Virus record (IMG/VR): IMGVR_UViG_3300028007_000003
Span: 1-51,063 of that record
Source of the DNA: a virus
Direction: 5' to 3' (one strand)
DNA: 51,063 nucleotides
Part shown: one piece after another, positions 1 through 51,063 of the stretch
Layout of the letters: every line of letters starts with the position of its first letter
How positions within the stretch are numbered: position 1 is the first letter of the stretch
Made by a program: the position numbers and the translations under genes
Notes under the pieces: generated by a model
What the model was told of the DNA's origin: nothing
Database searches by the model: none
The model's input: only the letters and a program-made list of their open reading frames with translations

Positions 1-18
1 TTTGAACGCTTACATATT

Positions 19-30
19 AACAAATAAAAC
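19..30 (+). promoter_or_regulatory. Recurrent A-rich leader motif AACAAATAAAAC, copy 1
   Basis: The 12-mer AACAAATAAAAC lies 8 nt before the ATG at 39. Exact copies lie 8 nt before the ATG at 3176 and 9 nt before the GTG at 5682. Bacteroidota genes usually lack Shine-Dalgarno sequences and rely on A-rich leaders, so a translation-enhancing or conserved untranslated-leader role is inferred. No experimental support is available from the sequence alone. Confidence 0.45.
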
Positions 31-289
31 TTATTGAAATGAATAAACAGGCAGGAGCGATAAACGAAGTAATTGAAAATCAGAATATTAAAAAACGTGG
101 CGGTGCAAGACCAAATGCAGGAGCAAAAATGAAACAACTAATTAAAGGAGCGGATTTAACAAGCGAGCAAATTAACATGTTGCCATTTTCGGGCAAATCT
201 AATAGAGAATGGATTGCCTGTCATTCATTTTATTTTATAGATGGTATTCCCGCTTCTAAGGATTCGGGGTTTTACTATCCCGTTTGCAA

Positions 290-358
290 TTCATTATCTT
301 TTTTACCTTATTAAAGGTAAATTTGTGCCGAATGGCTGTTCATTATCTTTTTTACCTT
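290..358. repeat. 20-nt direct repeat flanking the scar (290-309 and 339-358)
   Basis: The 20-mer beginning TTCATTATC and ending TTTACCTT occurs exactly at 290-309 and again at 339-358, 49 nt apart. The offset is not a multiple of three, so the duplication shifts frame between copies. The second copy forms the loop and part of the left arm of the inverted repeat at 322-388. Confidence 0.85.
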
Positions 359-388
359 TAAAGATAATGAACAGCCATTCGGCACAAA
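302..388. repeat. Nested hairpins: 8-bp stem (302-321) and perfect 29-bp inverted repeat (322-350/360-388)
   Basis: Positions 322-350 are the exact reverse complement of 360-388, with a 9-nt spacer (351-359). Just upstream, TTTACCTT (302-309) pairs with AAGGTAAA (314-321) around the loop ATTA. Such an abrupt perfect palindrome adjoining a direct repeat is typical of intrastrand template switching during replication. It could also act as a strong transcription terminator, but it lies inside a coding frame. Confidence 0.85.
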
Positions 389-597
389 AAAAACAAGATG
401 GAGATGTCAAAAGTATATGTATGAAATTAGTTTAAAGTTCAACCCTAAAAGAAAGTACCACACTAAAAAAATAAGTGAAAGCGATTTAAAGGTTTACAGG
501 TCAGAATAATCGGTAAATTTTAAGCAGATTTTAAGGTCATTACTACATAAGGTTACGTTTTTTATTCATAATATTACACTATCAAAATAACAACAAC

Positions 598-882
598 ATG
601 AACACTAATCAAATTGAATTTACACGAATAAATAATGACACATGCGGCAATCCTAGATATGTCTGTCATTTTACTAATTTATTAAAGGAAGATGAAAGTG
701 AAGGAATGATTAAAGAGGGATTGATGAGAAGAATTGATTATTATGGAATAGCAGTAAAACGAGCCAATAAGATTGGCGGCAGAAAGTTCCATAACAAGCA
801 ATACGGAGGCGGCATCGTATTTCAATCCTATAATATAGCCGATACCAGTAAAAGGATTTTGGATTTAATAAACGAAGGTTAA
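598..882 (+). CDS. Hypothetical protein, 94 aa
   Basis: Unrecognised soluble protein of 94 residues with no signal peptide or membrane segment. The start is the ATG at 598, preceded by the A-rich leader AACAACAAC, which fits the non-Shine-Dalgarno initiation seen across this region. Residues about 50-80 are rich in Gly, Lys and aromatic residues (GGRKFHNKQYGGG), and the C-terminus looks helical. It opens a run of small same-strand genes probably transcribed together with the 132-aa gene that follows after a 53-nt gap. Its length and position are typical of early phage accessory genes. No function can be assigned from motifs. Confidence 0.7.
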   Translation: MNTNQIEFTRINNDTCGNPRYVCHFTNLLKEDESEGMIKEGLMRRIDYYGIAVKRANKIGGRKFHNKQYGGGIVFQSYNIADTSKRILDLINEG

Positions 883-935
883 TAAAAATAAAACCTTGCT
901 ACGGGATTAAAAGCAAGCAAAACACCCGATAAGCT

Positions 936-1334
936 ATGATTAGCAAAAAACAAGTATTAGCAGACAATTCACAGTATAAAACACTTATTAACGCAGTTAT
1001 TAACCGTATTGGATTAGATAGCGTTGAGGATGTAGTTAATCATGGTATTAGCGGCGGCTATGGTGGTTTTATCTACTATTCAGATACACACGCCTTCGCT
1101 ATGAGATACCGTAAATTGATAGTTAAGTTATTAGAAGAAACAGCCGACCAATTAGGGGAAGATGTTGTAACTATGGTATCTCATTTCGGTGTATTCCGTA
1201 ATAGCCCTATGGATGCAGACGATAAAAAACAGTTATACAGATATTTAGGAGGCGGCAAATGTGAGCAGTCAACAATAACCAATGTAATGGCTTGGTTTGC
1301 AGCCGAAGAAGTTTGTAGATGGTTTGACAATTAA
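936..1334 (+). CDS. Conserved-looking hypothetical phage protein, 132 aa
   Basis: A soluble 132-residue protein with a Gly/aromatic motif near residues 39-51 (SGGYGGFIYYSDT) followed by helical, acidic sequence, and a helical C-terminus ending in CRWFDN. No catalytic motif, zinc site or membrane segment is evident. The general look matches small proteins often found in Bacteroidota phages and mobile elements, but I cannot name a family with certainty. The start at the ATG at 936 is the first in frame. It is followed by a 77-nt spacer before the next gene, so it is likely part of the same early transcript. Confidence 0.75.
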   Translation: MISKKQVLADNSQYKTLINAVINRIGLDSVEDVVNHGISGGYGGFIYYSDTHAFAMRYRKLIVKLLEETADQLGEDVVTMVSHFGVFRNSPMDADDKKQLYRYLGGGKCEQSTITNVMAWFAAEEVCRWFDN

Positions 1335-1411
1335 GCAGCCCCCATTCTTTACCGTTTCCCCCGTATCGGTATGAGAATTAACGGGATATTTTTTAACACA
1401 TTAACAAATTT

Positions 1412-1951
1412 ATGTTTATGAAACCTTTAATGATTTACGCAAATTGCGAAGTAACAAAATTACGTGAGTATTCACGCTCATACGGTGGTGCAGAAGCAAT
1501 AAAAGTGCCTTATATCAAGTCTTTTGAAAATGAGATACACCTTTGCAACCCTTACGGTAAGACGTATAGGGTAATGAGAAAGCGGACAAAAGTGTTGATT
1601 CATTGGGACGGAGAAGTAATTACTGAACGTACTTTTAAAGTGAGGTGCAAAAGAGCTGATGAAATTCTAAAAAAAGAGCGTGAGCAAGAGAAAGCAGAAA
1701 GAGCAAGACAAGCCGCTATTATGAGCGAGAAAGCAAAGGAATTTTTAACCCTGTGGCGAAATTTATTGATTCAGCACCCTGAAAAAGTGGCGAAATATAA
1801 GGCTAAAATAGAAAATAGCCCAAGCAATAGCAGCCGATCAGGTAACTGGCGTAATTGGTTACGAATGAAAGCCGCAAAGCACATTAATAATGGTCAATTT
1901 GATTTACCAGTGGGCGCACCTGAATTGAGAGATGTAATTTATTCAATCTAA
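1412..1951 (+). CDS. Hypothetical basic protein with a central coiled-coil, 179 aa
   Basis: A 179-residue, strongly basic protein. Residues about 85-115 (EILKKEREQEKAERARQAA) form a charged helix that could be a coiled coil. The N-terminal 80 residues look beta-rich. The C-terminal half contains SRSGNWRNWLRMKAAKH, a Trp/Arg segment that could bind nucleic acid. Two ATGs (1412 and 1418) are possible starts; the second (M3) gives MKPLMIYAN and is equally plausible. There is no recognisable enzymatic motif. It follows the 132-aa gene and precedes several very small genes, so a host-takeover or nucleic-acid-related early role is a guess only. Confidence 0.7.
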   Translation: MFMKPLMIYANCEVTKLREYSRSYGGAEAIKVPYIKSFENEIHLCNPYGKTYRVMRKRTKVLIHWDGEVITERTFKVRCKRADEILKKEREQEKAERARQAAIMSEKAKEFLTLWRNLLIQHPEKVAKYKAKIENSPSNSSRSGNWRNWLRMKAAKHINNGQFDLPVGAPELRDVIYSI

Positions 1952-2040
1952 ATACTATTAACCATGTCAACCTTTAACATGACCTTTAACGGGGATCAGG
2001 ACAGATATTAGCAGGAGTTAAAAACCTATTACATAAGGAA

Positions 2041-2109
2041 ATGACACCTGAACTATTAGAACATATTAAACAAATTCTTAACGATAATAACCCGTCTAAA
2101 AATGATTAA
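2041..2109 (+). CDS. Possible tiny ORF, 22 aa
   Basis: A 22-codon frame (MTPELLEHIKQILND...) that overlaps the next start by 8 nt (ATGATTAA arrangement at 2102-2109). It is amphipathic and helical. The translation-coupled overlap argues that it is real, but its length makes chance likely. Confidence 0.3.
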   Translation: MTPELLEHIKQILNDNNPSKND

Positions 2110-2218
2110 AACCATAGCAGCCATGCTAGCAATTATAGGTTATTTGTATGCAGAGTATTTGATAAATAAACAACAAATTAGTAAAGATGAAAGAGTTAAG
2201 CCAACACCTAAAAGATAA
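2102..2218 (+). CDS. Small membrane protein, 38 aa
   Basis: A 38-residue frame starting at the ATG at 2102. Residues 4-20 (TIAAMLAIIGYLYAEYL) form a single hydrophobic helix, followed by a polar basic tail. It overlaps both the preceding mini-ORF and the following 125-aa gene, which starts at 2187. Such one-helix proteins are common in phage early regions; no specific role is inferred. Confidence 0.4.
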   Translation: MIKTIAAMLAIIGYLYAEYLINKQQISKDERVKPTPKR

Positions 2219-2564
2219 CATTCAGGTTGAATCTTCAAAAGAGCAGCAAAAAGAAGTGCAGCATGTCTTATTTGGTAAAATAAAGCCAAAAAAAGGGCAT
2301 ACCTTATATGAAATAAATACGCATACAAAAGAAATAACAGAGGCTAAATTTAAGACTCAAAATGTTTCTTTTACCAAAGCTGCAAAGGGTGATTTTAGCG
2401 AACTCAAAGACCTTGTAATCAACGAAAATTGTGTTTATATACCTGCTTTAAATACGCAAAACGCGTTGAAAAAGTTTGAAAAAAGCGCAACACAATCTGA
2501 TTATTACCAAAAACCACCCGTATTTGATATAAATGATATTACTTTTTGTCAACATAATATATGA
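2187..2564 (+). CDS. Hypothetical protein, 125 aa
   Basis: A soluble, Lys/Gln-rich protein of 125 residues with no signal peptide and no motif I recognise. The first 30 residues are helical ([20 protein letters not shown]). The segment [24 protein letters not shown] is beta-like, and the C-terminal region contains a [15 protein letters not shown] stretch. Its stop overlaps the start of the HNH endonuclease gene by ATGA at 2561-2564, indicating translational coupling. It may be the gene invaded by, or serving as landing site for, that endonuclease. Function unknown. Confidence 0.65.
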
Positions 2565-3118
2565 ACCCTCAACTAAAAATAATTAGAGATATTATAGACA
2601 ATAACCCGGATTATACCATTGAAAAAATATCTTTGGTTATTTCAGATATGATGGCGGCAGCTAATTATAAAGACGTTGTAGGATACGAGGGGATTTACAT
2701 GGTTTCTGATACGGGAGTAGTAAAATCATTAGCGAGAGGAAGCGATAAGAATTACAATAAAAAAATAACAAAAACAGACTCTATCTTATCTTGCATTGTA
2801 TCTCGTTCGGGTTATTCAACGGTTAATTTGAGAAACGAAGAAGGTTCTAAAAAATTTCAAGTTCATAGACTTGTTGCAGCCGCTTTTATTCCTAACCCCG
2901 AAAATAAGCCGCAAGTCAACCATAAAGACGGAAATAAGCTGAATAACCATATTTCAAATTTAGAAGGTAGACAATACAAATGCTTTCAAATTTTTGACTC
3001 AAAAAAAGAGGCGTTTGAACGGGCGAGTGCAGTAGCCAATAATACGTCTGTGTATAAAACAGACGATGGCAAGTTCGCTCTATTCATTAAATGTGAAGAT
3101 GTATCTAATAAATATTAA
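2561..3118 (+). CDS. NUMOD4/HNH homing endonuclease, 185 aa
   Basis: A probable free-standing homing endonuclease. Residues about 37-60 ([20 protein letters not shown]) match the NUMOD4 DNA-binding motif. Residues about 104-136 hold an HNH_3-type core: HRLVAAAFI, then [17 protein letters not shown], giving the His and Asn ligands expected for the beta-beta-alpha metal fold. The usual EWCT segment after this core is replaced by EGRQYKC. The C-terminal region ([14 protein letters not shown]) looks like an additional DNA-recognition module. These enzymes cut intron-less or allelic sites in related phages and spread their own gene. It overlaps the preceding gene by ATGA. A second NUMOD4/HNH gene lies at 47398-47970. 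Confidence 0.85.
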
Positions 3119-3126
3119 ATACTTAC

Positions 3127-3144
3127 GCCGAAACGGCAATTTTT
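3127..3144 (+). terminator. Weak terminator-like hairpin
   Basis: GCCG (3127-3130) pairs with CGGC (3134-3137) around AAA and is followed by AATTTTTG. It sits just after the HNH gene stop. The stem is only 4 bp, so termination would be inefficient. Confidence 0.3.
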
Positions 3145-3155
3145 GCTTTATCAAT

Positions 3156-3167
3156 AACAAATAAAAC
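3156..3167 (+). promoter_or_regulatory. Recurrent leader motif AACAAATAAAAC, copy 2
   Basis: An exact copy of the 12-mer seen at 19-30 and 5661-5672, here 8 nt before the ATG at 3176. Its fixed position relative to the start codon suggests a shared untranslated-leader function. Confidence 0.45.
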
Positions 3168-3175
3168 CTACCACA

Positions 3176-3382
3176 ATGACACAGACTATTCAAAACAAAA
3201 GAGAACTGAAACAGGTTCAAAAAAACTCAGTAAAATCAATAAACGGTATTAATTGCGTTGACTTTGATTTCAGTAAAAAAACTGTCACAGTATATACTGG
3301 AAATGTAGTATATCTTCAGTACAATATTAGATGCCGTGAAACTGTTTTTTTAAATTATCCGATAACTGTCACGCAAGTATGA
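3176..3382 (+). CDS. Hypothetical protein whose 3' end runs into an IS3 remnant, 68 aa
   Basis: A small protein starting MTQTIQNKREL, with a basic N-terminus and a beta-rich C-terminus. The final codons (about 3366-3382, encoding VTQV) are read out of frame from sequence that belongs to an IS3-family orfA remnant. The native C-terminus has therefore probably been replaced by inserted DNA. The start is supported by the repeated AACAAATAAAAC leader 8 nt upstream. No function is recognised. The gene should be regarded as possibly truncated. Confidence 0.5.
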   Translation: MTQTIQNKRELKQVQKNSVKSINGINCVDFDFSKKTVTVYTGNVVYLQYNIRCRETVFLNYPITVTQV

Positions 3383-3541
3383 ACTACATCCGACCCAGAT
3401 CAACACCTGGAAACGCGAAGCGGTAGCCAATATGGCCGCCGTATTCAATGGGGATAAGGCAGAAGGAGCTTCGGGCATTGAAGAACAAACCGAAAAGCTG
3501 TATGCCCAGATAGGCCAGGGAAATTACCAATTGGAAAAATA
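3366..3541 (+). pseudogene. IS3-family transposase OrfA fragment
   Basis: The frame through 3384 reads LSRKYELHPTQINTWKREA and later EEQTEKLYAQIGQ, which are hallmarks of the helix-turn-helix N-terminal protein (OrfA) of IS3-family insertion sequences. The open frame has no ATG and begins abruptly after an upstream stop at 3363. It ends at TAG at 3539-3541. The region is visibly more GC-rich than its neighbours, as expected for a foreign insertion. No OrfB (DDE integrase) follows. The fragment is joined directly to a truncated P63C gene read in another frame from about 3515, so this is a recombination scar and not an active insertion sequence. Confidence 0.8.
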
Positions 3542-3940
3542 GTTCTCCCCTGTTCTGTATTGGAAAACGGCACAAGGATAATAACATATAGTGCAATTTT
3601 TAAAGCTTTTGGCAGAACTAAAAGAGGTAGAAATATTGAGGAAGTACGTGTGCCCAATATGCCAGCTTTTATAGATGCGAATAATATACAGACCTTTGTG
3701 GGAGAGGATTTGAAGGCTGTGCTCAAACTTATTGAATATACCGATAAAAACGGTAATCCTTCTACGGGTTATGATGCTTCAATTTTGCCATTAATGTGTA
3801 AAATGTATCTTGAAGCAAGACAAGCAAAAGTTTTAAAAACTCAGCAATTACCGTTAGCAGTAGCAAGTGAAATGTTATTATTCTCTTTATCTAAGGTTGG
3901 CATAATTGCCCTTATTGATGAAGCTACTATAATATTTTAA
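3515..3940 (+). pseudogene. P63C-domain protein fragment, lacking its start and C-terminal part
   Basis: In the frame through 3560 the sequence reads PGKLPIGKIVLPCSVLENGT, then RVPNMPAFIDANNIQTFV, GYDASILPLMCKMYLEA and KVGIIALIDEAT. This order of motifs is that of phage and plasmid P63C-domain proteins, which are normally around 300 residues. The last conserved block (GIIALIDEAT) is followed by IIF and a stop, so the usual C-terminal half is missing. Upstream the frame is open only to 3482 and has no ATG; a TTG at 3560 is the earliest plausible initiator. The 5' part has been replaced by the IS3 OrfA scrap. P63C proteins have no firmly established function. This copy is probably inactive, although a 126-residue N-terminal fragment could still be made from TTG. 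Confidence 0.75.
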
Positions 3941-3960
3941 GGTTATTTTAATTTTAAAGG

Positions 3961-3991
3961 CTTGTTTATAAACTAAAACACCCATACTTTC
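3961..3991 (+). promoter_or_regulatory. Candidate Bacteroidota promoter (CTTG-N20-TACTTTC), copy 1
   Basis: CTTG (3961-3964) and TACTTTC (3985-3991) are separated by 20 nt, close to the Bacteroidota consensus TTTG-N19/20-TAnnTTTG. The block GGCTTGTTTATAAACTAAAA plus the downstream ATACTTTCACATTA and AAAAACAAAAACCATG are repeated nearly identically at 5250-5307, each time ending at a start codon. Duplication of the whole block in front of two genes supports a promoter and leader function. Confidence 0.55.
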
Positions 3992-4012
3992 ACATTACCA
4001 AAAACAAAAACC

Positions 4013-4309
4013 ATGAAAACAATTGAAGCAAAACGTGTAAAAGAAACAGAAGGCGCATATAAAGGCTTTTATCGTACTGAATTTTATTTGAACGGGAAAC
4101 TAAAGGCCATTGTTCCGGCGGCTCACAAACAGCCCCGTAGAGGGAAAAAAGTGCAAACTTTAAATTGTTGGAAGTACCTATTAAAATGGGTTGACTAAAA
4201 CACATATTACTTAAATCGTAAATACTTTATAACATACGAATCAGCCAGAACATGGGCATTGAATACATTTGAAAAGTTCGACCCTGATATGATTAAACCT
4301 AATTTTTAA
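4013..4309 (+). pseudogene. Small gene interrupted by an in-frame TAA (61 aa made; frame continues to 99 codons)
   Basis: The frame from the ATG at 4013 (MKTIEAKRVKETEG) encodes 61 residues to TAA at 4196-4198. The same frame then stays open through RKYFITYESARTWALNTFEKF to TAA at 4307-4309. The codon content after the first stop looks coding and the two parts join without a frameshift, so the simplest reading is a nonsense mutation in a 98-residue protein. Read-through is possible but not supported by any nearby signal. It lies directly behind a repeated promoter-like block. The 61-residue product is basic and soluble and of unknown function. Confidence 0.6.
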
Positions 4310-4320
4310 AAATACAGACC

Positions 4321-4434
4321 ATGAAACACCTATTTAACAACTATTGGAACAGATTTAATGAAAGAGAACAAACAGCATTAGGACTACTTTGTTTTAGTCT
4401 TATTGTATGGGGAGTAATTGAAGTTATTTTTTAA
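4321..4434 (+). CDS. Small single-helix membrane protein, 37 aa
   Basis: A 37-residue frame: a polar, aromatic N-terminus (MKHLFNNYWNRFNERE) followed by one hydrophobic helix (LGLLCFSLIVWGVIEVIF) at the extreme C-terminus. The ATG follows the preceding gene's final stop by 11 nt, in an A-rich context. It resembles the 37-residue protein at 8079-8192 in size and in having a WxRFNE segment beside a membrane helix, with topology reversed. Role unknown. Confidence 0.5.
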   Translation: MKHLFNNYWNRFNEREQTALGLLCFSLIVWGVIEVIF

Positions 4435-4530
4435 AATTAAAGCAAAATTAACAAAAGCTATGGCGGCATTTGGCAACAACCTGTCAGCCGACACCATCAA
4501 AAATTAGAAGCAGAATAAAAAAAATCAGCC

Positions 4531-4755
4531 ATGCAAAACACAATCCTAACCATCTCAAAGAAAGCAGATAAGCACAAAGTAAAGATTAAGAAAGGGCAAG
4601 ATTTAGGGGGCTTCTCTACTTTTATAGAAGTTTATTTGAACGATGAAAAACACCCCTATATTACCACCTGCATGGCTGATAATACACCATTAGAAAAGCA
4701 AATTGAATGGGCAAAAGAGCAGATTAGTAAACACCCTTTTCATTCTATTTTATAA
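4531..4755 (+). CDS. Hypothetical protein, 74 aa
   Basis: A soluble 74-residue protein with Lys-rich N-terminal strands (ISKKADKHKVKIKKGQ), a beta region (FIEVYLNDEKHPYITTC) and a C-terminal helix (PLEKQIEWAKEQISKH). The same general plan (beta sheet, then a Gln/Lys helix) is seen in the 70-residue protein at 6171-6383, so the two may be distant paralogs. The start ATG lies in an AAAATCAGCC context without a Shine-Dalgarno sequence. Function unknown. Confidence 0.65.
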   Translation: MQNTILTISKKADKHKVKIKKGQDLGGFSTFIEVYLNDEKHPYITTCMADNTPLEKQIEWAKEQISKHPFHSIL

Positions 4756-4776
4756 ACATATTAAAGTTTGTGAATT

Positions 4777-4941
4777 ATGACCCATTGTCTAATAAACTAC
4801 CAACTAACAGCCCTTAAAAAAGCCTTACAAGAAGGAAGATATAAAAACAGGTATGCACTGGAAGGGAAAATTAAAAGACTGGAAACAAAAGCAAAACATG
4901 AAGTTCAAAAGGCTGCTTTATGGGAGTATTTAGCCAGATAA
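4777..4941 (+). CDS. Small helical protein, 54 aa
   Basis: A 54-residue frame, MTHCLINYQLTALKKALQEG onward, almost entirely helical and Lys-rich, with no membrane segment. Spacing to the previous gene is 21 nt. The regular charge pattern and continuity with neighbouring genes support it being real. No function is recognised. Confidence 0.5.
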   Translation: MTHCLINYQLTALKKALQEGRYKNRYALEGKIKRLETKAKHEVQKAALWEYLAR

Positions 4942-5068
4942 AAACATATTAAACTTTATAAATTTTAAGTGTATTTTAATTGGATATGTTTATTTCTTTT
5001 TTGAATATTTAATTATGGAAAATTTTGTAAAAGTACCTTTAAATAACTAATAAAAACCCATAGAACCC

Positions 5069-5203
5069 ATGACAAATAAACAAACAGAACCACGCCAATG
5101 GTGGGAGAGTAGAAATATGATAGCTGTACTTTTAATATTGGCTATATTCTATTGTGTTTACTTTTCTAAATGTCATGGGGATGTGGCTATTTTAACACAA
5201 TAA
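5069..5203 (+). CDS. Small single-pass membrane protein, 44 aa
   Basis: A 44-residue frame: a polar N-terminus (MTNKQTEPRQWWESR), one hydrophobic helix (MIAVLLILAIFYCVYF) and a short tail. Its first 29 nt (5070-5098) are exactly repeated at 5683-5711 at the start of another short frame. Preceded by an A-rich leader. Role unknown. Confidence 0.5.
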   Translation: MTNKQTEPRQWWESRNMIAVLLILAIFYCVYFSKCHGDVAILTQ

Positions 5204-5251
5204 AATCAAATAGTAAAGGTTAAGCATTACGATAAATCATAATGTCATAGG

Positions 5252-5282
5252 CTTGTTTATAAACTAAAATAAATATACTTTC
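5252..5282 (+). promoter_or_regulatory. Candidate Bacteroidota promoter, copy 2
   Basis: CTTG (5252-5255), a 20-nt spacer and TACTTTC (5276-5282), in a near-identical copy of the block at 3959-4015. It ends at an ATG (5305) that opens only a 13-codon frame (MQTITGYEYIKK), so the gene once behind this copy seems to have been lost or replaced. The promoter would still serve the 99-aa gene at 5370. Confidence 0.5.
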
Positions 5283-5369
5283 ACATTATCAAAAACAAAA
5301 AACCATGCAAACAATTACAGGCTATGAATACATAAAAAAAGAAAATTAAAAACATTTAAATAAAACTAT

Positions 5370-5669
5370 ATGTTAAACAATATTAATTGCGCTGATCTAT
5401 TAAATTCAGAACAGGCTGCATATAAGCAATGGGATAATGTTGGATTTACTGGAAAAGAACACTCACAACATACTTATATCTCAGGGGTAAATTTCGGTGC
5501 TAACTGGCAAAAAGAAAAAGATAGAGTATTGATTGAGGAGTTATTGAAAGCTTTAAAAACATCGGTTCCCTTTATTACTGATAAAGGAGATTTGAATGAA
5601 TTTCTACATGCACATCGTATAGTAATTTCAACAATAATCAAAGCACAAGAATACCTAAATAACAAATAA
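5370..5669 (+). CDS. Hypothetical protein, 99 aa
   Basis: A soluble 99-residue protein, helical throughout. It includes YISGVNFGANWQKEKDRVLIEE, a Gly/Trp turn followed by a long amphipathic helix, and a C-terminal ISTIIKAQEYLNNK helix. The NFGANWQKE-type segment resembles short phage proteins found near nucleotide-metabolism genes, but no enzymatic motif is present and I do not name a family. It lies 88 nt behind promoter-like copy 2. Function unknown. Confidence 0.7.
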   Translation: MLNNINCADLLNSEQAAYKQWDNVGFTGKEHSQHTYISGVNFGANWQKEKDRVLIEELLKALKTSVPFITDKGDLNEFLHAHRIVISTIIKAQEYLNNK

Positions 5670-5672
5670 AAC
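5661..5672 (+). promoter_or_regulatory. Recurrent leader motif AACAAATAAAAC, copy 3
   Basis: Third exact copy of the 12-mer, 9 nt before the GTG at 5682. It overlaps the last codons of the 99-aa gene. Confidence 0.4.
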
Positions 5673-5681
5673 CTAAAACCC

Positions 5682-5783
5682 GTGACAAATAAACAAACAG
5701 AACCACGCCAAATGTTACCTGGCAAAAAAAATATGGTAAGAAAAGTATCTTCAACCCATTCACGTTGTTGGAGAATATCATAA
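5682..5783 (+). CDS. Possible truncated ORF sharing its first residues with the 5069 gene, 33 aa
   Basis: A GTG-initiated 33-codon frame beginning VTNKQTEPRQ, identical in DNA to the start of the gene at 5069 over 29 nt, then diverging into a basic sequence without a membrane helix. It is probably a remnant created by recombination at the repeat. Translation is possible given the leader motif. Confidence 0.25.
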   Translation: MTNKQTEPRQMLPGKKNMVRKVSSTHSRCWRIS

Positions 5784-5797
5784 TTAAAACCAATAAA

Positions 5798-6046
5798 ATG
5801 AAACTACTAACCAACGCAACCGACTTCATAAACACCTTAAAAAAAACTTCTAAGGTAATGTATCAGTCAAGTAATTTAAAGGCAATAGTGGATAGAATAA
5901 ACGCCAATAATAGCAAAAGAGAACTAAGAATAAGGTATGAGTATTTTAACGGGGAGGATTGGGTTAAGTTCAGTACGTTTTGTAGTCCATCCCTTAATGA
6001 TATTATTTCAGATTTTTCTAATGAACAAAAACTATATGACCGATGA
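5798..6046 (+). CDS. Hypothetical protein, 82 aa
   Basis: An 82-residue soluble protein starting MKLLTNATDFINTLKK. An upstream in-frame TTG (5765) exists, but the ATG at 5798 in an AATAAA context is preferred. It has helical N- and C-terminal parts around a beta-like centre (LRIRYEYFNGEDWVKFSTF). Its stop overlaps the next start (ATGA at 6043-6046), showing translational coupling with the 35-aa membrane protein. Function unknown. Confidence 0.65.
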   Translation: MKLLTNATDFINTLKKTSKVMYQSSNLKAIVDRINANNSKRELRIRYEYFNGEDWVKFSTFCSPSLNDIISDFSNEQKLYDR

Positions 6047-6150
6047 AAAAAGAACTAACTAAAAAACAAAAAGTGTTACAGTCATTACTTGCATTAGGTA
6101 TAATCGCCTTTTGCTTATTTGCTGATGTTATATGGGATGCTATCTTTTAA
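6043..6150 (+). CDS. Small single-pass membrane protein, 35 aa
   Basis: A 35-residue frame coupled by ATGA overlap to the upstream gene. It has a basic N-terminus (MKKELTKKQKVLQ) followed by one hydrophobic helix (SLLALGIIAFCLFADVIW). The positive N-terminus predicts an N-in orientation. Role unknown. Confidence 0.55.
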   Translation: MKKELTKKQKVLQSLLALGIIAFCLFADVIWDAIF

Positions 6151-6170
6151 ACAAAAAAAACTTAAACAAA

Positions 6171-6383
6171 ATGAAATTAGAAGTAAAAGAAACAACTAAC
6201 CACCCTAAGTACGGTAATTACTTTGAAGTAATGAAAGACGGATTATGTATTGAAACATATTACTATGGAGGCGCAAGAGCAGAAACAAGAGAACAGCAAT
6301 TTGAAAAAGCGAAATTACATTTCAATTTACTGAAAGAAGCCCCCGTAACTAACGAAACTATAATCCTATCCGAAGAATTATGA
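6171..6383 (+). CDS. Hypothetical protein, 70 aa
   Basis: Start chosen at the ATG at 6171 (MKLEVKETTNH) because the longer frame from 6132 would overlap the preceding gene and adds an unlikely leader. It has a beta-rich N-terminus (YGNYFEVMKDGLCIETYYYGG) and a Glu/Gln helix (ETREQQFEKAKLHFNLLKEA). The same fold plan as the 74-aa protein at 4531 suggests paralogy. Its stop overlaps the next ATG (6380-6383). Confidence 0.65.
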   Translation: MKLEVKETTNHPKYGNYFEVMKDGLCIETYYYGGARAETREQQFEKAKLHFNLLKEAPVTNETIILSEEL

Positions 6384-6544
6384 CCCCACACGAAAGAAAA
6401 AACAAAGCATGGTCTTTATACATACTAACAGGAGAAGATAAGAATAAAGTAAATAAAATGATAGTAGGAGAAACAAGTTATAAGAAAGTAGTACAGTTAG
6501 TTAAAAGACGTAAACTACCCACGCCTAAAGGCGGTGGGCTTTAA
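6380..6544 (+). CDS. Small basic protein with its 3' end overwritten by the IS200/IS605 element, 54 aa
   Basis: The ATG at 6380 overlaps the preceding stop. The frame encodes a basic helical protein (MTPHERKNKAWSLYILTGED..., KKVVQLVKRR). Its last dozen codons (about 6510-6544, encoding KLPTPKGGGL) are the right end of the tnpB element read in the opposite direction. The element therefore inserted in the 3' end of this gene. Beyond the other side of the element (about 7690-7722) one frame reads ATIPKYTQLKK before TAG and may be the original C-terminus. Confidence 0.55.
   Translation: MTPHERKNKAWSLYILTGEDKNKVNKMIVGETSYKKVVQLVKRRKLPTPKGGGL
6518..6538 (-). ncRNA. Right-end hairpin, likely 3' scaffold of an omega (reRNA) guide RNA
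   Basis: Eight base pairs with a single bulged base surround the loop TAAA. It lies about 10-30 nt beyond the tnpB stop codon. In characterised TnpB systems the guide RNA is made from the 3' end of tnpB through the right end, and the guide is copied from the DNA just outside the element. Here that would be phage sequence to the left of about 6513. The assignment follows from family knowledge; no RNA evidence is available. Confidence 0.55.
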
Positions 6545-6547
6545 ACC

Positions 6548-7645
6548 TCAATACGAATGCAAAACGCAATACATATCAGATTTTTCGGGGCGGTTTACAG
6601 CGCGCCCCCATGCAGCAATATTTCGCGCGGCATTTATATCCGCATCACTAATATTACTACAATTTGTACAAGAAAAGTTCTTGCCTTTTCTAAAAGAGTT
6701 TTCCTTTGTTCCAATATGGTTACACGAACTGCACGTCTGACTGGTGTATGCAGGAGGAATAGCAAACAACCTTACCCCGCTACATTTAGCCTTATACGTC
6801 AAAAACAGCCTAAGTTGGTGAAAACTCCAACGGTGGAGTTCCGTTTTTTGCTGCTTACTTTTGGGCTTTGCAGTACTTCTTATGTTAGTCAAGTCTTCAA
6901 TAGCAATGCCTTTATTCTCTTTTTTTGCTTTTGCTACTATTTGCTTGCTAATCGTGTGGTTATTAATGGATACAAACCTGCGCTCTCTACCACTAAGCCG
7001 TTTCAGGAGTTTTTTAGCCCCCTTTGTGCCTTTGCTTTGAACGCTTGCTCTTACTTTAGAATATTTTTTCCGTACACCTTTCAAGGTGGCGGAGTTAAAA
7101 GATGTGCCATCAGACATAACAGCTATATCTGTTTGTCCAAAATCTACACCTATAAAGTCCTCAATATCTTCAATAGGTTCGTCGGGAGCTTCCACAGTCT
7201 GGAAAAGATACCATTTACCTTTCTTAAACACAAGATCAGCTTCGCCCTTGATGTAAGGTATAAGGTTTTTATTGTGGCAGACATAAGGCATAGATTGCCT
7301 ACCGCCTATACACCATATAGAAACGGTCTGGTCTTTGTAGCTAAGTATTCGACTATCATACGCAATGCTGCCAGTGGGCTTAAATACCCTCTTGGGGCTT
7401 TTACTTATTTTATAAGAATCAGAAACTTTACTGATACATCGTATAACCAATTGCGCGCTAAGATTAAAAAAAGACTTCACAACGTGATAGGTTTCTTTGT
7501 GCAGTTTAAACTGATTAAATATACGCTTAGAAAAGGCGACATCCGAAATCGCATTGCAAGCGGCATTTGCCTCTTTAAGAGTATTGTAAAGCAATACCTT
7601 CTGATTGGCATTTGGCAACAATTTTATCTGCAATGTGAGTTTCAT
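6548..7645 (-). CDS. tnpB: TnpB RNA-guided nuclease (IS200/IS605 family), 365 aa
   Basis: A 365-residue TnpB, near the usual length for compact members. The N-terminal wedge-like region is followed by a split RuvC nuclease: Asp168 in IGVDFGQTD, Glu250 in GIAIEDL, and Asp336 in SDADINAARNI, so all three catalytic acids are present. A zinc finger with CSSC (305-308) and CTNC (326-329) lies between RuvC II and III, as expected. TnpB proteins cut DNA matching a guide carried by the omega RNA and promote retention of the element. It is transcribed against the surrounding small genes. The ATG at 7645 begins MKLTLQIKLLPN, the common start of this family. Nothing suggests inactivation. Confidence 0.93.
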   Translation of the reverse strand: MKLTLQIKLLPNANQKVLLYNTLKEANAACNAISDVAFSKRIFNQFKLHKETYHVVKSFFNLSAQLVIRCISKVSDSYKISKSPKRVFKPTGSIAYDSRILSYKDQTVSIWCIGGRQSMPYVCHNKNLIPYIKGEADLVFKKGKWYLFQTVEAPDEPIEDIEDFIGVDFGQTDIAVMSDGTSFNSATLKGVRKKYSKVRASVQSKGTKGAKKLLKRLSGRERRFVSINNHTISKQIVAKAKKENKGIAIEDLTNIRSTAKPKSKQQKTELHRWSFHQLRLFLTYKAKCSGVRLFAIPPAYTSQTCSSCNHIGTKENSFRKGKNFSCTNCSNISDADINAARNIAAWGRAVNRPEKSDMYCVLHSY

Positions 7646-7727
7646 TCAATAAAATTAGTTCATACATTTGAATTGAAAAAATATTAGGCAACTATACCCA
7701 AATACACGCAACTAAAAAAATAGTTAA

Positions 7728-7826
7728 ATGACTGACGCACTAAAAAATTTTATAAAGGGTGCTTTATTCGGTGCTGCTATTTGCTTTCTCTTTTTCTTAG
7801 TTCTGTTTATTCAAAATTTTTTTTAA
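7728..7826 (+). CDS. Very small membrane protein, 32 aa
   Basis: MTDALKNFIKGALFGAAICF and a hydrophobic tail of Phe and Leu form one transmembrane helix over about residues 10-28. It is the first gene after the tnpB element and is followed 12 nt later by a 58-aa gene. The size makes it uncertain. Confidence 0.4.
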   Translation: MTDALKNFIKGALFGAAICFLFFLVLFIQNFF

Positions 7827-7838
7827 CTACATACCAAC

Positions 7839-8015
7839 ATGGATACACAAACCCTAAACTGGCTAACAGAAACCATTAAAAACACCCAATCCAAAGAGCA
7901 GTTAATAAACATTGCTACTACTTTAGAATGGATGGCGGGAATAGATATGACTGATGAAACCTACCAAAGCCTTATTCAATCAGTAAATGAAAAACTAAAC
8001 TCATGCAATCAGTAG
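7839..8015 (+). CDS. Small helical protein, 58 aa
   Basis: A 58-residue soluble acidic protein (MDTQTLNWLTETIKNTQSKE...), predicted all-helical, with an IDMTDETYQSLIQ segment. The ATG lies in an A-rich context (ACATACCAAC). It overlaps the next start at 8003 by 13 nt in another frame, suggesting coupled translation. No homology is recognised. Confidence 0.5.
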   Translation: MDTQTLNWLTETIKNTQSKEQLINIATTLEWMAGIDMTDETYQSLIQSVNEKLNSCNQ

Positions 8016-8095
8016 TAATAGGTATATTGATTATTGCTTATTTAATTTACTTAGGATATACTCAAAACAAAAACACCCATGAAACTAACCCTTAA
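8003..8095 (+). CDS. Very small membrane protein, 30 aa
   Basis: MQSVVIGILIIAYLIYLGYT followed by a polar tail: one hydrophobic helix at the N-terminus. It overlaps both the upstream and the downstream gene, as is usual for this compact region. Confidence 0.4.
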   Translation: MQSVVIGILIIAYLIYLGYTQNKNTHETNP

Positions 8096-8192
8096 ATACT
8101 ATTGGTTTATTCTATGCTCTTTAATACATATACTATTAGAGTTTGAGAATAGTATGTGGGAAAGATTTAATGAATGGCAGGAGTTTAGATAA
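8079..8192 (+). CDS. Small membrane-associated protein, 37 aa
   Basis: MKLTLKYYWFILCSLIHILL then a polar tail containing MWERFNEWQEF. It has one hydrophobic helix and a Trp-rich amphipathic tail. The tail motif resembles the N-terminal part of the 37-aa protein at 4321. Last gene before the 437-nt gene-free stretch. Confidence 0.4.
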   Translation: MKLTLKYYWFILCSLIHILLEFENSMWERFNEWQEFR

Positions 8193-8271
8193 GGGGGTTA
8201 TTTTAAGTTATATTTAATTTTCTTTATTAACAATAGATGTTACATTTGTTCTCACAAGATATTTGAAATAG

Positions 8272-8598
8272 TTGCAGTAGCTGCCAGTTTCCATAACATT
8301 GTAAAGTCAGTGCAGGGGAAGGCTAAAAAGACGAATTAACGATACTGGCTACTGCAATAACACAGGTTCGCTGGTGGCGGGCAAATTCTGAATTGAGCGA
8401 CACATGTAGTCGTATAGGTTGCTCTGTAGTGCGCACTATTTAGTAAATACTCCCGTTAAGTGATTAGCTTATTGACTTAGCAAGGCGTTCAGAAAATAAG
8501 CTTAGTTGTAATGATGCCAAAGCGGATTAATTCCGTGGAGAGAGTTGGCTGCACGGTGGTTCGAGTCCACCCTTTACTTCCGCCCTCCTGCCCGGCGG
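8272..8598 (+). ncRNA. Structured non-coding RNA candidate ending in a tRNA-like T-arm
   Basis: The 8193-8629 stretch has no credible coding frame but is full of helices. TTGCAGTAG (8272-8280) plus CCAGT (8284-8288) pair with 8344-8357 (14 bp, 3-nt bulge). GAGC/GAC pair with GTC/GCTC around 8394-8424. A 12-nt palindrome lies at 8427-8438. AGCTTATT (8466-8473) pairs with 8495-8502, CGGA with TCCG (8523-8535), and GCCAA (8516-8520) with TTGGC (8545-8549). At the 3' end GGTGG-TTCGAGT-CCACC (8555-8571) is a perfect tRNA T-arm. CTTTAC (8572-8577) can pair with GTAAAG (8301-8306), and CTGCAC (8549-8554) with GTGCAG (8310-8315), giving an acceptor-T-arm arrangement as in tmRNA; this would be pseudoknotted with the 5' 14-bp helix. 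No tag peptide ending ALAA is visible. Class unknown. Confidence 0.55.
8580..8598 (+). terminator. GC-rich hairpin after the T-arm
   Basis: CCGCC (8580-8584) pairs with GGCGG (8594-8598), followed by CCTGTGTTTTATCTTT. It is a plausible end of the structured RNA, although the U-tract is interrupted. It overlaps the likely upstream region of the promoter at 8608. Confidence 0.4.
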
Positions 8599-8607
8599 CC
8601 TGTGTTT

Positions 8608-8615
8608 TATCTTTG
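8608..8615 (+). promoter_or_regulatory. Perfect Bacteroidota -7 box TATCTTTG
   Basis: TATCTTTG fits the TAnnTTTG consensus exactly and ends 14 nt before the ATG at 8630. A TTTG -33 box at the usual distance is not obvious, because that position falls in the GC-rich hairpin. It would drive the 8630-9843 genes. Confidence 0.5.
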
Positions 8616-8629
8616 TAAATTTAAATTTT

Positions 8630-8845
8630 ATGAGATACCAATGCGTTGAAATTAGGTTTAATTTTTGGGATGGCAACACTGAATATACAGTACAATATTC
8701 TTATGGAATTAGTATGTGGTTTATTTTCAATAACAAAGAAACATCGGATGCTATATACAGTAAAGCAGATACTAAAACCAAGTTTTTTAAAATAAATAGG
8801 TATAAGGCAGAAGAGGTATTATTGTTTTACTTGAATAGCATGTAA
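8630..8845 (+). CDS. Hypothetical protein, 71 aa
   Basis: A soluble 71-residue protein, beta-rich in the first 45 residues (CVEIRFNFWDGNTEYTVQYS, then ISMWFIFNN), with a Lys-rich helical C-terminus. The ATG at 8630 follows a perfect -7 promoter box by 14 nt, implying a very short leader. First gene of a five-gene run (8630-9843) that ends at the bidirectional terminator. No function recognised. Confidence 0.65.
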   Translation: MRYQCVEIRFNFWDGNTEYTVQYSYGISMWFIFNNKETSDAIYSKADTKTKFFKINRYKAEEVLLFYLNSM

Positions 8846-8859
8846 CTAACCCATAACCA

Positions 8860-9054
8860 ATGACCTGCAATCATAATTACGTGCCCACAGATTCACAATG
8901 GATGCGGTGTACCGAGTGTGGCCAATTAAAACCATTAAACACAATGAAGAAACTACTATTTTCATTGCTGATTGGATTGGTAACGAACGCATCTGGCGAC
9001 TATAGACAAAATGTAGATATTTTTAAAAATATGCTAAAAAATGTTGCACCATGA
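8860..9054 (+). CDS. Small putative zinc-binding protein, 64 aa
   Basis: The N-terminal CNHNYVPTDSQWMRCTECG provides C-x-H and C-x2-C ligands for a small zinc ribbon (residues 3-21). A hydrophobic stretch follows (LLFSLLIGLVTNA). The stop overlaps the next start (ATGA at 9051-9054). Such mini zinc ribbons are frequent in Bacteroidota phages. An internal ATG at M29 would give MKKLLFSLLIGLVTNASG, a signal-peptide-like start, so a second product is possible. Confidence 0.55.
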   Translation: MTCNHNYVPTDSQWMRCTECGQLKPLNTMKKLLFSLLIGLVTNASGDYRQNVDIFKNMLKNVAP

Positions 9055-9521
9055 AACACCACTCTCCTAACTTCCTATCAAATATGGAAGAAACAGAAAA
9101 CGCAACCTTTGACCGGGGCGCAACAATTAAATGGACGCTTATACTGATCGTTACTTTTTTGATTGGTATATTGGCTACCTCCTGCACCAAAGAAGTAAGT
9201 AAGCCTATTAAGTTTCGCCCTCCCACCCGCCAGTTAAAGACACATACCATTACAGCTAAGCTATGGCAGGCCCAACAATCATGGGGTAAAGGGTGGCTTA
9301 TTCAGGTAACGATGGAAAAGAAAGTAACCGATACAACAAGGGTAACGATTGCTTGGAAGGATGACGCTACGGCTTACTCACCTACCTTAACTGTTTATCC
9401 GGGGTTCCAACAGGTAACCGCCGCAATATGGTGGGAAGCAAAAGGCAATTACAGAGATGTGAAATTATTGAATGTGGAAGGTGAGAAAAATGTATTTTAT
9501 ACAATAAAAATAGTACCATGA
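9051..9521 (+). CDS. Membrane-anchored or lipoprotein-like protein, 156 aa
   Basis: One hydrophobic segment at residues about 26-44 (WTLILIVTFLIGILATSC) ends in a lipobox-like ATSC. This could be a lipoprotein with an unusually long N-terminal extension, or a single-pass protein with N-in topology. The remaining 110 residues are beta-rich (TITAKLWQAQQSWGKGWLIQ..., VYYTIKIVP-like end) and contain Trp-rich strands. An alternative start at M12 (9084) would shorten the cytoplasmic part. It overlaps neighbours on both sides by 4 nt. Its location next to the lysis module suggests an envelope role, but this is an inference from position. Confidence 0.6.
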   Translation: MKHHSPNFLSNMEETENATFDRGATIKWTLILIVTFLIGILATSCTKEVSKPIKFRPPTRQLKTHTITAKLWQAQQSWGKGWLIQVTMEKKVTDTTRVTIAWKDDATAYSPTLTVYPGFQQVTAAIWWEAKGNYRDVKLLNVEGEKNVFYTIKIVP

Positions 9522-9649
9522 TAGCCTACATCATTATTCCTGTCTTACTATTCGGATGGGTACTTATCTGCCGTGATATTTTAAAAGAAAAAGGAAACAC
9601 CGGTGATGAACTCGATACCAGTGTACTACATGATAACCATTTTGATTAA
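9518..9649 (+). CDS. Small membrane protein, 43 aa
   Basis: Starts at ATG 9518, overlapping the upstream stop (ATGA). Residues 2-18 (IAYIIIPVLLFGWVLIC) form one transmembrane helix, followed by an acidic tail. Translationally coupled to the 156-aa envelope protein, so the two may act together. Confidence 0.5.
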   Translation: MIAYIIIPVLLFGWVLICRDILKEKGNTGDELDTSVLHDNHFD

Positions 9650-9666
9650 TAAATAAAAACACAGTT

Positions 9667-9843
9667 ATGGGATTCTTTTCAAACTTAATAAGCGCAACGG
9701 TTAAGACAGCCTTAACGCCAGTCGCAATAGTAAAAGACGCTGTCTCCTTAGTTAAAGGCGAAGACCCCGATGCCACAAAAGAATTATTACAATCTGCTGG
9801 CGAAGATTTAACAAATGCTGTTGATGATGTCACAGGCGGATAA
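9667..9843 (+). CDS. Small hypothetical phage protein, 58 aa
   Basis: A 58-residue protein starting MGFFSNLISATVKTALTPVA, with KDAVSLVKGEDPDATKELL and an acidic helical end. It has amphipathic helices without a clear transmembrane segment. Small proteins of this look (a TPVAxxKDA helix plus an EDPDATK motif) are often seen next to phage lysis genes, and I regard it as genuine, though unnamed. Last + strand gene, 23 nt before the bidirectional terminator. Confidence 0.65.
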   Translation: MGFFSNLISATVKTALTPVAIVKDAVSLVKGEDPDATKELLQSAGEDLTNAVDDVTGG

Positions 9844-9866
9844 CCCCCTGTTTACCTAACCCAAAA

Positions 9867-9894
9867 AAAGCCTCGTATAGACATACGGGGCTTT
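9867..9894. terminator. Bidirectional intrinsic terminator between convergent operons
   Basis: AAAGCCTCGTAT (9867-9878) pairs with ATACGGGGCTTT (9883-9894) over 12 bp with one G-U wobble and a 4-nt loop. A-runs lie on the left and a T-rich tract on the right, so it can stop both the + strand small-gene transcript and the minus-strand late operon. Confidence 0.9.
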
Positions 9895-9915
9895 ACCTTT
9901 TAACCTATGAAAAAA

Positions 9916-10359
9916 CTATTTTGAATACAATTCCGCTTCCGCCTTACGCCTTAACTCCAACCCTTTAAGTACCTTACCGCCTGCTTTTACCCACTTCATA
10001 AATTCATCCGGTATGCTTGGGTCGAACTGGTTTAATTTAACCTTTTTCAAAAGCGTAGAGCTTTTCAAAGCACCAATCCCAAGATTATAAGCAAACGACA
10101 ATAAAGCATCAAATTTATTCTGCTTAATATCATCTGGAAGTATTGTGGCTATATTGCCTGAGCGTTTAGCCAAGTCTTGCATTAAATATTCCTGTGCTTG
10201 CTCCAATGTGCAGGTGTCGCCTTGTTTTACTTTAGTTCCATCCGGGTACATCGTAGACCCGTAGCCTATTGTCCACACCTTAGCCGAACACTGGTAGGCC
10301 TTCAATCTCAACCCCTCGAATTTCTTGATGAGTTCTAAACAGTCGTTTGATGGAGTCAT
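9916..10359 (-). CDS. Endolysin, T4-type lysozyme (GH24), 147 aa
   Basis: A peptidoglycan muramidase of the GH24 family, at the usual length for phage lysozymes. Glu15 in KKFEGLRLKAY is the catalytic acid and Thr30 in VWTIGYGST corresponds to T4 Thr26. The position of the catalytic Asp (T4 Asp20) holds Cys24 (AYQCSAKVWT), a substitution seen in many phage GH24 enzymes and compatible with activity. There is no signal peptide or SAR anchor, so export depends on the holin. The start ATG overlaps the upstream spanin stop by 4 nt. Last gene of the minus-strand late operon, ending just before the bidirectional terminator. Confidence 0.93.
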   Translation of the reverse strand: MTPSNDCLELIKKFEGLRLKAYQCSAKVWTIGYGSTMYPDGTKVKQGDTCTLEQAQEYLMQDLAKRSGNIATILPDDIKQNKFDALLSFAYNLGIGALKSSTLLKKVKLNQFDPSIPDEFMKWVKAGGKVLKGLELRRKAEAELYSK

Positions 10360-10943
10360 AACAATTTTTTAAATGAAGGCAAAGACCTTATCCCGTGGGT
10401 AATGAGCAGTACAGCTATCAGTCCCCATACTCCCCAACCTAACTGCTTTTGGCGTTTTTGTGCCAATACACGGGCTGCGTGTTCGGTCGTCCTGTCTTTA
10501 TCCAGTTGTGTTATTTGGCCTCGCTGATGCGCCTCCCTGCCCCGTGCACCGTGTAAGCTGTCCTGTAGCTCATAGATGGCTTTATTATCAACGATGTATT
10601 TAGTTACAGTATTGGTTTTGGTTTGAACTATCCGGACAGTGTCCGGACGCACCAAAGTATCCGTTTTGCCGGGTAGTAAGGTTGTGTCTGAAAGGATCAA
10701 AACCTGTGTTTCACCAAGGATAGTATCGTTGGTGCACGGATTAATCTTCCGCCACTTGTCCCCGATTGAGCGGAACATTGCGCTGTCCGTTAACACAGTC
10801 TGGTAGACGGCTTCTTTTTTCTTGGCCATCTTTGCGGCGGAGGAGCATCCATATAACAGGAACGCAACGAGTAAAATAAAAGCGATTGCTACAGTAAGGT
10901 TTATAACAAACCTTACTGCATGCGGGTTTGGTGTTTTTCTCAT
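10356..10943 (-). CDS. Putative unimolecular spanin (u-spanin), 195 aa
   Basis: The N-terminal hydrophobic segment (residues 13-32) ends in a lipobox (LLYGC, Cys33), predicting a lipid-modified outer-membrane anchor. The C-terminus has a transmembrane helix (about residues 170-187, GWGVWGLIAVLLITHGI) that would sit in the inner membrane. Between them is a periplasmic segment with a helical, charged part (LHGARGREAHQRGQITQLDKD). This outer-lipoprotein plus C-terminal membrane helix layout is diagnostic of unimolecular spanins such as T1 gp11, which fuse inner and outer membranes at the last step of lysis. Direct neighbours are the endolysin (4-nt overlap) and the holin, which supports the call. 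The function is inferred from topology and context. Confidence 0.75.
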   Translation of the reverse strand: MRKTPNPHAVRFVINLTVAIAFILLVAFLLYGCSSAAKMAKKKEAVYQTVLTDSAMFRSIGDKWRKINPCTNDTILGETQVLILSDTTLLPGKTDTLVRPDTVRIVQTKTNTVTKYIVDNKAIYELQDSLHGARGREAHQRGQITQLDKDRTTEHAARVLAQKRQKQLGWGVWGLIAVLLITHGIRSLPSFKKLL

Positions 10944-10952
10944 GGTACTGGT

Positions 10953-11195
10953 TTAGGGTTGTTTTGGTTCCTTTTTCAGAAACTTACCCCCGCTGTTTTC
11001 CAAAACTGCTTTCAATACATAGGAAAGTCCAGCGGTAAGCCCAATAATGGCGTGAGCCTTAATGGATGAAACTGTAGGCAGCTGACCTGTGTTTAATACT
11101 TCAATAATGCCAGTGAGAGAGGCAGTTAAAAATGCCATCAGAAACCCGTGTGCCAAGTCGCGCATGTTGATGCGCAGGAATTTTGAGTTGTTCAT
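10953..11195 (-). CDS. Putative holin, 80 aa
   Basis: An 80-residue protein with two hydrophobic segments (about 12-30, LAHGFLMAFLTASLTGIIEV, and about 45-65, HAIIGLTAGLSYVLKAVL) and a basic C-terminal tail (KFLKKEPKQP). This is typical for a two-helix holin that permeabilises the inner membrane and releases the lysozyme. It lies 9 nt upstream of the spanin and in the same operon as the endolysin. No sequence family is certain; the call rests on size, topology and position. Confidence 0.75.
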   Translation of the reverse strand: MNNSKFLRINMRDLAHGFLMAFLTASLTGIIEVLNTGQLPTVSSIKAHAIIGLTAGLSYVLKAVLENSGGKFLKKEPKQP

Positions 11196-11201
11196 ATTGT
11201 T

Positions 11202-11450
11202 TTATTTTATACTGTGTGTAACTTCCTTAAGAAGTTCGTTGAATTTTTCATTCATCAGTTCTATTTTATCAAGGATAGTGTCAAACTTTTCATCCTGCTT
11301 TCCTTCTGTTCGTTGCAACTGCTTTACTTCAATTTCAAGTGCTTTCAATCGAATGTGCGTATTCACATAAAATCCTATTGATGCGACTACAATAAATCCA
11401 ATGCAGGAGAGTATGGCCGTAACTAATGTGTCTGGTAGAATCTGTTGCAT
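11202..11450 (-). CDS. Membrane protein with a coiled coil, possible lysis accessory, 82 aa
   Basis: One transmembrane helix at residues about 8-29 (LVTAILSCIGFIVVASIGFYV) followed by a long charged helix with heptad-like spacing (LKALEIEVKQLQRTEGKQDEK). This layout resembles small phage proteins such as XhlA, which cooperate with holins, but with the helix order reversed (XhlA has a C-terminal membrane helix). It lies 6 nt before the holin. It could be a second holin component, an antiholin, or a membrane-bound accessory. Confidence 0.6.
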   Translation of the reverse strand: MQQILPDTLVTAILSCIGFIVVASIGFYVNTHIRLKALEIEVKQLQRTEGKQDEKFDTILDKIELMNEKFNELLKEVTHSIK

Positions 11451-11474
11451 GTTAATTCAATGATTAATGATTAA

Positions 11475-11786
11475 TTAATTTTTTGGTTTTGGATTTTCCT
11501 GTTCTTTAGGCTTATCGGCAGGCTGCATGATCTGTGCGCTTTGCTGTAGGAACATGAGTAATTCCTTTGATGCACTTTTGCTGTCAACGAGCTGATCAAT
11601 TTTGAACATAAGTGTTCTGAACTGGCCTATTGTCATTACTACCGCTATAGTAGTGTCCTTTGGGGTGGTTATCGTTGGATAGTCGCCAGGTTTCGATGTA
11701 AAAGAATTTGCTGTGTTTTTCTCCTGCGCATTCACATTGGTTGAAATTAAGAATGCTGCGAAAATGATTGCGATTGTTTTTTTCAT
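11475..11786 (-). CDS. Exported small protein, 103 aa
   Basis: Begins with a clear Sec signal peptide (MKKTIAIIFAAFLISTNVNA before QEKN), cleaving in the NAQ style common in Bacteroidota. The mature 83 residues contain a helical centre (GQFRTLMFKIDQLVDSKSAS) and a proline/lysine/glutamate-rich tail (PADKPKEQENPKPKN). No enzymatic motif. It is one of several consecutive exported genes between the fibre proteins and the lysis cassette. Its role is unknown; periplasmic or virion-surface location is possible. Confidence 0.7.
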   Translation of the reverse strand: MKKTIAIIFAAFLISTNVNAQEKNTANSFTSKPGDYPTITTPKDTTIAVVMTIGQFRTLMFKIDQLVDSKSASKELLMFLQQSAQIMQPADKPKEQENPKPKN

Positions 11787-11811
11787 GGTACGTTGTTTTT
11801 TTTATTGTGAA

Positions 11812-12126
11812 TTATTGTTTCCTGATTCGTGTTTTTCTCGTCAAAATAAAATCATCAATAATTGAACGACTGCGAATAAACTTATTGGCTATCCTTGCAG
11901 GTACCGTCATATTTTCCTGCATTACGATTTTTCCGGTCTGGTCGTAGTATTTAACGAGTAGTGTCATGGTGCTATTGGTGTCTGCATTGCGCCAATAGTC
12001 GAAGTCAATAGACACTATACTATCGCCTTCAATGTTAGCTACTATCGGTTTGATACGCAGCCGGGTTGTGTCTGCGTGGGCTGATAAAACCATTGCAGCC
12101 ATTAAGACTGTGAGTATTGTTTTCAT
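11812..12126 (-). CDS. Exported small beta-rich protein, 104 aa
   Basis: A Sec signal peptide (MKTILTVLMAAMVLSAHA before DTTR) precedes a beta-rich mature part (VANIEGDSIVSIDFDYWR, TMTLLVKYYDQTGKIV). No lipobox and no known catalytic motif. It is separated from its upstream neighbour by only 4 nt, so they are co-transcribed. Unknown function; an envelope or superinfection-related role is conceivable because several exported proteins cluster here. Confidence 0.7.
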   Translation of the reverse strand: MKTILTVLMAAMVLSAHADTTRLRIKPIVANIEGDSIVSIDFDYWRNADTNSTMTLLVKYYDQTGKIVMQENMTVPARIANKFIRSRSIIDDFILTRKTRIRKQ

Positions 12127-12130
12127 CTGA

Positions 12131-12463
12131 TTAATGTGTGAAATTTTTGATTACAAAATCGTTGGGTAGTTCCAGTATATGATCGCTTGCATTACTTCTG
12201 TTCGTGTAGAAATAAGGGTCTTTTTTTGATGAACGAACTACCCTAACATTCGATTTTAATACGTTTGGGTGTATAGTAAATGAATTATTATCCATTTCGG
12301 TGTATATGATATAATTTCCCAAATCATTAAATCTTACCAAAAAGGCTTTATACCCATAGTAAACCTCATTTGATATAGTTTCATTTTCTTTTATTGGTGT
12401 TTCAAACTGTTTTGTACAACCGAATAGCACAAACAAGCTGATAATAAATAGATACTTTTTCAT
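12131..12463 (-). CDS. Putative lipoprotein, 110 aa
   Basis: The N-terminus MKKYLFIISLFVLFGCTKQF is a short type II signal peptide with a lipobox (LFGC, Cys16), predicting a surface or periplasmic lipoprotein. The mature part is beta-rich and polar (VYYGYKAFLVRFNDLGNYII). It lies 18 nt after the stop of the giant fibre-like gene and in the same operon. Phage-encoded lipoproteins often block superinfection (e.g. Cor or Llp of other phages), but there is no sequence similarity I can point to. Confidence 0.7.
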   Translation of the reverse strand: MKKYLFIISLFVLFGCTKQFETPIKENETISNEVYYGYKAFLVRFNDLGNYIIYTEMDNNSFTIHPNVLKSNVRVVRSSKKDPYFYTNRSNASDHILELPNDFVIKNFTH

Positions 12464-12481
12464 CTTCTTTTTTATTTAAAA

Positions 12482-15400
12482 TTAATTACAACCACCTGCA
12501 TGATAGGATATACAATACCAGGCTGTTCCATTTGATCTATAAACTGCTGCTGCATGACACGGCAAACTTCCACCGTTTTCAGAACTACCTAACGTAACAC
12601 CTGAAATAGTAATTACAGTACCAAGTGTATTGCTTGTTCTTTTTATTGTAATTGTTCTTCCTGTATTGCCAATGGCAGAAGGTAGTGTTATGGTATAGGT
12701 ATCGCTACTTGCATATACAGTTCCTACGTCGCTTGCAACGGTATATGTTGTAGAGACGCTAACTACTTTTTCAGCGTAGGTTGTTGCCGTTACACTACTA
12801 CTAAATGTAGCTGCGCCTGAATTAGCAATACTCAAAGCTGACGTTGCTGCTGATGTTCCTACTCTAACTGTATTGATGTCTATATCAGCACCTATAACAA
12901 TATTATTACTTCCATCTAAAGTTATACCTGAACGATATGCAGTATTTCCGGCGTTTCTAAAATTGACACCGAAAGTATTCGGCACTAACAACGAGCCGCC
13001 AAACAAAGCCACACTCCCATTCACCTGCACTCTACTGCTTCCATCGTCTGTGGTTGTTCCGACAAGTAAGCGACCTGCATCTGTGAGCCTCATTGTTTCT
13101 GTTCCGGCGTTGTTACTAAATAGCAGGTCGGGTGTAAGTGAATTTGTGATGCCCAAGTAATATGCATTAGCCCCTGCTCGTGAAATACCTATTGAATAAT
13201 TTTCGTTTGATGTCTCAACATATAGCCGTCCACCAACAATTTTTGTTTTGTAAGATCCAGGATCAGTAGTGCCTATACCTATGTTGCCGCTTCTTAAAAA
13301 TGTAGCAATAGGCGTATTGAAGATTATTCCACCTGCTGCTGTGGATGCCGTGATTTCAAAAGCATCGTTTACATTATTTTGCGCCCCTAATAAAAAGGCA
13401 TATTTAGTTGAACCAGTTCTTAAAACTACACTTCCTGCGCTTGCCGTAATACCTGCATCACCAATAGTCGCTGTTGATGTATTAGAACCGCCTACCTGTA
13501 ATGCACCCTTAAGAGATACATTACCTGTTCCAGTTGATACTATTATTGAAGGAGTGTTATTAGCACTCATATCGTCTGATAATACCCAGTTATTGCCATA
13601 CGTTGATGTACTACTACCCATTCCCCAATACCAGCTGTTTCCGAAAGTAGAAACAGAGAAAAAAGCCCTTGCAGATGCGCCATTGAAAGGGTTATTAACG
13701 TTAGAACTTATAGTCGAGTTGGTACTTTGTGACGTTGACAATATGGGTGAGAAATAAATATTAGCGGGGCCGCCTCCGAAAATAGCTGTCGTACCACTCA
13801 AAGCACCTGATAATGTCACTGCCTGATTAGCTGCAATACCTAAGGCTGTTGTTCCGCCAATATTCAATGATATTGTTCCTGCACTACCAGATGTACCTAA
13901 TCCACTACCTGCCACTCCTGATTGGATAACTACATTTCCTCCATTACCATTAGTACTACCCGCAGGAGCATCTCCACCTGCACCTGCTACAAGACTTACC
14001 AATGATCCTGCACCGGCTATTTGCCCTGTTGTGCCAGTGGTATTACCGCCCTTACCGCCTGTGGCATTCAGAATGCTCGTAGCGTCCGTACCATTAGTCG
14101 CGACGGGTGAAGGTTGAACACCTGATAATGCTGCTGATATTGAAGTATGGCCCCCATTAAATGTTACCGCAGTTGTAGTACTTGACCCCCTTCCAGTAAC
14201 AGTAGCGAGTGTTTCCCCGGCGGCTGTTCCTGTTATGTTTATTCCCCATGTTCCAGAAGCATTTGTTCCTGTGGTAGATGGGGCTCCTATAGTATTATAA
14301 CTGATTGTCTGTGCTGTACCACCATTGAACGTTGTTCCACTGACTGCACCAGCACCACTATTGCTCATTGTTAATGCAGCTGTGGTAGACGCTGCTATTG
14401 TAATATCTGCGCTACCATTGAATGATACGCCGTTGATTAATCTCGCAGTCTGTAAGGTAGTTGCTGTAGTAGCGTTACCTGATAGAGCCGCAGTAATAGT
14501 ACCCGCAGCAAAATTACCGGAAGCATCTCTCGCAACTAATGTAGATGCCGTGTTTAATGAGGTTGCATTAGTTTCTAATGTAGCCGCTCCAGTACCGTTA
14601 TAAGACCCACCTGTAAGATACGTACCGAAGGTGAGAGATGGTAGAGTTCCGCCTAATGCTGTTCCTGAAATTGTACTATTAGCAAGCATGGCATTCGTTA
14701 CTCCACCTGTAGCAATTGATACAGTAGAAGCTGCGCTGTTATTGAATGTTCCTGCATTTAACCCGGCCCCGAATGTTAGGGCATTTACTAAGTTACCTGT
14801 ATACGAGGCCCCACTAACCGCTCCATTAACATCTACGGTAAATAGATTAAGAGTACCTGCTGTATTTTGTCCTTGGATAAGAAAACCAAGAGGCCCTGTA
14901 TCTGTGTTTCTCTTAAGATAGAGAGCAACGCCTGTAGCACTATTTGTGTTTTCTGTTGCAGCAAGATTAGAAGATGCTGTTACGCTACCAGGCGCAATAA
15001 ATGCAGTTGGGATAGATAGTGTTACACCGCCTGTCGATGCTGATGCTGTAATTTGATTGGCTGTTCCTGTAATAGAAGTAACACCGGCATTTGTAATCGT
15101 TACATTGCCCGTTGCTCCTGATACTGTAATACCCGTGCCAGCTACATTTGATAATACCCCTGTATTCGCAATAGTTACAGCAGCAGACCCATTATATGAT
15201 GTGCCTGATAAACCTGTGCCAATTGTTAGGGATGGTAAAGTGCCGCCAAGAGCTGTACCTGAAATCGTAGAGTTAGCCAGCATGGCATTTGTTACACCGC
15301 CCGTTGCAATAGACACTGTTGCTGCTGCACTGTTGTTATAAGAACCAGCGTTTAATCCAGCACCAAAAGTTAATGTATTTATAAGATTACCAGTATACGA

Positions 15401-16804
15401 GGCCCCACTAACCGCTCCATTAACATCTACGGTAAATAGATTAAGAGTACCTGCTGTATTTTGTCCTTGGATAAGAAAACCAAGAGGCCCTGTATCTGTG
15501 TTTCTCTTAAGATAGAGAGCAACGCCTGTAGCACTATTTGTGTTTTCTGTTGCAGCAAGATTAGAAGATGCTGTTACGCTACCAGGCGCAATAAATGCAG
15601 TTGGGATAGATAGTGTTACACCGCCTGTCGATGCTGATGCTGTAATTTGATTGGCTGTTCCTGTAATAGAAGTAACACCGGCATTTGTAATCGTTACATT
15701 GCCCGTTGCTCCTGATACTGTAATACCCGTGCCAGCTACATTTGATAATACCCCTGTATTCGCAATAGTTACAGCAGCAGACCCATTATATGATGTGCCT
15801 GATAAACCTGTGCCAATTGTTAGGGATGGTAAAGTGCCGCCAAGAGCTGTACCTGAAATCGTAGAGTTAGCCAGCATGGCATTTGTTACACCGCCCGTTG
15901 CAATAGACACTGTTGCTGCTGCACTGTTGTTATAAGAACCAGCGTTTAATCCAGCACCAAAAGTTAATGTATTTATAAGATTACCAGTATACGAGGCACC
16001 ACTAACCGCTCCATTAACATCCACTGTAAATAGGTTAGCTGTTGCTGCTGCATTTTGAGATTGTATAATATAACCTAATGGGCCAGTATCTGTATCTCGT
16101 TTTAAATAGAGAGCAACACCTGTAGCACTATTTGTGTTTTGTTTTGCAATTAAATTTGAAGTGGCCTTAATATATCCAGGCGCAATAAACGCAGTAGGAA
16201 TAGATAGTGTAACACCTCCTATTGATGCTGATGCAGTAATTTGATTGTCTGTTCCAGAAATCGAGGTAACACCTGCATTATTTAATGTAATACCTCCCCC
16301 AAGAGATACCAAACCACCACCACTCAATCCTGTTCCAGCATTTACTGTAATTGAACTATTAGCCAAATAGGCATTAGCAATAGCAGTTCCATTCCACACC
16401 CCTGTTGTAATAGCTCCTAATGTAGTTGTATTTGTAGTACCCGCATATTTATTCAATTGATTCAGTACGTTATCTTTTGTGCTTATTGTAGAAGATGTGT
16501 CTATGGCTAACGTACCTGTTGTGGTTATAGTACCCCCTGTTATACCTGTACCGTTATTGGTGGCTATGCTTGTTACTGTTCCTGAACCATCAAGTAAGTT
16601 TTGGAAAAAGCTACTTGAATTTCGTCTTACCCAAAAGTTATTATTAAAATAAAAAATACAAGCCGTATCAGAGGGTCTTGCTGTTGCAGTATCTCTAAAT
16701 TGTACCCATACCGCAGGAAATCTAACCTGTGAACTTGTAGGGCTTGGCTGTGCCTTTGCTATAAGTGAGATTAAAACAAATAAGACTGTAAGTAACTTTT
16801 TCAT
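12482..16804 (-). CDS. Giant repetitive fibre-like surface protein with signal peptide, 1440 aa
   Basis: A 1440-residue Gly/Ser/Thr/Ala/Asn-rich protein built of repeated beta-type modules (ISGTALGGTLPSLTIGTGLS, AGTGITVSGATGNVTITNAG, YNGSAAVTI) typical of trimeric fibres and adhesins. Two central units of 198 residues are encoded by apparently identical 594-bp tandem repeats. The C-terminal third has LGIGTTDPGSYK-like and TETMRLTDAGRLLVGTTTD motifs common in phage tail-fibre distal parts, but no peptidase S74 chaperone. Unusually, it starts with a Sec signal peptide (MKKLLTVLFVLISLIAKAQ). It shares the GTVTSIATNNGTG module with the 461-aa protein upstream, 10 nt away. Receptor-binding fibre is the likely role; an exported host-surface adhesin is the alternative. 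Confidence 0.75.
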   Translation of the reverse strand: MKKLLTVLFVLISLIAKAQPSPTSSQVRFPAVWVQFRDTATARPSDTACIFYFNNNFWVRRNSSSFFQNLLDGSGTVTSIATNNGTGITGGTITTTGTLAIDTSSTISTKDNVLNQLNKYAGTTNTTTLGAITTGVWNGTAIANAYLANSSITVNAGTGLSGGGLVSLGGGITLNNAGVTSISGTDNQITASASIGGVTLSIPTAFIAPGYIKATSNLIAKQNTNSATGVALYLKRDTDTGPLGYIIQSQNAAATANLFTVDVNGAVSGASYTGNLINTLTFGAGLNAGSYNNSAAATVSIATGGVTNAMLANSTISGTALGGTLPSLTIGTGLSGTSYNGSAAVTIANTGVLSNVAGTGITVSGATGNVTITNAGVTSITGTANQITASASTGGVTLSIPTAFIAPGSVTASSNLAATENTNSATGVALYLKRNTDTGPLGFLIQGQNTAGTLNLFTVDVNGAVSGASYTGNLINTLTFGAGLNAGSYNNSAAATVSIATGGVTNAMLANSTISGTALGGTLPSLTIGTGLSGTSYNGSAAVTIANTGVLSNVAGTGITVSGATGNVTITNAGVTSITGTANQITASASTGGVTLSIPTAFIAPGSVTASSNLAATENTNSATGVALYLKRNTDTGPLGFLIQGQNTAGTLNLFTVDVNGAVSGASYTGNLVNALTFGAGLNAGTFNNSAASTVSIATGGVTNAMLANSTISGTALGGTLPSLTFGTYLTGGSYNGTGAATLETNATSLNTASTLVARDASGNFAAGTITAALSGNATTATTLQTARLINGVSFNGSADITIAASTTAALTMSNSGAGAVSGTTFNGGTAQTISYNTIGAPSTTGTNASGTWGINITGTAAGETLATVTGRGSSTTTAVTFNGGHTSISAALSGVQPSPVATNGTDATSILNATGGKGGNTTGTTGQIAGAGSLVSLVAGAGGDAPAGSTNGNGGNVVIQSGVAGSGLGTSGSAGTISLNIGGTTALGIAANQAVTLSGALSGTTAIFGGGPANIYFSPILSTSQSTNSTISSNVNNPFNGASARAFFSVSTFGNSWYWGMGSSTSTYGNNWVLSDDMSANNTPSIIVSTGTGNVSLKGALQVGGSNTSTATIGDAGITASAGSVVLRTGSTKYAFLLGAQNNVNDAFEITASTAAGGIIFNTPIATFLRSGNIGIGTTDPGSYKTKIVGGRLYVETSNENYSIGISRAGANAYYLGITNSLTPDLLFSNNAGTETMRLTDAGRLLVGTTTDDGSSRVQVNGSVALFGGSLLVPNTFGVNFRNAGNTAYRSGITLDGSNNIVIGADIDINTVRVGTSAATSALSIANSGAATFSSSVTATTYAEKVVSVSTTYTVASDVGTVYASSDTYTITLPSAIGNTGRTITIKRTSNTLGTVITISGVTLGSSENGGSLPCHAAAVYRSNGTAWYCISYHAGGCN
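14799..15986. repeat. 594-bp tandem direct repeat, two apparently exact copies
   Basis: 14799-15392 and 15393-15986 appear identical by eye. Each encodes 198 residues in frame. The match runs a few bases further, then a third, diverged copy follows (from 15997 to about 16370), and part of a fourth lies at about 14631-14798. High identity of the two central copies against diverged outer ones points to recent duplication or recombination-driven homogenisation. Confidence 0.9.
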
Positions 16805-16813
16805 TGTTATATT

Positions 16814-18199
16814 TTAATATTTTACTCTTACTTCCCCTGTTGCTGTTCTGTAAAGTGTTCCTGTTGCTAAACTTGCTGCTGCCGTGTTATCCGCAAATAC
16901 AGGCAAGTTGGGTAGCCTGAAACTTCCATTAAATACGTTTGTATCTACTGTTCCTTGTTGGTAAACCCCATATTTATTTATAATGTTCCCACCATTACCA
17001 AATTCATCACTGCTATTTACAAGTAATTGATAATGGTTTGTTCGTTCGATGGTAGCAGTAGAACCGCTTACTTTGAATATTCCATTTATCATTATTCCAG
17101 CACTATTTGTTAATCTTCCATTTACAGAACCTTCATCAAAATTACCTGCGATTATGGCGGATGCCGCCTTTATTCCGCCCGAACTTGCACTTGTTACTAA
17201 AGAGTCTGTCCCTGCTCCACTAAATTTAGAAAAAGCAGAAAACAAAGCGCCTCCAAATGGCGTATTCCCATTTACCGTTGTTACTCCTGAAAATGTAGGA
17301 TGCCATTCTATTGGCAGAGTTGAAAAAGATGCATTACTTGTTGGAAGCGTCCCCGAAAAAGTAGAGTTGTTTGTAATCCCCAATGCGTATTCTGTTCCAC
17401 TTGTATAAGTATGAGATGGTAATGATATATAAGTAGTCCCACTGATAGTTAAAGATGCAATTAGGGATGTTGTACCCAACCCTACTCCTACCCCATTATC
17501 ATACAAAAGACTTGTTCCCAACGTAGTAGCAGATGCGTATTTTGTTAAGTAGTTAGTCGTACCGCTAATTGATGGAATCAGAGCCGCTAAACTATCAATA
17601 CCTTTTTTTCTCCATAGTCTTGTTGAAATATTTAAAGTATCTATCAATAAAGTCCCCGTAGTAGTTATCGTTCCCCCACTTAAACCCGTACCATTATTAG
17701 TTGCTATGCTTGTTACTGTTCCGCCCGTATATTTACTGTTTGCCAATGTCCTAATGGCTGATATAGAATCTAAAAATCTATTATTTAAAGGTCTTGCAGA
17801 AAGCATGGTTGCAGTATCACTTATCTTCAATCTATTGGATAACATTGTAGCCGTATCACTTATTTTAAGCCTATTGGCTAACATGGCTGCGGTATCTGCA
17901 ACTAATAAATATAAACCCGATGCTCCCGTAGTAAATTGATTCCATTTATTAGGATTTAATGTTCTAAACCAAAAGGAATTTCCTACTCTAATAATGGAAT
18001 TATACCTACTCACTACTGAAAAGTTTGCGGCTGTGGTATCTGCAAAAGAATTAAGCCATACCATTGCACTATCAGCACCTAAGCCACCTTTACTTTTATA
18101 AAGTGTAGTATTACTACCTATGCTTTGGGTATTTACAAATTGTGCTTTACACAATAAGGTTGCAGCACAAAATAATAATACCAAAAAAAACTTATTCAT
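16814..18199 (-). CDS. Fibre-like protein with signal peptide, 461 aa
   Basis: Starts with a Sec-type signal peptide (MNKFFLVLLFCAATLLCKAQ). After a linker come three short repeats (TAAMLANRLKISD, TATMLSNRLKISD, TATMLSARPL) that look like a trimeric coiled coil. Then comes the GTVTSIATNNGTG module shared with the 1440-aa fibre, followed by beta-rich Gly/Ser/Thr sequence typical of phage fibres. The short LATGTLYRTATGEVRVKY end resembles fibre C-termini in Bacteroidota phages. It lies between virion genes and the giant fibre gene and is probably a virion fibre or its surface-exposed partner. Why both carry signal peptides is unexplained. Confidence 0.7.
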   Translation of the reverse strand: MNKFFLVLLFCAATLLCKAQFVNTQSIGSNTTLYKSKGGLGADSAMVWLNSFADTTAANFSVVSRYNSIIRVGNSFWFRTLNPNKWNQFTTGASGLYLLVADTAAMLANRLKISDTATMLSNRLKISDTATMLSARPLNNRFLDSISAIRTLANSKYTGGTVTSIATNNGTGLSGGTITTTGTLLIDTLNISTRLWRKKGIDSLAALIPSISGTTNYLTKYASATTLGTSLLYDNGVGVGLGTTSLIASLTISGTTYISLPSHTYTSGTEYALGITNNSTFSGTLPTSNASFSTLPIEWHPTFSGVTTVNGNTPFGGALFSAFSKFSGAGTDSLVTSASSGGIKAASAIIAGNFDEGSVNGRLTNSAGIMINGIFKVSGSTATIERTNHYQLLVNSSDEFGNGGNIINKYGVYQQGTVDTNVFNGSFRLPNLPVFADNTAAASLATGTLYRTATGEVRVKY

Positions 18200-18200
18200 A

Positions 18201-18986
18201 CTAATAAAATTGTACCGTTAATTGTTCACCTATTATAAATTTGTTCCCTGCTGCTACGGTAAATGTCCCTGTTGCAGAAGTAAATAATACTTGTGTTCCT
18301 GTTGGTGTACCCGATGTAATCAATTCCCCACTTCCAATGCCTCCACGTAAAAACAATGTAATCGTCTTTCCCACTAAAGCACCTACTGTTACATTTAATG
18401 TATCATTAGCTATTGGATAAATGGTAGTAGGATAAGTAACTGCACTTGAACTACTACTATTATTTTGTACTTGCTCAAATGCTAATGCAGTAACCAAATC
18501 TCCTTCTTGTAAAATATACCCACTTGGAGAGAAGTTAAATTGACCAGATGAAGTATTAAATACAAAGTCTGTATTGTACTGATAAGTACTGTTATTAATT
18601 ACCACATCACTCATATTTTGTAATAAAATCCATGAAGGATTAGATAACGTAGAAGAACCTGCTTCTCCTGCTGTTACAGTATGAATGATATTGTAAGGGG
18701 CTAAAAATACAGAACCAGAAGATATAGACGGTAATAAACCACCAGTCCCACCGTATAAACTTTCTGCTTGAAAAGCATACCCACCGCATATAGCGTATAA
18801 AAAATTAGAAACAGATGTTAAATATTGATTAGTTGGGTCTTCTTCATTATAATCTTCAACGGATTGCGTACACATTAATATTTTTCTCGGCAAATCAATG
18901 TCTTTCTCTGCGCCTTTAGCAATAGCTTGAACGACTAATGAGATGCAGATGTTGGCTATTTCAGTTATATATAATACTGTGTACAT
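18201..18986 (-). CDS. Putative tail or fibre-attachment protein, 261 aa
   Basis: A 261-residue protein without a signal peptide. The N-terminal 80 residues are helical (ICISLVVQAIAKGAEKDIDL). The rest is beta-rich with Ser/Thr/Gly-rich linkers (QNNSSSSSAVTYPTT) and a terminal beta domain (GTFTVAAGNKFIIGEQLTV). Located between the capsid-side genes and the two fibre genes and overlapping its upstream neighbour by one base, it is probably a virion protein that joins fibres to the tail or capsid. The N-terminus may anchor to the particle. No family assigned. Confidence 0.6.
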   Translation of the reverse strand: MYTVLYITEIANICISLVVQAIAKGAEKDIDLPRKILMCTQSVEDYNEEDPTNQYLTSVSNFLYAICGGYAFQAESLYGGTGGLLPSISSGSVFLAPYNIIHTVTAGEAGSSTLSNPSWILLQNMSDVVINNSTYQYNTDFVFNTSSGQFNFSPSGYILQEGDLVTALAFEQVQNNSSSSSAVTYPTTIYPIANDTLNVTVGALVGKTITLFLRGGIGSGELITSGTPTGTQVLFTSATGTFTVAAGNKFIIGEQLTVQFY

Positions 18987-19507
18987 TAAAATGAAAGTTG
19001 TTGGTTATCTATATAGTATTTTGCTTTGTTGTTACAAATTTGAGCTAATGTAATATCAGAAGCTAATATTACAGCCTCATTACCACCAATGATGTAATTA
19101 GTAATATTTGAAAATACCGTAAAGAAATTTGGGTTATCTAAAAATACAGGGTTAGAAGCAGTTGCTTTTAATAATTTATATCTGTAAATACGAGCGTAGG
19201 CATTAAAATTAAAGAGAATTGACTTTGTATCTACAACACTACTGCCATTCAAATAAGTAACCGTAATCCATATAGCGTAATCTTTTGTAAGAACATCATA
19301 AGTAACTGAATTATTAGAAACCGCCCAATCTAAGTATGTTAAAGTGGAGGTTTGTTTCCCTTTTTCGTCTAAATAGTTTCCATTTGCCAATTTTAATGCA
19401 ACTAATCTGTTTGTCAATGTAGGTACATTAGTAGAAGCATCTGTAAGAGTTAATTCCGATGGTTTGGTTACAGTTTGCGTAGCTGTAAAAGATGGTGTAA
19501 AAGCCAT
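18986..19507 (-). CDS. Putative virion protein, 173 aa
   Basis: Start chosen at the ATG giving MAFTPSFTATQTVTKPSELT; a longer form from 19525 adds only MINFIT. Residues about 1-110 form an Ig-like or fibronectin-like beta domain (LTLTDASTNVPTLTNRLV, AIWITVTYLNGSSVV), followed by a helical C-terminus with a conserved-looking CNNKAKYYIDNQ end. Immunoglobulin-like decoration or adaptor proteins of this size are common in tailed phages. It is the first gene after the terminator at 19559-19581, so it may have its own promoter. Head decoration or neck role is inferred. Confidence 0.6.
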   Translation of the reverse strand: MAFTPSFTATQTVTKPSELTLTDASTNVPTLTNRLVALKLANGNYLDEKGKQTSTLTYLDWAVSNNSVTYDVLTKDYAIWITVTYLNGSSVVDTKSILFNFNAYARIYRYKLLKATASNPVFLDNPNFFTVFSNITNYIIGGNEAVILASDITLAQICNNKAKYYIDNQQLSF

Positions 19508-19558
19508 TGTAATAAAGTTTATCAAAACTAATTAAAAATAGCTTAAAATATAAAAAAA

Positions 19559-19581
19559 TCCCCTACTTTTTTGGCAGGGGA
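19559..19581 (-). terminator. Intrinsic terminator after the 295-aa virion gene
   Basis: Read on the minus strand, TCCCCT and AGGGGA form a 6-bp stem around an 11-nt loop followed directly by seven U residues. It sits 25 nt beyond the stop of the 19606-20493 gene and would reduce transcription into the fibre and lysis genes. Confidence 0.75.
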
Positions 19582-19605
19582 CTATTTTTTATGTATGTGT
19601 TAAAT

Positions 19606-20493
19606 TTAAGCGGGTACGGCTTCTTTTTCTTCTAACTGTTCTTTAATTTTTTCAAGAACATCTTTACCGTTAGGAGATTCATTAAACCACTCACTTAGGG
19701 CTTTGAATACATCCCCTCTTAAATCTTTTCTTACTGTTGTAATTAACTGTGTACCAAGCATTACTTCACCGTTTCTCATATCGTATGTAAGGACTTTTTT
19801 ATCCAATGCTGCTTTGATGTCGGCTTTGAACTGCTTGTTAGGGTCATTATACACCTTTAAGAACTCATCGGGTTTATCTCTTGCAAAGTCTGATACTCTT
19901 GCGTGTAGTTCTTCAAAAGTGGCATACTCATTCCAATTCAATGATTTAGCCAATAGTTCGGCTTCGGGCTTTTTAATATCTTTCGCCAATTTAAGGGCTT
20001 CAAACAAGATATTGTTTCTGCTTGTAATCGCTACGCTATCTTTTTTAGCGTCAATCAATTTGAATAATGCAGGTTTCGCTGTATCTCTATCTGCACCCAA
20101 TACCGAAGATTCGTTGTAGTTGCATAACATTAAATATTCGTATAGTTCCTCGTCCCTTGTGTTGCCACCTGTCAATGAAAACTTACCGTTAAAAATACCG
20201 CCTAAGTCAAGTCCGGGCATAAAGAACCTTTCTGAAAGTGGCTTATCTCCATCCCAAGCGTCTGCTAAAATAATGTCTTTCCATCCCTTATCACCGTCTT
20301 TAACTCTGTCGGTCATAGGAATGTTGCGCTTTGGATAAAGCATAGGCTTTTTTGCTTTTTCAGCAGGGTCGGGGTCGGGATTAGCTAATCCTGTATTCAT
20401 AATAAAGGTTACAGTTTCCCCATGATTTAGTTTGGGTACTTTGGCTAAAAGTTCTTTTGACAAGTCATTAAACTTTCCGGGAACTACTCTCAT
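19606..20493 (-). CDS. Hypothetical virion-associated protein, 295 aa
   Basis: A soluble 295-residue protein in the position right after the major capsid gene. The N-terminal half has charged loops with a Pro/Asp/Lys segment (NPDPDPAEKAKKPMLYP) and GIFNGKFSLTGGNTRDEELY. The C-terminal half is helical (DPNKQFKADIKAALDKK) with an acidic KEQLEEKEAVPA tail. No signal peptide or enzyme motif is evident. Genes directly downstream of the capsid gene in large Bacteroidota podoviruses often encode head-associated or minor capsid proteins, so this is the best guess. Flanked by terminator-like hairpins on both sides, so its expression may differ from that of the capsid gene. Confidence 0.6.
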   Translation of the reverse strand: MRVVPGKFNDLSKELLAKVPKLNHGETVTFIMNTGLANPDPDPAEKAKKPMLYPKRNIPMTDRVKDGDKGWKDIILADAWDGDKPLSERFFMPGLDLGGIFNGKFSLTGGNTRDEELYEYLMLCNYNESSVLGADRDTAKPALFKLIDAKKDSVAITSRNNILFEALKLAKDIKKPEAELLAKSLNWNEYATFEELHARVSDFARDKPDEFLKVYNDPNKQFKADIKAALDKKVLTYDMRNGEVMLGTQLITTVRKDLRGDVFKALSEWFNESPNGKDVLEKIKEQLEEKEAVPA

Positions 20494-20518
20494 ATATTTT
20501 TGTTTTTGTTATTAAATA

Positions 20519-20546
20519 GGGTGAGGGAGTTTTATTTCCCCCACCC
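20519..20546 (-). terminator. Hairpin after the major capsid gene
   Basis: GGGTG/CACCC plus GGG/CCC with one mismatch gives an 8-bp stem 6 nt past the capsid stop codon. On the minus strand it is followed by TATTTAATAAC without a strong U-tract, so it may be an attenuator or mRNA-stabilising 3' hairpin and not a full terminator. Confidence 0.55.
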
Positions 20547-20552
20547 ATAGAA

Positions 20553-21914
20553 TTAAGCCAATACTTGTTGACGAAGCATGAATTGTGGAGCAAGAACTTC
20601 AAAACCTTGTTTTGTAGTCCAGCTACAAGTTGCGTTCATGATGTTACCATCATAAGTAGGCGCACCATTCCAAGCTAATGCACCACCATGAAGCTCGTCA
20701 ATCATTCCGTTACCGTATTTGGTTTGAGAAGGAATATAACGAACATTCATTGCGTTGTCGTAACCACCACCAACGATAGGCACTCTCTCATTGTAAGGAA
20801 TGTAGTAAAGTGATTTGTTGATAACAGTTTGTTGGAACAATACAGGTTGGTCTTGAATTGGCATTGTCATGTAGTTGAAGGTAAATCCACCATAGTTCAA
20901 CTTATCTACCATCAAGTCAACCTCACGTCCATCAATTACCAAACGTGCAGATGTTACACCAGAAGAACCTAAGTTTTTCAGGTAAGTATCAATAGTTGTA
21001 CGTGCAAGGCTGCTTCCGAACACTAATTGTTCTTTAGGCGCACGATTAGCAATCAATACTTGTACTGCGTTGTCAAGGTTTGCTTTCTGATAAGTACCTA
21101 ATGTACCGTTTACGATAGTGTTACCGTAAAGTTCATTGTACTTATGCAAACCTCTTGTAGTTTGGATATTACCACCACCATTTGAACCGTTTGTGTAAGG
21201 GTCAACTAAAAACGCATTGCTATCAGCAAACGATGTAGTTGACATATCACCCGCAATGAAAGCGGCATTGATATGACCTTTCAACAAGATTTGCTTATCA
21301 ATATGGTCTTTTACTGCAAAGTATGGTTGACCGTTGTAAGTGGTTTCTACAGTAGCTGCACTTTGAACGTCTGTAACTACTGAAATCTCACGGAAGATTT
21401 GATACTTGTTGAAGTATCTTGTCTGACCGAAACGTATATTAGTTTGGTTTACAGAGTTTTCACCTACTGCTACTGAAATGATAGAAAGTTTATCACCTAT
21501 TGTAAGGGTAATGTTTACACCTGCAACTGATTTTGCATATACAGTATCAATTCCTGACGCAGTAACTACGTTAGTTACGATGATTGGAATTTCACCTGTT
21601 GGTGCTAAAAGAATATCATCCTTACGTGTCTGACCTGATGTAGCGGCTGTCAAAGTAAAGTTTACTGATACTGTACCACTACCGTTTACTGTACCACCTG
21701 TGGTATCCAAAAGTTTGAATAAACTTTCGTTTACATAAGTGTTGTAAAAGGGTTGACCTGTTTGGATGGGCTTCTTTTTGTTACCCAAATTAAGAATATC
21801 AGTCAAGTTATCTTCATTGTAAATGTCGGTAACTGTTTTTCTGATTTCCCTTGTGTCTAAGAACGAATCCAATGAGGATACGTACTGTTTATTAATTATA
21901 CCTGTTGTTGCCAT
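20553..21914 (-). CDS. Major capsid protein (putative), 453 aa
   Basis: A 453-residue protein directly downstream of a portal gene and a scaffold-like gene, the canonical place for the major head protein. The N-terminus (MATTGIINKQYVSSLDSFLD) is followed by an arm region (NLTDILNLGNKKKPIQTGQP), a beta-rich segment with an inserted Thr/Val domain (about residues 70-150), a spine-helix-like region (VKDHIDKQILLKGHINAAF) and a C-terminal beta domain (RVPIVGGGYDNAMNVRYIPS). These fit an HK97-fold capsid protein of a Bacteroidota podovirus with an insertion domain. Strong 3' hairpins and isolation by flanking hairpins agree with high expression. The HK97 fold is inferred from position and pattern, not from a search. 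Confidence 0.8.
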   Translation of the reverse strand: MATTGIINKQYVSSLDSFLDTREIRKTVTDIYNEDNLTDILNLGNKKKPIQTGQPFYNTYVNESLFKLLDTTGGTVNGSGTVSVNFTLTAATSGQTRKDDILLAPTGEIPIIVTNVVTASGIDTVYAKSVAGVNITLTIGDKLSIISVAVGENSVNQTNIRFGQTRYFNKYQIFREISVVTDVQSAATVETTYNGQPYFAVKDHIDKQILLKGHINAAFIAGDMSTTSFADSNAFLVDPYTNGSNGGGNIQTTRGLHKYNELYGNTIVNGTLGTYQKANLDNAVQVLIANRAPKEQLVFGSSLARTTIDTYLKNLGSSGVTSARLVIDGREVDLMVDKLNYGGFTFNYMTMPIQDQPVLFQQTVINKSLYYIPYNERVPIVGGGYDNAMNVRYIPSQTKYGNGMIDELHGGALAWNGAPTYDGNIMNATCSWTTKQGFEVLAPQFMLRQQVLA

Positions 21915-21938
21915 TGTTTTAATTTTTTAATGGTTTGG

Positions 21939-23090
21939 TTAATTGCCGCCAAAAGTTGTTGACTTCGCAGCACCCCACGCATCTTTAGGTGTTTGAGGTG
22001 TAACGGTTGGCGATTGCCCGTGTGGTCTGCGAGCATTTTGACCTTCTTCAACGATGGCTTTTAGTCCCATAGATTTACCGTAGTTAAAGATGTCTTTTTC
22101 GTAGTTTGGATTGAGGGCTACTAACGCAATTTTTTGCAGTTTTGCCACATCGGGAATTAATTTGCTTTCATCTGGCTCTCCCGGATTTTCAGCAATGGCT
22201 CTTACCCAATTTTTACCAAAGGCTACTGATTGCAGCATTTCAGGATTATCTACATTAAAGTTGAACGGGGCAACACCTTCTCCTAAATTGACACTAACTC
22301 TTTTAGCTTCCAATAAGGATTTTGTTGACGGGTGTTCGTTTACAAACTTCATGTAGGCATCATATTGCTGCCTTTGTTGTTCTTCTATTTGTTTTTGTTC
22401 AAGACTTGCTTGTAACGTATTAGCCTCTTGCTGTGTCGTTACAGTTGGTATTTGAAACTTCTTTTGTTCTTCAATTCTTTGCTGCCTTAAATTATAGGCT
22501 TTTGCTTGCAATAAGATTGCTCCATCTTCTTTTTCTTGTTCGTCTGCATTGTCGTGTTGATTAAATTCTTTACTAATCAACCTTTCAATTTGTTCTGCAT
22601 TCAGATTTGGATATTGTTTCTGATATTCATTTTTAATAACATCTACATCTGAAACTTTATTCCAATCAAAGGCTTTTGCTTCAAGGTATTTATAAGGGTC
22701 ATTCCCTTGTTTTCTGTATTCAATAAATTCAATGTCAAAATCGTCCAATCCCGCCTCTTTAAGTAATTCTTTTCTGTCGGCTGTTTTAATCGCCTCTTTC
22801 CATGAAACGGCATTTGCTTTTGGCTCTGCTTCTGTTACTATTGTTTCAGTAGTTTCAGTATCGTTCCCAAAAGACGGCATTGAAAATGAAGCGACATTTT
22901 CTTCTACAACTACCGTCTCTGCGGGTGCTGCTTCGGTAGCGGCTGTTTCTTGTACTGCTTCCGTTGCAGGAGTAGGGGCTTGTTCTTGAACTTCCACTAC
23001 TGCGGGTGCTGCTGAAAATGTAGTCTTTGTAAAGACAGGTGCTTGTTGTTGCTGCTCTTGTTGTACTTCTACTGTGGCTACTTCTGACAT
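21939..23090 (-). CDS. Putative scaffolding or head assembly protein, 383 aa
   Basis: The N-terminal 130 residues are a low-complexity Glu/Gln/Ala/Val/Thr region (VEVQQEQQQQAPV, TETTETIVTEAEP). The middle is helical and strongly charged (EKEDGAILLQAKAYNLRQQ, EQKQIEEQQRQQYDAYMKF), and the C-terminus is basic and polar (ARRPHGQSPTVTPQ). A disordered acidic start plus long helices between the portal and the capsid gene is the classic profile of a scaffolding protein, which directs procapsid assembly and leaves before packaging. No protease motif is visible. The position is decisive for the call; sequence similarity is not claimed. Confidence 0.7.
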   Translation of the reverse strand: MSEVATVEVQQEQQQQAPVFTKTTFSAAPAVVEVQEQAPTPATEAVQETAATEAAPAETVVVEENVASFSMPSFGNDTETTETIVTEAEPKANAVSWKEAIKTADRKELLKEAGLDDFDIEFIEYRKQGNDPYKYLEAKAFDWNKVSDVDVIKNEYQKQYPNLNAEQIERLISKEFNQHDNADEQEKEDGAILLQAKAYNLRQQRIEEQKKFQIPTVTTQQEANTLQASLEQKQIEEQQRQQYDAYMKFVNEHPSTKSLLEAKRVSVNLGEGVAPFNFNVDNPEMLQSVAFGKNWVRAIAENPGEPDESKLIPDVAKLQKIALVALNPNYEKDIFNYGKSMGLKAIVEEGQNARRPHGQSPTVTPQTPKDAWGAAKSTTFGGN

Positions 23091-23112
23091 AAAATGTTTA
23101 TTTAATTAATAA

Positions 23113-25476
23113 TTAGGCTGCCTTTTCTTTCTTTTTATCAGATTGAATTTTAGCATTTGCCTGTATTTCCTGTGCGATGATTTTAGCTTCCCCTGTAATC
23201 TTACTTGAAAGTGCTTTAGCATCTGCTTGTACTCCTGCTTCAACTTGGTCGCTTTGTTTTTTCATTTGTTCAGTAACGTAATTCCATTGACCTTTTACGT
23301 TTTCTGCTTCTATTTGAACTTGACCTTGCAACATGATTGTTTGCTGTTTTGCTTGTTCGATTGCAAGTGCCATTTGTGTTTGACCTTGATTGTTTTCCTG
23401 AATTTTCTGCATTTCAAACAATCTCATTTCTTCCTTACGCTTCTTAATTCTATACGCAAGAAGCATATCCGCTTGCTTCAAATTCCTGCAAGACATTATC
23501 AGTATCTTATCTTGCGGTTCAATCAATCCTTGATATTCTTTGGCGGTCAAACTTTGCCAAAACATTTGTCTTTCTTCTTCTGTCGGGCTATCTTCTAAAA
23601 AGATACCAAACTCATGTATTGAAATATTAGGATTAATTTCTAAGAATGAAACTGTTTCAGAACCCAACGCTTTTCTATACCCTGCTACCTTACCTAATTT
23701 TACTGCTATTTGAACCTTTGCTATAATAGCATCTGCAAGACTTGTCATTTGTCTTTTATCTGCGTTCATTAAAAGATAGAGAGCATTGTTTGTGCTTTCC
23801 ATCATTCCAGCATTAGTAGAATTTAAGTTTCTTGGGTTAATAGTGCTACCGTCTGTTACTTCATTAAGACCTGAAATTTGACGCATCATGTCAATGATGG
23901 TAGCTAATTCATTTCTTAATTCCACAAAGGCTTGCAACTGACCGCTTGGCTCAATGCTAACGGGTTTGTAGTTTGGATTTCTGCTTAACAAATCGGTGCT
24001 TCTATACGGAGCAACAAAATTGCTTAAAATGAAGTCCATTATTTCCGCAGGGTCTTGTGCCTTACCACCCTTTCCGAAACTTACTGATTCCAATGCGTTA
24101 AAGTCCACATTCATAATGTATGGAACTAACTTATTGGCAAGGTTTTGCATACGCAACCAAATAAGACAACCTTGATCTGCAAGTGGAATAAGCCTTTCAG
24201 TAATACCCGTCCACTGCATACGGTAAAAATTCCATGCGTATAGCTGAATATCTAATGAAGTATCCCACCAATTTGACGGTTTACGAACCATGTTTTCAGA
24301 TAGTCCATAATTGTAGATGAAGTCGGTATTTACTACCCACATACATTTGTAAACAACCGCTTTGGTTATTTTACTAAATTTAGGTTCTGCCGCACCCGTT
24401 TCGCCCGTTTCCGTCATTGGCTGCTCGTACTGTTCTTCCAAAGTTCCTGCGGGACTTACTGCCATGTTTTTGAACTTTGTCTTATTGAATCTTATGTTAC
24501 CCCTGCCATCTACTTCTTCTTTGTAAAATGTAGTATTCCAATTCTTAAATTTAAAGTCTAAAACAAGGACTTTAAATCTATTGTAGTATGATGAAAGGTC
24601 GGCTGTGCCGTCCCATGCAAAGTATGGTTGGTTTCCGTATTTACCTGCAACTGTTTTAATAATTGTATCTAACTGTTCTCTTGTGAAATAAGGCACTAAA
24701 TCTCCTACATATATTTCTCTGAAATAACCCCAATGTGTTAAGTCTGAAAAGTCGTTTTTAGTACAATAGGAAAGGAGTAGCATTTCGGGGTCTAATTCCT
24801 CTACTTTTACCATCCCGTTTTCATCAATATATTCAGTATAACCCCCTATTCCGTAATCAAAGTTATATTCGTTTGTCCTTTTTCTTCTTTCGTCAATATC
24901 GTTCTGCTGCATTATTAGGTCAATAGCGGATTCCGCTTCCATACTCATAACGTGCTTATAGCTGTATGGTGCTTCCATTTCTAAAGCATCCATATCTTGC
25001 GGCTCGTTAGGTTCGGGCATTAAAAGTGGATTATCGGCTAATTCAGAACCCATTTCTTTTGCTTTTTGACGCATAAGGATTTTCACCTTCATTTTATCAA
25101 AAAACAAATCTTCTTCACTTTTAGCCAATGCGTCCACTGCGGATGCTTGTATATCGTAACGTCTTTGAACTAACTTAGAGATAGCTATTTCTCTGTATTT
25201 ACAGAGCAATGCAAGGGGATTCCAGTCACTTGTTAGCCAACTATTATCGGTTTGCTCATCGGGTAGTAGTAATTTTTTGTACTTCTGAATGGATTGTTTA
25301 CCCATTGCGTACATCTTAATTTCTGCCATTTTAGCCCTGAAAGCATTAACAGGATTCATCGGGGCGTACCCTCTGCCATCATAGTAAGCGGCTTTACAGT
25401 ATTGTAAAATCCACTTCTCGTTTTTTAGGCGTGGGTCTACGTTACTGTCGGGGTAAGTAAATGAATTGCCGTCCAA
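23113..25476 (-). CDS. Portal protein, 787 aa
   Basis: A 787-residue portal of the large type found in Bacteroidota podoviruses. The N-terminal part has NAFRAKMAEIKMYAMGKQSI and YREIAISKLVQRRYDI, typical of the clip/wing region. The central portion contains YSYKHVMSMEAESAIDLIMQ and GIGGYTEYIDENGMVKVEEL, where portals make a stem helix and beta stretch. The C-terminal 130 residues are a long Gln-rich coiled coil (QMALAIEQAKQQTIMLQGQ) that would form the barrel inside the capsid. It forms the dodecameric DNA channel at the capsid vertex and docks the terminase. It is 22 nt upstream of the scaffold-like gene. A 112-nt AT-rich gap with direct repeats separates it from the glycan cassette, so a promoter probably lies there. 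Confidence 0.88.
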   Translation of the reverse strand: MDGNSFTYPDSNVDPRLKNEKWILQYCKAAYYDGRGYAPMNPVNAFRAKMAEIKMYAMGKQSIQKYKKLLLPDEQTDNSWLTSDWNPLALLCKYREIAISKLVQRRYDIQASAVDALAKSEEDLFFDKMKVKILMRQKAKEMGSELADNPLLMPEPNEPQDMDALEMEAPYSYKHVMSMEAESAIDLIMQQNDIDERRKRTNEYNFDYGIGGYTEYIDENGMVKVEELDPEMLLLSYCTKNDFSDLTHWGYFREIYVGDLVPYFTREQLDTIIKTVAGKYGNQPYFAWDGTADLSSYYNRFKVLVLDFKFKNWNTTFYKEEVDGRGNIRFNKTKFKNMAVSPAGTLEEQYEQPMTETGETGAAEPKFSKITKAVVYKCMWVVNTDFIYNYGLSENMVRKPSNWWDTSLDIQLYAWNFYRMQWTGITERLIPLADQGCLIWLRMQNLANKLVPYIMNVDFNALESVSFGKGGKAQDPAEIMDFILSNFVAPYRSTDLLSRNPNYKPVSIEPSGQLQAFVELRNELATIIDMMRQISGLNEVTDGSTINPRNLNSTNAGMMESTNNALYLLMNADKRQMTSLADAIIAKVQIAVKLGKVAGYRKALGSETVSFLEINPNISIHEFGIFLEDSPTEEERQMFWQSLTAKEYQGLIEPQDKILIMSCRNLKQADMLLAYRIKKRKEEMRLFEMQKIQENNQGQTQMALAIEQAKQQTIMLQGQVQIEAENVKGQWNYVTEQMKKQSDQVEAGVQADAKALSSKITGEAKIIAQEIQANAKIQSDKKKEKAA

Positions 25477-25588
25477 TGGAATATGTTTTTAGATGATATT
25501 TTAAGCGAAAATTAATATCAAACCAAAAATAATTAAAATATGCTTAAATTTCAAAAAATATTTTAAGCATAAATTAATAAAAAATGGG
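25477..25588 (-). promoter_or_regulatory. AT-rich intergenic region with 22-nt repeats, likely promoter of the head module
   Basis: The gap between the glycan cassette and the portal gene contains two 22-nt direct repeats (25496-25517 and 25558-25579; ATATTTTAAGC then AAATTAATA, 20 of 22 identical). An inverted half copy (ATGCTTAAA, about 25540-25548) between them can pair with the second. A similar AATTAAAAATAGCTTAAAATAT occurs before the 173-aa virion gene (19530-19551). Repeated motifs at operon starts suggest phage promoters or operator sites. Confidence 0.5.
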
Positions 25589-26155
25589 TCAAAAACCGTT
25601 AAATAGTTCCCTACCCTGTAAAAGACTATCATAATTCATGTCGCACATGGCATTTTGGGAGTAACCGTTGTGCTGAATAGCGGCAAATGGATAGCATACA
25701 TGAAAGTCCCCTAATCCACCTAATACCCTGTCAATATGTTCATCTGCGGGTACGGACAGGAACTTATCATAAAATTTAGAATGTACTATGTATAGGTGAA
25801 GTCCACTAAAACTTTTTACTTTACCATCTACTATATCTCCTAAGTAAATCCCTGAAAGATAAAGGTCAAATGACTGTGGTTTATTTTTTAAAAAGTATTG
25901 GAAAGAATCGGGGTGTGTAAATCTCACATCATCTTCGGCTATAATTATTTCGTCAAGTTTATGGTCTGTGGCATATTGAACGCAATTTTTATGGGCTTTG
26001 TTTATCCCATGCTTTACCCCCATCACATCATGTACGGAAGGCATTAATTCAAAATCATAGATACCCTGCTTTGATAATTCATTCATCAATAAATTAAACC
26101 TATCTTCTCTTTCAAAGTTATGAATGATTAGCAATTTCATTTTGCATATTTTCAA
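25589..26155 (-). CDS. Putative glycosyltransferase, GT25-like, 188 aa
   Basis: A short GT-A-type protein. LLIIHNFEREDRFNLLMNEL matches the start of GT25 (LPS-type) enzymes, and EIIIAEDDVRF supplies the acidic EDD metal/nucleotide-binding motif (about residues 92-96). HLYIVHSKFYDKFLS and the DEHIDRVLG segment resemble the acceptor side of these enzymes. Starts at 26155 or, preferably, at the ATG at 26140 (MKLLIIHN). At 183-188 residues it is somewhat short for GT25. It is the last gene of the carbohydrate cassette, 112 nt ahead of the portal gene. The sugar and acceptor are unknown. A second GT25-like enzyme lies at the other end of the cassette (33167-33781). Confidence 0.65.
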   Translation of the reverse strand: MKICKMKLLIIHNFEREDRFNLLMNELSKQGIYDFELMPSVHDVMGVKHGINKAHKNCVQYATDHKLDEIIIAEDDVRFTHPDSFQYFLKNKPQSFDLYLSGIYLGDIVDGKVKSFSGLHLYIVHSKFYDKFLSVPADEHIDRVLGGLGDFHVCYPFAAIQHNGYSQNAMCDMNYDSLLQGRELFNGF

Positions 26156-26199
26156 GATATTTTAAAGGTTACCTTTTTTTATAAGTAGCTTGTCCATGA

Positions 26200-27000
26200 T
26201 TAAAGATATGTTAGTATTTTTTTATAACAACCCTCGTATGTATAAAAGTCATTGTAAATTGAACTTAAACAGTCTTGTTTGTTTATTATACACATCGGGT
26301 CTATGTTTGTTAAAATAAGGTCAATATAGTCTGATTCCGAACTATTTATGATAACACCAAAATCATTGAAATTCAAATCAAACGGATTCACAAATTCATC
26401 TGTTATTACAACAGGAATAGACCCAAACTGCATACTTTCTGCAACTCTAAAAGAATTTTTTCCGTAGCCCCTAAAGCATAATGTAAAAGTTGACTTGCTT
26501 ATTATTCTGCAATAACTTTCTATATCATGATTATTAAATGAAACATAATAATTTGAATTATTAATTAATTTTAATGCACTATTACGTATTGGATGTGTTT
26601 TATTACCTATAAAATTAGCAATGTAATCATTTGAATGCTTAAATTTAAACGGATGCGGTTGGCACATTAACGGGATGCCTATTCCATCATTCGTACTCAT
26701 GTTAAATTGCAGCACATCTAAATCTTTAAAATCTACTCCAACAGAATCATCGTATTGACTAATTGTAAAATATTTTTTACTTCTTGGCAATGAATCGATA
26801 AATTTTTGAAGTTTACTCATAGCGACAATATCATTGCCATAATCATTATTTACTTGATAAGCACACCAATAAACACCTAAATATTCCCTTTCTCTTTCTT
26901 CATTATATCTTTCTCCAAACCACCTTTCATATTCAATGAAATTGTTTGGTGGATAAACTGTATTAATTACAGGTTTAAATTCTTGTGGTACTTGTATCAT
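26200..27000 (-). CDS. Putative GT47/exostosin-like glycosyltransferase, 266 aa
   Basis: The C-terminal half contains FRGYGKNSFRVAESMQFGSI followed by PVVITDEFVNPF, the signature of the exostosin (GT47) fold: the basic/Gly loop and Arg bind the nucleotide sugar, and the SIPVVI strand and acidic residue follow. Upstream parts (YWCAYQVNNDYGNDIVAMSK) are specific and unassigned. GT47 enzymes are GT-B inverting transferases, often for xylose, galactose, glucuronate or fucose-like acceptors. It overlaps the preceding methyltransferase gene by ATGA (26997-27000), showing co-translation. The exact donor cannot be read from the sequence. Confidence 0.75.
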   Translation of the reverse strand: MIQVPQEFKPVINTVYPPNNFIEYERWFGERYNEEREREYLGVYWCAYQVNNDYGNDIVAMSKLQKFIDSLPRSKKYFTISQYDDSVGVDFKDLDVLQFNMSTNDGIGIPLMCQPHPFKFKHSNDYIANFIGNKTHPIRNSALKLINNSNYYVSFNNHDIESYCRIISKSTFTLCFRGYGKNSFRVAESMQFGSIPVVITDEFVNPFDLNFNDFGVIINSSESDYIDLILTNIDPMCIINKQDCLSSIYNDFYTYEGCYKKILTYL

Positions 27001-27650
27001 ATATTGGTAAATCTTTTATAGAGTGCATCAGTCCAACTATCTCCCACCCAAAATCCTGTTTCTACTCTTTCAAAACCACGTAGCAGCATAAAATAATCAA
27101 AGTCGTCAATAGTCATGCAACCTATGTAAGTTTGTACCTTATTCACTTCTGCAAGAACGTAATCAAACTGTTTAATATAATTCCCCATCCCTTCAATTAC
27201 CAATGCCTCTACGCCCTGCAAATCAGCGTTTAAAAAGTTTAATCCTTCTATGTTTATTTCTCCATTATTTACTAATGTATCAATTCTATTTGTTTTCATT
27301 TTTACAGAATTGATATAATGCACTTCTGGGTGTATCTGTTTGTGTATGCCTAATTCAAGCATTGATGAACTTTGGCTTTCGTTGTTAGAGATATTAAATG
27401 TAACTTCTTCTCCATCAACATTACTTAAACAATAGTTGTACACATATTGGTTATGGTAATCTTCAAGATTTTTCTTTGCTTGTTCATATACTTCTTTTAT
27501 TGCTTCTATCCACACTACTCTGCCGCAACCTAATTCAAGGTATTCTTTTCTTTCTTGACAAAAACTGCTCCCTAAATGCAGCACCCCTTTTATTTTAAGA
27601 TTATGATTAACAATCAAATCTCTAAATGGCATCATCATAATTAATCCCAA
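26997..27650 (-). CDS. FkbM-family methyltransferase, 217 aa
   Basis: A SAM-dependent methyltransferase of the FkbM type. KGVLHLGSSFCQERKEYLEL has the SAM-binding loop (LGS variant), VVWIEAIKEVYEQAKKNL is the acidic strand II region, and NYCLSNVDGEEVTF with the MKTNRIDTLV segment gives the FkbM-specific part. FLNADLQGVEALVIEGM matches the KIDVQGxE motif, with Asn replacing the usual Lys/Ile. FkbM enzymes O-methylate hydroxyls, often on sugars. A possible later start is M5-M7 (27638-27632), after the previous gene's stop. It forms a tandem pair with the FkbM gene upstream and is coupled to the GT47 gene. Confidence 0.8.
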   Translation of the reverse strand: MGLIMMMPFRDLIVNHNLKIKGVLHLGSSFCQERKEYLELGCGRVVWIEAIKEVYEQAKKNLEDYHNQYVYNYCLSNVDGEEVTFNISNNESQSSSMLELGIHKQIHPEVHYINSVKMKTNRIDTLVNNGEINIEGLNFLNADLQGVEALVIEGMGNYIKQFDYVLAEVNKVQTYIGCMTIDDFDYFMLLRGFERVETGFWVGDSWTDALYKRFTNI

Positions 27651-28249
27651 TTTTCAATGTTAATATTTAGGTTTGCGTATGCGTTTATTAGTTTATCTCT
27701 TTCTGCTCTCATTTTATCGTTATGTGCGTGAAATTCAACAAATAATCTTTTTATTTTATGAAGATGCTTAGCTTTAATGTTATTTAATATAGCGTATTCA
27801 GACCCTTCGCAATCCATTTTTATATAGTACTCATCTGCATTACCTACATTGTCAAGAAATGAATTAATACCTATTACTTCTACTACATATTTATTGTAGG
27901 ATGGATTTTCTTGATTAACAGAGCCAATACTATCAGTGATAAATTGAATACCCATAGTTGTTGCAGCACTATCCCCTGCCATATCATCCCTTGTTAGCAA
28001 TGTAGCTATATCGGTTTTACCACCAACCGCACCCCTAAAAAATATTGTTTTACTATCTTCTTTTATGTGCTTGTCTATATACTCGTAACATTCGGGATTT
28101 GGTTCTGAAAACAATCTTAACCAAGCATTATCAATACCAAGTATATCTATCATTCTATAATAGCCACCTAATGAATTAGTACCTATGTCTATGTATGCTT
28201 TCAAACTCTTTCGCTTTGGTTTTTTAAATTCACTTGCTGTTCTACCCAT
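27641..28249 (-). CDS. FkbM-family methyltransferase, 202 aa
   Basis: The second FkbM-type enzyme. LKAYIDIGTNSLGGYYRMID carries the SAM-binding DIGTN loop (about residues 20-24), and LFSEPNPECYEYIDKHI is the strand II region with acidic Glu. EYYIKMDCEGSEYAILNNI is an excellent match to the conserved I-K-D/M-D-x-E-G-x-E motif. It probably O-methylates a sugar. It starts within the last 49 nt of the epimerase gene, so the two are read in different frames and are translationally linked. It is more canonical than its neighbour at 26997-27650, suggesting divergence of the pair in substrate rather than simple duplication. Confidence 0.85.
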   Translation of the reverse strand: MGRTASEFKKPKRKSLKAYIDIGTNSLGGYYRMIDILGIDNAWLRLFSEPNPECYEYIDKHIKEDSKTIFFRGAVGGKTDIATLLTRDDMAGDSAATTMGIQFITDSIGSVNQENPSYNKYVVEVIGINSFLDNVGNADEYYIKMDCEGSEYAILNNIKAKHLHKIKRLFVEFHAHNDKMRAERDKLINAYANLNINIENWD

Positions 28250-29250
28250 TTATACAATTTCTCCATCCCTTCTTTAAGTGGACGTGAAGGCTTCCATCCT
28301 AAAACTTGTTCGCATAAAGTATTATCTGAATTACGCCCTTTTACACCTATTGCATTTGATGGTACGTTTTTGATGGTTAAGTTCTTACCTGAAATATCAA
28401 TAACCATTTTTGCTAAATCATTAATCGAAATCATATAATCAGACCCTATATTAACAGGGTAATAATAATCACTATCCATTAGCTTTAAAACACCGTCAAT
28501 AGCTTCATCTACATAAATAAAACTTCTTGTCTGTTCTCCCGTACCCCATATTTCAACTTCCCCGCCATTCCTCGCTTCACAAACCTTTCTTGTAATTGCC
28601 GCAGGGAATTTCTCTTTACCGTTATCCCAACTTCCTTCAACTCCGAACACGTTGTGAAATCTACACATTCTTACATTTAGCCCTTTATTTCTTCTAAATG
28701 CTTGATATATTCTTTCAGAGGTTAATTTGCCAAAACCGTAGTCTGAATCGGGGTTGGCAGGGTAATCGTCCCTGAATTCTCTTAGCCCAATATTATTTGG
28801 ATCTTGTTGAACATCTGCATTATAACAACAAGCAGACCCACTCCAAAATACTTTAATACCTAATTCAGATGCCAACTTTGCACAATTCAAATCTATCATT
28901 AGTGAATTATAAAGTATTTCATCGTCAAACTCGCCAGTAAAAATCACGCCAGCACCGCCCATCCAACTTGATAAAACATACAATTCGTCAATAGGATTCC
29001 CGTCTTTTAGTAAATTTTTATAAACAACATCTTTGTATCTTAAATCTCCTATTACATAATCATCGGTATAATCAATAGAGCCAAATTGATACTCGTTAAT
29101 ATCAACTGTTCTTACCCAATGACCCATGCTTTTCAATCTTCTTGCTAAATGATGCCCTATAAACCCATTTCCGCCAAAAACAACAATTTTTTTAAGATTT
29201 TCAGTTACTACTACATCATCATCCGTAAAATGTCCTATTAACATTCCCAT
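28201..29250 (-). CDS. GDP-mannose 3,5-epimerase-like NAD-dependent epimerase, 349 aa
   Basis: An extended short-chain dehydrogenase/reductase. VVFGGNGFIGHHLARRL (residues 23-39) is the NAD-binding GGxGFIG motif. YGFGK (171-175) is the catalytic YxxxK. SACCY (139-143) and NGKEKFPAA (210-218) carry the Cys and Lys used as acid/base by plant GDP-mannose 3,5-epimerase (Arabidopsis Cys145 and Lys217 by alignment: here about Cys141 and Lys214). The line RFHNVFG, the TRSFIYVDEAIDGVLKL segment and VKGRNSDNTL are also typical of this enzyme and not of UDP-sugar epimerases. It converts GDP-D-mannose to GDP-L-galactose (and some GDP-L-gulose), supplying an activated sugar to neighbouring transferases. 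At about 350 residues, length is normal. It overlaps the next gene by 49 nt. Confidence 0.88.
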   Translation of the reverse strand: MGMLIGHFTDDDVVVTENLKKIVVFGGNGFIGHHLARRLKSMGHWVRTVDINEYQFGSIDYTDDYVIGDLRYKDVVYKNLLKDGNPIDELYVLSSWMGGAGVIFTGEFDDEILYNSLMIDLNCAKLASELGIKVFWSGSACCYNADVQQDPNNIGLREFRDDYPANPDSDYGFGKLTSERIYQAFRRNKGLNVRMCRFHNVFGVEGSWDNGKEKFPAAITRKVCEARNGGEVEIWGTGEQTRSFIYVDEAIDGVLKLMDSDYYYPVNIGSDYMISINDLAKMVIDISGKNLTIKNVPSNAIGVKGRNSDNTLCEQVLGWKPSRPLKEGMEKLYKWVEQQVNLKNQSERV

Positions 29251-29312
29251 ATTATTTATTTTTTGGTTTTATATAAAATAGATACTTGTATGTCATAAAC
29301 AAATTTTGTTAC

Positions 29313-30005
29313 TTATTGGGATATGTTAATATAATTATTATAGTATAGTTCTAATAAGTTACTTGTCTTTATTTTATCGTGTGTATTAATAAAATCAATA
29401 CACCTATCTAAAGTAAACTCGTCTATATAATATCCATCATTAACACTTTTCCTGCTTTTTCTATCTGGTCTCATATAAGCGGCAACGGTACTCCAATCCA
29501 TATTTAGTATTCTGCCAATCTCGGAATATGTTTTTCCTTCTAATTTATATTTTTCTATTATTGGTCTGTACGTCATCCACCTTTCATTCCAATATTTGCC
29601 TTTCATTTTTGGGTCTCTAAAAGAGATGTTTCCTGTTCTTGCGGAGTATGGTATGTATGCAACAAACCTTGTATCTAAGCACACTAAAGCAAACATATCT
29701 ACATCATTTTCTGAATAACAGCTTTTTAGACCATTCCCCTTATCTTTTATATTAAACTTATAGCAAGGAGTTTGCGCTAAAATATTTTTTATTTTTGATG
29801 GATTTCTATTTAAGGACGGTTTTGTAGTTGTTTTCACTTGAACTTTCAATAATGATTTTCCATTATTCATTACAACATCAAAAGAACTATTGTGGTCTGG
29901 CACTATAAATGCGTCATACCCATTCATTAGTAAATCAGCTACGACCAAGTGTTCTCCTATTTTGCCAAATTTAATTGCATCTTTTATACAAAAATCTTTA
30001 ATCAT
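29313..30005 (-). CDS. Putative PD-(D/E)XK homing endonuclease with C-terminal HTH, 230 aa
   Basis: KIGEHLVVADLLMNGYDAFI, then SSFDVVMNN and LLKVQVKTTTKP give the Glu, Asp and Gln-x-Lys residues of a PD-(D/E)XK nuclease core (about residues 15-70), like the group I intron endonuclease I-Ssp6803I and its relatives. A C-terminal segment (KLEGKTYSEIGRILNMDWSTVAAYM) is a helix-turn-helix that would recognise the site. The start at 30005 (MIKDFCIKDA) is preferred over 30023 because it overlaps the preceding mini-gene's stop (ATGATTAA). It interrupts the carbohydrate cassette and probably spreads as a selfish gene. Confidence 0.7.
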   Translation of the reverse strand: MIKDFCIKDAIKFGKIGEHLVVADLLMNGYDAFIVPDHNSSFDVVMNNGKSLLKVQVKTTTKPSLNRNPSKIKNILAQTPCYKFNIKDKGNGLKSCYSENDVDMFALVCLDTRFVAYIPYSARTGNISFRDPKMKGKYWNERWMTYRPIIEKYKLEGKTYSEIGRILNMDWSTVAAYMRPDRKSRKSVNDGYYIDEFTLDRCIDFINTHDKIKTSNLLELYYNNYINISQ

Positions 30006-30099
30006 AAAAACAAAATCCCGCAAACAAAGGGTCTATCACTTCTAACCTTTCGATGGGAGTGCCTCTATTTACGGGAATTTGAATGTTAAATATTTTCAT
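29998..30099 (-). CDS. Short ORF, probable N-terminal gene fragment, 33 aa
   Basis: Encodes MKIFNIQIPVNRGTPIERLE and a FAGFCFYD end. The sequence reads like the beginning of a larger globular protein and is cut off where the PD-(D/E)XK endonuclease begins (8-nt overlap). It is flanked by a near-perfect 15-nt inverted repeat (30031-30045 and 30102-30116). Likely a remnant of a gene disrupted by the endonuclease; alternatively a short leader peptide. Confidence 0.4.
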   Translation of the reverse strand: MKIFNIQIPVNRGTPIERLEVIDPLFAGFCFYD

Positions 30100-30116
30100 G
30101 ATTAGAAATGATAGAC
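30031..30116 (-). repeat. 15-nt inverted repeat (14 of 15) around a start codon
   Basis: GTCTATCACTTCTAA (30031-30045) and TTAGAAATGATAGAC (30102-30116) are complementary with one mismatch. In the minus-strand transcript the first arm lies immediately before the ATG of the 33-aa frame and the second arm is inside it, so the RNA would form a long hairpin across its start. It could be a regulatory RNA structure or the border of an inserted element. Confidence 0.6.
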
Positions 30117-30131
30117 AATGCTAATTTAATA

Positions 30132-30719
30132 CTATTTATTTAATTTTTTATAAAAATCTTTAATAAAATAAAAAATACCATACCCATTATTAGTATTTTC
30201 TTCAAATAAAAACTGCTCTGGTTCAAAAACTCTACCTTCTATATCATTTCTAACTATAATATTAGGAACTACTTCTTTTACAGCCTTATTAACATCAGAA
30301 CAATAAAAGTCATGACCCGCAAAAATAGCATTATCCAACAATTTGGGATACCAAGCTAATAACGAATCTTTAGTTTCTTGATACTCATGAGATGAATCTA
30401 AGTATAAAAAATGAAAATAACCATCATTGAACATATTAGAAGCGGTTACGCTATCGTAAGGTATTACTTCTATAAATTCTCCTAATCCACTTTTTATAAT
30501 ATTAGTGTATATCGTTTTCATTTGTTCATATTGACCGTAATCCATATTATCAATCATGTACAATTTGAAACTTTTGCCAAGTTTATGTAACTCTTTAGCA
30601 AGAAAAAGCGAACTATGCCCATCAGCAACACCAATTTCTGCTACCTTACAATTATTTGGAAGTTGATTTGCAATTCTTGAATAAAAGTCACTAAAATCAA
30701 ACATTAATGCTTCACTCAT
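30132..30719 (-). CDS. SAM-dependent methyltransferase (class I, Methyltransf_24-like), 195 aa
   Basis: Start chosen at 30719 (MSEALMFDFSDFY) because it overlaps the upstream glycosyltransferase stop by ATGA; the longer frame to 30785 is not needed. CKVAEIGVADGHSSLFLAKE contains the SAM-binding E-x-G-x-x-x-G loop (about residues 24-30). SFKLYMIDNMDYGQYEQM gives the acidic residue after strand II, and HFLYLDSSHEYQETKDSLL (about 110-130) matches the Methyltransf_24 signature with Asp, Ser and His. Such enzymes methylate sugars or other small hydroxyls. It is the third methyltransferase of the cassette. Confidence 0.8.
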   Translation of the reverse strand: MSEALMFDFSDFYSRIANQLPNNCKVAEIGVADGHSSLFLAKELHKLGKSFKLYMIDNMDYGQYEQMKTIYTNIIKSGLGEFIEVIPYDSVTASNMFNDGYFHFLYLDSSHEYQETKDSLLAWYPKLLDNAIFAGHDFYCSDVNKAVKEVVPNIIVRNDIEGRVFEPEQFLFEENTNNGYGIFYFIKDFYKKLNK

Positions 30720-31468
30720 ATTTTTATCCAATTTTCGGGAATTATATCGTTTACATTCATATTCATCCACCCACGTTGAAACCAATCTTTTGGTGTTACA
30801 ACAATCTTTTCTGGATTTTTATTAAGCCATGCAGACCACCAAGAAAAAGTTGAAGATGAATTAATGTGAGAATGACAACAACTCATTTCAATAAGGTCTT
30901 GTTCTTCGCTTGTATTTAAACTATATTCAAAATCGTAAAGTTTTCCATGCCTTTCGATAAATAACGGTATATTATCGGAATATACCTTAAACCTAACAAT
31001 TCCCGTATTTTCTTTTATATATTTAATTGCAGATAATATATATTCTTCATCTATAATGATGTGCTTGCCAGGTATTTTTAAATAATCACCATACCTTGCG
31101 TGCAAAGAGCATATAGGCTCTATTTTCCATGGATAATTAAACAAGTATAATATTTCACTTCGGTAATCTTTGAAGTATTTTTCACTTTGGCGATACCCAT
31201 GTATAATGATATTTTTTTGCCTCCAAGATTCATCAAAGGGAATTTCTTGGTACTCATGACCATTTTCCCATAATTCTATTTTTTCTAAATTATTGTCATA
31301 GGACTTATCTTGCAAATCCGTCAAATAAATAGGAGACCAAAATGCGTCTGTTGTATGCAACGGGACGGTAAAATTAAGTTCGTGTTTTAATGCGTAAGCG
31401 ATAGATGTGGCACATTCAAACAGAAAATTGCCCATTCTGCCTACTGCTGGAAATGTTACGTGAGGCAT
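30716..31468 (-). CDS. GT11 fucosyltransferase-type glycosyltransferase, 250 aa
   Basis: VGRMGNFLFECATSIAYALK near the N-terminus, HARYGDY at about 123-129 (the GT11 H-x-R-x-x-D-Y motif) and SSSTFSWWSAWLN at about 204-216, followed by VVTPKDWF, are the signature blocks of alpha-1,2/alpha-1,6-type fucosyltransferases of family GT11. These enzymes use GDP-L-fucose, and GDP-L-galactose is its close analogue. Given the GDP-mannose 3,5-epimerase in the same cassette, L-galactose is a plausible donor here. Length (250) is slightly short of the typical 280-300. Starts by one-base overlap with the stop of the upstream HNH-like gene at 31468. Confidence 0.85.
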   Translation of the reverse strand: MPHVTFPAVGRMGNFLFECATSIAYALKHELNFTVPLHTTDAFWSPIYLTDLQDKSYDNNLEKIELWENGHEYQEIPFDESWRQKNIIIHGYRQSEKYFKDYRSEILYLFNYPWKIEPICSLHARYGDYLKIPGKHIIIDEEYILSAIKYIKENTGIVRFKVYSDNIPLFIERHGKLYDFEYSLNTSEEQDLIEMSCCHSHINSSSTFSWWSAWLNKNPEKIVVTPKDWFQRGWMNMNVNDIIPENWIKI

Positions 31469-32118
31469 TATTTATTTTTGTTTTTATAAAAATTATAAAC
31501 GTAATCAAAATTTTTTCCTCTTTTTAGCATTTTATTAATTTGAGCGCATCTTGTATTTAATTTTTTAGCCCAATAAGTTATTATCAACCTTTCGCCATTA
31601 TATTCAATCCATACATTAGTGCTTTTATTCCTGCTTTGCTGCTCATTAGTAGCCCATCTGCAATTAGACGGTTCATAATTACCATTAATATCGGGGTATC
31701 TATCTAAACTATGTTGTAAAGTCGGTTTTTTACCCATATCCTCAAAGAAATTTTCAAAACTATTTAACCATCTATCACACACAGAAATACCCCTTGCTCC
31801 ATATCTATGATATTTTTTAGTAGATTTTAAATTACACCTATTAATCATCGCTCGCCATGCGTCATATTCTCTTGTTCTGCCTAATTGTTTATTGTTTTGA
31901 CCATGCTTAAAAGCTCTTTTAGATGTTAATTCCGAATTTAAGCACCCGCAAGATTTAATATGCCCACTTTTTAAACTATCCCCTCTAACTATACTATCAT
32001 TCCCACAATCGCATTTGCACATCCATTTATACCCTCCATTTGAATACATTTCATTAGTGTGTCCAACGACAGTAAGCCTATTAAATTTTTTCCCCAATAA
32101 ATTCTCAAATGCACCCAT
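31468..32118 (-). CDS. HNH-like phage endonuclease with N-terminal zinc ribbon, 216 aa
   Basis: NLLGKKFNRLTVVGHTN begins the protein. WMCKCDCGNDSIVRGDSLKS followed by SCGC gives four or five Cys of a zinc ribbon (about residues 33-59). The second half has TREYDAWRAMINRCN, YGARGISVCDRWLNSFENF, LDRYPDINGNYEPSNCRWAT and EQQSRNK, the well-known block order of a large family of phage proteins annotated as HNH endonucleases. The helical C-terminus with an ITYWAKKLNTRC segment may bind DNA. It sits inside the carbohydrate cassette, overlapping the GT11 gene by one base. It begins 14 nt after a hairpin-rich noncoding element (32132-32230), possibly part of its mobile unit. Confidence 0.75.
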   Translation of the reverse strand: MGAFENLLGKKFNRLTVVGHTNEMYSNGGYKWMCKCDCGNDSIVRGDSLKSGHIKSCGCLNSELTSKRAFKHGQNNKQLGRTREYDAWRAMINRCNLKSTKKYHRYGARGISVCDRWLNSFENFFEDMGKKPTLQHSLDRYPDINGNYEPSNCRWATNEQQSRNKSTNVWIEYNGERLIITYWAKKLNTRCAQINKMLKRGKNFDYVYNFYKNKNK

Positions 32119-32131
32119 ATAATAAAAAATG

Positions 32132-32230
32132 CCGCCTACGCAATGTGCTTTAACTCATACCGTTAGGTAGGGGTATCATTGCGAGGCGGGGTAATTTTAA
32201 GTATTTTGACATACGATATAAGTTAAAGCA
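32132..32230 (-). ncRNA. Pseudoknot-forming intergenic RNA element with terminator-like hairpin
   Basis: Read on the minus strand, CCGCCTCGCAATG (32177-32189) pairs with CATTGCGTAGGCGG (32132-32145) over 13 bp with a single bulge, directly followed by six U. Its loop contains AGTTAAAGCA (32146-32155), which is perfectly complementary over 10 nt to TGCTTTAACT just upstream (32221-32230). The two helices would form a pseudoknot or compete. The element lies between a glycosyltransferase fragment and the HNH-like gene. A conditional terminator/riboswitch or a structured element belonging to the mobile endonuclease are both possible. Confidence 0.55.
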
Positions 32231-32233
32231 GTG

Positions 32234-32464
32234 CTAACTTACAACTTCTATTTTTAAGTTCCTAATTTTTTCAAGTATTTTTTCTCTAAAGTCGCCTGTT
32301 CGGTGTACATTATTGATGTAGTGGGATAATGGGTGAACGGCATGATTGTACTGTAAGCCTTCTACTATTTTAAAATTTTTACCCGACATTATCCAATTAT
32401 AGTTTTGATATAGGCTATCGCTTGTTACGGGGTCAACGCTACCGTCCCATACTTCTAAATACAT
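32234..32464 (-). pseudogene. C-terminal fragment of a duplicated GT2-like gene, 76 aa
   Basis: The 76-residue product reads SVDPVTSDSLYQNYNWIMSG, then VEGLQYNHAVHPLSHY. This parallels the C-terminal end of the upstream glycosyltransferase (DPHSSDSIFMNYQWLNRG and LTYQHTIHENSHY). The two are therefore paralogous C-termini, and this copy lacks the whole nucleotide-binding half. It starts at ATG 32464, two bases after the full gene ends. It is probably the remnant of a tandem GT2 duplication truncated by insertion of the 32132-32230 element and the HNH-like gene. Translation is possible, but activity as a transferase is not. Confidence 0.75.
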
Positions 32465-32466
32465 AA

Positions 32467-33162
32467 TTATTTCATATTTTTCAAATTTTCTTCAATCTCT
32501 TTATAAAATTCTGGAGATTTATGGCAGTTTGCTTTATAATGCGAATTTTCGTGAATGGTATGCTGATAGGTTAGCTTGGGGACAAAGTATATTGAGTTCC
32601 CCCTATTAAGCCATTGGTAATTCATAAATATGCTGTCAGATGAATGAGGGTCTATATTTTGGTCAAAACACTTTAAATATTCATCCCTATTGACAAACAT
32701 ATTATGTGTATTTAGTGCTGTATCAAACATTGACTTACCCATATATCCCGATACGTTTGTTTTGTCTATCTTAAGACCCGAATAGGCTCTGTAATCAAAT
32801 ATTGGGGCAGCAAAAGTTGGGGCTAATATTGTTTTTTCATCCCACTCCTGTTCAAATACTATATCAATATAATCGGTATTAATTATATTATCTGAATCAA
32901 ATAAAATACAAAATTCTGATTTTGCGTATGATATAGCAGTCATTTTATTTCTGTAACAGTCTTGGTTGGTAATGTTCCTATAAAGCCTAATCTTTGGCAA
33001 CATATCGCAGTAGGACTTTAATTCATTAAATGTTTCCAATTTACTTGCATCATCAACTATTACTATCTCTGATATTCTTTCATCATTATATACTTTGCTA
33101 AAACTGTTTAAGGTCATTTCTACTCTTTCATAAGTGGGTATCGCTATCGTTATTTGCTCCAT
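32467..33162 (-). CDS. GT2-type glycosyltransferase, 231 aa
   Basis: ITIAIPTYERVEMTLNSFSK (residues 3-22) and EIVIVDDASKLETF give the N-terminal nucleotide-binding part of a GT-A fold. ILFDSDNII (about 91-99) is the DxD-like metal-binding motif. The C-terminus (SSDSIFMNYQWLNRG, YQHTIHENSHY) is shared with the truncated paralog downstream. GT2 enzymes invert configuration with UDP- or GDP-sugars. At 231 residues it is compact, as many phage GT2 enzymes are. It is co-transcribed with the GT25 gene 4 nt upstream. Confidence 0.8.
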   Translation of the reverse strand: MEQITIAIPTYERVEMTLNSFSKVYNDERISEIVIVDDASKLETFNELKSYCDMLPKIRLYRNITNQDCYRNKMTAISYAKSEFCILFDSDNIINTDYIDIVFEQEWDEKTILAPTFAAPIFDYRAYSGLKIDKTNVSGYMGKSMFDTALNTHNMFVNRDEYLKCFDQNIDPHSSDSIFMNYQWLNRGNSIYFVPKLTYQHTIHENSHYKANCHKSPEFYKEIEENLKNMK

Positions 33163-33166
33163 AAAT

Positions 33167-33781
33167 TTATTTTAGTTCTGCTAATTTTTGATAGTATCTT
33201 GGTGTTATAAATGCGTCCCAATTAATGTCTGCGTTTCCAATGCTTGAAAAGCCAGTTCGCTGTGTAGCCAAAAGTGGGTACGTTATAAAACATTTCTGTG
33301 CTGTTTGAACCTTATCTACTATGCAATTATCTATTGGTGCTGTTAGTCCTTCTGATAAAATATATTTCATCCCTGTTAAAGATATAGCCCATGCGTGAGT
33401 AGCGTAAGCACCATCTAATTGTAAAAGATTTGTACCTGCTCTATATTTAAAACCTCTTGTACATTGCGCCCCTAAAAACAATATATGCCAATCAGAAGGT
33501 AATTGTTCTAATGCTTTTTCGATTACACCATTAGGATTTTCTACCCACATACAATCATCTTCAAATATAAGTATTGCTTTGTAATTTTTTTCTATCGCTT
33601 CTTTTAAAATGTTTTCTACAACTAACCGCAAACCTTCTGCTCCACTTTCATGTTTTATCCCATCTACTAATTTAAAAGGTATATCATACTTATCCATTTC
33701 TTCACATACTTGCAGCAATCTGTCCTTTCGGTCAGGCAAGTTAATAACGTATATTTCATCGAAGTAATTAGTCCAACTCAT
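33167..33781 (-). CDS. GT25-family glycosyltransferase, 204 aa
   Basis: EIYVINLPDRKDRLLQVCEE (residues 9-28) is the classic start of GT25 (LPS beta-1,4-galactosyltransferase-like) enzymes. AILIFEDDCMWVENP (about 70-84) carries the EDD metal/nucleotide motif, and DGAYATHAWAISLTGMKYIL fits the acceptor-side segment. It is the first gene of the carbohydrate cassette, 4 nt after the large-terminase stop, so it is read on the terminase transcript. The sugar donor cannot be read from the sequence. Confidence 0.85.
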   Translation of the reverse strand: MSWTNYFDEIYVINLPDRKDRLLQVCEEMDKYDIPFKLVDGIKHESGAEGLRLVVENILKEAIEKNYKAILIFEDDCMWVENPNGVIEKALEQLPSDWHILFLGAQCTRGFKYRAGTNLLQLDGAYATHAWAISLTGMKYILSEGLTAPIDNCIVDKVQTAQKCFITYPLLATQRTGFSSIGNADINWDAFITPRYYQKLAELK

Positions 33782-33784
33782 AAA

Positions 33785-35899
33785 TTATCCTACTTTTCTT
33801 CTTTTAAAATAATCATTTATATTCAATGTTTGTTTGTTTCTCCAGTTAGCAGGATTATCTTTCACATTTATAAGTGTAACACCCGCAGCCATTGGCTCAT
33901 CAAATTTTTCAGTATCTTCTACTTTAAACCCTAACCAACCCGTATCTTTTCTAAGAAGTGTTTTAAAGAGAACTTTAGATATAAACTTATTTATGTATGC
34001 TTCCGTATAATCACAAATCACCTGCACTGCGTTTCCTGCTGTTATTATACCGGGTTCTACTTCTCCGGGCATCCATGTTAAAAATGCACCACATCCCCAA
34101 TCGTTAAAATCATTTTTCCAATGGTTTACGTTTCTTTCAAATAGAACTTCACAACCACACCACCATGCCATTTTTAATATTTCTTCATTTGCTGCTCTTG
34201 TACTTTCGGGTCTATTGGAAAATCTAAGCACAAACATATTATTATACCTGCTGCTTAAATTCATTTCGTCTTGCAATTGATAGGCAAAAGCCGCACAATT
34301 CGACCTTCTTTTATCTTTTGTTTTATCGTATCTAAATGGGTCGCATCCTATTCTTATAGCAAAATTATTATTAGGGATATACCTTTCACCTTGCACATAT
34401 ACGTTATTTGGATTTTTTGGCAACCAACCTTTTACTTTTTCAAACATACCTTTTTCATTAGCCACCCATTCAACTTCATTAGGAACGTAGGTTACGTTTC
34501 CGTAGCCATCCGTAACAGGTCTTTTTATTTTATATCCATCTTTCCAAACTAAATCTCCAAATTCAGTTATTCCATCTACCCATATAATATTATCTAATTG
34601 AGTGTTTATTAATTCAGGGTTATACAAGGCAAATTCTCCATCTGCTGAAAACGCCTGTTTAAAGTTCATTGGGTTTTTACGCTTAAATGAACTCATTTTA
34701 CGAGTATCACCCTTTAATTCATAACCCCTAATTGTATTCAATAAAAAAGCTGTTGCCTTTTCTTCTTCTGCATAACCGTATCGGTCAAACATCATACCCT
34801 TTTGTGCGGGTAAGAAATATGTATATAACCCACTTGAAGTTCTATTGTTTTCGTTTCTTTCAAGCGGGTTACTATCTGCTGTTAGTTCTTGGAAATCATA
34901 GTTTTCTTCTTCCCCCTTTTCTGGTTCAACGGTAGTGGTAAACCAATGCTTCCCTTGCATTAAACCGTCAATTTCAGTACAATATCTTACTACGTTTTGT
35001 CTTTCTTTTATTGAAACAGGCTTTTTTGTCTTACCGCTTTCATCCGAAATGTAAGAGTGCAACTCTGGCCCATCGTACGCTGCTTCTGATGAAGATTTAT
35101 AATCAATAAACGAATTTAATGGTTCTTCAAAATCATTATCATCTTCTTCTGTTTTAGAGCCTCTCCTTGATGTAGCAAAAAATCTTAATTCATCATTAGG
35201 ACTATCCCCCTTCATTACGTCATAGCGTGGTCTGAAAAAGTCTGGTAGTGTTTTCCACGGATCACGAATAGCCTTTTTAAAAACTTCTTCGGCATCATCG
35301 TCAGCCTTGCTCTGAACACCCCCATGATGATTAGCTAACCTTGACGTTCTTTCGTATAGCCAACAACCAACCCTTGCTGTTTTACCGTTTTTTCTTTTTG
35401 TTAATTCGTTAATTCCTAAACAATCGGGGTCAAACATACAATATGAAACAACATAAAATAAATCCCTGTCAGGAATACGAAAATCCATTAGTTTACCCTG
35501 AAACTTCCAATATGTTATATATAGATAATGAAGCCCTGTTATATATATTAATTCTGCTTTTTTTTCTTTAGGATTATAATTCCAAAACCAAACCCCTCTT
35601 AACCTTCTTTTCCATTCCCTAATTCTTATTTCTTCTAAATAAGGGTCTATATAATCGGGTCTAATTTTTTGAGCCTCTTTTTCTTTTTTCCTTCTTGCAT
35701 TATAATCTGATGGCAATTTGGGTCTAATCCAAATACAATCTTCATCATTTTTAGTTCTTTCTAATATGTCCGTAGGTAAAACCTCTCCGCTTTGAGAACA
35801 CAAACCGTACCCAACAGGGGGGACATAGCATTTATAGGTAAACCCAAATGCATTGTCGGGTATTTCAAATAAAGTTCCGTTTTCTATTTCGTAAAACAT
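33785..35899 (-). CDS. terL: Terminase large subunit, 704 aa
   Basis: A DNA-packaging motor of large-phage type. The ATPase half contains LTKRKNGKTARV (Walker A-like, about residues 166-177) and HSYISDESGK (Walker B plus catalytic Glu, about 281-290), then WFTTTVEPEKG as a coupling-motif candidate. The nuclease half has IGCDPFRYD (catalytic Asp, about 520-530) and a CEVLFERNVNHWKNDF segment. The N-terminal 150 residues form an extra domain common in Bacteroidota phage terminases. It docks on the portal, hydrolyses ATP to package DNA and cuts the concatemer. A putative small subunit lies 3 nt upstream. A large carbohydrate cassette separates it from its usual neighbour, the portal gene. Confidence 0.9.
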   Translation of the reverse strand: MFYEIENGTLFEIPDNAFGFTYKCYVPPVGYGLCSQSGEVLPTDILERTKNDEDCIWIRPKLPSDYNARRKKEKEAQKIRPDYIDPYLEEIRIREWKRRLRGVWFWNYNPKEKKAELIYITGLHYLYITYWKFQGKLMDFRIPDRDLFYVVSYCMFDPDCLGINELTKRKNGKTARVGCWLYERTSRLANHHGGVQSKADDDAEEVFKKAIRDPWKTLPDFFRPRYDVMKGDSPNDELRFFATSRRGSKTEEDDNDFEEPLNSFIDYKSSSEAAYDGPELHSYISDESGKTKKPVSIKERQNVVRYCTEIDGLMQGKHWFTTTVEPEKGEEENYDFQELTADSNPLERNENNRTSSGLYTYFLPAQKGMMFDRYGYAEEEKATAFLLNTIRGYELKGDTRKMSSFKRKNPMNFKQAFSADGEFALYNPELINTQLDNIIWVDGITEFGDLVWKDGYKIKRPVTDGYGNVTYVPNEVEWVANEKGMFEKVKGWLPKNPNNVYVQGERYIPNNNFAIRIGCDPFRYDKTKDKRRSNCAAFAYQLQDEMNLSSRYNNMFVLRFSNRPESTRAANEEILKMAWWCGCEVLFERNVNHWKNDFNDWGCGAFLTWMPGEVEPGIITAGNAVQVICDYTEAYINKFISKVLFKTLLRKDTGWLGFKVEDTEKFDEPMAAGVTLINVKDNPANWRNKQTLNINDYFKRRKVG

Positions 35900-35902
35900 A
35901 TA

Positions 35903-36256
35903 TTATTCTATTGTAGCTGTACCGTCTGCTATTGAACGTGGAGATACGGGGGTATAAACATTTACCTTTTGCTCACCTTCCATTTTTAATTCAAGTTTCA
36001 AATCTCTAACAGATTTTATCATTGTGGGTAAATTTTCCCACAATTCTTTTGAATTTTTATACGCAACAGTATCAGCCTTTTCTTCCGAAGAAATTTTACT
36101 GCTAATCTTAAATGTTTTTAAGTATTCTATTTGTTGGTCAAGAATATTAACTAAAACTAAATAACCCTCTCTTGCGGGGTCATATTGACCTATACCCATC
36201 CTTTTTTCATATTCTGCTATTTTTTTATTTGCAGCTTCTAACGATGTTTCAGCCAT
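35903..36256 (-). CDS. Putative terminase small subunit, 117 aa
   Basis: A 117-residue, mostly helical protein: AETSLEAANKKIAEYEKRMG at the N-terminus, then a long helical part (YLVLVNILDQQIEYLKTF, NLPTMIKSVRDLKLELKM) and a short basic and polar tail. No helix-turn-helix is obvious. The position, exactly 3 nt upstream of the large terminase, and the size match small terminases that recognise the packaging site. It could instead be a late structural accessory protein. Assigned by context. Confidence 0.55.
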   Translation of the reverse strand: MAETSLEAANKKIAEYEKRMGIGQYDPAREGYLVLVNILDQQIEYLKTFKISSKISSEEKADTVAYKNSKELWENLPTMIKSVRDLKLELKMEGEQKVNVYTPVSPRSIADGTATIE

Positions 36257-36259
36257 ATA

Positions 36260-39200
36260 TTAGGATATTTTTTTGTTTAGTCTTTCAGCTATTCTTTCTT
36301 GTCTTTTTTCTTGTGGTGTTTTTTGTTCTTTGCCAAATAGTTCTTCTTTAGCTTCGGAAGTTGCTTTTCTTGATATTGATTCTATTCTGTCTTGCAGTTG
36401 CTCTTGTGTTAAATCTTCTGCTTTTTTGAATTTTACGTTTCCTTTTTCAACTATGTTATATCCTTTCTTCATTAGGTTTTCAATACCGCTTTCAAGTTTT
36501 TTCAAACGTATTTCATTAAACTTTTCTATTTCTTCATCGGTCATTTCTCTTTTGTCTTTTCCCACTTTCATTGCTTCTACATCGGGATTGGGGACTCTTA
36601 CTTTTTTATCTGAAATAAAATCCCATACCTTATCCCCCGTTTTTGCGCCTTTAGGTAAAGTAGATAATGTTTGTACACCAATACCAAATGTTGCAGGTAT
36701 TCCCGTTGCTAATGCACCCACTATACCATCTCTTTCAAATGCTTCTTTTGAATCACTTATCATTAACGGAGTAGCCCATCCTTTCATTTCTTTAAATATA
36801 TCTGTTCTTTCACCTGTTACTTTTTTACCCGAAAGTAAATTCATTGCACTTGCAGGAATAGGGGCTAATTTACCTCTCACAAATGACATGGCATCGTCAA
36901 GTCTTGTTTTATATGGGAATGTTTTGCTTGAAAGTTCTCTTATTTGACCTGTGGTAGCAGACTTTGTTTTACCACTCATTAATTGTGAGAACTCTACTAC
37001 ATACTGCTGAAAACCACCCCATATATCATAGCGTGTATCTCCTATTTTAATTTTACCAAAGTCTGTGCTTCTTGGGTCTAATTCAACATCTGCACCCGAT
37101 AATGCAGCTAACGCCAACATTGACATACCAAAGCCAATAAACGTACCCATATCTTTCAATGCCATCATTCTTACTTCTTTTGGCATTTTAGCGTAGTATG
37201 CGGGGTTTAATGTATTGATACGTGCCGCCATCAATCTTGGTGAGAAAAAGGCTGTATTGAGTATGGGTGCTGCTTTTTCAAGTGGTTCTGCCATTTTACC
37301 CCTACCCGTTGCATTGTTAATCCATCCTGCTAATGATTTGTATAATTCAGGACTATTTTTCATAGTCTTTCCATCTGCCTCAAATGCTTGTACACCCTGA
37401 ATAAATAAATCGGCTCTCATTTTATTCAAATAAGATACATGCGCCCTTTCAGAGCCTTTGATAATCTTTCCTGCTACGGGTATTTCTTCAGCAATGTTGT
37501 TCATAAACCTTTCTTCTTTTGCTGAAAGTTTAGGGTCATGTGGGTCTGCTATGTATAGTCCTGATTCATCCATCACTGTATAAATAGGACTATTTCTAAG
37601 GTCGTAAAACCATCTGTCAAATCTTTTTTGAGATACGGCTTGCTTTAGCATTTCTACAAATGCCTTACCTGCTAACTTTGGATTAGAGATAGTTGGTATA
37701 ATACCTTGTCTTAATGGTGCAGATAAATCCACAGAAGCCATTACAGTTCTTGGCACGTTTAATACTTCGATAGCTGTATCTTTTATTTTCTGCCATTTAG
37801 TTCTATTGGCATATTCTTGCTGCATTAATCTTACTTCACGTTCTTGTTTTAGTTTTATTAATTTATTTTTTAATTCAATGGCTTCTTTGTCTAATTGTAC
37901 AGGTTCTTTTTTTGCTTCTTTAGCGTAATCTCCTTTGCTTAGTTTTTCTTCAAGTTCTGCTATTTCTTTTTGTGTGCGTGTTTTTATTCTATCTAAAACA
38001 ATTTGTTCGGGGCTTTTTTTATTGGCTTCTTTTTCTTGTCTTTTAGCCTCACGTTCTGCCTCTTTTTCTTGCTTTCTCAATTCTCTTTCTGCCTCAACAT
38101 CTTCCTGTTTTAATGATTTTATTTTTGCACGTAATTCGGTTATCTTTTTATTTCTTTCAATTTTTGCTCTTTCGTTAGTTGGCTCTACTCCATTCTTTAA
38201 ATCTTCTAACTGCTTAATAAGTTTTGCTTCATCCCTTAAATCTCTTAATGATGCCGCTATTTCATTACGTGTTCTTTTTTCATTATAAACACCCGCAATA
38301 ATATCTCTTACATCTGATTCTTGTATTTCAGGAATGTACCCCTTTAAATCGTTATGTATATTTTTTATTACATCTGCTAATTCTGTAACACCTTCTTCTA
38401 CATAAGAACGCATTAGTTTAGCTACATCGGGCGCGACATTAGCTAACTGTTTTGCATAAGGAATAGGTACGGCTGTTAATGTTCCGTCATTAGCCGCTTT
38501 GTTCCACTTTTCTTTTATTGATTCTTTTAATTTCTCTCTTTCTTTTACGTAATCTTCTTTTGACTTTTTTTGACTGCTCGGTTTTTTAGCTTTATCAATT
38601 TCTGCTTTTGCATCTTTCTTTCTTTGTTCTTCTACTAATTCATTGTATTTCTTTTCCCATTCTTCTTTTGCTTTCTTGATAGCATTAAATTCGTCAACTA
38701 CTTTGGCTCTTTGATCTTCCGTTAAATCTTCTACTTGATTTACTTCTGCTTCACGAACAAGCATTTCCCCTAATTCATCTTCTTGAAACACTCTGTTTTG
38801 TCTTGCCCTAAATGCAGCACCTAATTCAGAACCTCCCTTTTCAGATGCTTTATATGTTTTGTTTATTTCTTTAAATGTTTCCTCAAACTCTTTTGATTTA
38901 GGGTCTAATGTTTTTAGTTTTGACTCTAACCCTGCTGCATACTTAGTTAAAATCATGTGTTCTACATCAGTAGGCAAATAACCTGCATTGATTTTGTTAA
39001 TCAATCCTTTTACATTATACCCGTCTTTAATTGCTTGGTCTGCTTGCTCATTTAATGCGACATCTGTTTTTACTTCTCTCGCTGTTCTTTCGGGCAAACC
39101 TAATTCAGCACGTTTTTGTTCTGTGGCTGCGTGTTCAAGGCTTGTAGTCCTATCCAATTCCATTGCATCTACATCTTCGGCAGTTGGTGGTTTGGGTGGT

Positions 39201-41848
39201 TCTACTGCTGTTTCTGTGGTTCTTGGTTTTGTTTCTTCAACTTCTGCAATCGGTTTAGTCTTTGTAGAAACTCCTGCTTCTGTTGCGGGTTGAGGCTCTG
39301 AAACTTCTGCTTCAATTCCTTCTTCAATGTTTGGTTCGTATTCATAAAGTAAATTTTCTATGTTATCTAATAGTTCTGCTTCTTCTTCGGGTGTTAGTTG
39401 GCTTTCTTCTTCAAGGAATTTAAGTAAAGATGTTTCATCCATTGGTTCACCAACGGTTTCTTTTTCTACTCCTAATTTACTTCTCAATTCTTCAATAGAA
39501 GGTGCAAATTCACCTAATGTTTTATCATATAATGGATAAGCATTTTCTTTAGTAGCCTTCTCTACCATGTCAAGGTATCTATTGGCTCTTTTACTTGGTA
39601 TGCCATTTAATATGTCTTGAATAGTAGCATCTACTTGTGCGGCACTCATGCGTGTACCGTTTTCTTGAGTAATATCAAGAAACACATCATTATCTGTTAG
39701 TTCCTCAAATGCTTCTTGTACACCTCTATCTCTATCTACTAATACAACTCCTTTTTCATCAATAACCGCATCTCCTTCTGCCTTACTATTGTAAGCTACT
39801 TTTGTTATTCTGCCTTTTTCATTCCTTCTTACTACTGCGTTTCTTGTTGGGTCAATTTCAAGACCCATTTCTCTTGCTTTTGCTCTTAACTCATTTAACT
39901 TAGCCCTACCTTCCGCACTGTTAGCGTATCTTGCACCTTTATCAAAATATGACTTAGCTTGCATTACTAAATCATTAGTCTGCATTACTTTGTCAGACAC
40001 CTTAGTTTCTTTCTTTCTTTGTTCAATCGCACTTGTTCTTTCGGGTTCGGTCATACCACTTAATGTAGTAATTCTTACCCCTTCTCTCATTGGAGGTTCT
40101 TCACCCGATAACCTTCTTACCGTTACTTTTTCTTGGATAGGTTCTGCTTCTGTAACTTCTGTTGTTCCGATAGTTTCAGTAGTCGTTTTTGGTTCTCCGA
40201 CCTTTGCTTCTGTTTTGACGGGAATTTCGGTAGTTTGAGTTGTTTCATCTATTGATAGTTCAATGGGTTGAGATATTTGTTCGGGTTCACCTTTAGGTTT
40301 TGTTTCACTTAATCTAACTGCTTCTTTAGCTTCTTCAATAGTATCAAATTTTATTGGCGCACCACTTTCATCTACTATTGCTTCACCCTTTTTGTATGCA
40401 GTAAACTTACCGTCTTGACCTTGTTCAAATTTATTTCCTTTTTCTACTATTTCGGGCTTTCTTACTTCTGACGGCTGTATCGTTGTAGTGTATTTTTCAA
40501 TGATTGGTGCAATAGCTTCTGCATTTTCAGGGGGGATAGCACCACTTTCAATATTAGCATTTACTTGCTCAATAATTGATTTTATTTCTTCGGGCGTTTT
40601 TGCTTTTTTAAGGCTTTCTTCAATAGCTCTTTCGGTATTTCCAAAACGGCTAAATGCAGCACCACCCGCACTACCTAACAATCCACCTACTGCAAATGAA
40701 TTAAGATACCTTTGAGCAATAGTATCTTTCATTTCATCTTCGTCAAATATTTCTAAGTTCTCTAATTTATTGGCTGCTAATTTCATTAAGTCCATACCGC
40801 CTTCTTGTAAGGCTTCTGTACTACCTTCTGATACCAAACCTCTTGTCGCACCTTGTATAGTTCTTTTTGCTGCTTCTTTTTTAGCAAAGTTTTCAGCGTT
40901 TTTAAGAACGGTTTTTTCAAATTGATCTGCTGTTACTTTTACACCTTTTTCAATAAGTTCATCTGCTGTTTCGTTTACTATTTTTGATATAGCATACTTT
41001 TTTAAAGCAGGTACTTTAATAATGTTGTCTAAACCGACTTTTTCTAAAGCTGCTGTTACAGTTGCACCGCCTAACCCAAATATCTGCCTTGTTAAGGGGT
41101 CAACGGGCTTGTCTTTTGTAGCTTTATCTAATTGAGTAAGTGCATCATCATATCCTTGAATGGCAAAGGTTGTACCCATTGTAGCAGCACCTAATCCCAT
41201 ATCCGCTACCATAGACGGTATCATTACGCCCAATGCTTTTAAGTCTTTCCAACCTATCCCATCGGTTATATCAAATCCTTCAATTATTTTATTTTCATTT
41301 TCTTTTGATGAAGTATCTGTACGCAGATTGCCAATAAGGTCTTTAGCCCCTTTGGTTAAAGCCATTTCTCTTAACTGTGCTAAATTAGTCCCATACTTTT
41401 CATCTGAACTTCTTAATGCCAATGAAACGGGGTCGCCAAAAGATTCGGCACGGACTATCCCCCCTGCTAATCTTTGTGCGCTACCTATTAAGTTATTCCA
41501 TACAGCACCAAAATAACTATCTTCTTTTATTTTATCTTTTTCAATGGCTTGTGCAATAAGGTTTTCGCCTACAATACCTTTTGCAGTAGGTCTTACTTCT
41601 TCAATTCCTTTCTTTACAGGTTGTAATGGAGTTAACCCACCTGTTATTTTAATTTCTCCTTGTGATGGTGTAGGGGAAGATGTAGTCAATGACTTTACGA
41701 CACCAACTTTTTTTTTTAACCCAAACTGATTTTTAAAATCAGACGCATATTTCATCACATCGTCTTTCGTAGCACCACCTTCTAACATTTTTCTAATGTT
41801 AGCATCTAACTGTGTCCTTCTTTGATTATCTAATTCTAAATCTTGCAT
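36260..41848 (-). CDS. Giant internal virion protein (large polyvalent type), 1862 aa
   Basis: An 1862-residue protein. The N-terminus (QRRTQLDANIRKMLEGGATK) is followed by a conserved-looking SYFGAVWNNLIGSAQRLAGG region. Two or three potential membrane-interacting stretches follow (GLGGATVTAALEKVGL, and FIGFGMSMLALAALSG at about 1560-1580). The middle is a long charged part with coiled coils (KQEDVEAERELRKQEKEAER). The C-terminal region (INNATGRGKMAEP, FFSPRLMAARINTLNP) resembles polyvalent and internal proteins of podoviruses. By order after 189- and 504-residue proteins it corresponds to T7 gp16, the ejected protein that helps DNA cross the envelope. No lytic transglycosylase motif was identified. 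Enzymatic content unknown. Confidence 0.7.
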   Translation of the reverse strand: MQDLELDNQRRTQLDANIRKMLEGGATKDDVMKYASDFKNQFGLKKKVGVVKSLTTSSPTPSQGEIKITGGLTPLQPVKKGIEEVRPTAKGIVGENLIAQAIEKDKIKEDSYFGAVWNNLIGSAQRLAGGIVRAESFGDPVSLALRSSDEKYGTNLAQLREMALTKGAKDLIGNLRTDTSSKENENKIIEGFDITDGIGWKDLKALGVMIPSMVADMGLGAATMGTTFAIQGYDDALTQLDKATKDKPVDPLTRQIFGLGGATVTAALEKVGLDNIIKVPALKKYAISKIVNETADELIEKGVKVTADQFEKTVLKNAENFAKKEAAKRTIQGATRGLVSEGSTEALQEGGMDLMKLAANKLENLEIFDEDEMKDTIAQRYLNSFAVGGLLGSAGGAAFSRFGNTERAIEESLKKAKTPEEIKSIIEQVNANIESGAIPPENAEAIAPIIEKYTTTIQPSEVRKPEIVEKGNKFEQGQDGKFTAYKKGEAIVDESGAPIKFDTIEEAKEAVRLSETKPKGEPEQISQPIELSIDETTQTTEIPVKTEAKVGEPKTTTETIGTTEVTEAEPIQEKVTVRRLSGEEPPMREGVRITTLSGMTEPERTSAIEQRKKETKVSDKVMQTNDLVMQAKSYFDKGARYANSAEGRAKLNELRAKAREMGLEIDPTRNAVVRRNEKGRITKVAYNSKAEGDAVIDEKGVVLVDRDRGVQEAFEELTDNDVFLDITQENGTRMSAAQVDATIQDILNGIPSKRANRYLDMVEKATKENAYPLYDKTLGEFAPSIEELRSKLGVEKETVGEPMDETSLLKFLEEESQLTPEEEAELLDNIENLLYEYEPNIEEGIEAEVSEPQPATEAGVSTKTKPIAEVEETKPRTTETAVEPPKPPTAEDVDAMELDRTTSLEHAATEQKRAELGLPERTAREVKTDVALNEQADQAIKDGYNVKGLINKINAGYLPTDVEHMILTKYAAGLESKLKTLDPKSKEFEETFKEINKTYKASEKGGSELGAAFRARQNRVFQEDELGEMLVREAEVNQVEDLTEDQRAKVVDEFNAIKKAKEEWEKKYNELVEEQRKKDAKAEIDKAKKPSSQKKSKEDYVKEREKLKESIKEKWNKAANDGTLTAVPIPYAKQLANVAPDVAKLMRSYVEEGVTELADVIKNIHNDLKGYIPEIQESDVRDIIAGVYNEKRTRNEIAASLRDLRDEAKLIKQLEDLKNGVEPTNERAKIERNKKITELRAKIKSLKQEDVEAERELRKQEKEAEREAKRQEKEANKKSPEQIVLDRIKTRTQKEIAELEEKLSKGDYAKEAKKEPVQLDKEAIELKNKLIKLKQEREVRLMQQEYANRTKWQKIKDTAIEVLNVPRTVMASVDLSAPLRQGIIPTISNPKLAGKAFVEMLKQAVSQKRFDRWFYDLRNSPIYTVMDESGLYIADPHDPKLSAKEERFMNNIAEEIPVAGKIIKGSERAHVSYLNKMRADLFIQGVQAFEADGKTMKNSPELYKSLAGWINNATGRGKMAEPLEKAAPILNTAFFSPRLMAARINTLNPAYYAKMPKEVRMMALKDMGTFIGFGMSMLALAALSGADVELDPRSTDFGKIKIGDTRYDIWGGFQQYVVEFSQLMSGKTKSATTGQIRELSSKTFPYKTRLDDAMSFVRGKLAPIPASAMNLLSGKKVTGERTDIFKEMKGWATPLMISDSKEAFERDGIVGALATGIPATFGIGVQTLSTLPKGAKTGDKVWDFISDKKVRVPNPDVEAMKVGKDKREMTDEEIEKFNEIRLKKLESGIENLMKKGYNIVEKGNVKFKKAEDLTQEQLQDRIESISRKATSEAKEELFGKEQKTPQEKRQERIAERLNKKIS

Positions 41849-41850
41849 AA

Positions 41851-43365
41851 TTATTCAAATATAGGATTACCGTTTTTATCTAAGCCTTTATAAGTTATTT
41901 TTTTATTAGATTTTTGTGTTGCTTGCGGCTTTACATCTTTTTTATAATCAGCTTTACCTTTAAATATATTACCTTCTAATTGAGTATTACTTCCCGTTGT
42001 TCTTTGAAATATGTTTGCTATTTTATAATAGTAGTTGGGGTCGTTTGGTTTTATAAATTCATCTTTTTTCATTTCTTCTGCAACCAAACCGTCTATTATT
42101 GGTGCTGTTGTTATTCTAATACCCTTATTTTCTTTATCTACTTTTGCATCTATTAATTTAACACTACCATTTCCAGCATACATTTCTCTTATAATATCAA
42201 TCATATCATCTGATGTTCCTTGCTCTGTTGCTTTTTTAAATCTTTGAACAAAATCAACTGTTTGGTTTTTAGAACCACCGCCACCTACATTAATTCTTGT
42301 ATTGCTTACAGGCGCACGTGTACTTGCTGCGGGAATGAAGTCTGATTTATCTAATGCTTCAATAGTGTTATATAATACGTGCCTTTTAGCAAGTTCTTTT
42401 TCTTCTCTGTTAAAGTTATCGTAGTTAGGGAATGCCTGTCTTGTTGATTGTATTAATTCAAGGTTTTTAGTAGGGTCTTGTGAAAACCTTTTATATACCT
42501 CTGAATCAATTACAGTAAAGGGTCTATTACCTGAACTTGGCAAAGCCTCTGCGGGTATTACTTCTGATTTTATTTTAAGTGAAGGCGTTTTGCCTTTGGG
42601 TAAAAAACCTCCAACAACTTCTTCTGCTTTAAATGTAGGTTGTTTCCAATAAGGCATTTTAGCTTCAAATCTTACATTTTCCATTGGAGTTCCCGTAAAC
42701 ACTTTAGCCTCTTCCATCCCTCTCGGATTAGTAATTTCATCTACTAATGATTTATTGCCTCTTATGTATCTACTTAAAAATTCAGGGTCGGCTAATTGTG
42801 CTGCGACTTGAGAAGGCGGCACTTCTAATGGATTAATAAAAGTATTGCCGTTGCCTATTCTTCTTTGTAATGCGTCCGTTCTTAAATCTCTTGCAACTTG
42901 CGAAGCATCTAATTCAGGAAATTGTTGCTTTAATTGCATTACTGCTTTATCTGAAACATCCAATTCGTTTTTTAATGCGTCTAATGATGAAACAATTGCA
43001 CTCATGTCTTTTGTAATTCCTGAAAGTAAATCAGGATAAGACATATTTCTTACGTTAGCAGTATATTTATTTATTAGTTCTGCAACTTTTTCATTACCTA
43101 TGGCATTAGCTACATCACTTCCTGTTTGATGTTTTGACAAATCAGTTAAGTCTTGTATCATTTTTGTTTTACGATACAAGTCCATTTCGTCTTGTTGCTG
43201 CTGTCTTATCTGATCTGCAATTTGCCTTTCTAACAAAGAATCTTGTCTAATTTTTTGTCTTTCCTTTTGGGCAGTTGCGGCACTTAAAGCATCACCGGGA
43301 CTGCCAAACATATTTGGTAAATTAATACCCGCATAATCAGCATTATTGAACGGTGTTTCTGCCAT
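41851..43365 (-). CDS. Putative internal virion protein (gp15-position), 504 aa
   Basis: A 504-residue hydrophilic helical protein. The N-terminal 120 residues are highly charged with Gln-rich helices (TAQKERQKIRQDSLLERQI, DQIRQQQQDEMDLYRKT). The remainder alternates short helices and loops (MSAIVSSLDALKNELDVSD), ending in a basic Lys-rich tail (KKDVKPQATQKSNKKITYK). In T7-like phages the three ejection proteins are encoded in the order small, medium, large; this gene occupies the medium position. It has no signal peptide or recognised catalytic motif. Three nt to the next gene, so they are co-translated. Function inferred by position and composition. Confidence 0.6.
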   Translation of the reverse strand: MAETPFNNADYAGINLPNMFGSPGDALSAATAQKERQKIRQDSLLERQIADQIRQQQQDEMDLYRKTKMIQDLTDLSKHQTGSDVANAIGNEKVAELINKYTANVRNMSYPDLLSGITKDMSAIVSSLDALKNELDVSDKAVMQLKQQFPELDASQVARDLRTDALQRRIGNGNTFINPLEVPPSQVAAQLADPEFLSRYIRGNKSLVDEITNPRGMEEAKVFTGTPMENVRFEAKMPYWKQPTFKAEEVVGGFLPKGKTPSLKIKSEVIPAEALPSSGNRPFTVIDSEVYKRFSQDPTKNLELIQSTRQAFPNYDNFNREEKELAKRHVLYNTIEALDKSDFIPAASTRAPVSNTRINVGGGGSKNQTVDFVQRFKKATEQGTSDDMIDIIREMYAGNGSVKLIDAKVDKENKGIRITTAPIIDGLVAEEMKKDEFIKPNDPNYYYKIANIFQRTTGSNTQLEGNIFKGKADYKKDVKPQATQKSNKKITYKGLDKNGNPIFE

Positions 43366-43381
43366 TTGATTGTATTATTTA

Positions 43382-43951
43382 TTATTTCCCTGAACTTTGA
43401 TATTGACCCAATTTTATTGCTAATGAAGATAAATCGCTTAATGCACCGTATTGATTAAATGCACCCGATTGTCTTAACCCAGACTTGGCTTCAAGGTCTA
43501 ATTGATACTTTCTAAGCATATCTTGTTGCTGCTTGTCAAGTTCATCTGTCATTTGACCGTAGGCTCTGTTTAGATTATCTAATAAACCATACTTCATTTG
43601 GCCCTCTTGTATTCCTAAGTTTGTATATGCTTGATTAGCTGCCCCTTGTGTTGCCGCCCCTAATGCTAATGCTTGTGAAGAATCGGTTGCATTACGATTA
43701 ATATTAGCCATTTGACTTGCTTGGTTGGCTGCAATATTTCTTGCCGCCTCTGCTGCACCGGGCATACGTGCATTAAAAAGCTGTTGAGTAATGCCTAAGT
43801 TTTGTTGGGCATATGGGCTTATCTGTCTTTCTTTGTAAATCGGATTAATTTGATTAGCAAGCCTGTTTTGCTTACTACCAAACAAAAATCTACCAAAAGT
43901 ATTTAAAGCACCAACTCCTGCACCAATCGCTGTAAGTGGGTCTATCGGCAT
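43382..43951 (-). CDS. Putative internal virion protein (gp14-position), 189 aa
   Basis: A 189-residue Ala/Gln/Asn-rich helical protein with a Gly-rich hydrophobic start (DPLTAIGAGVGALNTFGRFL). Further segments include NIAANQASQMANINRNATDS and ALGAATQGAANQAYTNL, and a Gln/Asp helix (MTDELDKQQQDMLRKYQLDL). This amphipathic, Ala-Gln-rich composition is typical of small ejected proteins of podoviruses such as T7 gp14 that form the outer-membrane part of the DNA channel. It comes just before the 504- and 1862-residue proteins, in the expected order. Confidence 0.65.
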   Translation of the reverse strand: MPIDPLTAIGAGVGALNTFGRFLFGSKQNRLANQINPIYKERQISPYAQQNLGITQQLFNARMPGAAEAARNIAANQASQMANINRNATDSSQALALGAATQGAANQAYTNLGIQEGQMKYGLLDNLNRAYGQMTDELDKQQQDMLRKYQLDLEAKSGLRQSGAFNQYGALSDLSSLAIKLGQYQSSGK

Positions 43952-43993
43952 AATGTGTAATTTTTTATATTTATAAAATTAACGTTTTTAATC

Positions 43994-46900
43994 CTATTGC
44001 AAAATACTTTTTTGCCCTCTCGAAATCATCATTCCTACGTCTACAAAGTTAATGTAAATTAAGCCCCTATATGCTTGCCATTCTAACATCACTTGTGGTA
44101 CTTGGCTTATAATAACATCTCCCTTGTATAGCTTTTCGTCTGCTGTTCCGGTTGCGTTAGGGGATAGCCTATCTCTTAAAAACCTTGCATACAACACCCC
44201 TTCTTTATTTGAGTAATCGTTTGATGCTAAGTCTGTAATTTGTACGTTAGGATAGTCTGTATAAAGTACGGTAAAATCGGGTATTTGAGAGCCTTCAAGG
44301 GCAATGTCAAATATTTCTTTTACTCCGCTTGGAATTGGAGTGTTTTGAGCAAAGCATAGCCTTACTGGATATTGAGTGCCAAACCATTTATTCCAATTTG
44401 TAGTGTCTGCATTAAACTTGTATAACACACCGTTTTTAAACCCGAACATTTGGTTTTCTATGTAGTCGTACTGTTCGCCTAAGTATTCAAAATCTTGATT
44501 CCATTGGTTTTTCTCATATTGAAACACCATTGTTTTAGCTAATTGGTCGTATATGTCAAACCTGTTTATGATAGAGGTTGCATAGGATGGAACAGATGAA
44601 TAACTTGGTAAAGTAGTAGCATAGTTCTGATAAATAAGCCCTACGAGTGAAATACCCACTTCTTTATGCAATGGGTCTATAAATGACGGTAAATGATGAA
44701 ACCCGTTAATATTATCAAGGTTGCCTGTACTTGCTTCAAGATAATTCTTACAATACCTTTGGAAAAATCTTGCTTGCTTAAATTGACTGATAGGGTAAAG
44801 CCCGTTACTTGAATATTGCACCATTACCCCTGAATTAACATCAATCCAATATACATTGCCTAAATATTGAACTACGCTTTCGGGGTTAACTGTACCAAAA
44901 GAGCCTTGCAGTACGTTAATTGTACCTATTACCCCTGTTGATTCTGCTATAAATGCGTTTGCGGATGCTCCCACCAACTGCACTTCCGAAAGATACATAG
45001 ATACAGTTTCGTTCACGCAAATAGCCAACATTATTTTACCTTGTTCGGCTAACTTGCTTGCAATTTGTAGCTTTTGAATTGCACCACATTCGGACGGCAA
45101 ATTTCTTTCGTCAAGGGCATCAAAAGTAGAAAGACCATTTGTTCGTGTACCTTCAATGATAGTATTACTCCACGAAATACTGCTTGTTTTTGTTTGTTGA
45201 CCTATTTCGTCTATTGTTGTACTCCACCCAATATCACTATACCAATTTCTCCAAAACAAATCATTAGGGGACATATTTTCTGTAAAATAGTTGCCGTTTG
45301 TGTTTGTTCTTTGTAAGACGTATATATCTCCATTAAAAGTACCTTTTGTGGTGCTATATGTTCTATTCGATGCTGTCGGGTTGGTTATTGGATATATTTG
45401 ACCTACTTCGTAATAAGGTTCGTTTGTAAGTTCTTTGTAAGGTGTAAATATTTCAAATAAAGGGGTAATAGTGCCGCCCAAAGCCCCAAAATTATCCAAT
45501 TTCAATATAAGCCATTTACCGTCTTGTGCAAGTATTGGTAATGTTTTTTTACCTGTTACTCCCGTTTGGAAATAAAGGTTTACCAAATCACCGCTACCTT
45601 CTTCAAATGTATATCCAAAACCAAAACCAATAAACTGACTAATATCTATTGATACACCATATAAGCCACTTGCGTATGCTGTGGTTGTGTGAGTATAAGT
45701 TCCATCATTCAGTCTTGTAGTATAAAATATTGAATTGGCTCTTGCTTGCGCAAAAAATCTTGTAGTAAGATTATGCGTTCTTACGGGTGCATAATAATAC
45801 GCCCAATTCGGTATTTCATTTACGGCATTTACATTGCTTAAACCCCAATCTATACCAAGATTATAAACCGTTTGGTCATAACTTCTGTCGGGAGTTGTAA
45901 TTAGGTTGTTATCATTTAAAGAAACGCCGCACTTCCTTCTGTATTTATCAAAAAATACAGTCCCGTATCTATACGTTCCGTTTGATTTAAACGCCATTGC
46001 ACCTCCCAATGATATTGTCGCCCCTGTAACATCGCTTCTATACCCGCTATCTAAACCAGAACCAACTACTATGTAATAGTCATAAGTAATGCCGCTATTT
46101 TGTGCAATTTGAGCCATTAATAATGTTACCCCCGTAGAACTATATGTGGCAGTTGTTACGTCTATTGTAGAAGGTGGTATAATTGGGGGCTCGTTATATA
46201 ATGAAAAAAAATAGTGGTCAGGGGATAAGCCACCGCCTAAAACTAACGAATAATAATCCCTAACCGCAACAACGCTACCGCCTATATAATAATTTAATGT
46301 AACTATTCCCCAATATCCTTTTAAATTAGTTTGACCGTTTTCAAACTTTACAACTTCTGCCGTCATGCTTGAAGATGATGGCGTATCATATCCTTCTACA
46401 TTGTTTCCCAAAAAATTTCTGTTTCTTGAAAATTCAATAGTCCTTGAAAGAAGCGGTACGCTATCAAACGGCTTTACAGATTCATGTAAACTTAAAGAAA
46501 GCCCCGCTATATTATTGTAAAAGTTAAATGTTAATGTCGTTCCTGTATTGTGGGCGTTAATATCATCTTTATCCCACGTTTTAATTATCTGACAAGCCCC
46601 GCTATTACCTAATCTAAAAACCAATTCCACTTCTAATACGTCTTGGTCAATAACTTCTGTTTGTGGTAATGTTATTTGTACATAATTAAAATTATCTTGC
46701 GGTGAGTTGTATGGTGCAAGTTCAGAAAAAGCACCTAAAACAGAGTATTCATAATCTCTATAAAAGTACCTTACAGCAAATTGAAGTGAAGCATCTTTTA
46801 CAAAGTTATTAGTAAAAGTAGCATCGTTCTTTTTGTCTATTGTAAGGGTATAAAAAGGCGGTCTGCGAATGATAGTAATTACTTCTGGGTTCATTGGATA

Positions 46901-47401
46901 GCTGTACGGCAATACGTCTGTAACGTAACTTGCTTGGTTCATCTTAATACCCGCCTCTATATTCAACCTTCTTGGCTCATTTGTGTTATCTGTAAAATAC
47001 AATAAGTCGCCAATAACATTTGCATTGCGGTCTATCCTAAAATTCTTGTCAAAATTTAACCCACCAATTACCTGCGAATCATAAAGTACTGCATAGGTAA
47101 TTCCACTTTCAAGGTCATAGGCATAAATACCATGATCTCCAAAAGTGTTATAGATAAAATAAATAAGCCTGTTTCTTACATTATCGGGTACACTGCCTAT
47201 GCAAAGGTTCGTACCATACGGGGCATATACGTTTTGTAATATCTGAACCGTACCGGGTACATTTTCTAATCTATTGTCTCTTCCATATTCTGTAACACCA
47301 ACCCTTCCGTTCATTACACGCAACATTTGGTTTTCACCCATTGTTTGCAATGAATCATCCCCATTTGTGCCGCCCGTTAATATCTTTTTTACCTTTATCA
47401 T
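43994..47401 (-). CDS. Large tail protein, propeller-like (nozzle/stabilisation-type), 1135 aa
   Basis: An 1135-residue, beta-rich protein without a signal peptide. Repeated blocks such as LIYFIYNTFGDHGIYAYDLE and LLYFTDNTNEPRRLNIE (about residues 70-175) are typical of beta-propeller tail proteins, e.g. the P22 gp10-type stabilisation protein and the muzzle-type proteins of large Bacteroidota podoviruses. Other blocks (VQYLGNVYWIDVNSGVMVQY, FGFKNGVLYKFNAD, EKNQWNQDFEYLGEQYDYIE) also repeat the Trp/Tyr-rich propeller-blade pattern. It probably closes the tail tip and holds fibres. It starts in a 4-nt overlap with the HNH endonuclease gene upstream. The exact structural role is inferred. Confidence 0.7.
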   Translation of the reverse strand: MIKVKKILTGGTNGDDSLQTMGENQMLRVMNGRVGVTEYGRDNRLENVPGTVQILQNVYAPYGTNLCIGSVPDNVRNRLIYFIYNTFGDHGIYAYDLESGITYAVLYDSQVIGGLNFDKNFRIDRNANVIGDLLYFTDNTNEPRRLNIEAGIKMNQASYVTDVLPYSYPMNPEVITIIRRPPFYTLTIDKKNDATFTNNFVKDASLQFAVRYFYRDYEYSVLGAFSELAPYNSPQDNFNYVQITLPQTEVIDQDVLEVELVFRLGNSGACQIIKTWDKDDINAHNTGTTLTFNFYNNIAGLSLSLHESVKPFDSVPLLSRTIEFSRNRNFLGNNVEGYDTPSSSSMTAEVVKFENGQTNLKGYWGIVTLNYYIGGSVVAVRDYYSLVLGGGLSPDHYFFSLYNEPPIIPPSTIDVTTATYSSTGVTLLMAQIAQNSGITYDYYIVVGSGLDSGYRSDVTGATISLGGAMAFKSNGTYRYGTVFFDKYRRKCGVSLNDNNLITTPDRSYDQTVYNLGIDWGLSNVNAVNEIPNWAYYYAPVRTHNLTTRFFAQARANSIFYTTRLNDGTYTHTTTAYASGLYGVSIDISQFIGFGFGYTFEEGSGDLVNLYFQTGVTGKKTLPILAQDGKWLILKLDNFGALGGTITPLFEIFTPYKELTNEPYYEVGQIYPITNPTASNRTYSTTKGTFNGDIYVLQRTNTNGNYFTENMSPNDLFWRNWYSDIGWSTTIDEIGQQTKTSSISWSNTIIEGTRTNGLSTFDALDERNLPSECGAIQKLQIASKLAEQGKIMLAICVNETVSMYLSEVQLVGASANAFIAESTGVIGTINVLQGSFGTVNPESVVQYLGNVYWIDVNSGVMVQYSSNGLYPISQFKQARFFQRYCKNYLEASTGNLDNINGFHHLPSFIDPLHKEVGISLVGLIYQNYATTLPSYSSVPSYATSIINRFDIYDQLAKTMVFQYEKNQWNQDFEYLGEQYDYIENQMFGFKNGVLYKFNADTTNWNKWFGTQYPVRLCFAQNTPIPSGVKEIFDIALEGSQIPDFTVLYTDYPNVQITDLASNDYSNKEGVLYARFLRDRLSPNATGTADEKLYKGDVIISQVPQVMLEWQAYRGLIYINFVDVGMMISRGQKSILQ

Positions 47402-47970
47402 ACGTATCTTAATGAAGTCCTATTGTTAGAATAACCTAAAAGAGCCTTTTTCAGATATGAAAATTTTATACACTTAGAATCAGAAGCATCTTTAACTGTA
47501 TCATAAAATATACCCGTTTGCGTATCTAATATTATTTTTTCAAAAGACAAATCTTTGCCCTTTTGCTCTTTATTATATTTTCTAACTGCCGCAGCTTTCA
47601 TATAAAGACCGTTGGCTTTCGCATGTTCGGTATTTTCTTGGGTGGTACACCATTCCAAATTATTAGCATTATTATCTGTTTTAATGCAGTTTTTATGATT
47701 CACGCAATCTTTGCCATCTATTTTTTCTATAAAAGTCAGAGCCACAAGCCTATGTATTTTAAACTCTTTTTGAGTTCCCTTTTTATATAATGAAACTTGT
47801 TTATATCCGTCTTTGTCAAATATATTTGCTAACATTTTACCTTTAACATAATTAACTTGATAATTCTTATTTAGGACTGCCCTATCCACAGACCTAACTC
47901 TCCCTTTATTGCTTACTTGATAAGTACCCTCATACCCTTTTATATCTTTCCAAATTTCTACTTGGTTCAT
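47398..47970 (-). CDS. NUMOD4/HNH homing endonuclease, 190 aa
   Basis: EIWKDIKGYEGTYQVSNKGR (residues 5-24) is a textbook NUMOD4 motif. HRLVALTFI and VNHKNCIKTDNNANNLEWCT (about 72-108) form the HNH_3 core with its His and Asn residues. The C-terminal region (LDTQTGIFYDTVKDASDSK) resembles the NUMOD1-type DNA-binding helix segment. It is free-standing and sits between two structural genes, overlapping the tail-protein start by ATGA, so it has inserted without breaking the late operon. Related in type to the gene at 2561-3118, whose HNH core is less canonical. Confidence 0.9.
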   Translation of the reverse strand: MNQVEIWKDIKGYEGTYQVSNKGRVRSVDRAVLNKNYQVNYVKGKMLANIFDKDGYKQVSLYKKGTQKEFKIHRLVALTFIEKIDGKDCVNHKNCIKTDNNANNLEWCTTQENTEHAKANGLYMKAAAVRKYNKEQKGKDLSFEKIILDTQTGIFYDTVKDASDSKCIKFSYLKKALLGYSNNRTSLRYV

Positions 47971-47988
47971 AGATTTATTTAGTTTTAA

Positions 47989-48768
47989 TTATGATTTAGG
48001 GGCTGCATAAATGTTTTTATTTACTATTCGTTTCAATTCAGAAATAGTCAAAGAACTAATCCTTGCTCTTAATATTTTTCTTTGTTGGATGTATTGCTGC
48101 TCTGCTATTTGTCTTTCTCCAATGCTGTAAGTTCTACTATGTTCCTTTAATTTCCATAAGATAAACGCTTCAATAGTTGCAAACGCATAAGGCGTAATCA
48201 TAGTGGCTGCATTGGTGTTCATCCCATTTGACACGTATTCTAAATACAGATAGTCAATATTTAGCTTTTCATGCAGTTGGATTTGGTTTCTTTCTCTGAT
48301 TAAGGAAAAGGTATCAGCGTATGCGTTACCACCAAAATATCTACCTATATTTTCACCGTATAAATTCCAATTTATTGTGTACCAATAATTAAAGAAGTTG
48401 GGGCTGTAACCTAAGTTCTGCTGCTGTACTTCTGACGGGTCGCTTGATTCTGCTTGCAAATAAGGTACGGGTTCAAAATTGCTATTAAGTTTTGTAAGCC
48501 TATTAATACCGTTATCTTCTACTAACGGTCTGATTGTTTGACCCACTTGTACCCCTACTTTTACATAGTCTAAAAAATCGGGGGGCAAATCAACCGCATT
48601 TACAGCGTTTACGGGTAATAGTTTTGTGTTTACTACGTACAAGTCGTCCATAGATATTTCCTGCAAACAGTTTCTTGCGTACACCAAAAACTGAATATAC
48701 CAATGCAAGGGATATTGCCTTTGCATAAGCACATTTCTAACTATACTATCGAGTGAAACTACTGTCAT
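47989..48768 (-). CDS. Putative tail/neck ring (connector) protein, 259 aa
   Basis: A 259-residue protein. Its start (RNVLMQRQYPLHWYIQFLVY) and middle (DLPPDFLDYVKVGVQVGQ, LVEDNGINRLTKLN) resemble head-to-tail adaptor or tail-tubular-A-like proteins of podoviruses (T7 gp11, P22 gp4 type), which have helices at both ends and a beta domain between. The long C-terminal helices (FATIEAFILWKLKEHSRTYS, RQIAEQQYIQQRKILRARIS) fit the fold. It overlaps the preceding gene by ATGA. Probably forms the ring below the portal. Family membership is inferred from pattern and position. Confidence 0.7.
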   Translation of the reverse strand: MTVVSLDSIVRNVLMQRQYPLHWYIQFLVYARNCLQEISMDDLYVVNTKLLPVNAVNAVDLPPDFLDYVKVGVQVGQTIRPLVEDNGINRLTKLNSNFEPVPYLQAESSDPSEVQQQNLGYSPNFFNYWYTINWNLYGENIGRYFGGNAYADTFSLIRERNQIQLHEKLNIDYLYLEYVSNGMNTNAATMITPYAFATIEAFILWKLKEHSRTYSIGERQIAEQQYIQQRKILRARISSLTISELKRIVNKNIYAAPKS

Positions 48769-49409
48769 TGGTTAGGTGGTTTTTGGGCTGTTGTATAGTT
48801 GTTTACTTGACCGCTTTCAGGCATTACAGGGCTAAACTGTGCTACTAAATCATTAACACAATCGGTTTCCATATCAGAAGGTATTGGCAATATGTCTGTT
48901 TCGCTGTACTGTGCCATATCAAAAACGGCTAATACCATTGTAACGGAAGTAATACCTACAAGCGTTAAATCTTGGGAGTAAATTACTGTATTACCCGATG
49001 GCTCATACCATACTTGACCAAATAAAGAATTAAGCAATTCGTCTGTTCTTAATAATTGCCCATGTCCTTTTTGTAAGGGGATATAGTGATTATCATTAGT
49101 ATCGTAAATATCAAATATTCCAATGTTTTTAGGCATTGAAATGGGCATTACGGGTAGTGTTGATTTTGATTTATCTCCGTAAGATGTAACGTCTACATTT
49201 TCGTAAGTTGCAAATACGGCACTATCGGGTATGGTTTCTCCCGAAGGTAATGTTATGGATAAATGCTGAAACTTATATTTTGAATTAATCCATTGTTCGG
49301 TTGCCTTAAAAATATCCTGCTTTTGAACAGGCGAACTAATATCCTGTCTGCCCCCATACAATCGGAATAAGACCGCATCTGAAATTAATCTTTTGGTAGT
49401 ATTAGGCAT
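48765..49409 (-). CDS. Putative connector or virion protein, 214 aa
   Basis: A 214-residue protein: a helical start (KRLISDAVLFRLYGGRQDIS), a predominantly beta middle (HLSITLPSGETIPDSAVFAT, ENVDVTSYGDKSKSTLPV, GNTVIYSQDLTLVGITSV), and a short disordered tail (YTTAQKPPNQ). It lies between two putative neck proteins and is translationally linked to the next one (4-nt overlap). No recognised family; a ring or stopper-type protein of the head-tail interface is likely from context. Confidence 0.6.
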   Translation of the reverse strand: MPNTTKRLISDAVLFRLYGGRQDISSPVQKQDIFKATEQWINSKYKFQHLSITLPSGETIPDSAVFATYENVDVTSYGDKSKSTLPVMPISMPKNIGIFDIYDTNDNHYIPLQKGHGQLLRTDELLNSLFGQVWYEPSGNTVIYSQDLTLVGITSVTMVLAVFDMAQYSETDILPIPSDMETDCVNDLVAQFSPVMPESGQVNNYTTAQKPPNQ

Positions 49410-49410
49410 T

Positions 49411-50046
49411 TTACTTTGTTATTTCTTGTTGGGTTAAGGCATATTGTTGCACGTCTGCTTCTGAAAGATTTATACCAAATGGTTTTAAGGCTCTTGCCAT
49501 AATATTGTTAATGTACGCTGCTGAAAATTCTAACTGTGTACTTGCATTTGCATTGTATGTCAATGTTCTTCCCGACTGCGTATAAGCCAAAACAGGCGTT
49601 GCGGGTCTACGTAAGTAAGTATAAAATCCAATTTGTGTTGTTTGTGGGTATATCTGAAAACCTGACGCATAATCTAATGCTATCGGGTTAGCTGTGGTTA
49701 CGGGTCTTAGTTGTGAAGTAAGGGCATCGGGTAACTCATCTTCATTGACAAAAACAACGGGATTAACTGTACTACCCGTAACAGTATAAACCCCTGCTAA
49801 TAGGTGTAAATAATCCGCAGGATAATCCACCACACCACCTACTGCATTAAATTGAACCCTTGTTTTAAACACCGATAAGGCATCGTGTACCTTTTGAGTT
49901 TCCCCATATTCTTTAAAATAGTATTCAAACAATTCCATTTGTGCCGAATCAAGACAAGCCATTGCCTCATCAACGGTGATAAAAGCACCCCTTTCCTTAC
50001 TGATTATAAACAGCAAAAAGTTGTATATATCGTTGATGTTATTCAT
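49411..50046 (-). CDS. Putative head-tail adaptor protein, 211 aa
   Basis: A 211-residue protein: a helical N-terminus (INDIYNFLLFIISKERGAFI, TVDEAMACLDSAQMELFEYY), then a beta domain with VDYPADYLHLLAGVYTV and IGFYTYLRRPATPVLAY, and a C-terminal helix (NNIMARALKPFGINLSEADV). The pattern (helix bundle, a PADYLHL beta strand, an FYTYLRRPxTP strand) is that of head-tail adaptor or ring proteins in large Bacteroidota podoviruses. First of three adjacent neck genes. It overlaps the upstream GroES-like gene by 8 nt. Confidence 0.65.
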   Translation of the reverse strand: MNNINDIYNFLLFIISKERGAFITVDEAMACLDSAQMELFEYYFKEYGETQKVHDALSVFKTRVQFNAVGGVVDYPADYLHLLAGVYTVTGSTVNPVVFVNEDELPDALTSQLRPVTTANPIALDYASGFQIYPQTTQIGFYTYLRRPATPVLAYTQSGRTLTYNANASTQLEFSAAYINNIMARALKPFGINLSEADVQQYALTQQEITK

Positions 50047-50872
50047 ATACTTCTGTTATTCTTGATTCTTGTAAAAGGTAATAATCTTTATCAAAGTAGG
50101 CATATCTTTCCTTGTATTGGTCGTCAAAACCCACAATATCTCCCTTTTTCAACCCAATAGATTTACCCCCCGACACAACTTCTGCTCTACCAATTTCACG
50201 ATTATAAACAGCACTTTTAGGTATTTCTAAGCCCATTTCGGTAAATACGTGCTTGGGAACAAGAACATCTATTGGCTTTAAAATAACCCTATCTCCAATA
50301 GATTGTAGTTTACCCTTTACTTTTTTAGCAAATATGTGAGAGTAATCGCACTTCCAATAATGCTGATTTTCGTAGTCAATGAGATTTGAAAAAATAAATG
50401 ATTGGGTGTTGCCAAACTGAAATTGGCTTAACCATCTTTCCATAACTGATTGTGTACCAACTGCTCCATCAATAAACACACCTCTTTTATCTACATAAGA
50501 ACAAGCATACTTAATAACCCCAAAACTTCCTTTATATGCACATATGTCAATCTTATTCATTTGACCGTCATAAAATTGTTTTCTGTATGGTTCGTCTATG
50601 TATGGGTTAAACATGTGTCCGTCTGCATCAAACCTTCTTGTAGCAATAACTTGATAGCTAAAACAAACCTCGTCCCCTTCTTGTAATTGCCCTTGAAATG
50701 GGTTATCTTTTGGCAATGAGGCTACTTTACCTGTACATGAAACGTGTTGTTCGTGATGCCATTTTGAATCGAGATACAGTTCTAAACCGCCATTGGTTTT
50801 AATAATATCCGCTACTGGCTTTGTTACAGTAACAAATATACTGTTTACGGGTATAGGGGCTTTTTTTGACAT
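50039..50872 (-). CDS. Protein with two GroES/Cpn10-like domains, 277 aa
   Basis: Start taken at MSKKAPIPVNSIFV (50872); an upstream ATG (50881) adds three residues. The C-terminal domain (about 190-277) reads GDRVILKPIDVLVPKH, GLEIPKSAVYNREIGRAEVV, GLKKGDIVGFD and YYLLQESRITEVYE. This parallels GroES closely: GDRV-KP, G-I-LP, a GEVVAVG-like strand, the hydrophobic glycine turn, and the EYLIL-ED-I-A-V end. The N-terminal domain (about 11-75) has IFVTVTKPVADIIKTNGGLE, SCTGKVASLP and LQEGDEVCFSYQVI, a more divergent copy. Tandem Cpn10-type phage proteins could act as GroEL co-chaperonins for the capsid protein, as T4 gp31 does. It lies at the start of the visible structural operon. Alternatively the fold is used in a virion structural role. 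Confidence 0.7.
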   Translation of the reverse strand: MSKKAPIPVNSIFVTVTKPVADIIKTNGGLELYLDSKWHHEQHVSCTGKVASLPKDNPFQGQLQEGDEVCFSYQVIATRRFDADGHMFNPYIDEPYRKQFYDGQMNKIDICAYKGSFGVIKYACSYVDKRGVFIDGAVGTQSVMERWLSQFQFGNTQSFIFSNLIDYENQHYWKCDYSHIFAKKVKGKLQSIGDRVILKPIDVLVPKHVFTEMGLEIPKSAVYNREIGRAEVVSGGKSIGLKKGDIVGFDDQYKERYAYFDKDYYLLQESRITEVYE

Positions 50873-50916
50873 ATACGGCACTAAATTAATGAATTTTTAA
50901 TTATAACAAACAAAAA

Positions 50917-50943
50917 ATGGCGTACCCAAAAAAGATACGCCAT
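50917..50943 (-). terminator. Intrinsic terminator upstream of the GroES-like gene
   Basis: ATGGCGTA (50917-50924) pairs with TACGCCAT (50936-50943), 8 bp with an 11-nt loop. On the minus strand it is followed by TTTTTGTTTGTT, so it would terminate the transcript of the partial gene at 50963. It lies 36 nt upstream of the GroES-like gene's first ATG. Confidence 0.75.
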
Positions 50944-50962
50944 AAGCAAACAAAAAACACCA

Positions 50963-51061
50963 TTACAAAACAGCTTCAACCAAATAATCATCAATTAAAT
51001 AATAATCTTTTTTATTAAAGTTTCTTGGACTTCCTGCTCCAGAAGGAATCAAAATAATATC
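50963..51061 (-). CDS. C-terminal end of a partial gene (window edge), last 32 residues
   Basis: An open frame enters from the window edge and reads DIILIPSGAGSPRNFNKKDY and a YLIDDYLVEAVL end, stopping at TAA (50963-50965). It is followed by an intrinsic terminator. The sequence is too short to identify. Acidic and beta-like; probably a phage protein of the adjacent operon. Confidence 0.6.
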   Translation of the reverse strand, partial: DIILIPSGAGSPRNFNKKDYYLIDDYLVEAVL

Positions 51062-51063
51062 CC

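Follow-up and report, generated by a model that had tools for sequence, protein, structure and literature searches.

A conserved carbohydrate gene cassette between terminase and portal in a clade of uncultured phages, with a proposed role in virion glycosylation

Analysis of a 51,063-nt stretch of viral DNA (IMG/VR record IMGVR_UViG_3300028007_000003; hereafter, the window) revealed that the interval between the terminase large subunit gene (terL) and the portal gene holds five glycosyltransferases (GT25, GT2, GT11, GT47 and GT25-like), a predicted GDP-mannose 3,5-epimerase and three methyltransferases (Table 1). This cassette lies inside a run of virion structural genes and is presumably expressed late. 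The same block was found in the same order and place in ~40 related IMG/VR contigs, 33 of which show both flanks. It is a conserved, actively maintained module; the original prediction had considered this slot unusual, but it is standard for the clade rather than peculiar to the window phage. With moderate confidence, we favour the view that the cassette is a glycosylation module in the late genes, which builds a methylated sugar chain on the phage's own particles.

Table 1. Features of the cassette and its flanks in the window
Feature	Position	Strand	Evidence or remark
terL (terminase large subunit), left flank	33785..35899	-	PHROGs phrog_6681 4e-47
GT25a glycosyltransferase	33167..33781	-	Pfam PF01755 7e-8
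GT2 glycosyltransferase, incoming allele	32467..33162	-	PF00535 1e-15
Relic of older GT2	32234..32464	-	C-terminal 76 aa, 79% identical to L018 GT2
HNH endonuclease, homing type, insertion beside GT2 relic	31468..32118	-	phrog_374 4e-67
GT11 (alpha-1,2-fucosyltransferase family)	30716..31468	-	PF01531 4e-16; phrog_2644 5e-31
SAM methyltransferase (Methyltransf_24)	30132..30785	-	PF13578 4e-14; first ATG is codon 23
PD-(D/E)XK endonuclease with HTH, homing type, insertion	29313..30023	-	PF11645 9e-10
Predicted GDP-mannose 3,5-epimerase	28201..29250	-	1.2e-72 to 2c59; Pfam epimerase 7e-31
FkbM methyltransferase 1	27641..28249	-	PF05050 9e-9; TIGR01444 5e-13
FkbM methyltransferase 2	26997..27650	-	PF05050 6e-12; TIGR01444 6e-14
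GT47 (exostosin-like) glycosyltransferase	26200..27000	-	PF03016 8e-11
GT25b glycosyltransferase (GT25 fold)	25589..26155	-	Fold-based; model pLDDT 91.9
Portal protein, right flank	23113..25476	-	PHROGs phrog_6547 1e-70
Putative scaffold protein	21939..23090	-	Inferred from position after portal; homologues in same place
Putative major capsid protein (MCP)	20553..21914	-	Synteny only
Terminator-like hairpin after putative MCP	20519..20546	-	10-bp stem, 7 G-C pairs, T-rich tail

The carbohydrate genes are all present on the minus strand where the original prediction had placed them, with Pfam or PHROGs support in each case except the last, GT25b, which was assigned by fold. Its list of enzymes was right; however, two homing-type nuclease ORFs within the block (HNH, and PD-(D/E)XK with an HTH) had been missed. 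The junctions described as mostly ATGA or short overlaps hold for most enzymes, which lie 2-4 bp apart or overlap by 1-70 bp, but spacing widens to 44-115 bp around both nucleases, GT25b and the portal gene. From the end of terL to the putative MCP gene, the minus strand is free of terminator-like sites, and the sole strong one follows the latter gene. The MCP label rests on synteny because structure prediction failed (pLDDT 40); profile comparison returned a weak match to an elemoA structural protein.

By terL and portal, the nearest named phages are Elemovirus, Maribacter phage Panino and Cellulophaga phages phi46:3 and phi38:1 (23-28% identity), and the host is probably a member of the Bacteroidota. 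In Panino and elemoA, which lack the cassette, terL and portal lie 3 and 8 bp apart, and several other relatives without the block agree with the expectation that these genes are usually close together. A search of named phages did not find the cassette DNA in any of them.

The putative epimerase is nearest to characterised GDP-mannose 3,5-epimerases (1.2e-72 to 2c59, versus 8e-27 for the next SDR epimerase class). All four catalytic residues (Cys, Tyr and two Lys; 145, 174, 178 and 217 in Arabidopsis numbering) align with identical residues of 2c59. As the epimerase is the sole nucleotide-sugar enzyme in the cassette, the host has to supply the GDP-mannose; the description of the set as self-contained was overstated. 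The FkbM methyltransferase 2 slot, with two subfamilies, is occupied in all block carriers, and FkbM methyltransferase 1 occurs in only a minority of them.

Amongst the glycosyltransferases, the family profile of GT25a matches procollagen galactosyltransferase 1 at 3.5e-8. GT25b has a weak match to Pfam PF01755 (E 0.011, 16.1 bits, below the gathering score of 24) and is called GT25-like because of its fold rather than its Pfam score: a fold search with its AlphaFold2 model returned R655, COLGALT1 and a bacterial beta-1,4-GalT as top folds, with solved GT25 enzymes as the best matches. Its EDD motif (E74-D75-D76) is invariant in 12 sequences. A GT25-family gene is present in 25/25 records checked, and relatives of GT25a and GT25b include the protein glycosyltransferase COLGALT1. 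GT47 occurs in exactly one copy in 18/18 block carriers, and a two-sequence profile of GT11 gave no solved relative. The GT2 of the window groups with those of L027/L066; the 'GT2 fragment' reported beside it is indeed there and is what remains of an older GT2 allele. No transmembrane segments were found in the cassette enzymes.

The enzymes are under strong purifying selection (dN/dS 0.01-0.20), and recurrence of the same order in ~40 contigs places the terL-portal position beyond chance. Because the relatives were collected by searching with terL, portal and cassette genes, these counts are not population frequencies. Presence of the block tracks the clade defined by portal and putative MCP, whereas the terL beside it has been exchanged (the window terL lineage differs from that of most block carriers), and the block is kept together with the portal, scaffold and putative capsid genes, a linkage that owes part to mere proximity. 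Within these fixed slots, enzyme alleles reassort among phages. Trees of GT2, epimerase, GT47, GT25b and, marginally, FkbM methyltransferase 2 conflict with the MCP tree, while those of GT25a and GT11 show no significant conflict. We therefore gave up the idea that each enzyme is inherited strictly together with the head genes.

The position is not universal. In L007 and L013, only the last GT25 is at the portal, and a homologous block lies upstream of neck/tail genes, where it adjoins structural genes and a GroES-like gene; carriers of the block at the portal have no second block at this neck/tail position. More distant relatives possess a different glycan cluster near neck/tail genes. Because whole-record searches found glycan clusters elsewhere (L007, L013, L005, L011, L041 and L048), a simple present/absent reading of the cassette was abandoned. 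The original prediction had tied its virion reading to relatives not carrying these genes elsewhere as host-envelope genes; related genes do occur elsewhere, but they adjoin structural genes. Two relatives have a glycan cluster divergent from their structural genes, which counts against the virion reading.

In the pathway we propose, the predicted epimerase would convert host GDP-mannose to GDP-L-galactose, and the five soluble glycosyltransferases, working in the cytoplasm, would build up the chain one sugar at a time on a virion protein of the head, neck or fibre. GT11 is the likely user of the GDP-L-sugar, a GT25 enzyme is a candidate for sugar transfer to protein and the methyltransferases may finish the chain with O-methyl caps; the sugar donors, the acceptor, the sequence of reactions and the choice of the virion as target are all inferred. 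A collagen-type acceptor was considered as a general rule and rejected, as Ser/Thr-rich GXY fibres occur in some kin only and are absent from the window. The position in the structural run, retention with head genes despite terL exchange and lack of a membrane or lipid-carrier step fit virion decoration as originally suggested. Linkage of phage-encoded glycosyltransferases to structural genes, a feature of phage virion-glycosylation systems, is found here.

The cassette is functionally reminiscent of chlorovirus PBCV-1 (A064R, A061L, A075L), which has proven N-glycans on its capsid protein (PMC9614988), several mostly soluble glycosyltransferases (one annotated exostosin) and O-methyltransferases that finish the chain. 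PBCV-1 is a eukaryotic virus with a proven glycan, whereas the cassette phage is tailed and its glycan is predicted. Mycobacteriophages are tailed phages with their own glycosyltransferases, and glycans on their capsid and tail-tube subunits are described (Freeman et al. 2023, cited by PMC12619734); however, they are described as encoding few such enzymes (two in Maravista; PMC11256854), compared with five plus an epimerase and three methyltransferases here. Cyanophages S-SCSM1 and P-TIM68 also carry a GDP-mannose 3,5-epimerase (47% identical) alongside glycosyltransferases and methyltransferases, and S-SCSM1 encodes an alpha-1,2-fucosyltransferase (PMC9602691), but their clusters lie near nrdAB and other metabolic genes rather than between terL and portal and are read as host cell-wall genes.

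That last reading leads to the main rival, which we consider less likely: late in infection, the enzymes may modify the host's LPS core, O-chain or capsule and thereby hide receptors, which would spare progeny from loss on debris or keep other phages from adsorbing. LPS enzymes are known from the GT25, GT2 and GT11 families, soluble glycosyltransferases are able to use lipid-linked glycans at the inner membrane, and pelagimyophage (PMC7029224) and cyanophage (PMC9602691) glycan genes have been interpreted in this way. Allele swapping resembles variable surface-antigen loci, and rapid exchange fits too. However, the cassette enzymes have no membrane segments, the membrane-pathway family searched for an initiating sugar-phosphate transferase (PF02397) was found in 0/25 records (which may be incomplete), and placement among structural genes is steady at two different positions, unlike that of the cyanophage clusters.

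Glycosylation of modified phage bases against restriction, a common job of phage glycosyltransferases (PMC12619734), is highly improbable. The thymidylate synthase family (PF00303), searched for a pyrimidine hydroxymethylase, was found in 0/25 records (again possibly incomplete), rendering DNA modification unlikely, and the cassette sits with structural, not replication, genes. O-methyl caps and GDP-L-galactose are also not typical of phage DNA glycosylation. Finally, HNH, GIY-YIG and PD-(D/E)XK genes recur in the slot in the window and its kin, and the GT2 relic is a sign of allele replacement, but the notion that homing nucleases and imported cargo simply settle in this gap, with the sugar genes as passengers of no fixed role, was rejected as very improbable because gene order and purifying selection are conserved and the nucleases differ by phage while the enzymes persist (none of the relatives examined has the HNH gene here).

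Returning to virion glycosylation, we more tentatively suggest that the clade may carry a lineage-defining, modular island for this purpose in its late genes, with fixed slots, swapped alleles and two late-gene positions, giving an O-methylated coat that probably contains L-galactose. Vertebrate immunity is not a selective force in these habitats, so such a coat would have to serve another purpose, possibly adsorption, particle stability or escape from grazers or other defences. Experimental cases of virion glycosylation in tailed phages are few and come from mycobacteriophages. In the present case, an entire clade of uncultured phages seems to maintain a pathway of several enzymes among the head genes, which, if true, would mean elaborate, variable sugar coats on phage particles in nature. 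With the block at the portal, upstream of neck genes or replaced by another cluster, the clade offers a clean comparison for coat function, and its soluble enzymes, including the putative route to GDP-L-galactose, could serve as tools.

Separately, an Rfam search returned no matches. The window contains a pseudoknot-like element with a one-base bulge, on account of which a motif scan for the element missed the window copy itself. A host genome scan gave a single match, a phage-like contig in a metagenome bin.

In the window, a linear virus record in IMG/VR (51,063 bases), the sugar-enzyme cassette between the terminase (terL) and portal genes is a real, conserved and functional module (see table). 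All of the enzymes listed in the original prediction are present, although the HNH and PD-(D/E)XK nucleases among them had been overlooked. The description of a self-contained sugar-nucleotide set did not hold, as the cassette has only one nucleotide-sugar enzyme; the pathway therefore needs GDP-mannose and further donors from the host.

Features of the window, with the cassette in order from terL to portal
Feature	Coordinates	Strand	Remark
terL	33785-35899	minus	one flank of cassette
GT25a	33167-33781	minus	GT25 gene beside terL
GT2		minus	intact
GT2 relic	32234-32464	minus	
Repeat element	32125-32240	minus	GT2 relic/HNH gap
HNH endonuclease	31468-32118	minus	
GT11		minus	
Methyltransf_24 enzyme		minus	
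PD-(D/E)XK endonuclease	29313-30023	minus	
Epimerase		minus	
First FkbM methyltransferase		minus	
FkbM2	26997-27650	minus	second FkbM methyltransferase
GT47		minus	
GT25b	25589-26155	minus	GT25-fold enzyme beside portal
portal	23113-25476	minus	other flank of cassette
Putative MCP	20553-21914		named by synteny
Fibre-like protein	16814-18199	minus	large; signal-peptide-like start
Fibre-like protein	12482-16804	minus	large (1440 aa); signal-peptide-like start
Antisense ORFs in fibre-like gene	15057-15341, 15651-15935		identical translations
ORF	12131-12463	minus	lipoprotein-like start
HNH-type nuclease	47398-47970	minus	between structural genes
Nested repeats	290-400		near record end

IMG/VR searches using terL, portal and the cassette genes returned related phage records (L numbers) with and without the block. 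It occupies the terL-portal slot in approximately 40 contigs (both flanks visible in 33), many of them near-copies of each other, and the order GT25a-GT2-GT11-MT-epimerase-FkbM-GT47-GT25b-portal is retained with few exceptions. Identity to the window cassette proteins is ~40-66 %, except for variant types in the methyltransferase slots, and every cassette gene has a dN/dS of 0.01-0.20 between close relatives. GT47 is present in exactly one copy in 18/18 block carriers and in 0/7 other records; a GT25-family gene is present in 25/25.

L007 and L013 depart from this placement: whole-record searches of them located a homologous set (GT2, GT11, methyltransferases, FkbM, GT47 and a GT25), adjoined by a Cpn10 (GroES) gene, upstream of neck/tail genes homologous to window 43994-50881; GT25b alone is retained at their portal. 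The upstream place holds nothing but a GroES-like gene in L008, L015, L071 and L031, which carry the block at portal, and falls outside the record end in the window. L005, L011, L041, L045 and L048 have a different glycan cluster near this place (GT2-like, GT17-like, methyltransferase), and all possess a GT25-family gene. Among nine records examined, the GT25-family gene is co-directional with the neck gene and 0.9-1.8 kb apart in seven, and on the opposite strand 6-9 kb off in two. L071 and L031 encode additional GT1/GT9- and FkbM-type genes close to fibre genes.

Relative to the window, block carriers display 49-63 % identity in portal and 53-76 % in the putative MCP, phages lacking both the block and GT25b at portal 30-34 % and 34-39 %, and L054 is intermediate (44 and 40 %). 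The MCP tree groups the window with L015 and L018 (100/100) and L008 (as L028) with L007 and L013 (100/97), while the terL tree displaces the window, L008 and L015 from the remaining block carriers. These placements indicate that terL was exchanged beside the block more than once, with block and head genes staying together. The simplest history is a block ancestral to the head clade that was moved or replaced in L007 and L013. Proximity to portal partly explains the linkage, yet terL is just 3 bp from the block. In the pairs L071/L081, L066/L069 and L071/L074, dS is 0.05-0.10 for the putative MCP and well above this, about 0.2-1.1, for most cassette genes, portal and terL, a contrast that would fit recent homogenisation of the capsid gene.

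The GT2 relic shares 79 % identity with the C-terminal end of L018 GT2, whereas the intact window GT2 matches L018 GT2 at just 46 % and clusters with L027 and L066; the relic is a scar left by gene replacement. A grouping of the window with L015 and L018, such as the MCP tree shows, was rejected for GT2 (p-AU 5e-4), epimerase (8e-6), GT25b (0.004) and GT47 (0.012), marginally for FkbM2 (0.047) and not for GT25a or GT11. The cassette layout is fixed and its alleles are mobile. As the HNH gene adjoins the relic, homing with co-conversion is a plausible candidate route of GT2 replacement. In relatives, the slot carries insertions of HNH and GIY-YIG nucleases at varied points, and HNH-type genes also lie there in L045 (5059-5607), L044 (1913-2440) and L087 (10616-11149), block-less relatives included. 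In the relic/HNH gap, two long inverted repeats interleave (TGCTTTAACT/AGTTAAAGCA and CCGCCTCGCAATG/CATTGCGTAGGCGG, with a T run after the second pair) and could form a pseudoknot; the element had no Rfam match.

The epimerase matches plant GDP-mannose 3,5-epimerase (1.2e-72; next class of solved enzymes, 8e-27), with the catalytic residues aligned. Cyanophages had been known to carry this enzyme, and 140 phage records match it, so its occurrence in a phage has precedent. The donor used by GT11 enzymes is GDP-L-fucose; L-fucose being 6-deoxy-L-galactose, the window GT11 may, on chemical grounds, use GDP-L-galactose. GT11 is retained without the epimerase in L007, L013 and L082, so the epimerase is not obligatory. 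L082, the most divergent block, has an extra gene (4079-4789) resembling a 2OG-Fe(II) oxygenase (sub-threshold PhyH match, 0.078).

Transmembrane segments are absent from all of the cassette enzymes, and searches of 25 records recovered neither an initiating sugar-phosphate transferase (PF02397) nor a thymidylate-synthase-family enzyme (PF00303). Sequence relatives of GT25a and fold relatives of GT25b include bacterial beta-1,4-galactosyltransferases and collagen galactosyltransferase, a protein glycosyltransferase, and the sole strong minus-strand terminator-like hairpin of the head region comes after the putative MCP. Together, these observations favour a route in which the cassette enzymes would glycosylate a virion protein in soluble, stepwise fashion, and decoration of the virion is probable. 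The chlorovirus capsid glycan is apparently made by such a route: most of the viral GTs are soluble, one is annotated as an exostosin and O-methyltransferases complete the chain (PMC9614988). Alternatively, the enzymes may have host glycans as their target, an interpretation that has been published for other aquatic phages (PMC7029224, PMC9602691). The cassette belongs within phage glycosylation and is not a separate kind of system.

Some block carriers encode long Gly-X-Y repeat fibres (L183:1774-8415, L031:17522-21535, L021:17506-21534, L032:18080-21670, L188:14963-16489) with Ser or Thr at 77-94 % of X and Y, which are possible O-glycan acceptors; the window has no such fibre. Because the nearest named phages infect Flavobacteriia and the window fibre-like proteins have Bacteroidota-style N-terminal signal peptides, we infer a Bacteroidota host. 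These starts (MKKLLTVLFVLISLIAKAQ, MNKFFLVLLFCAATLLCKAQ) are odd for virion proteins and recur in relatives (L007:19808-20836). The larger fibre-like protein has near-identical internal repeats. The nested direct and inverted repeats near the record end surround TTCATTATC...GATAATGAACAGCCATTCGGCACA and are followed by an A run.
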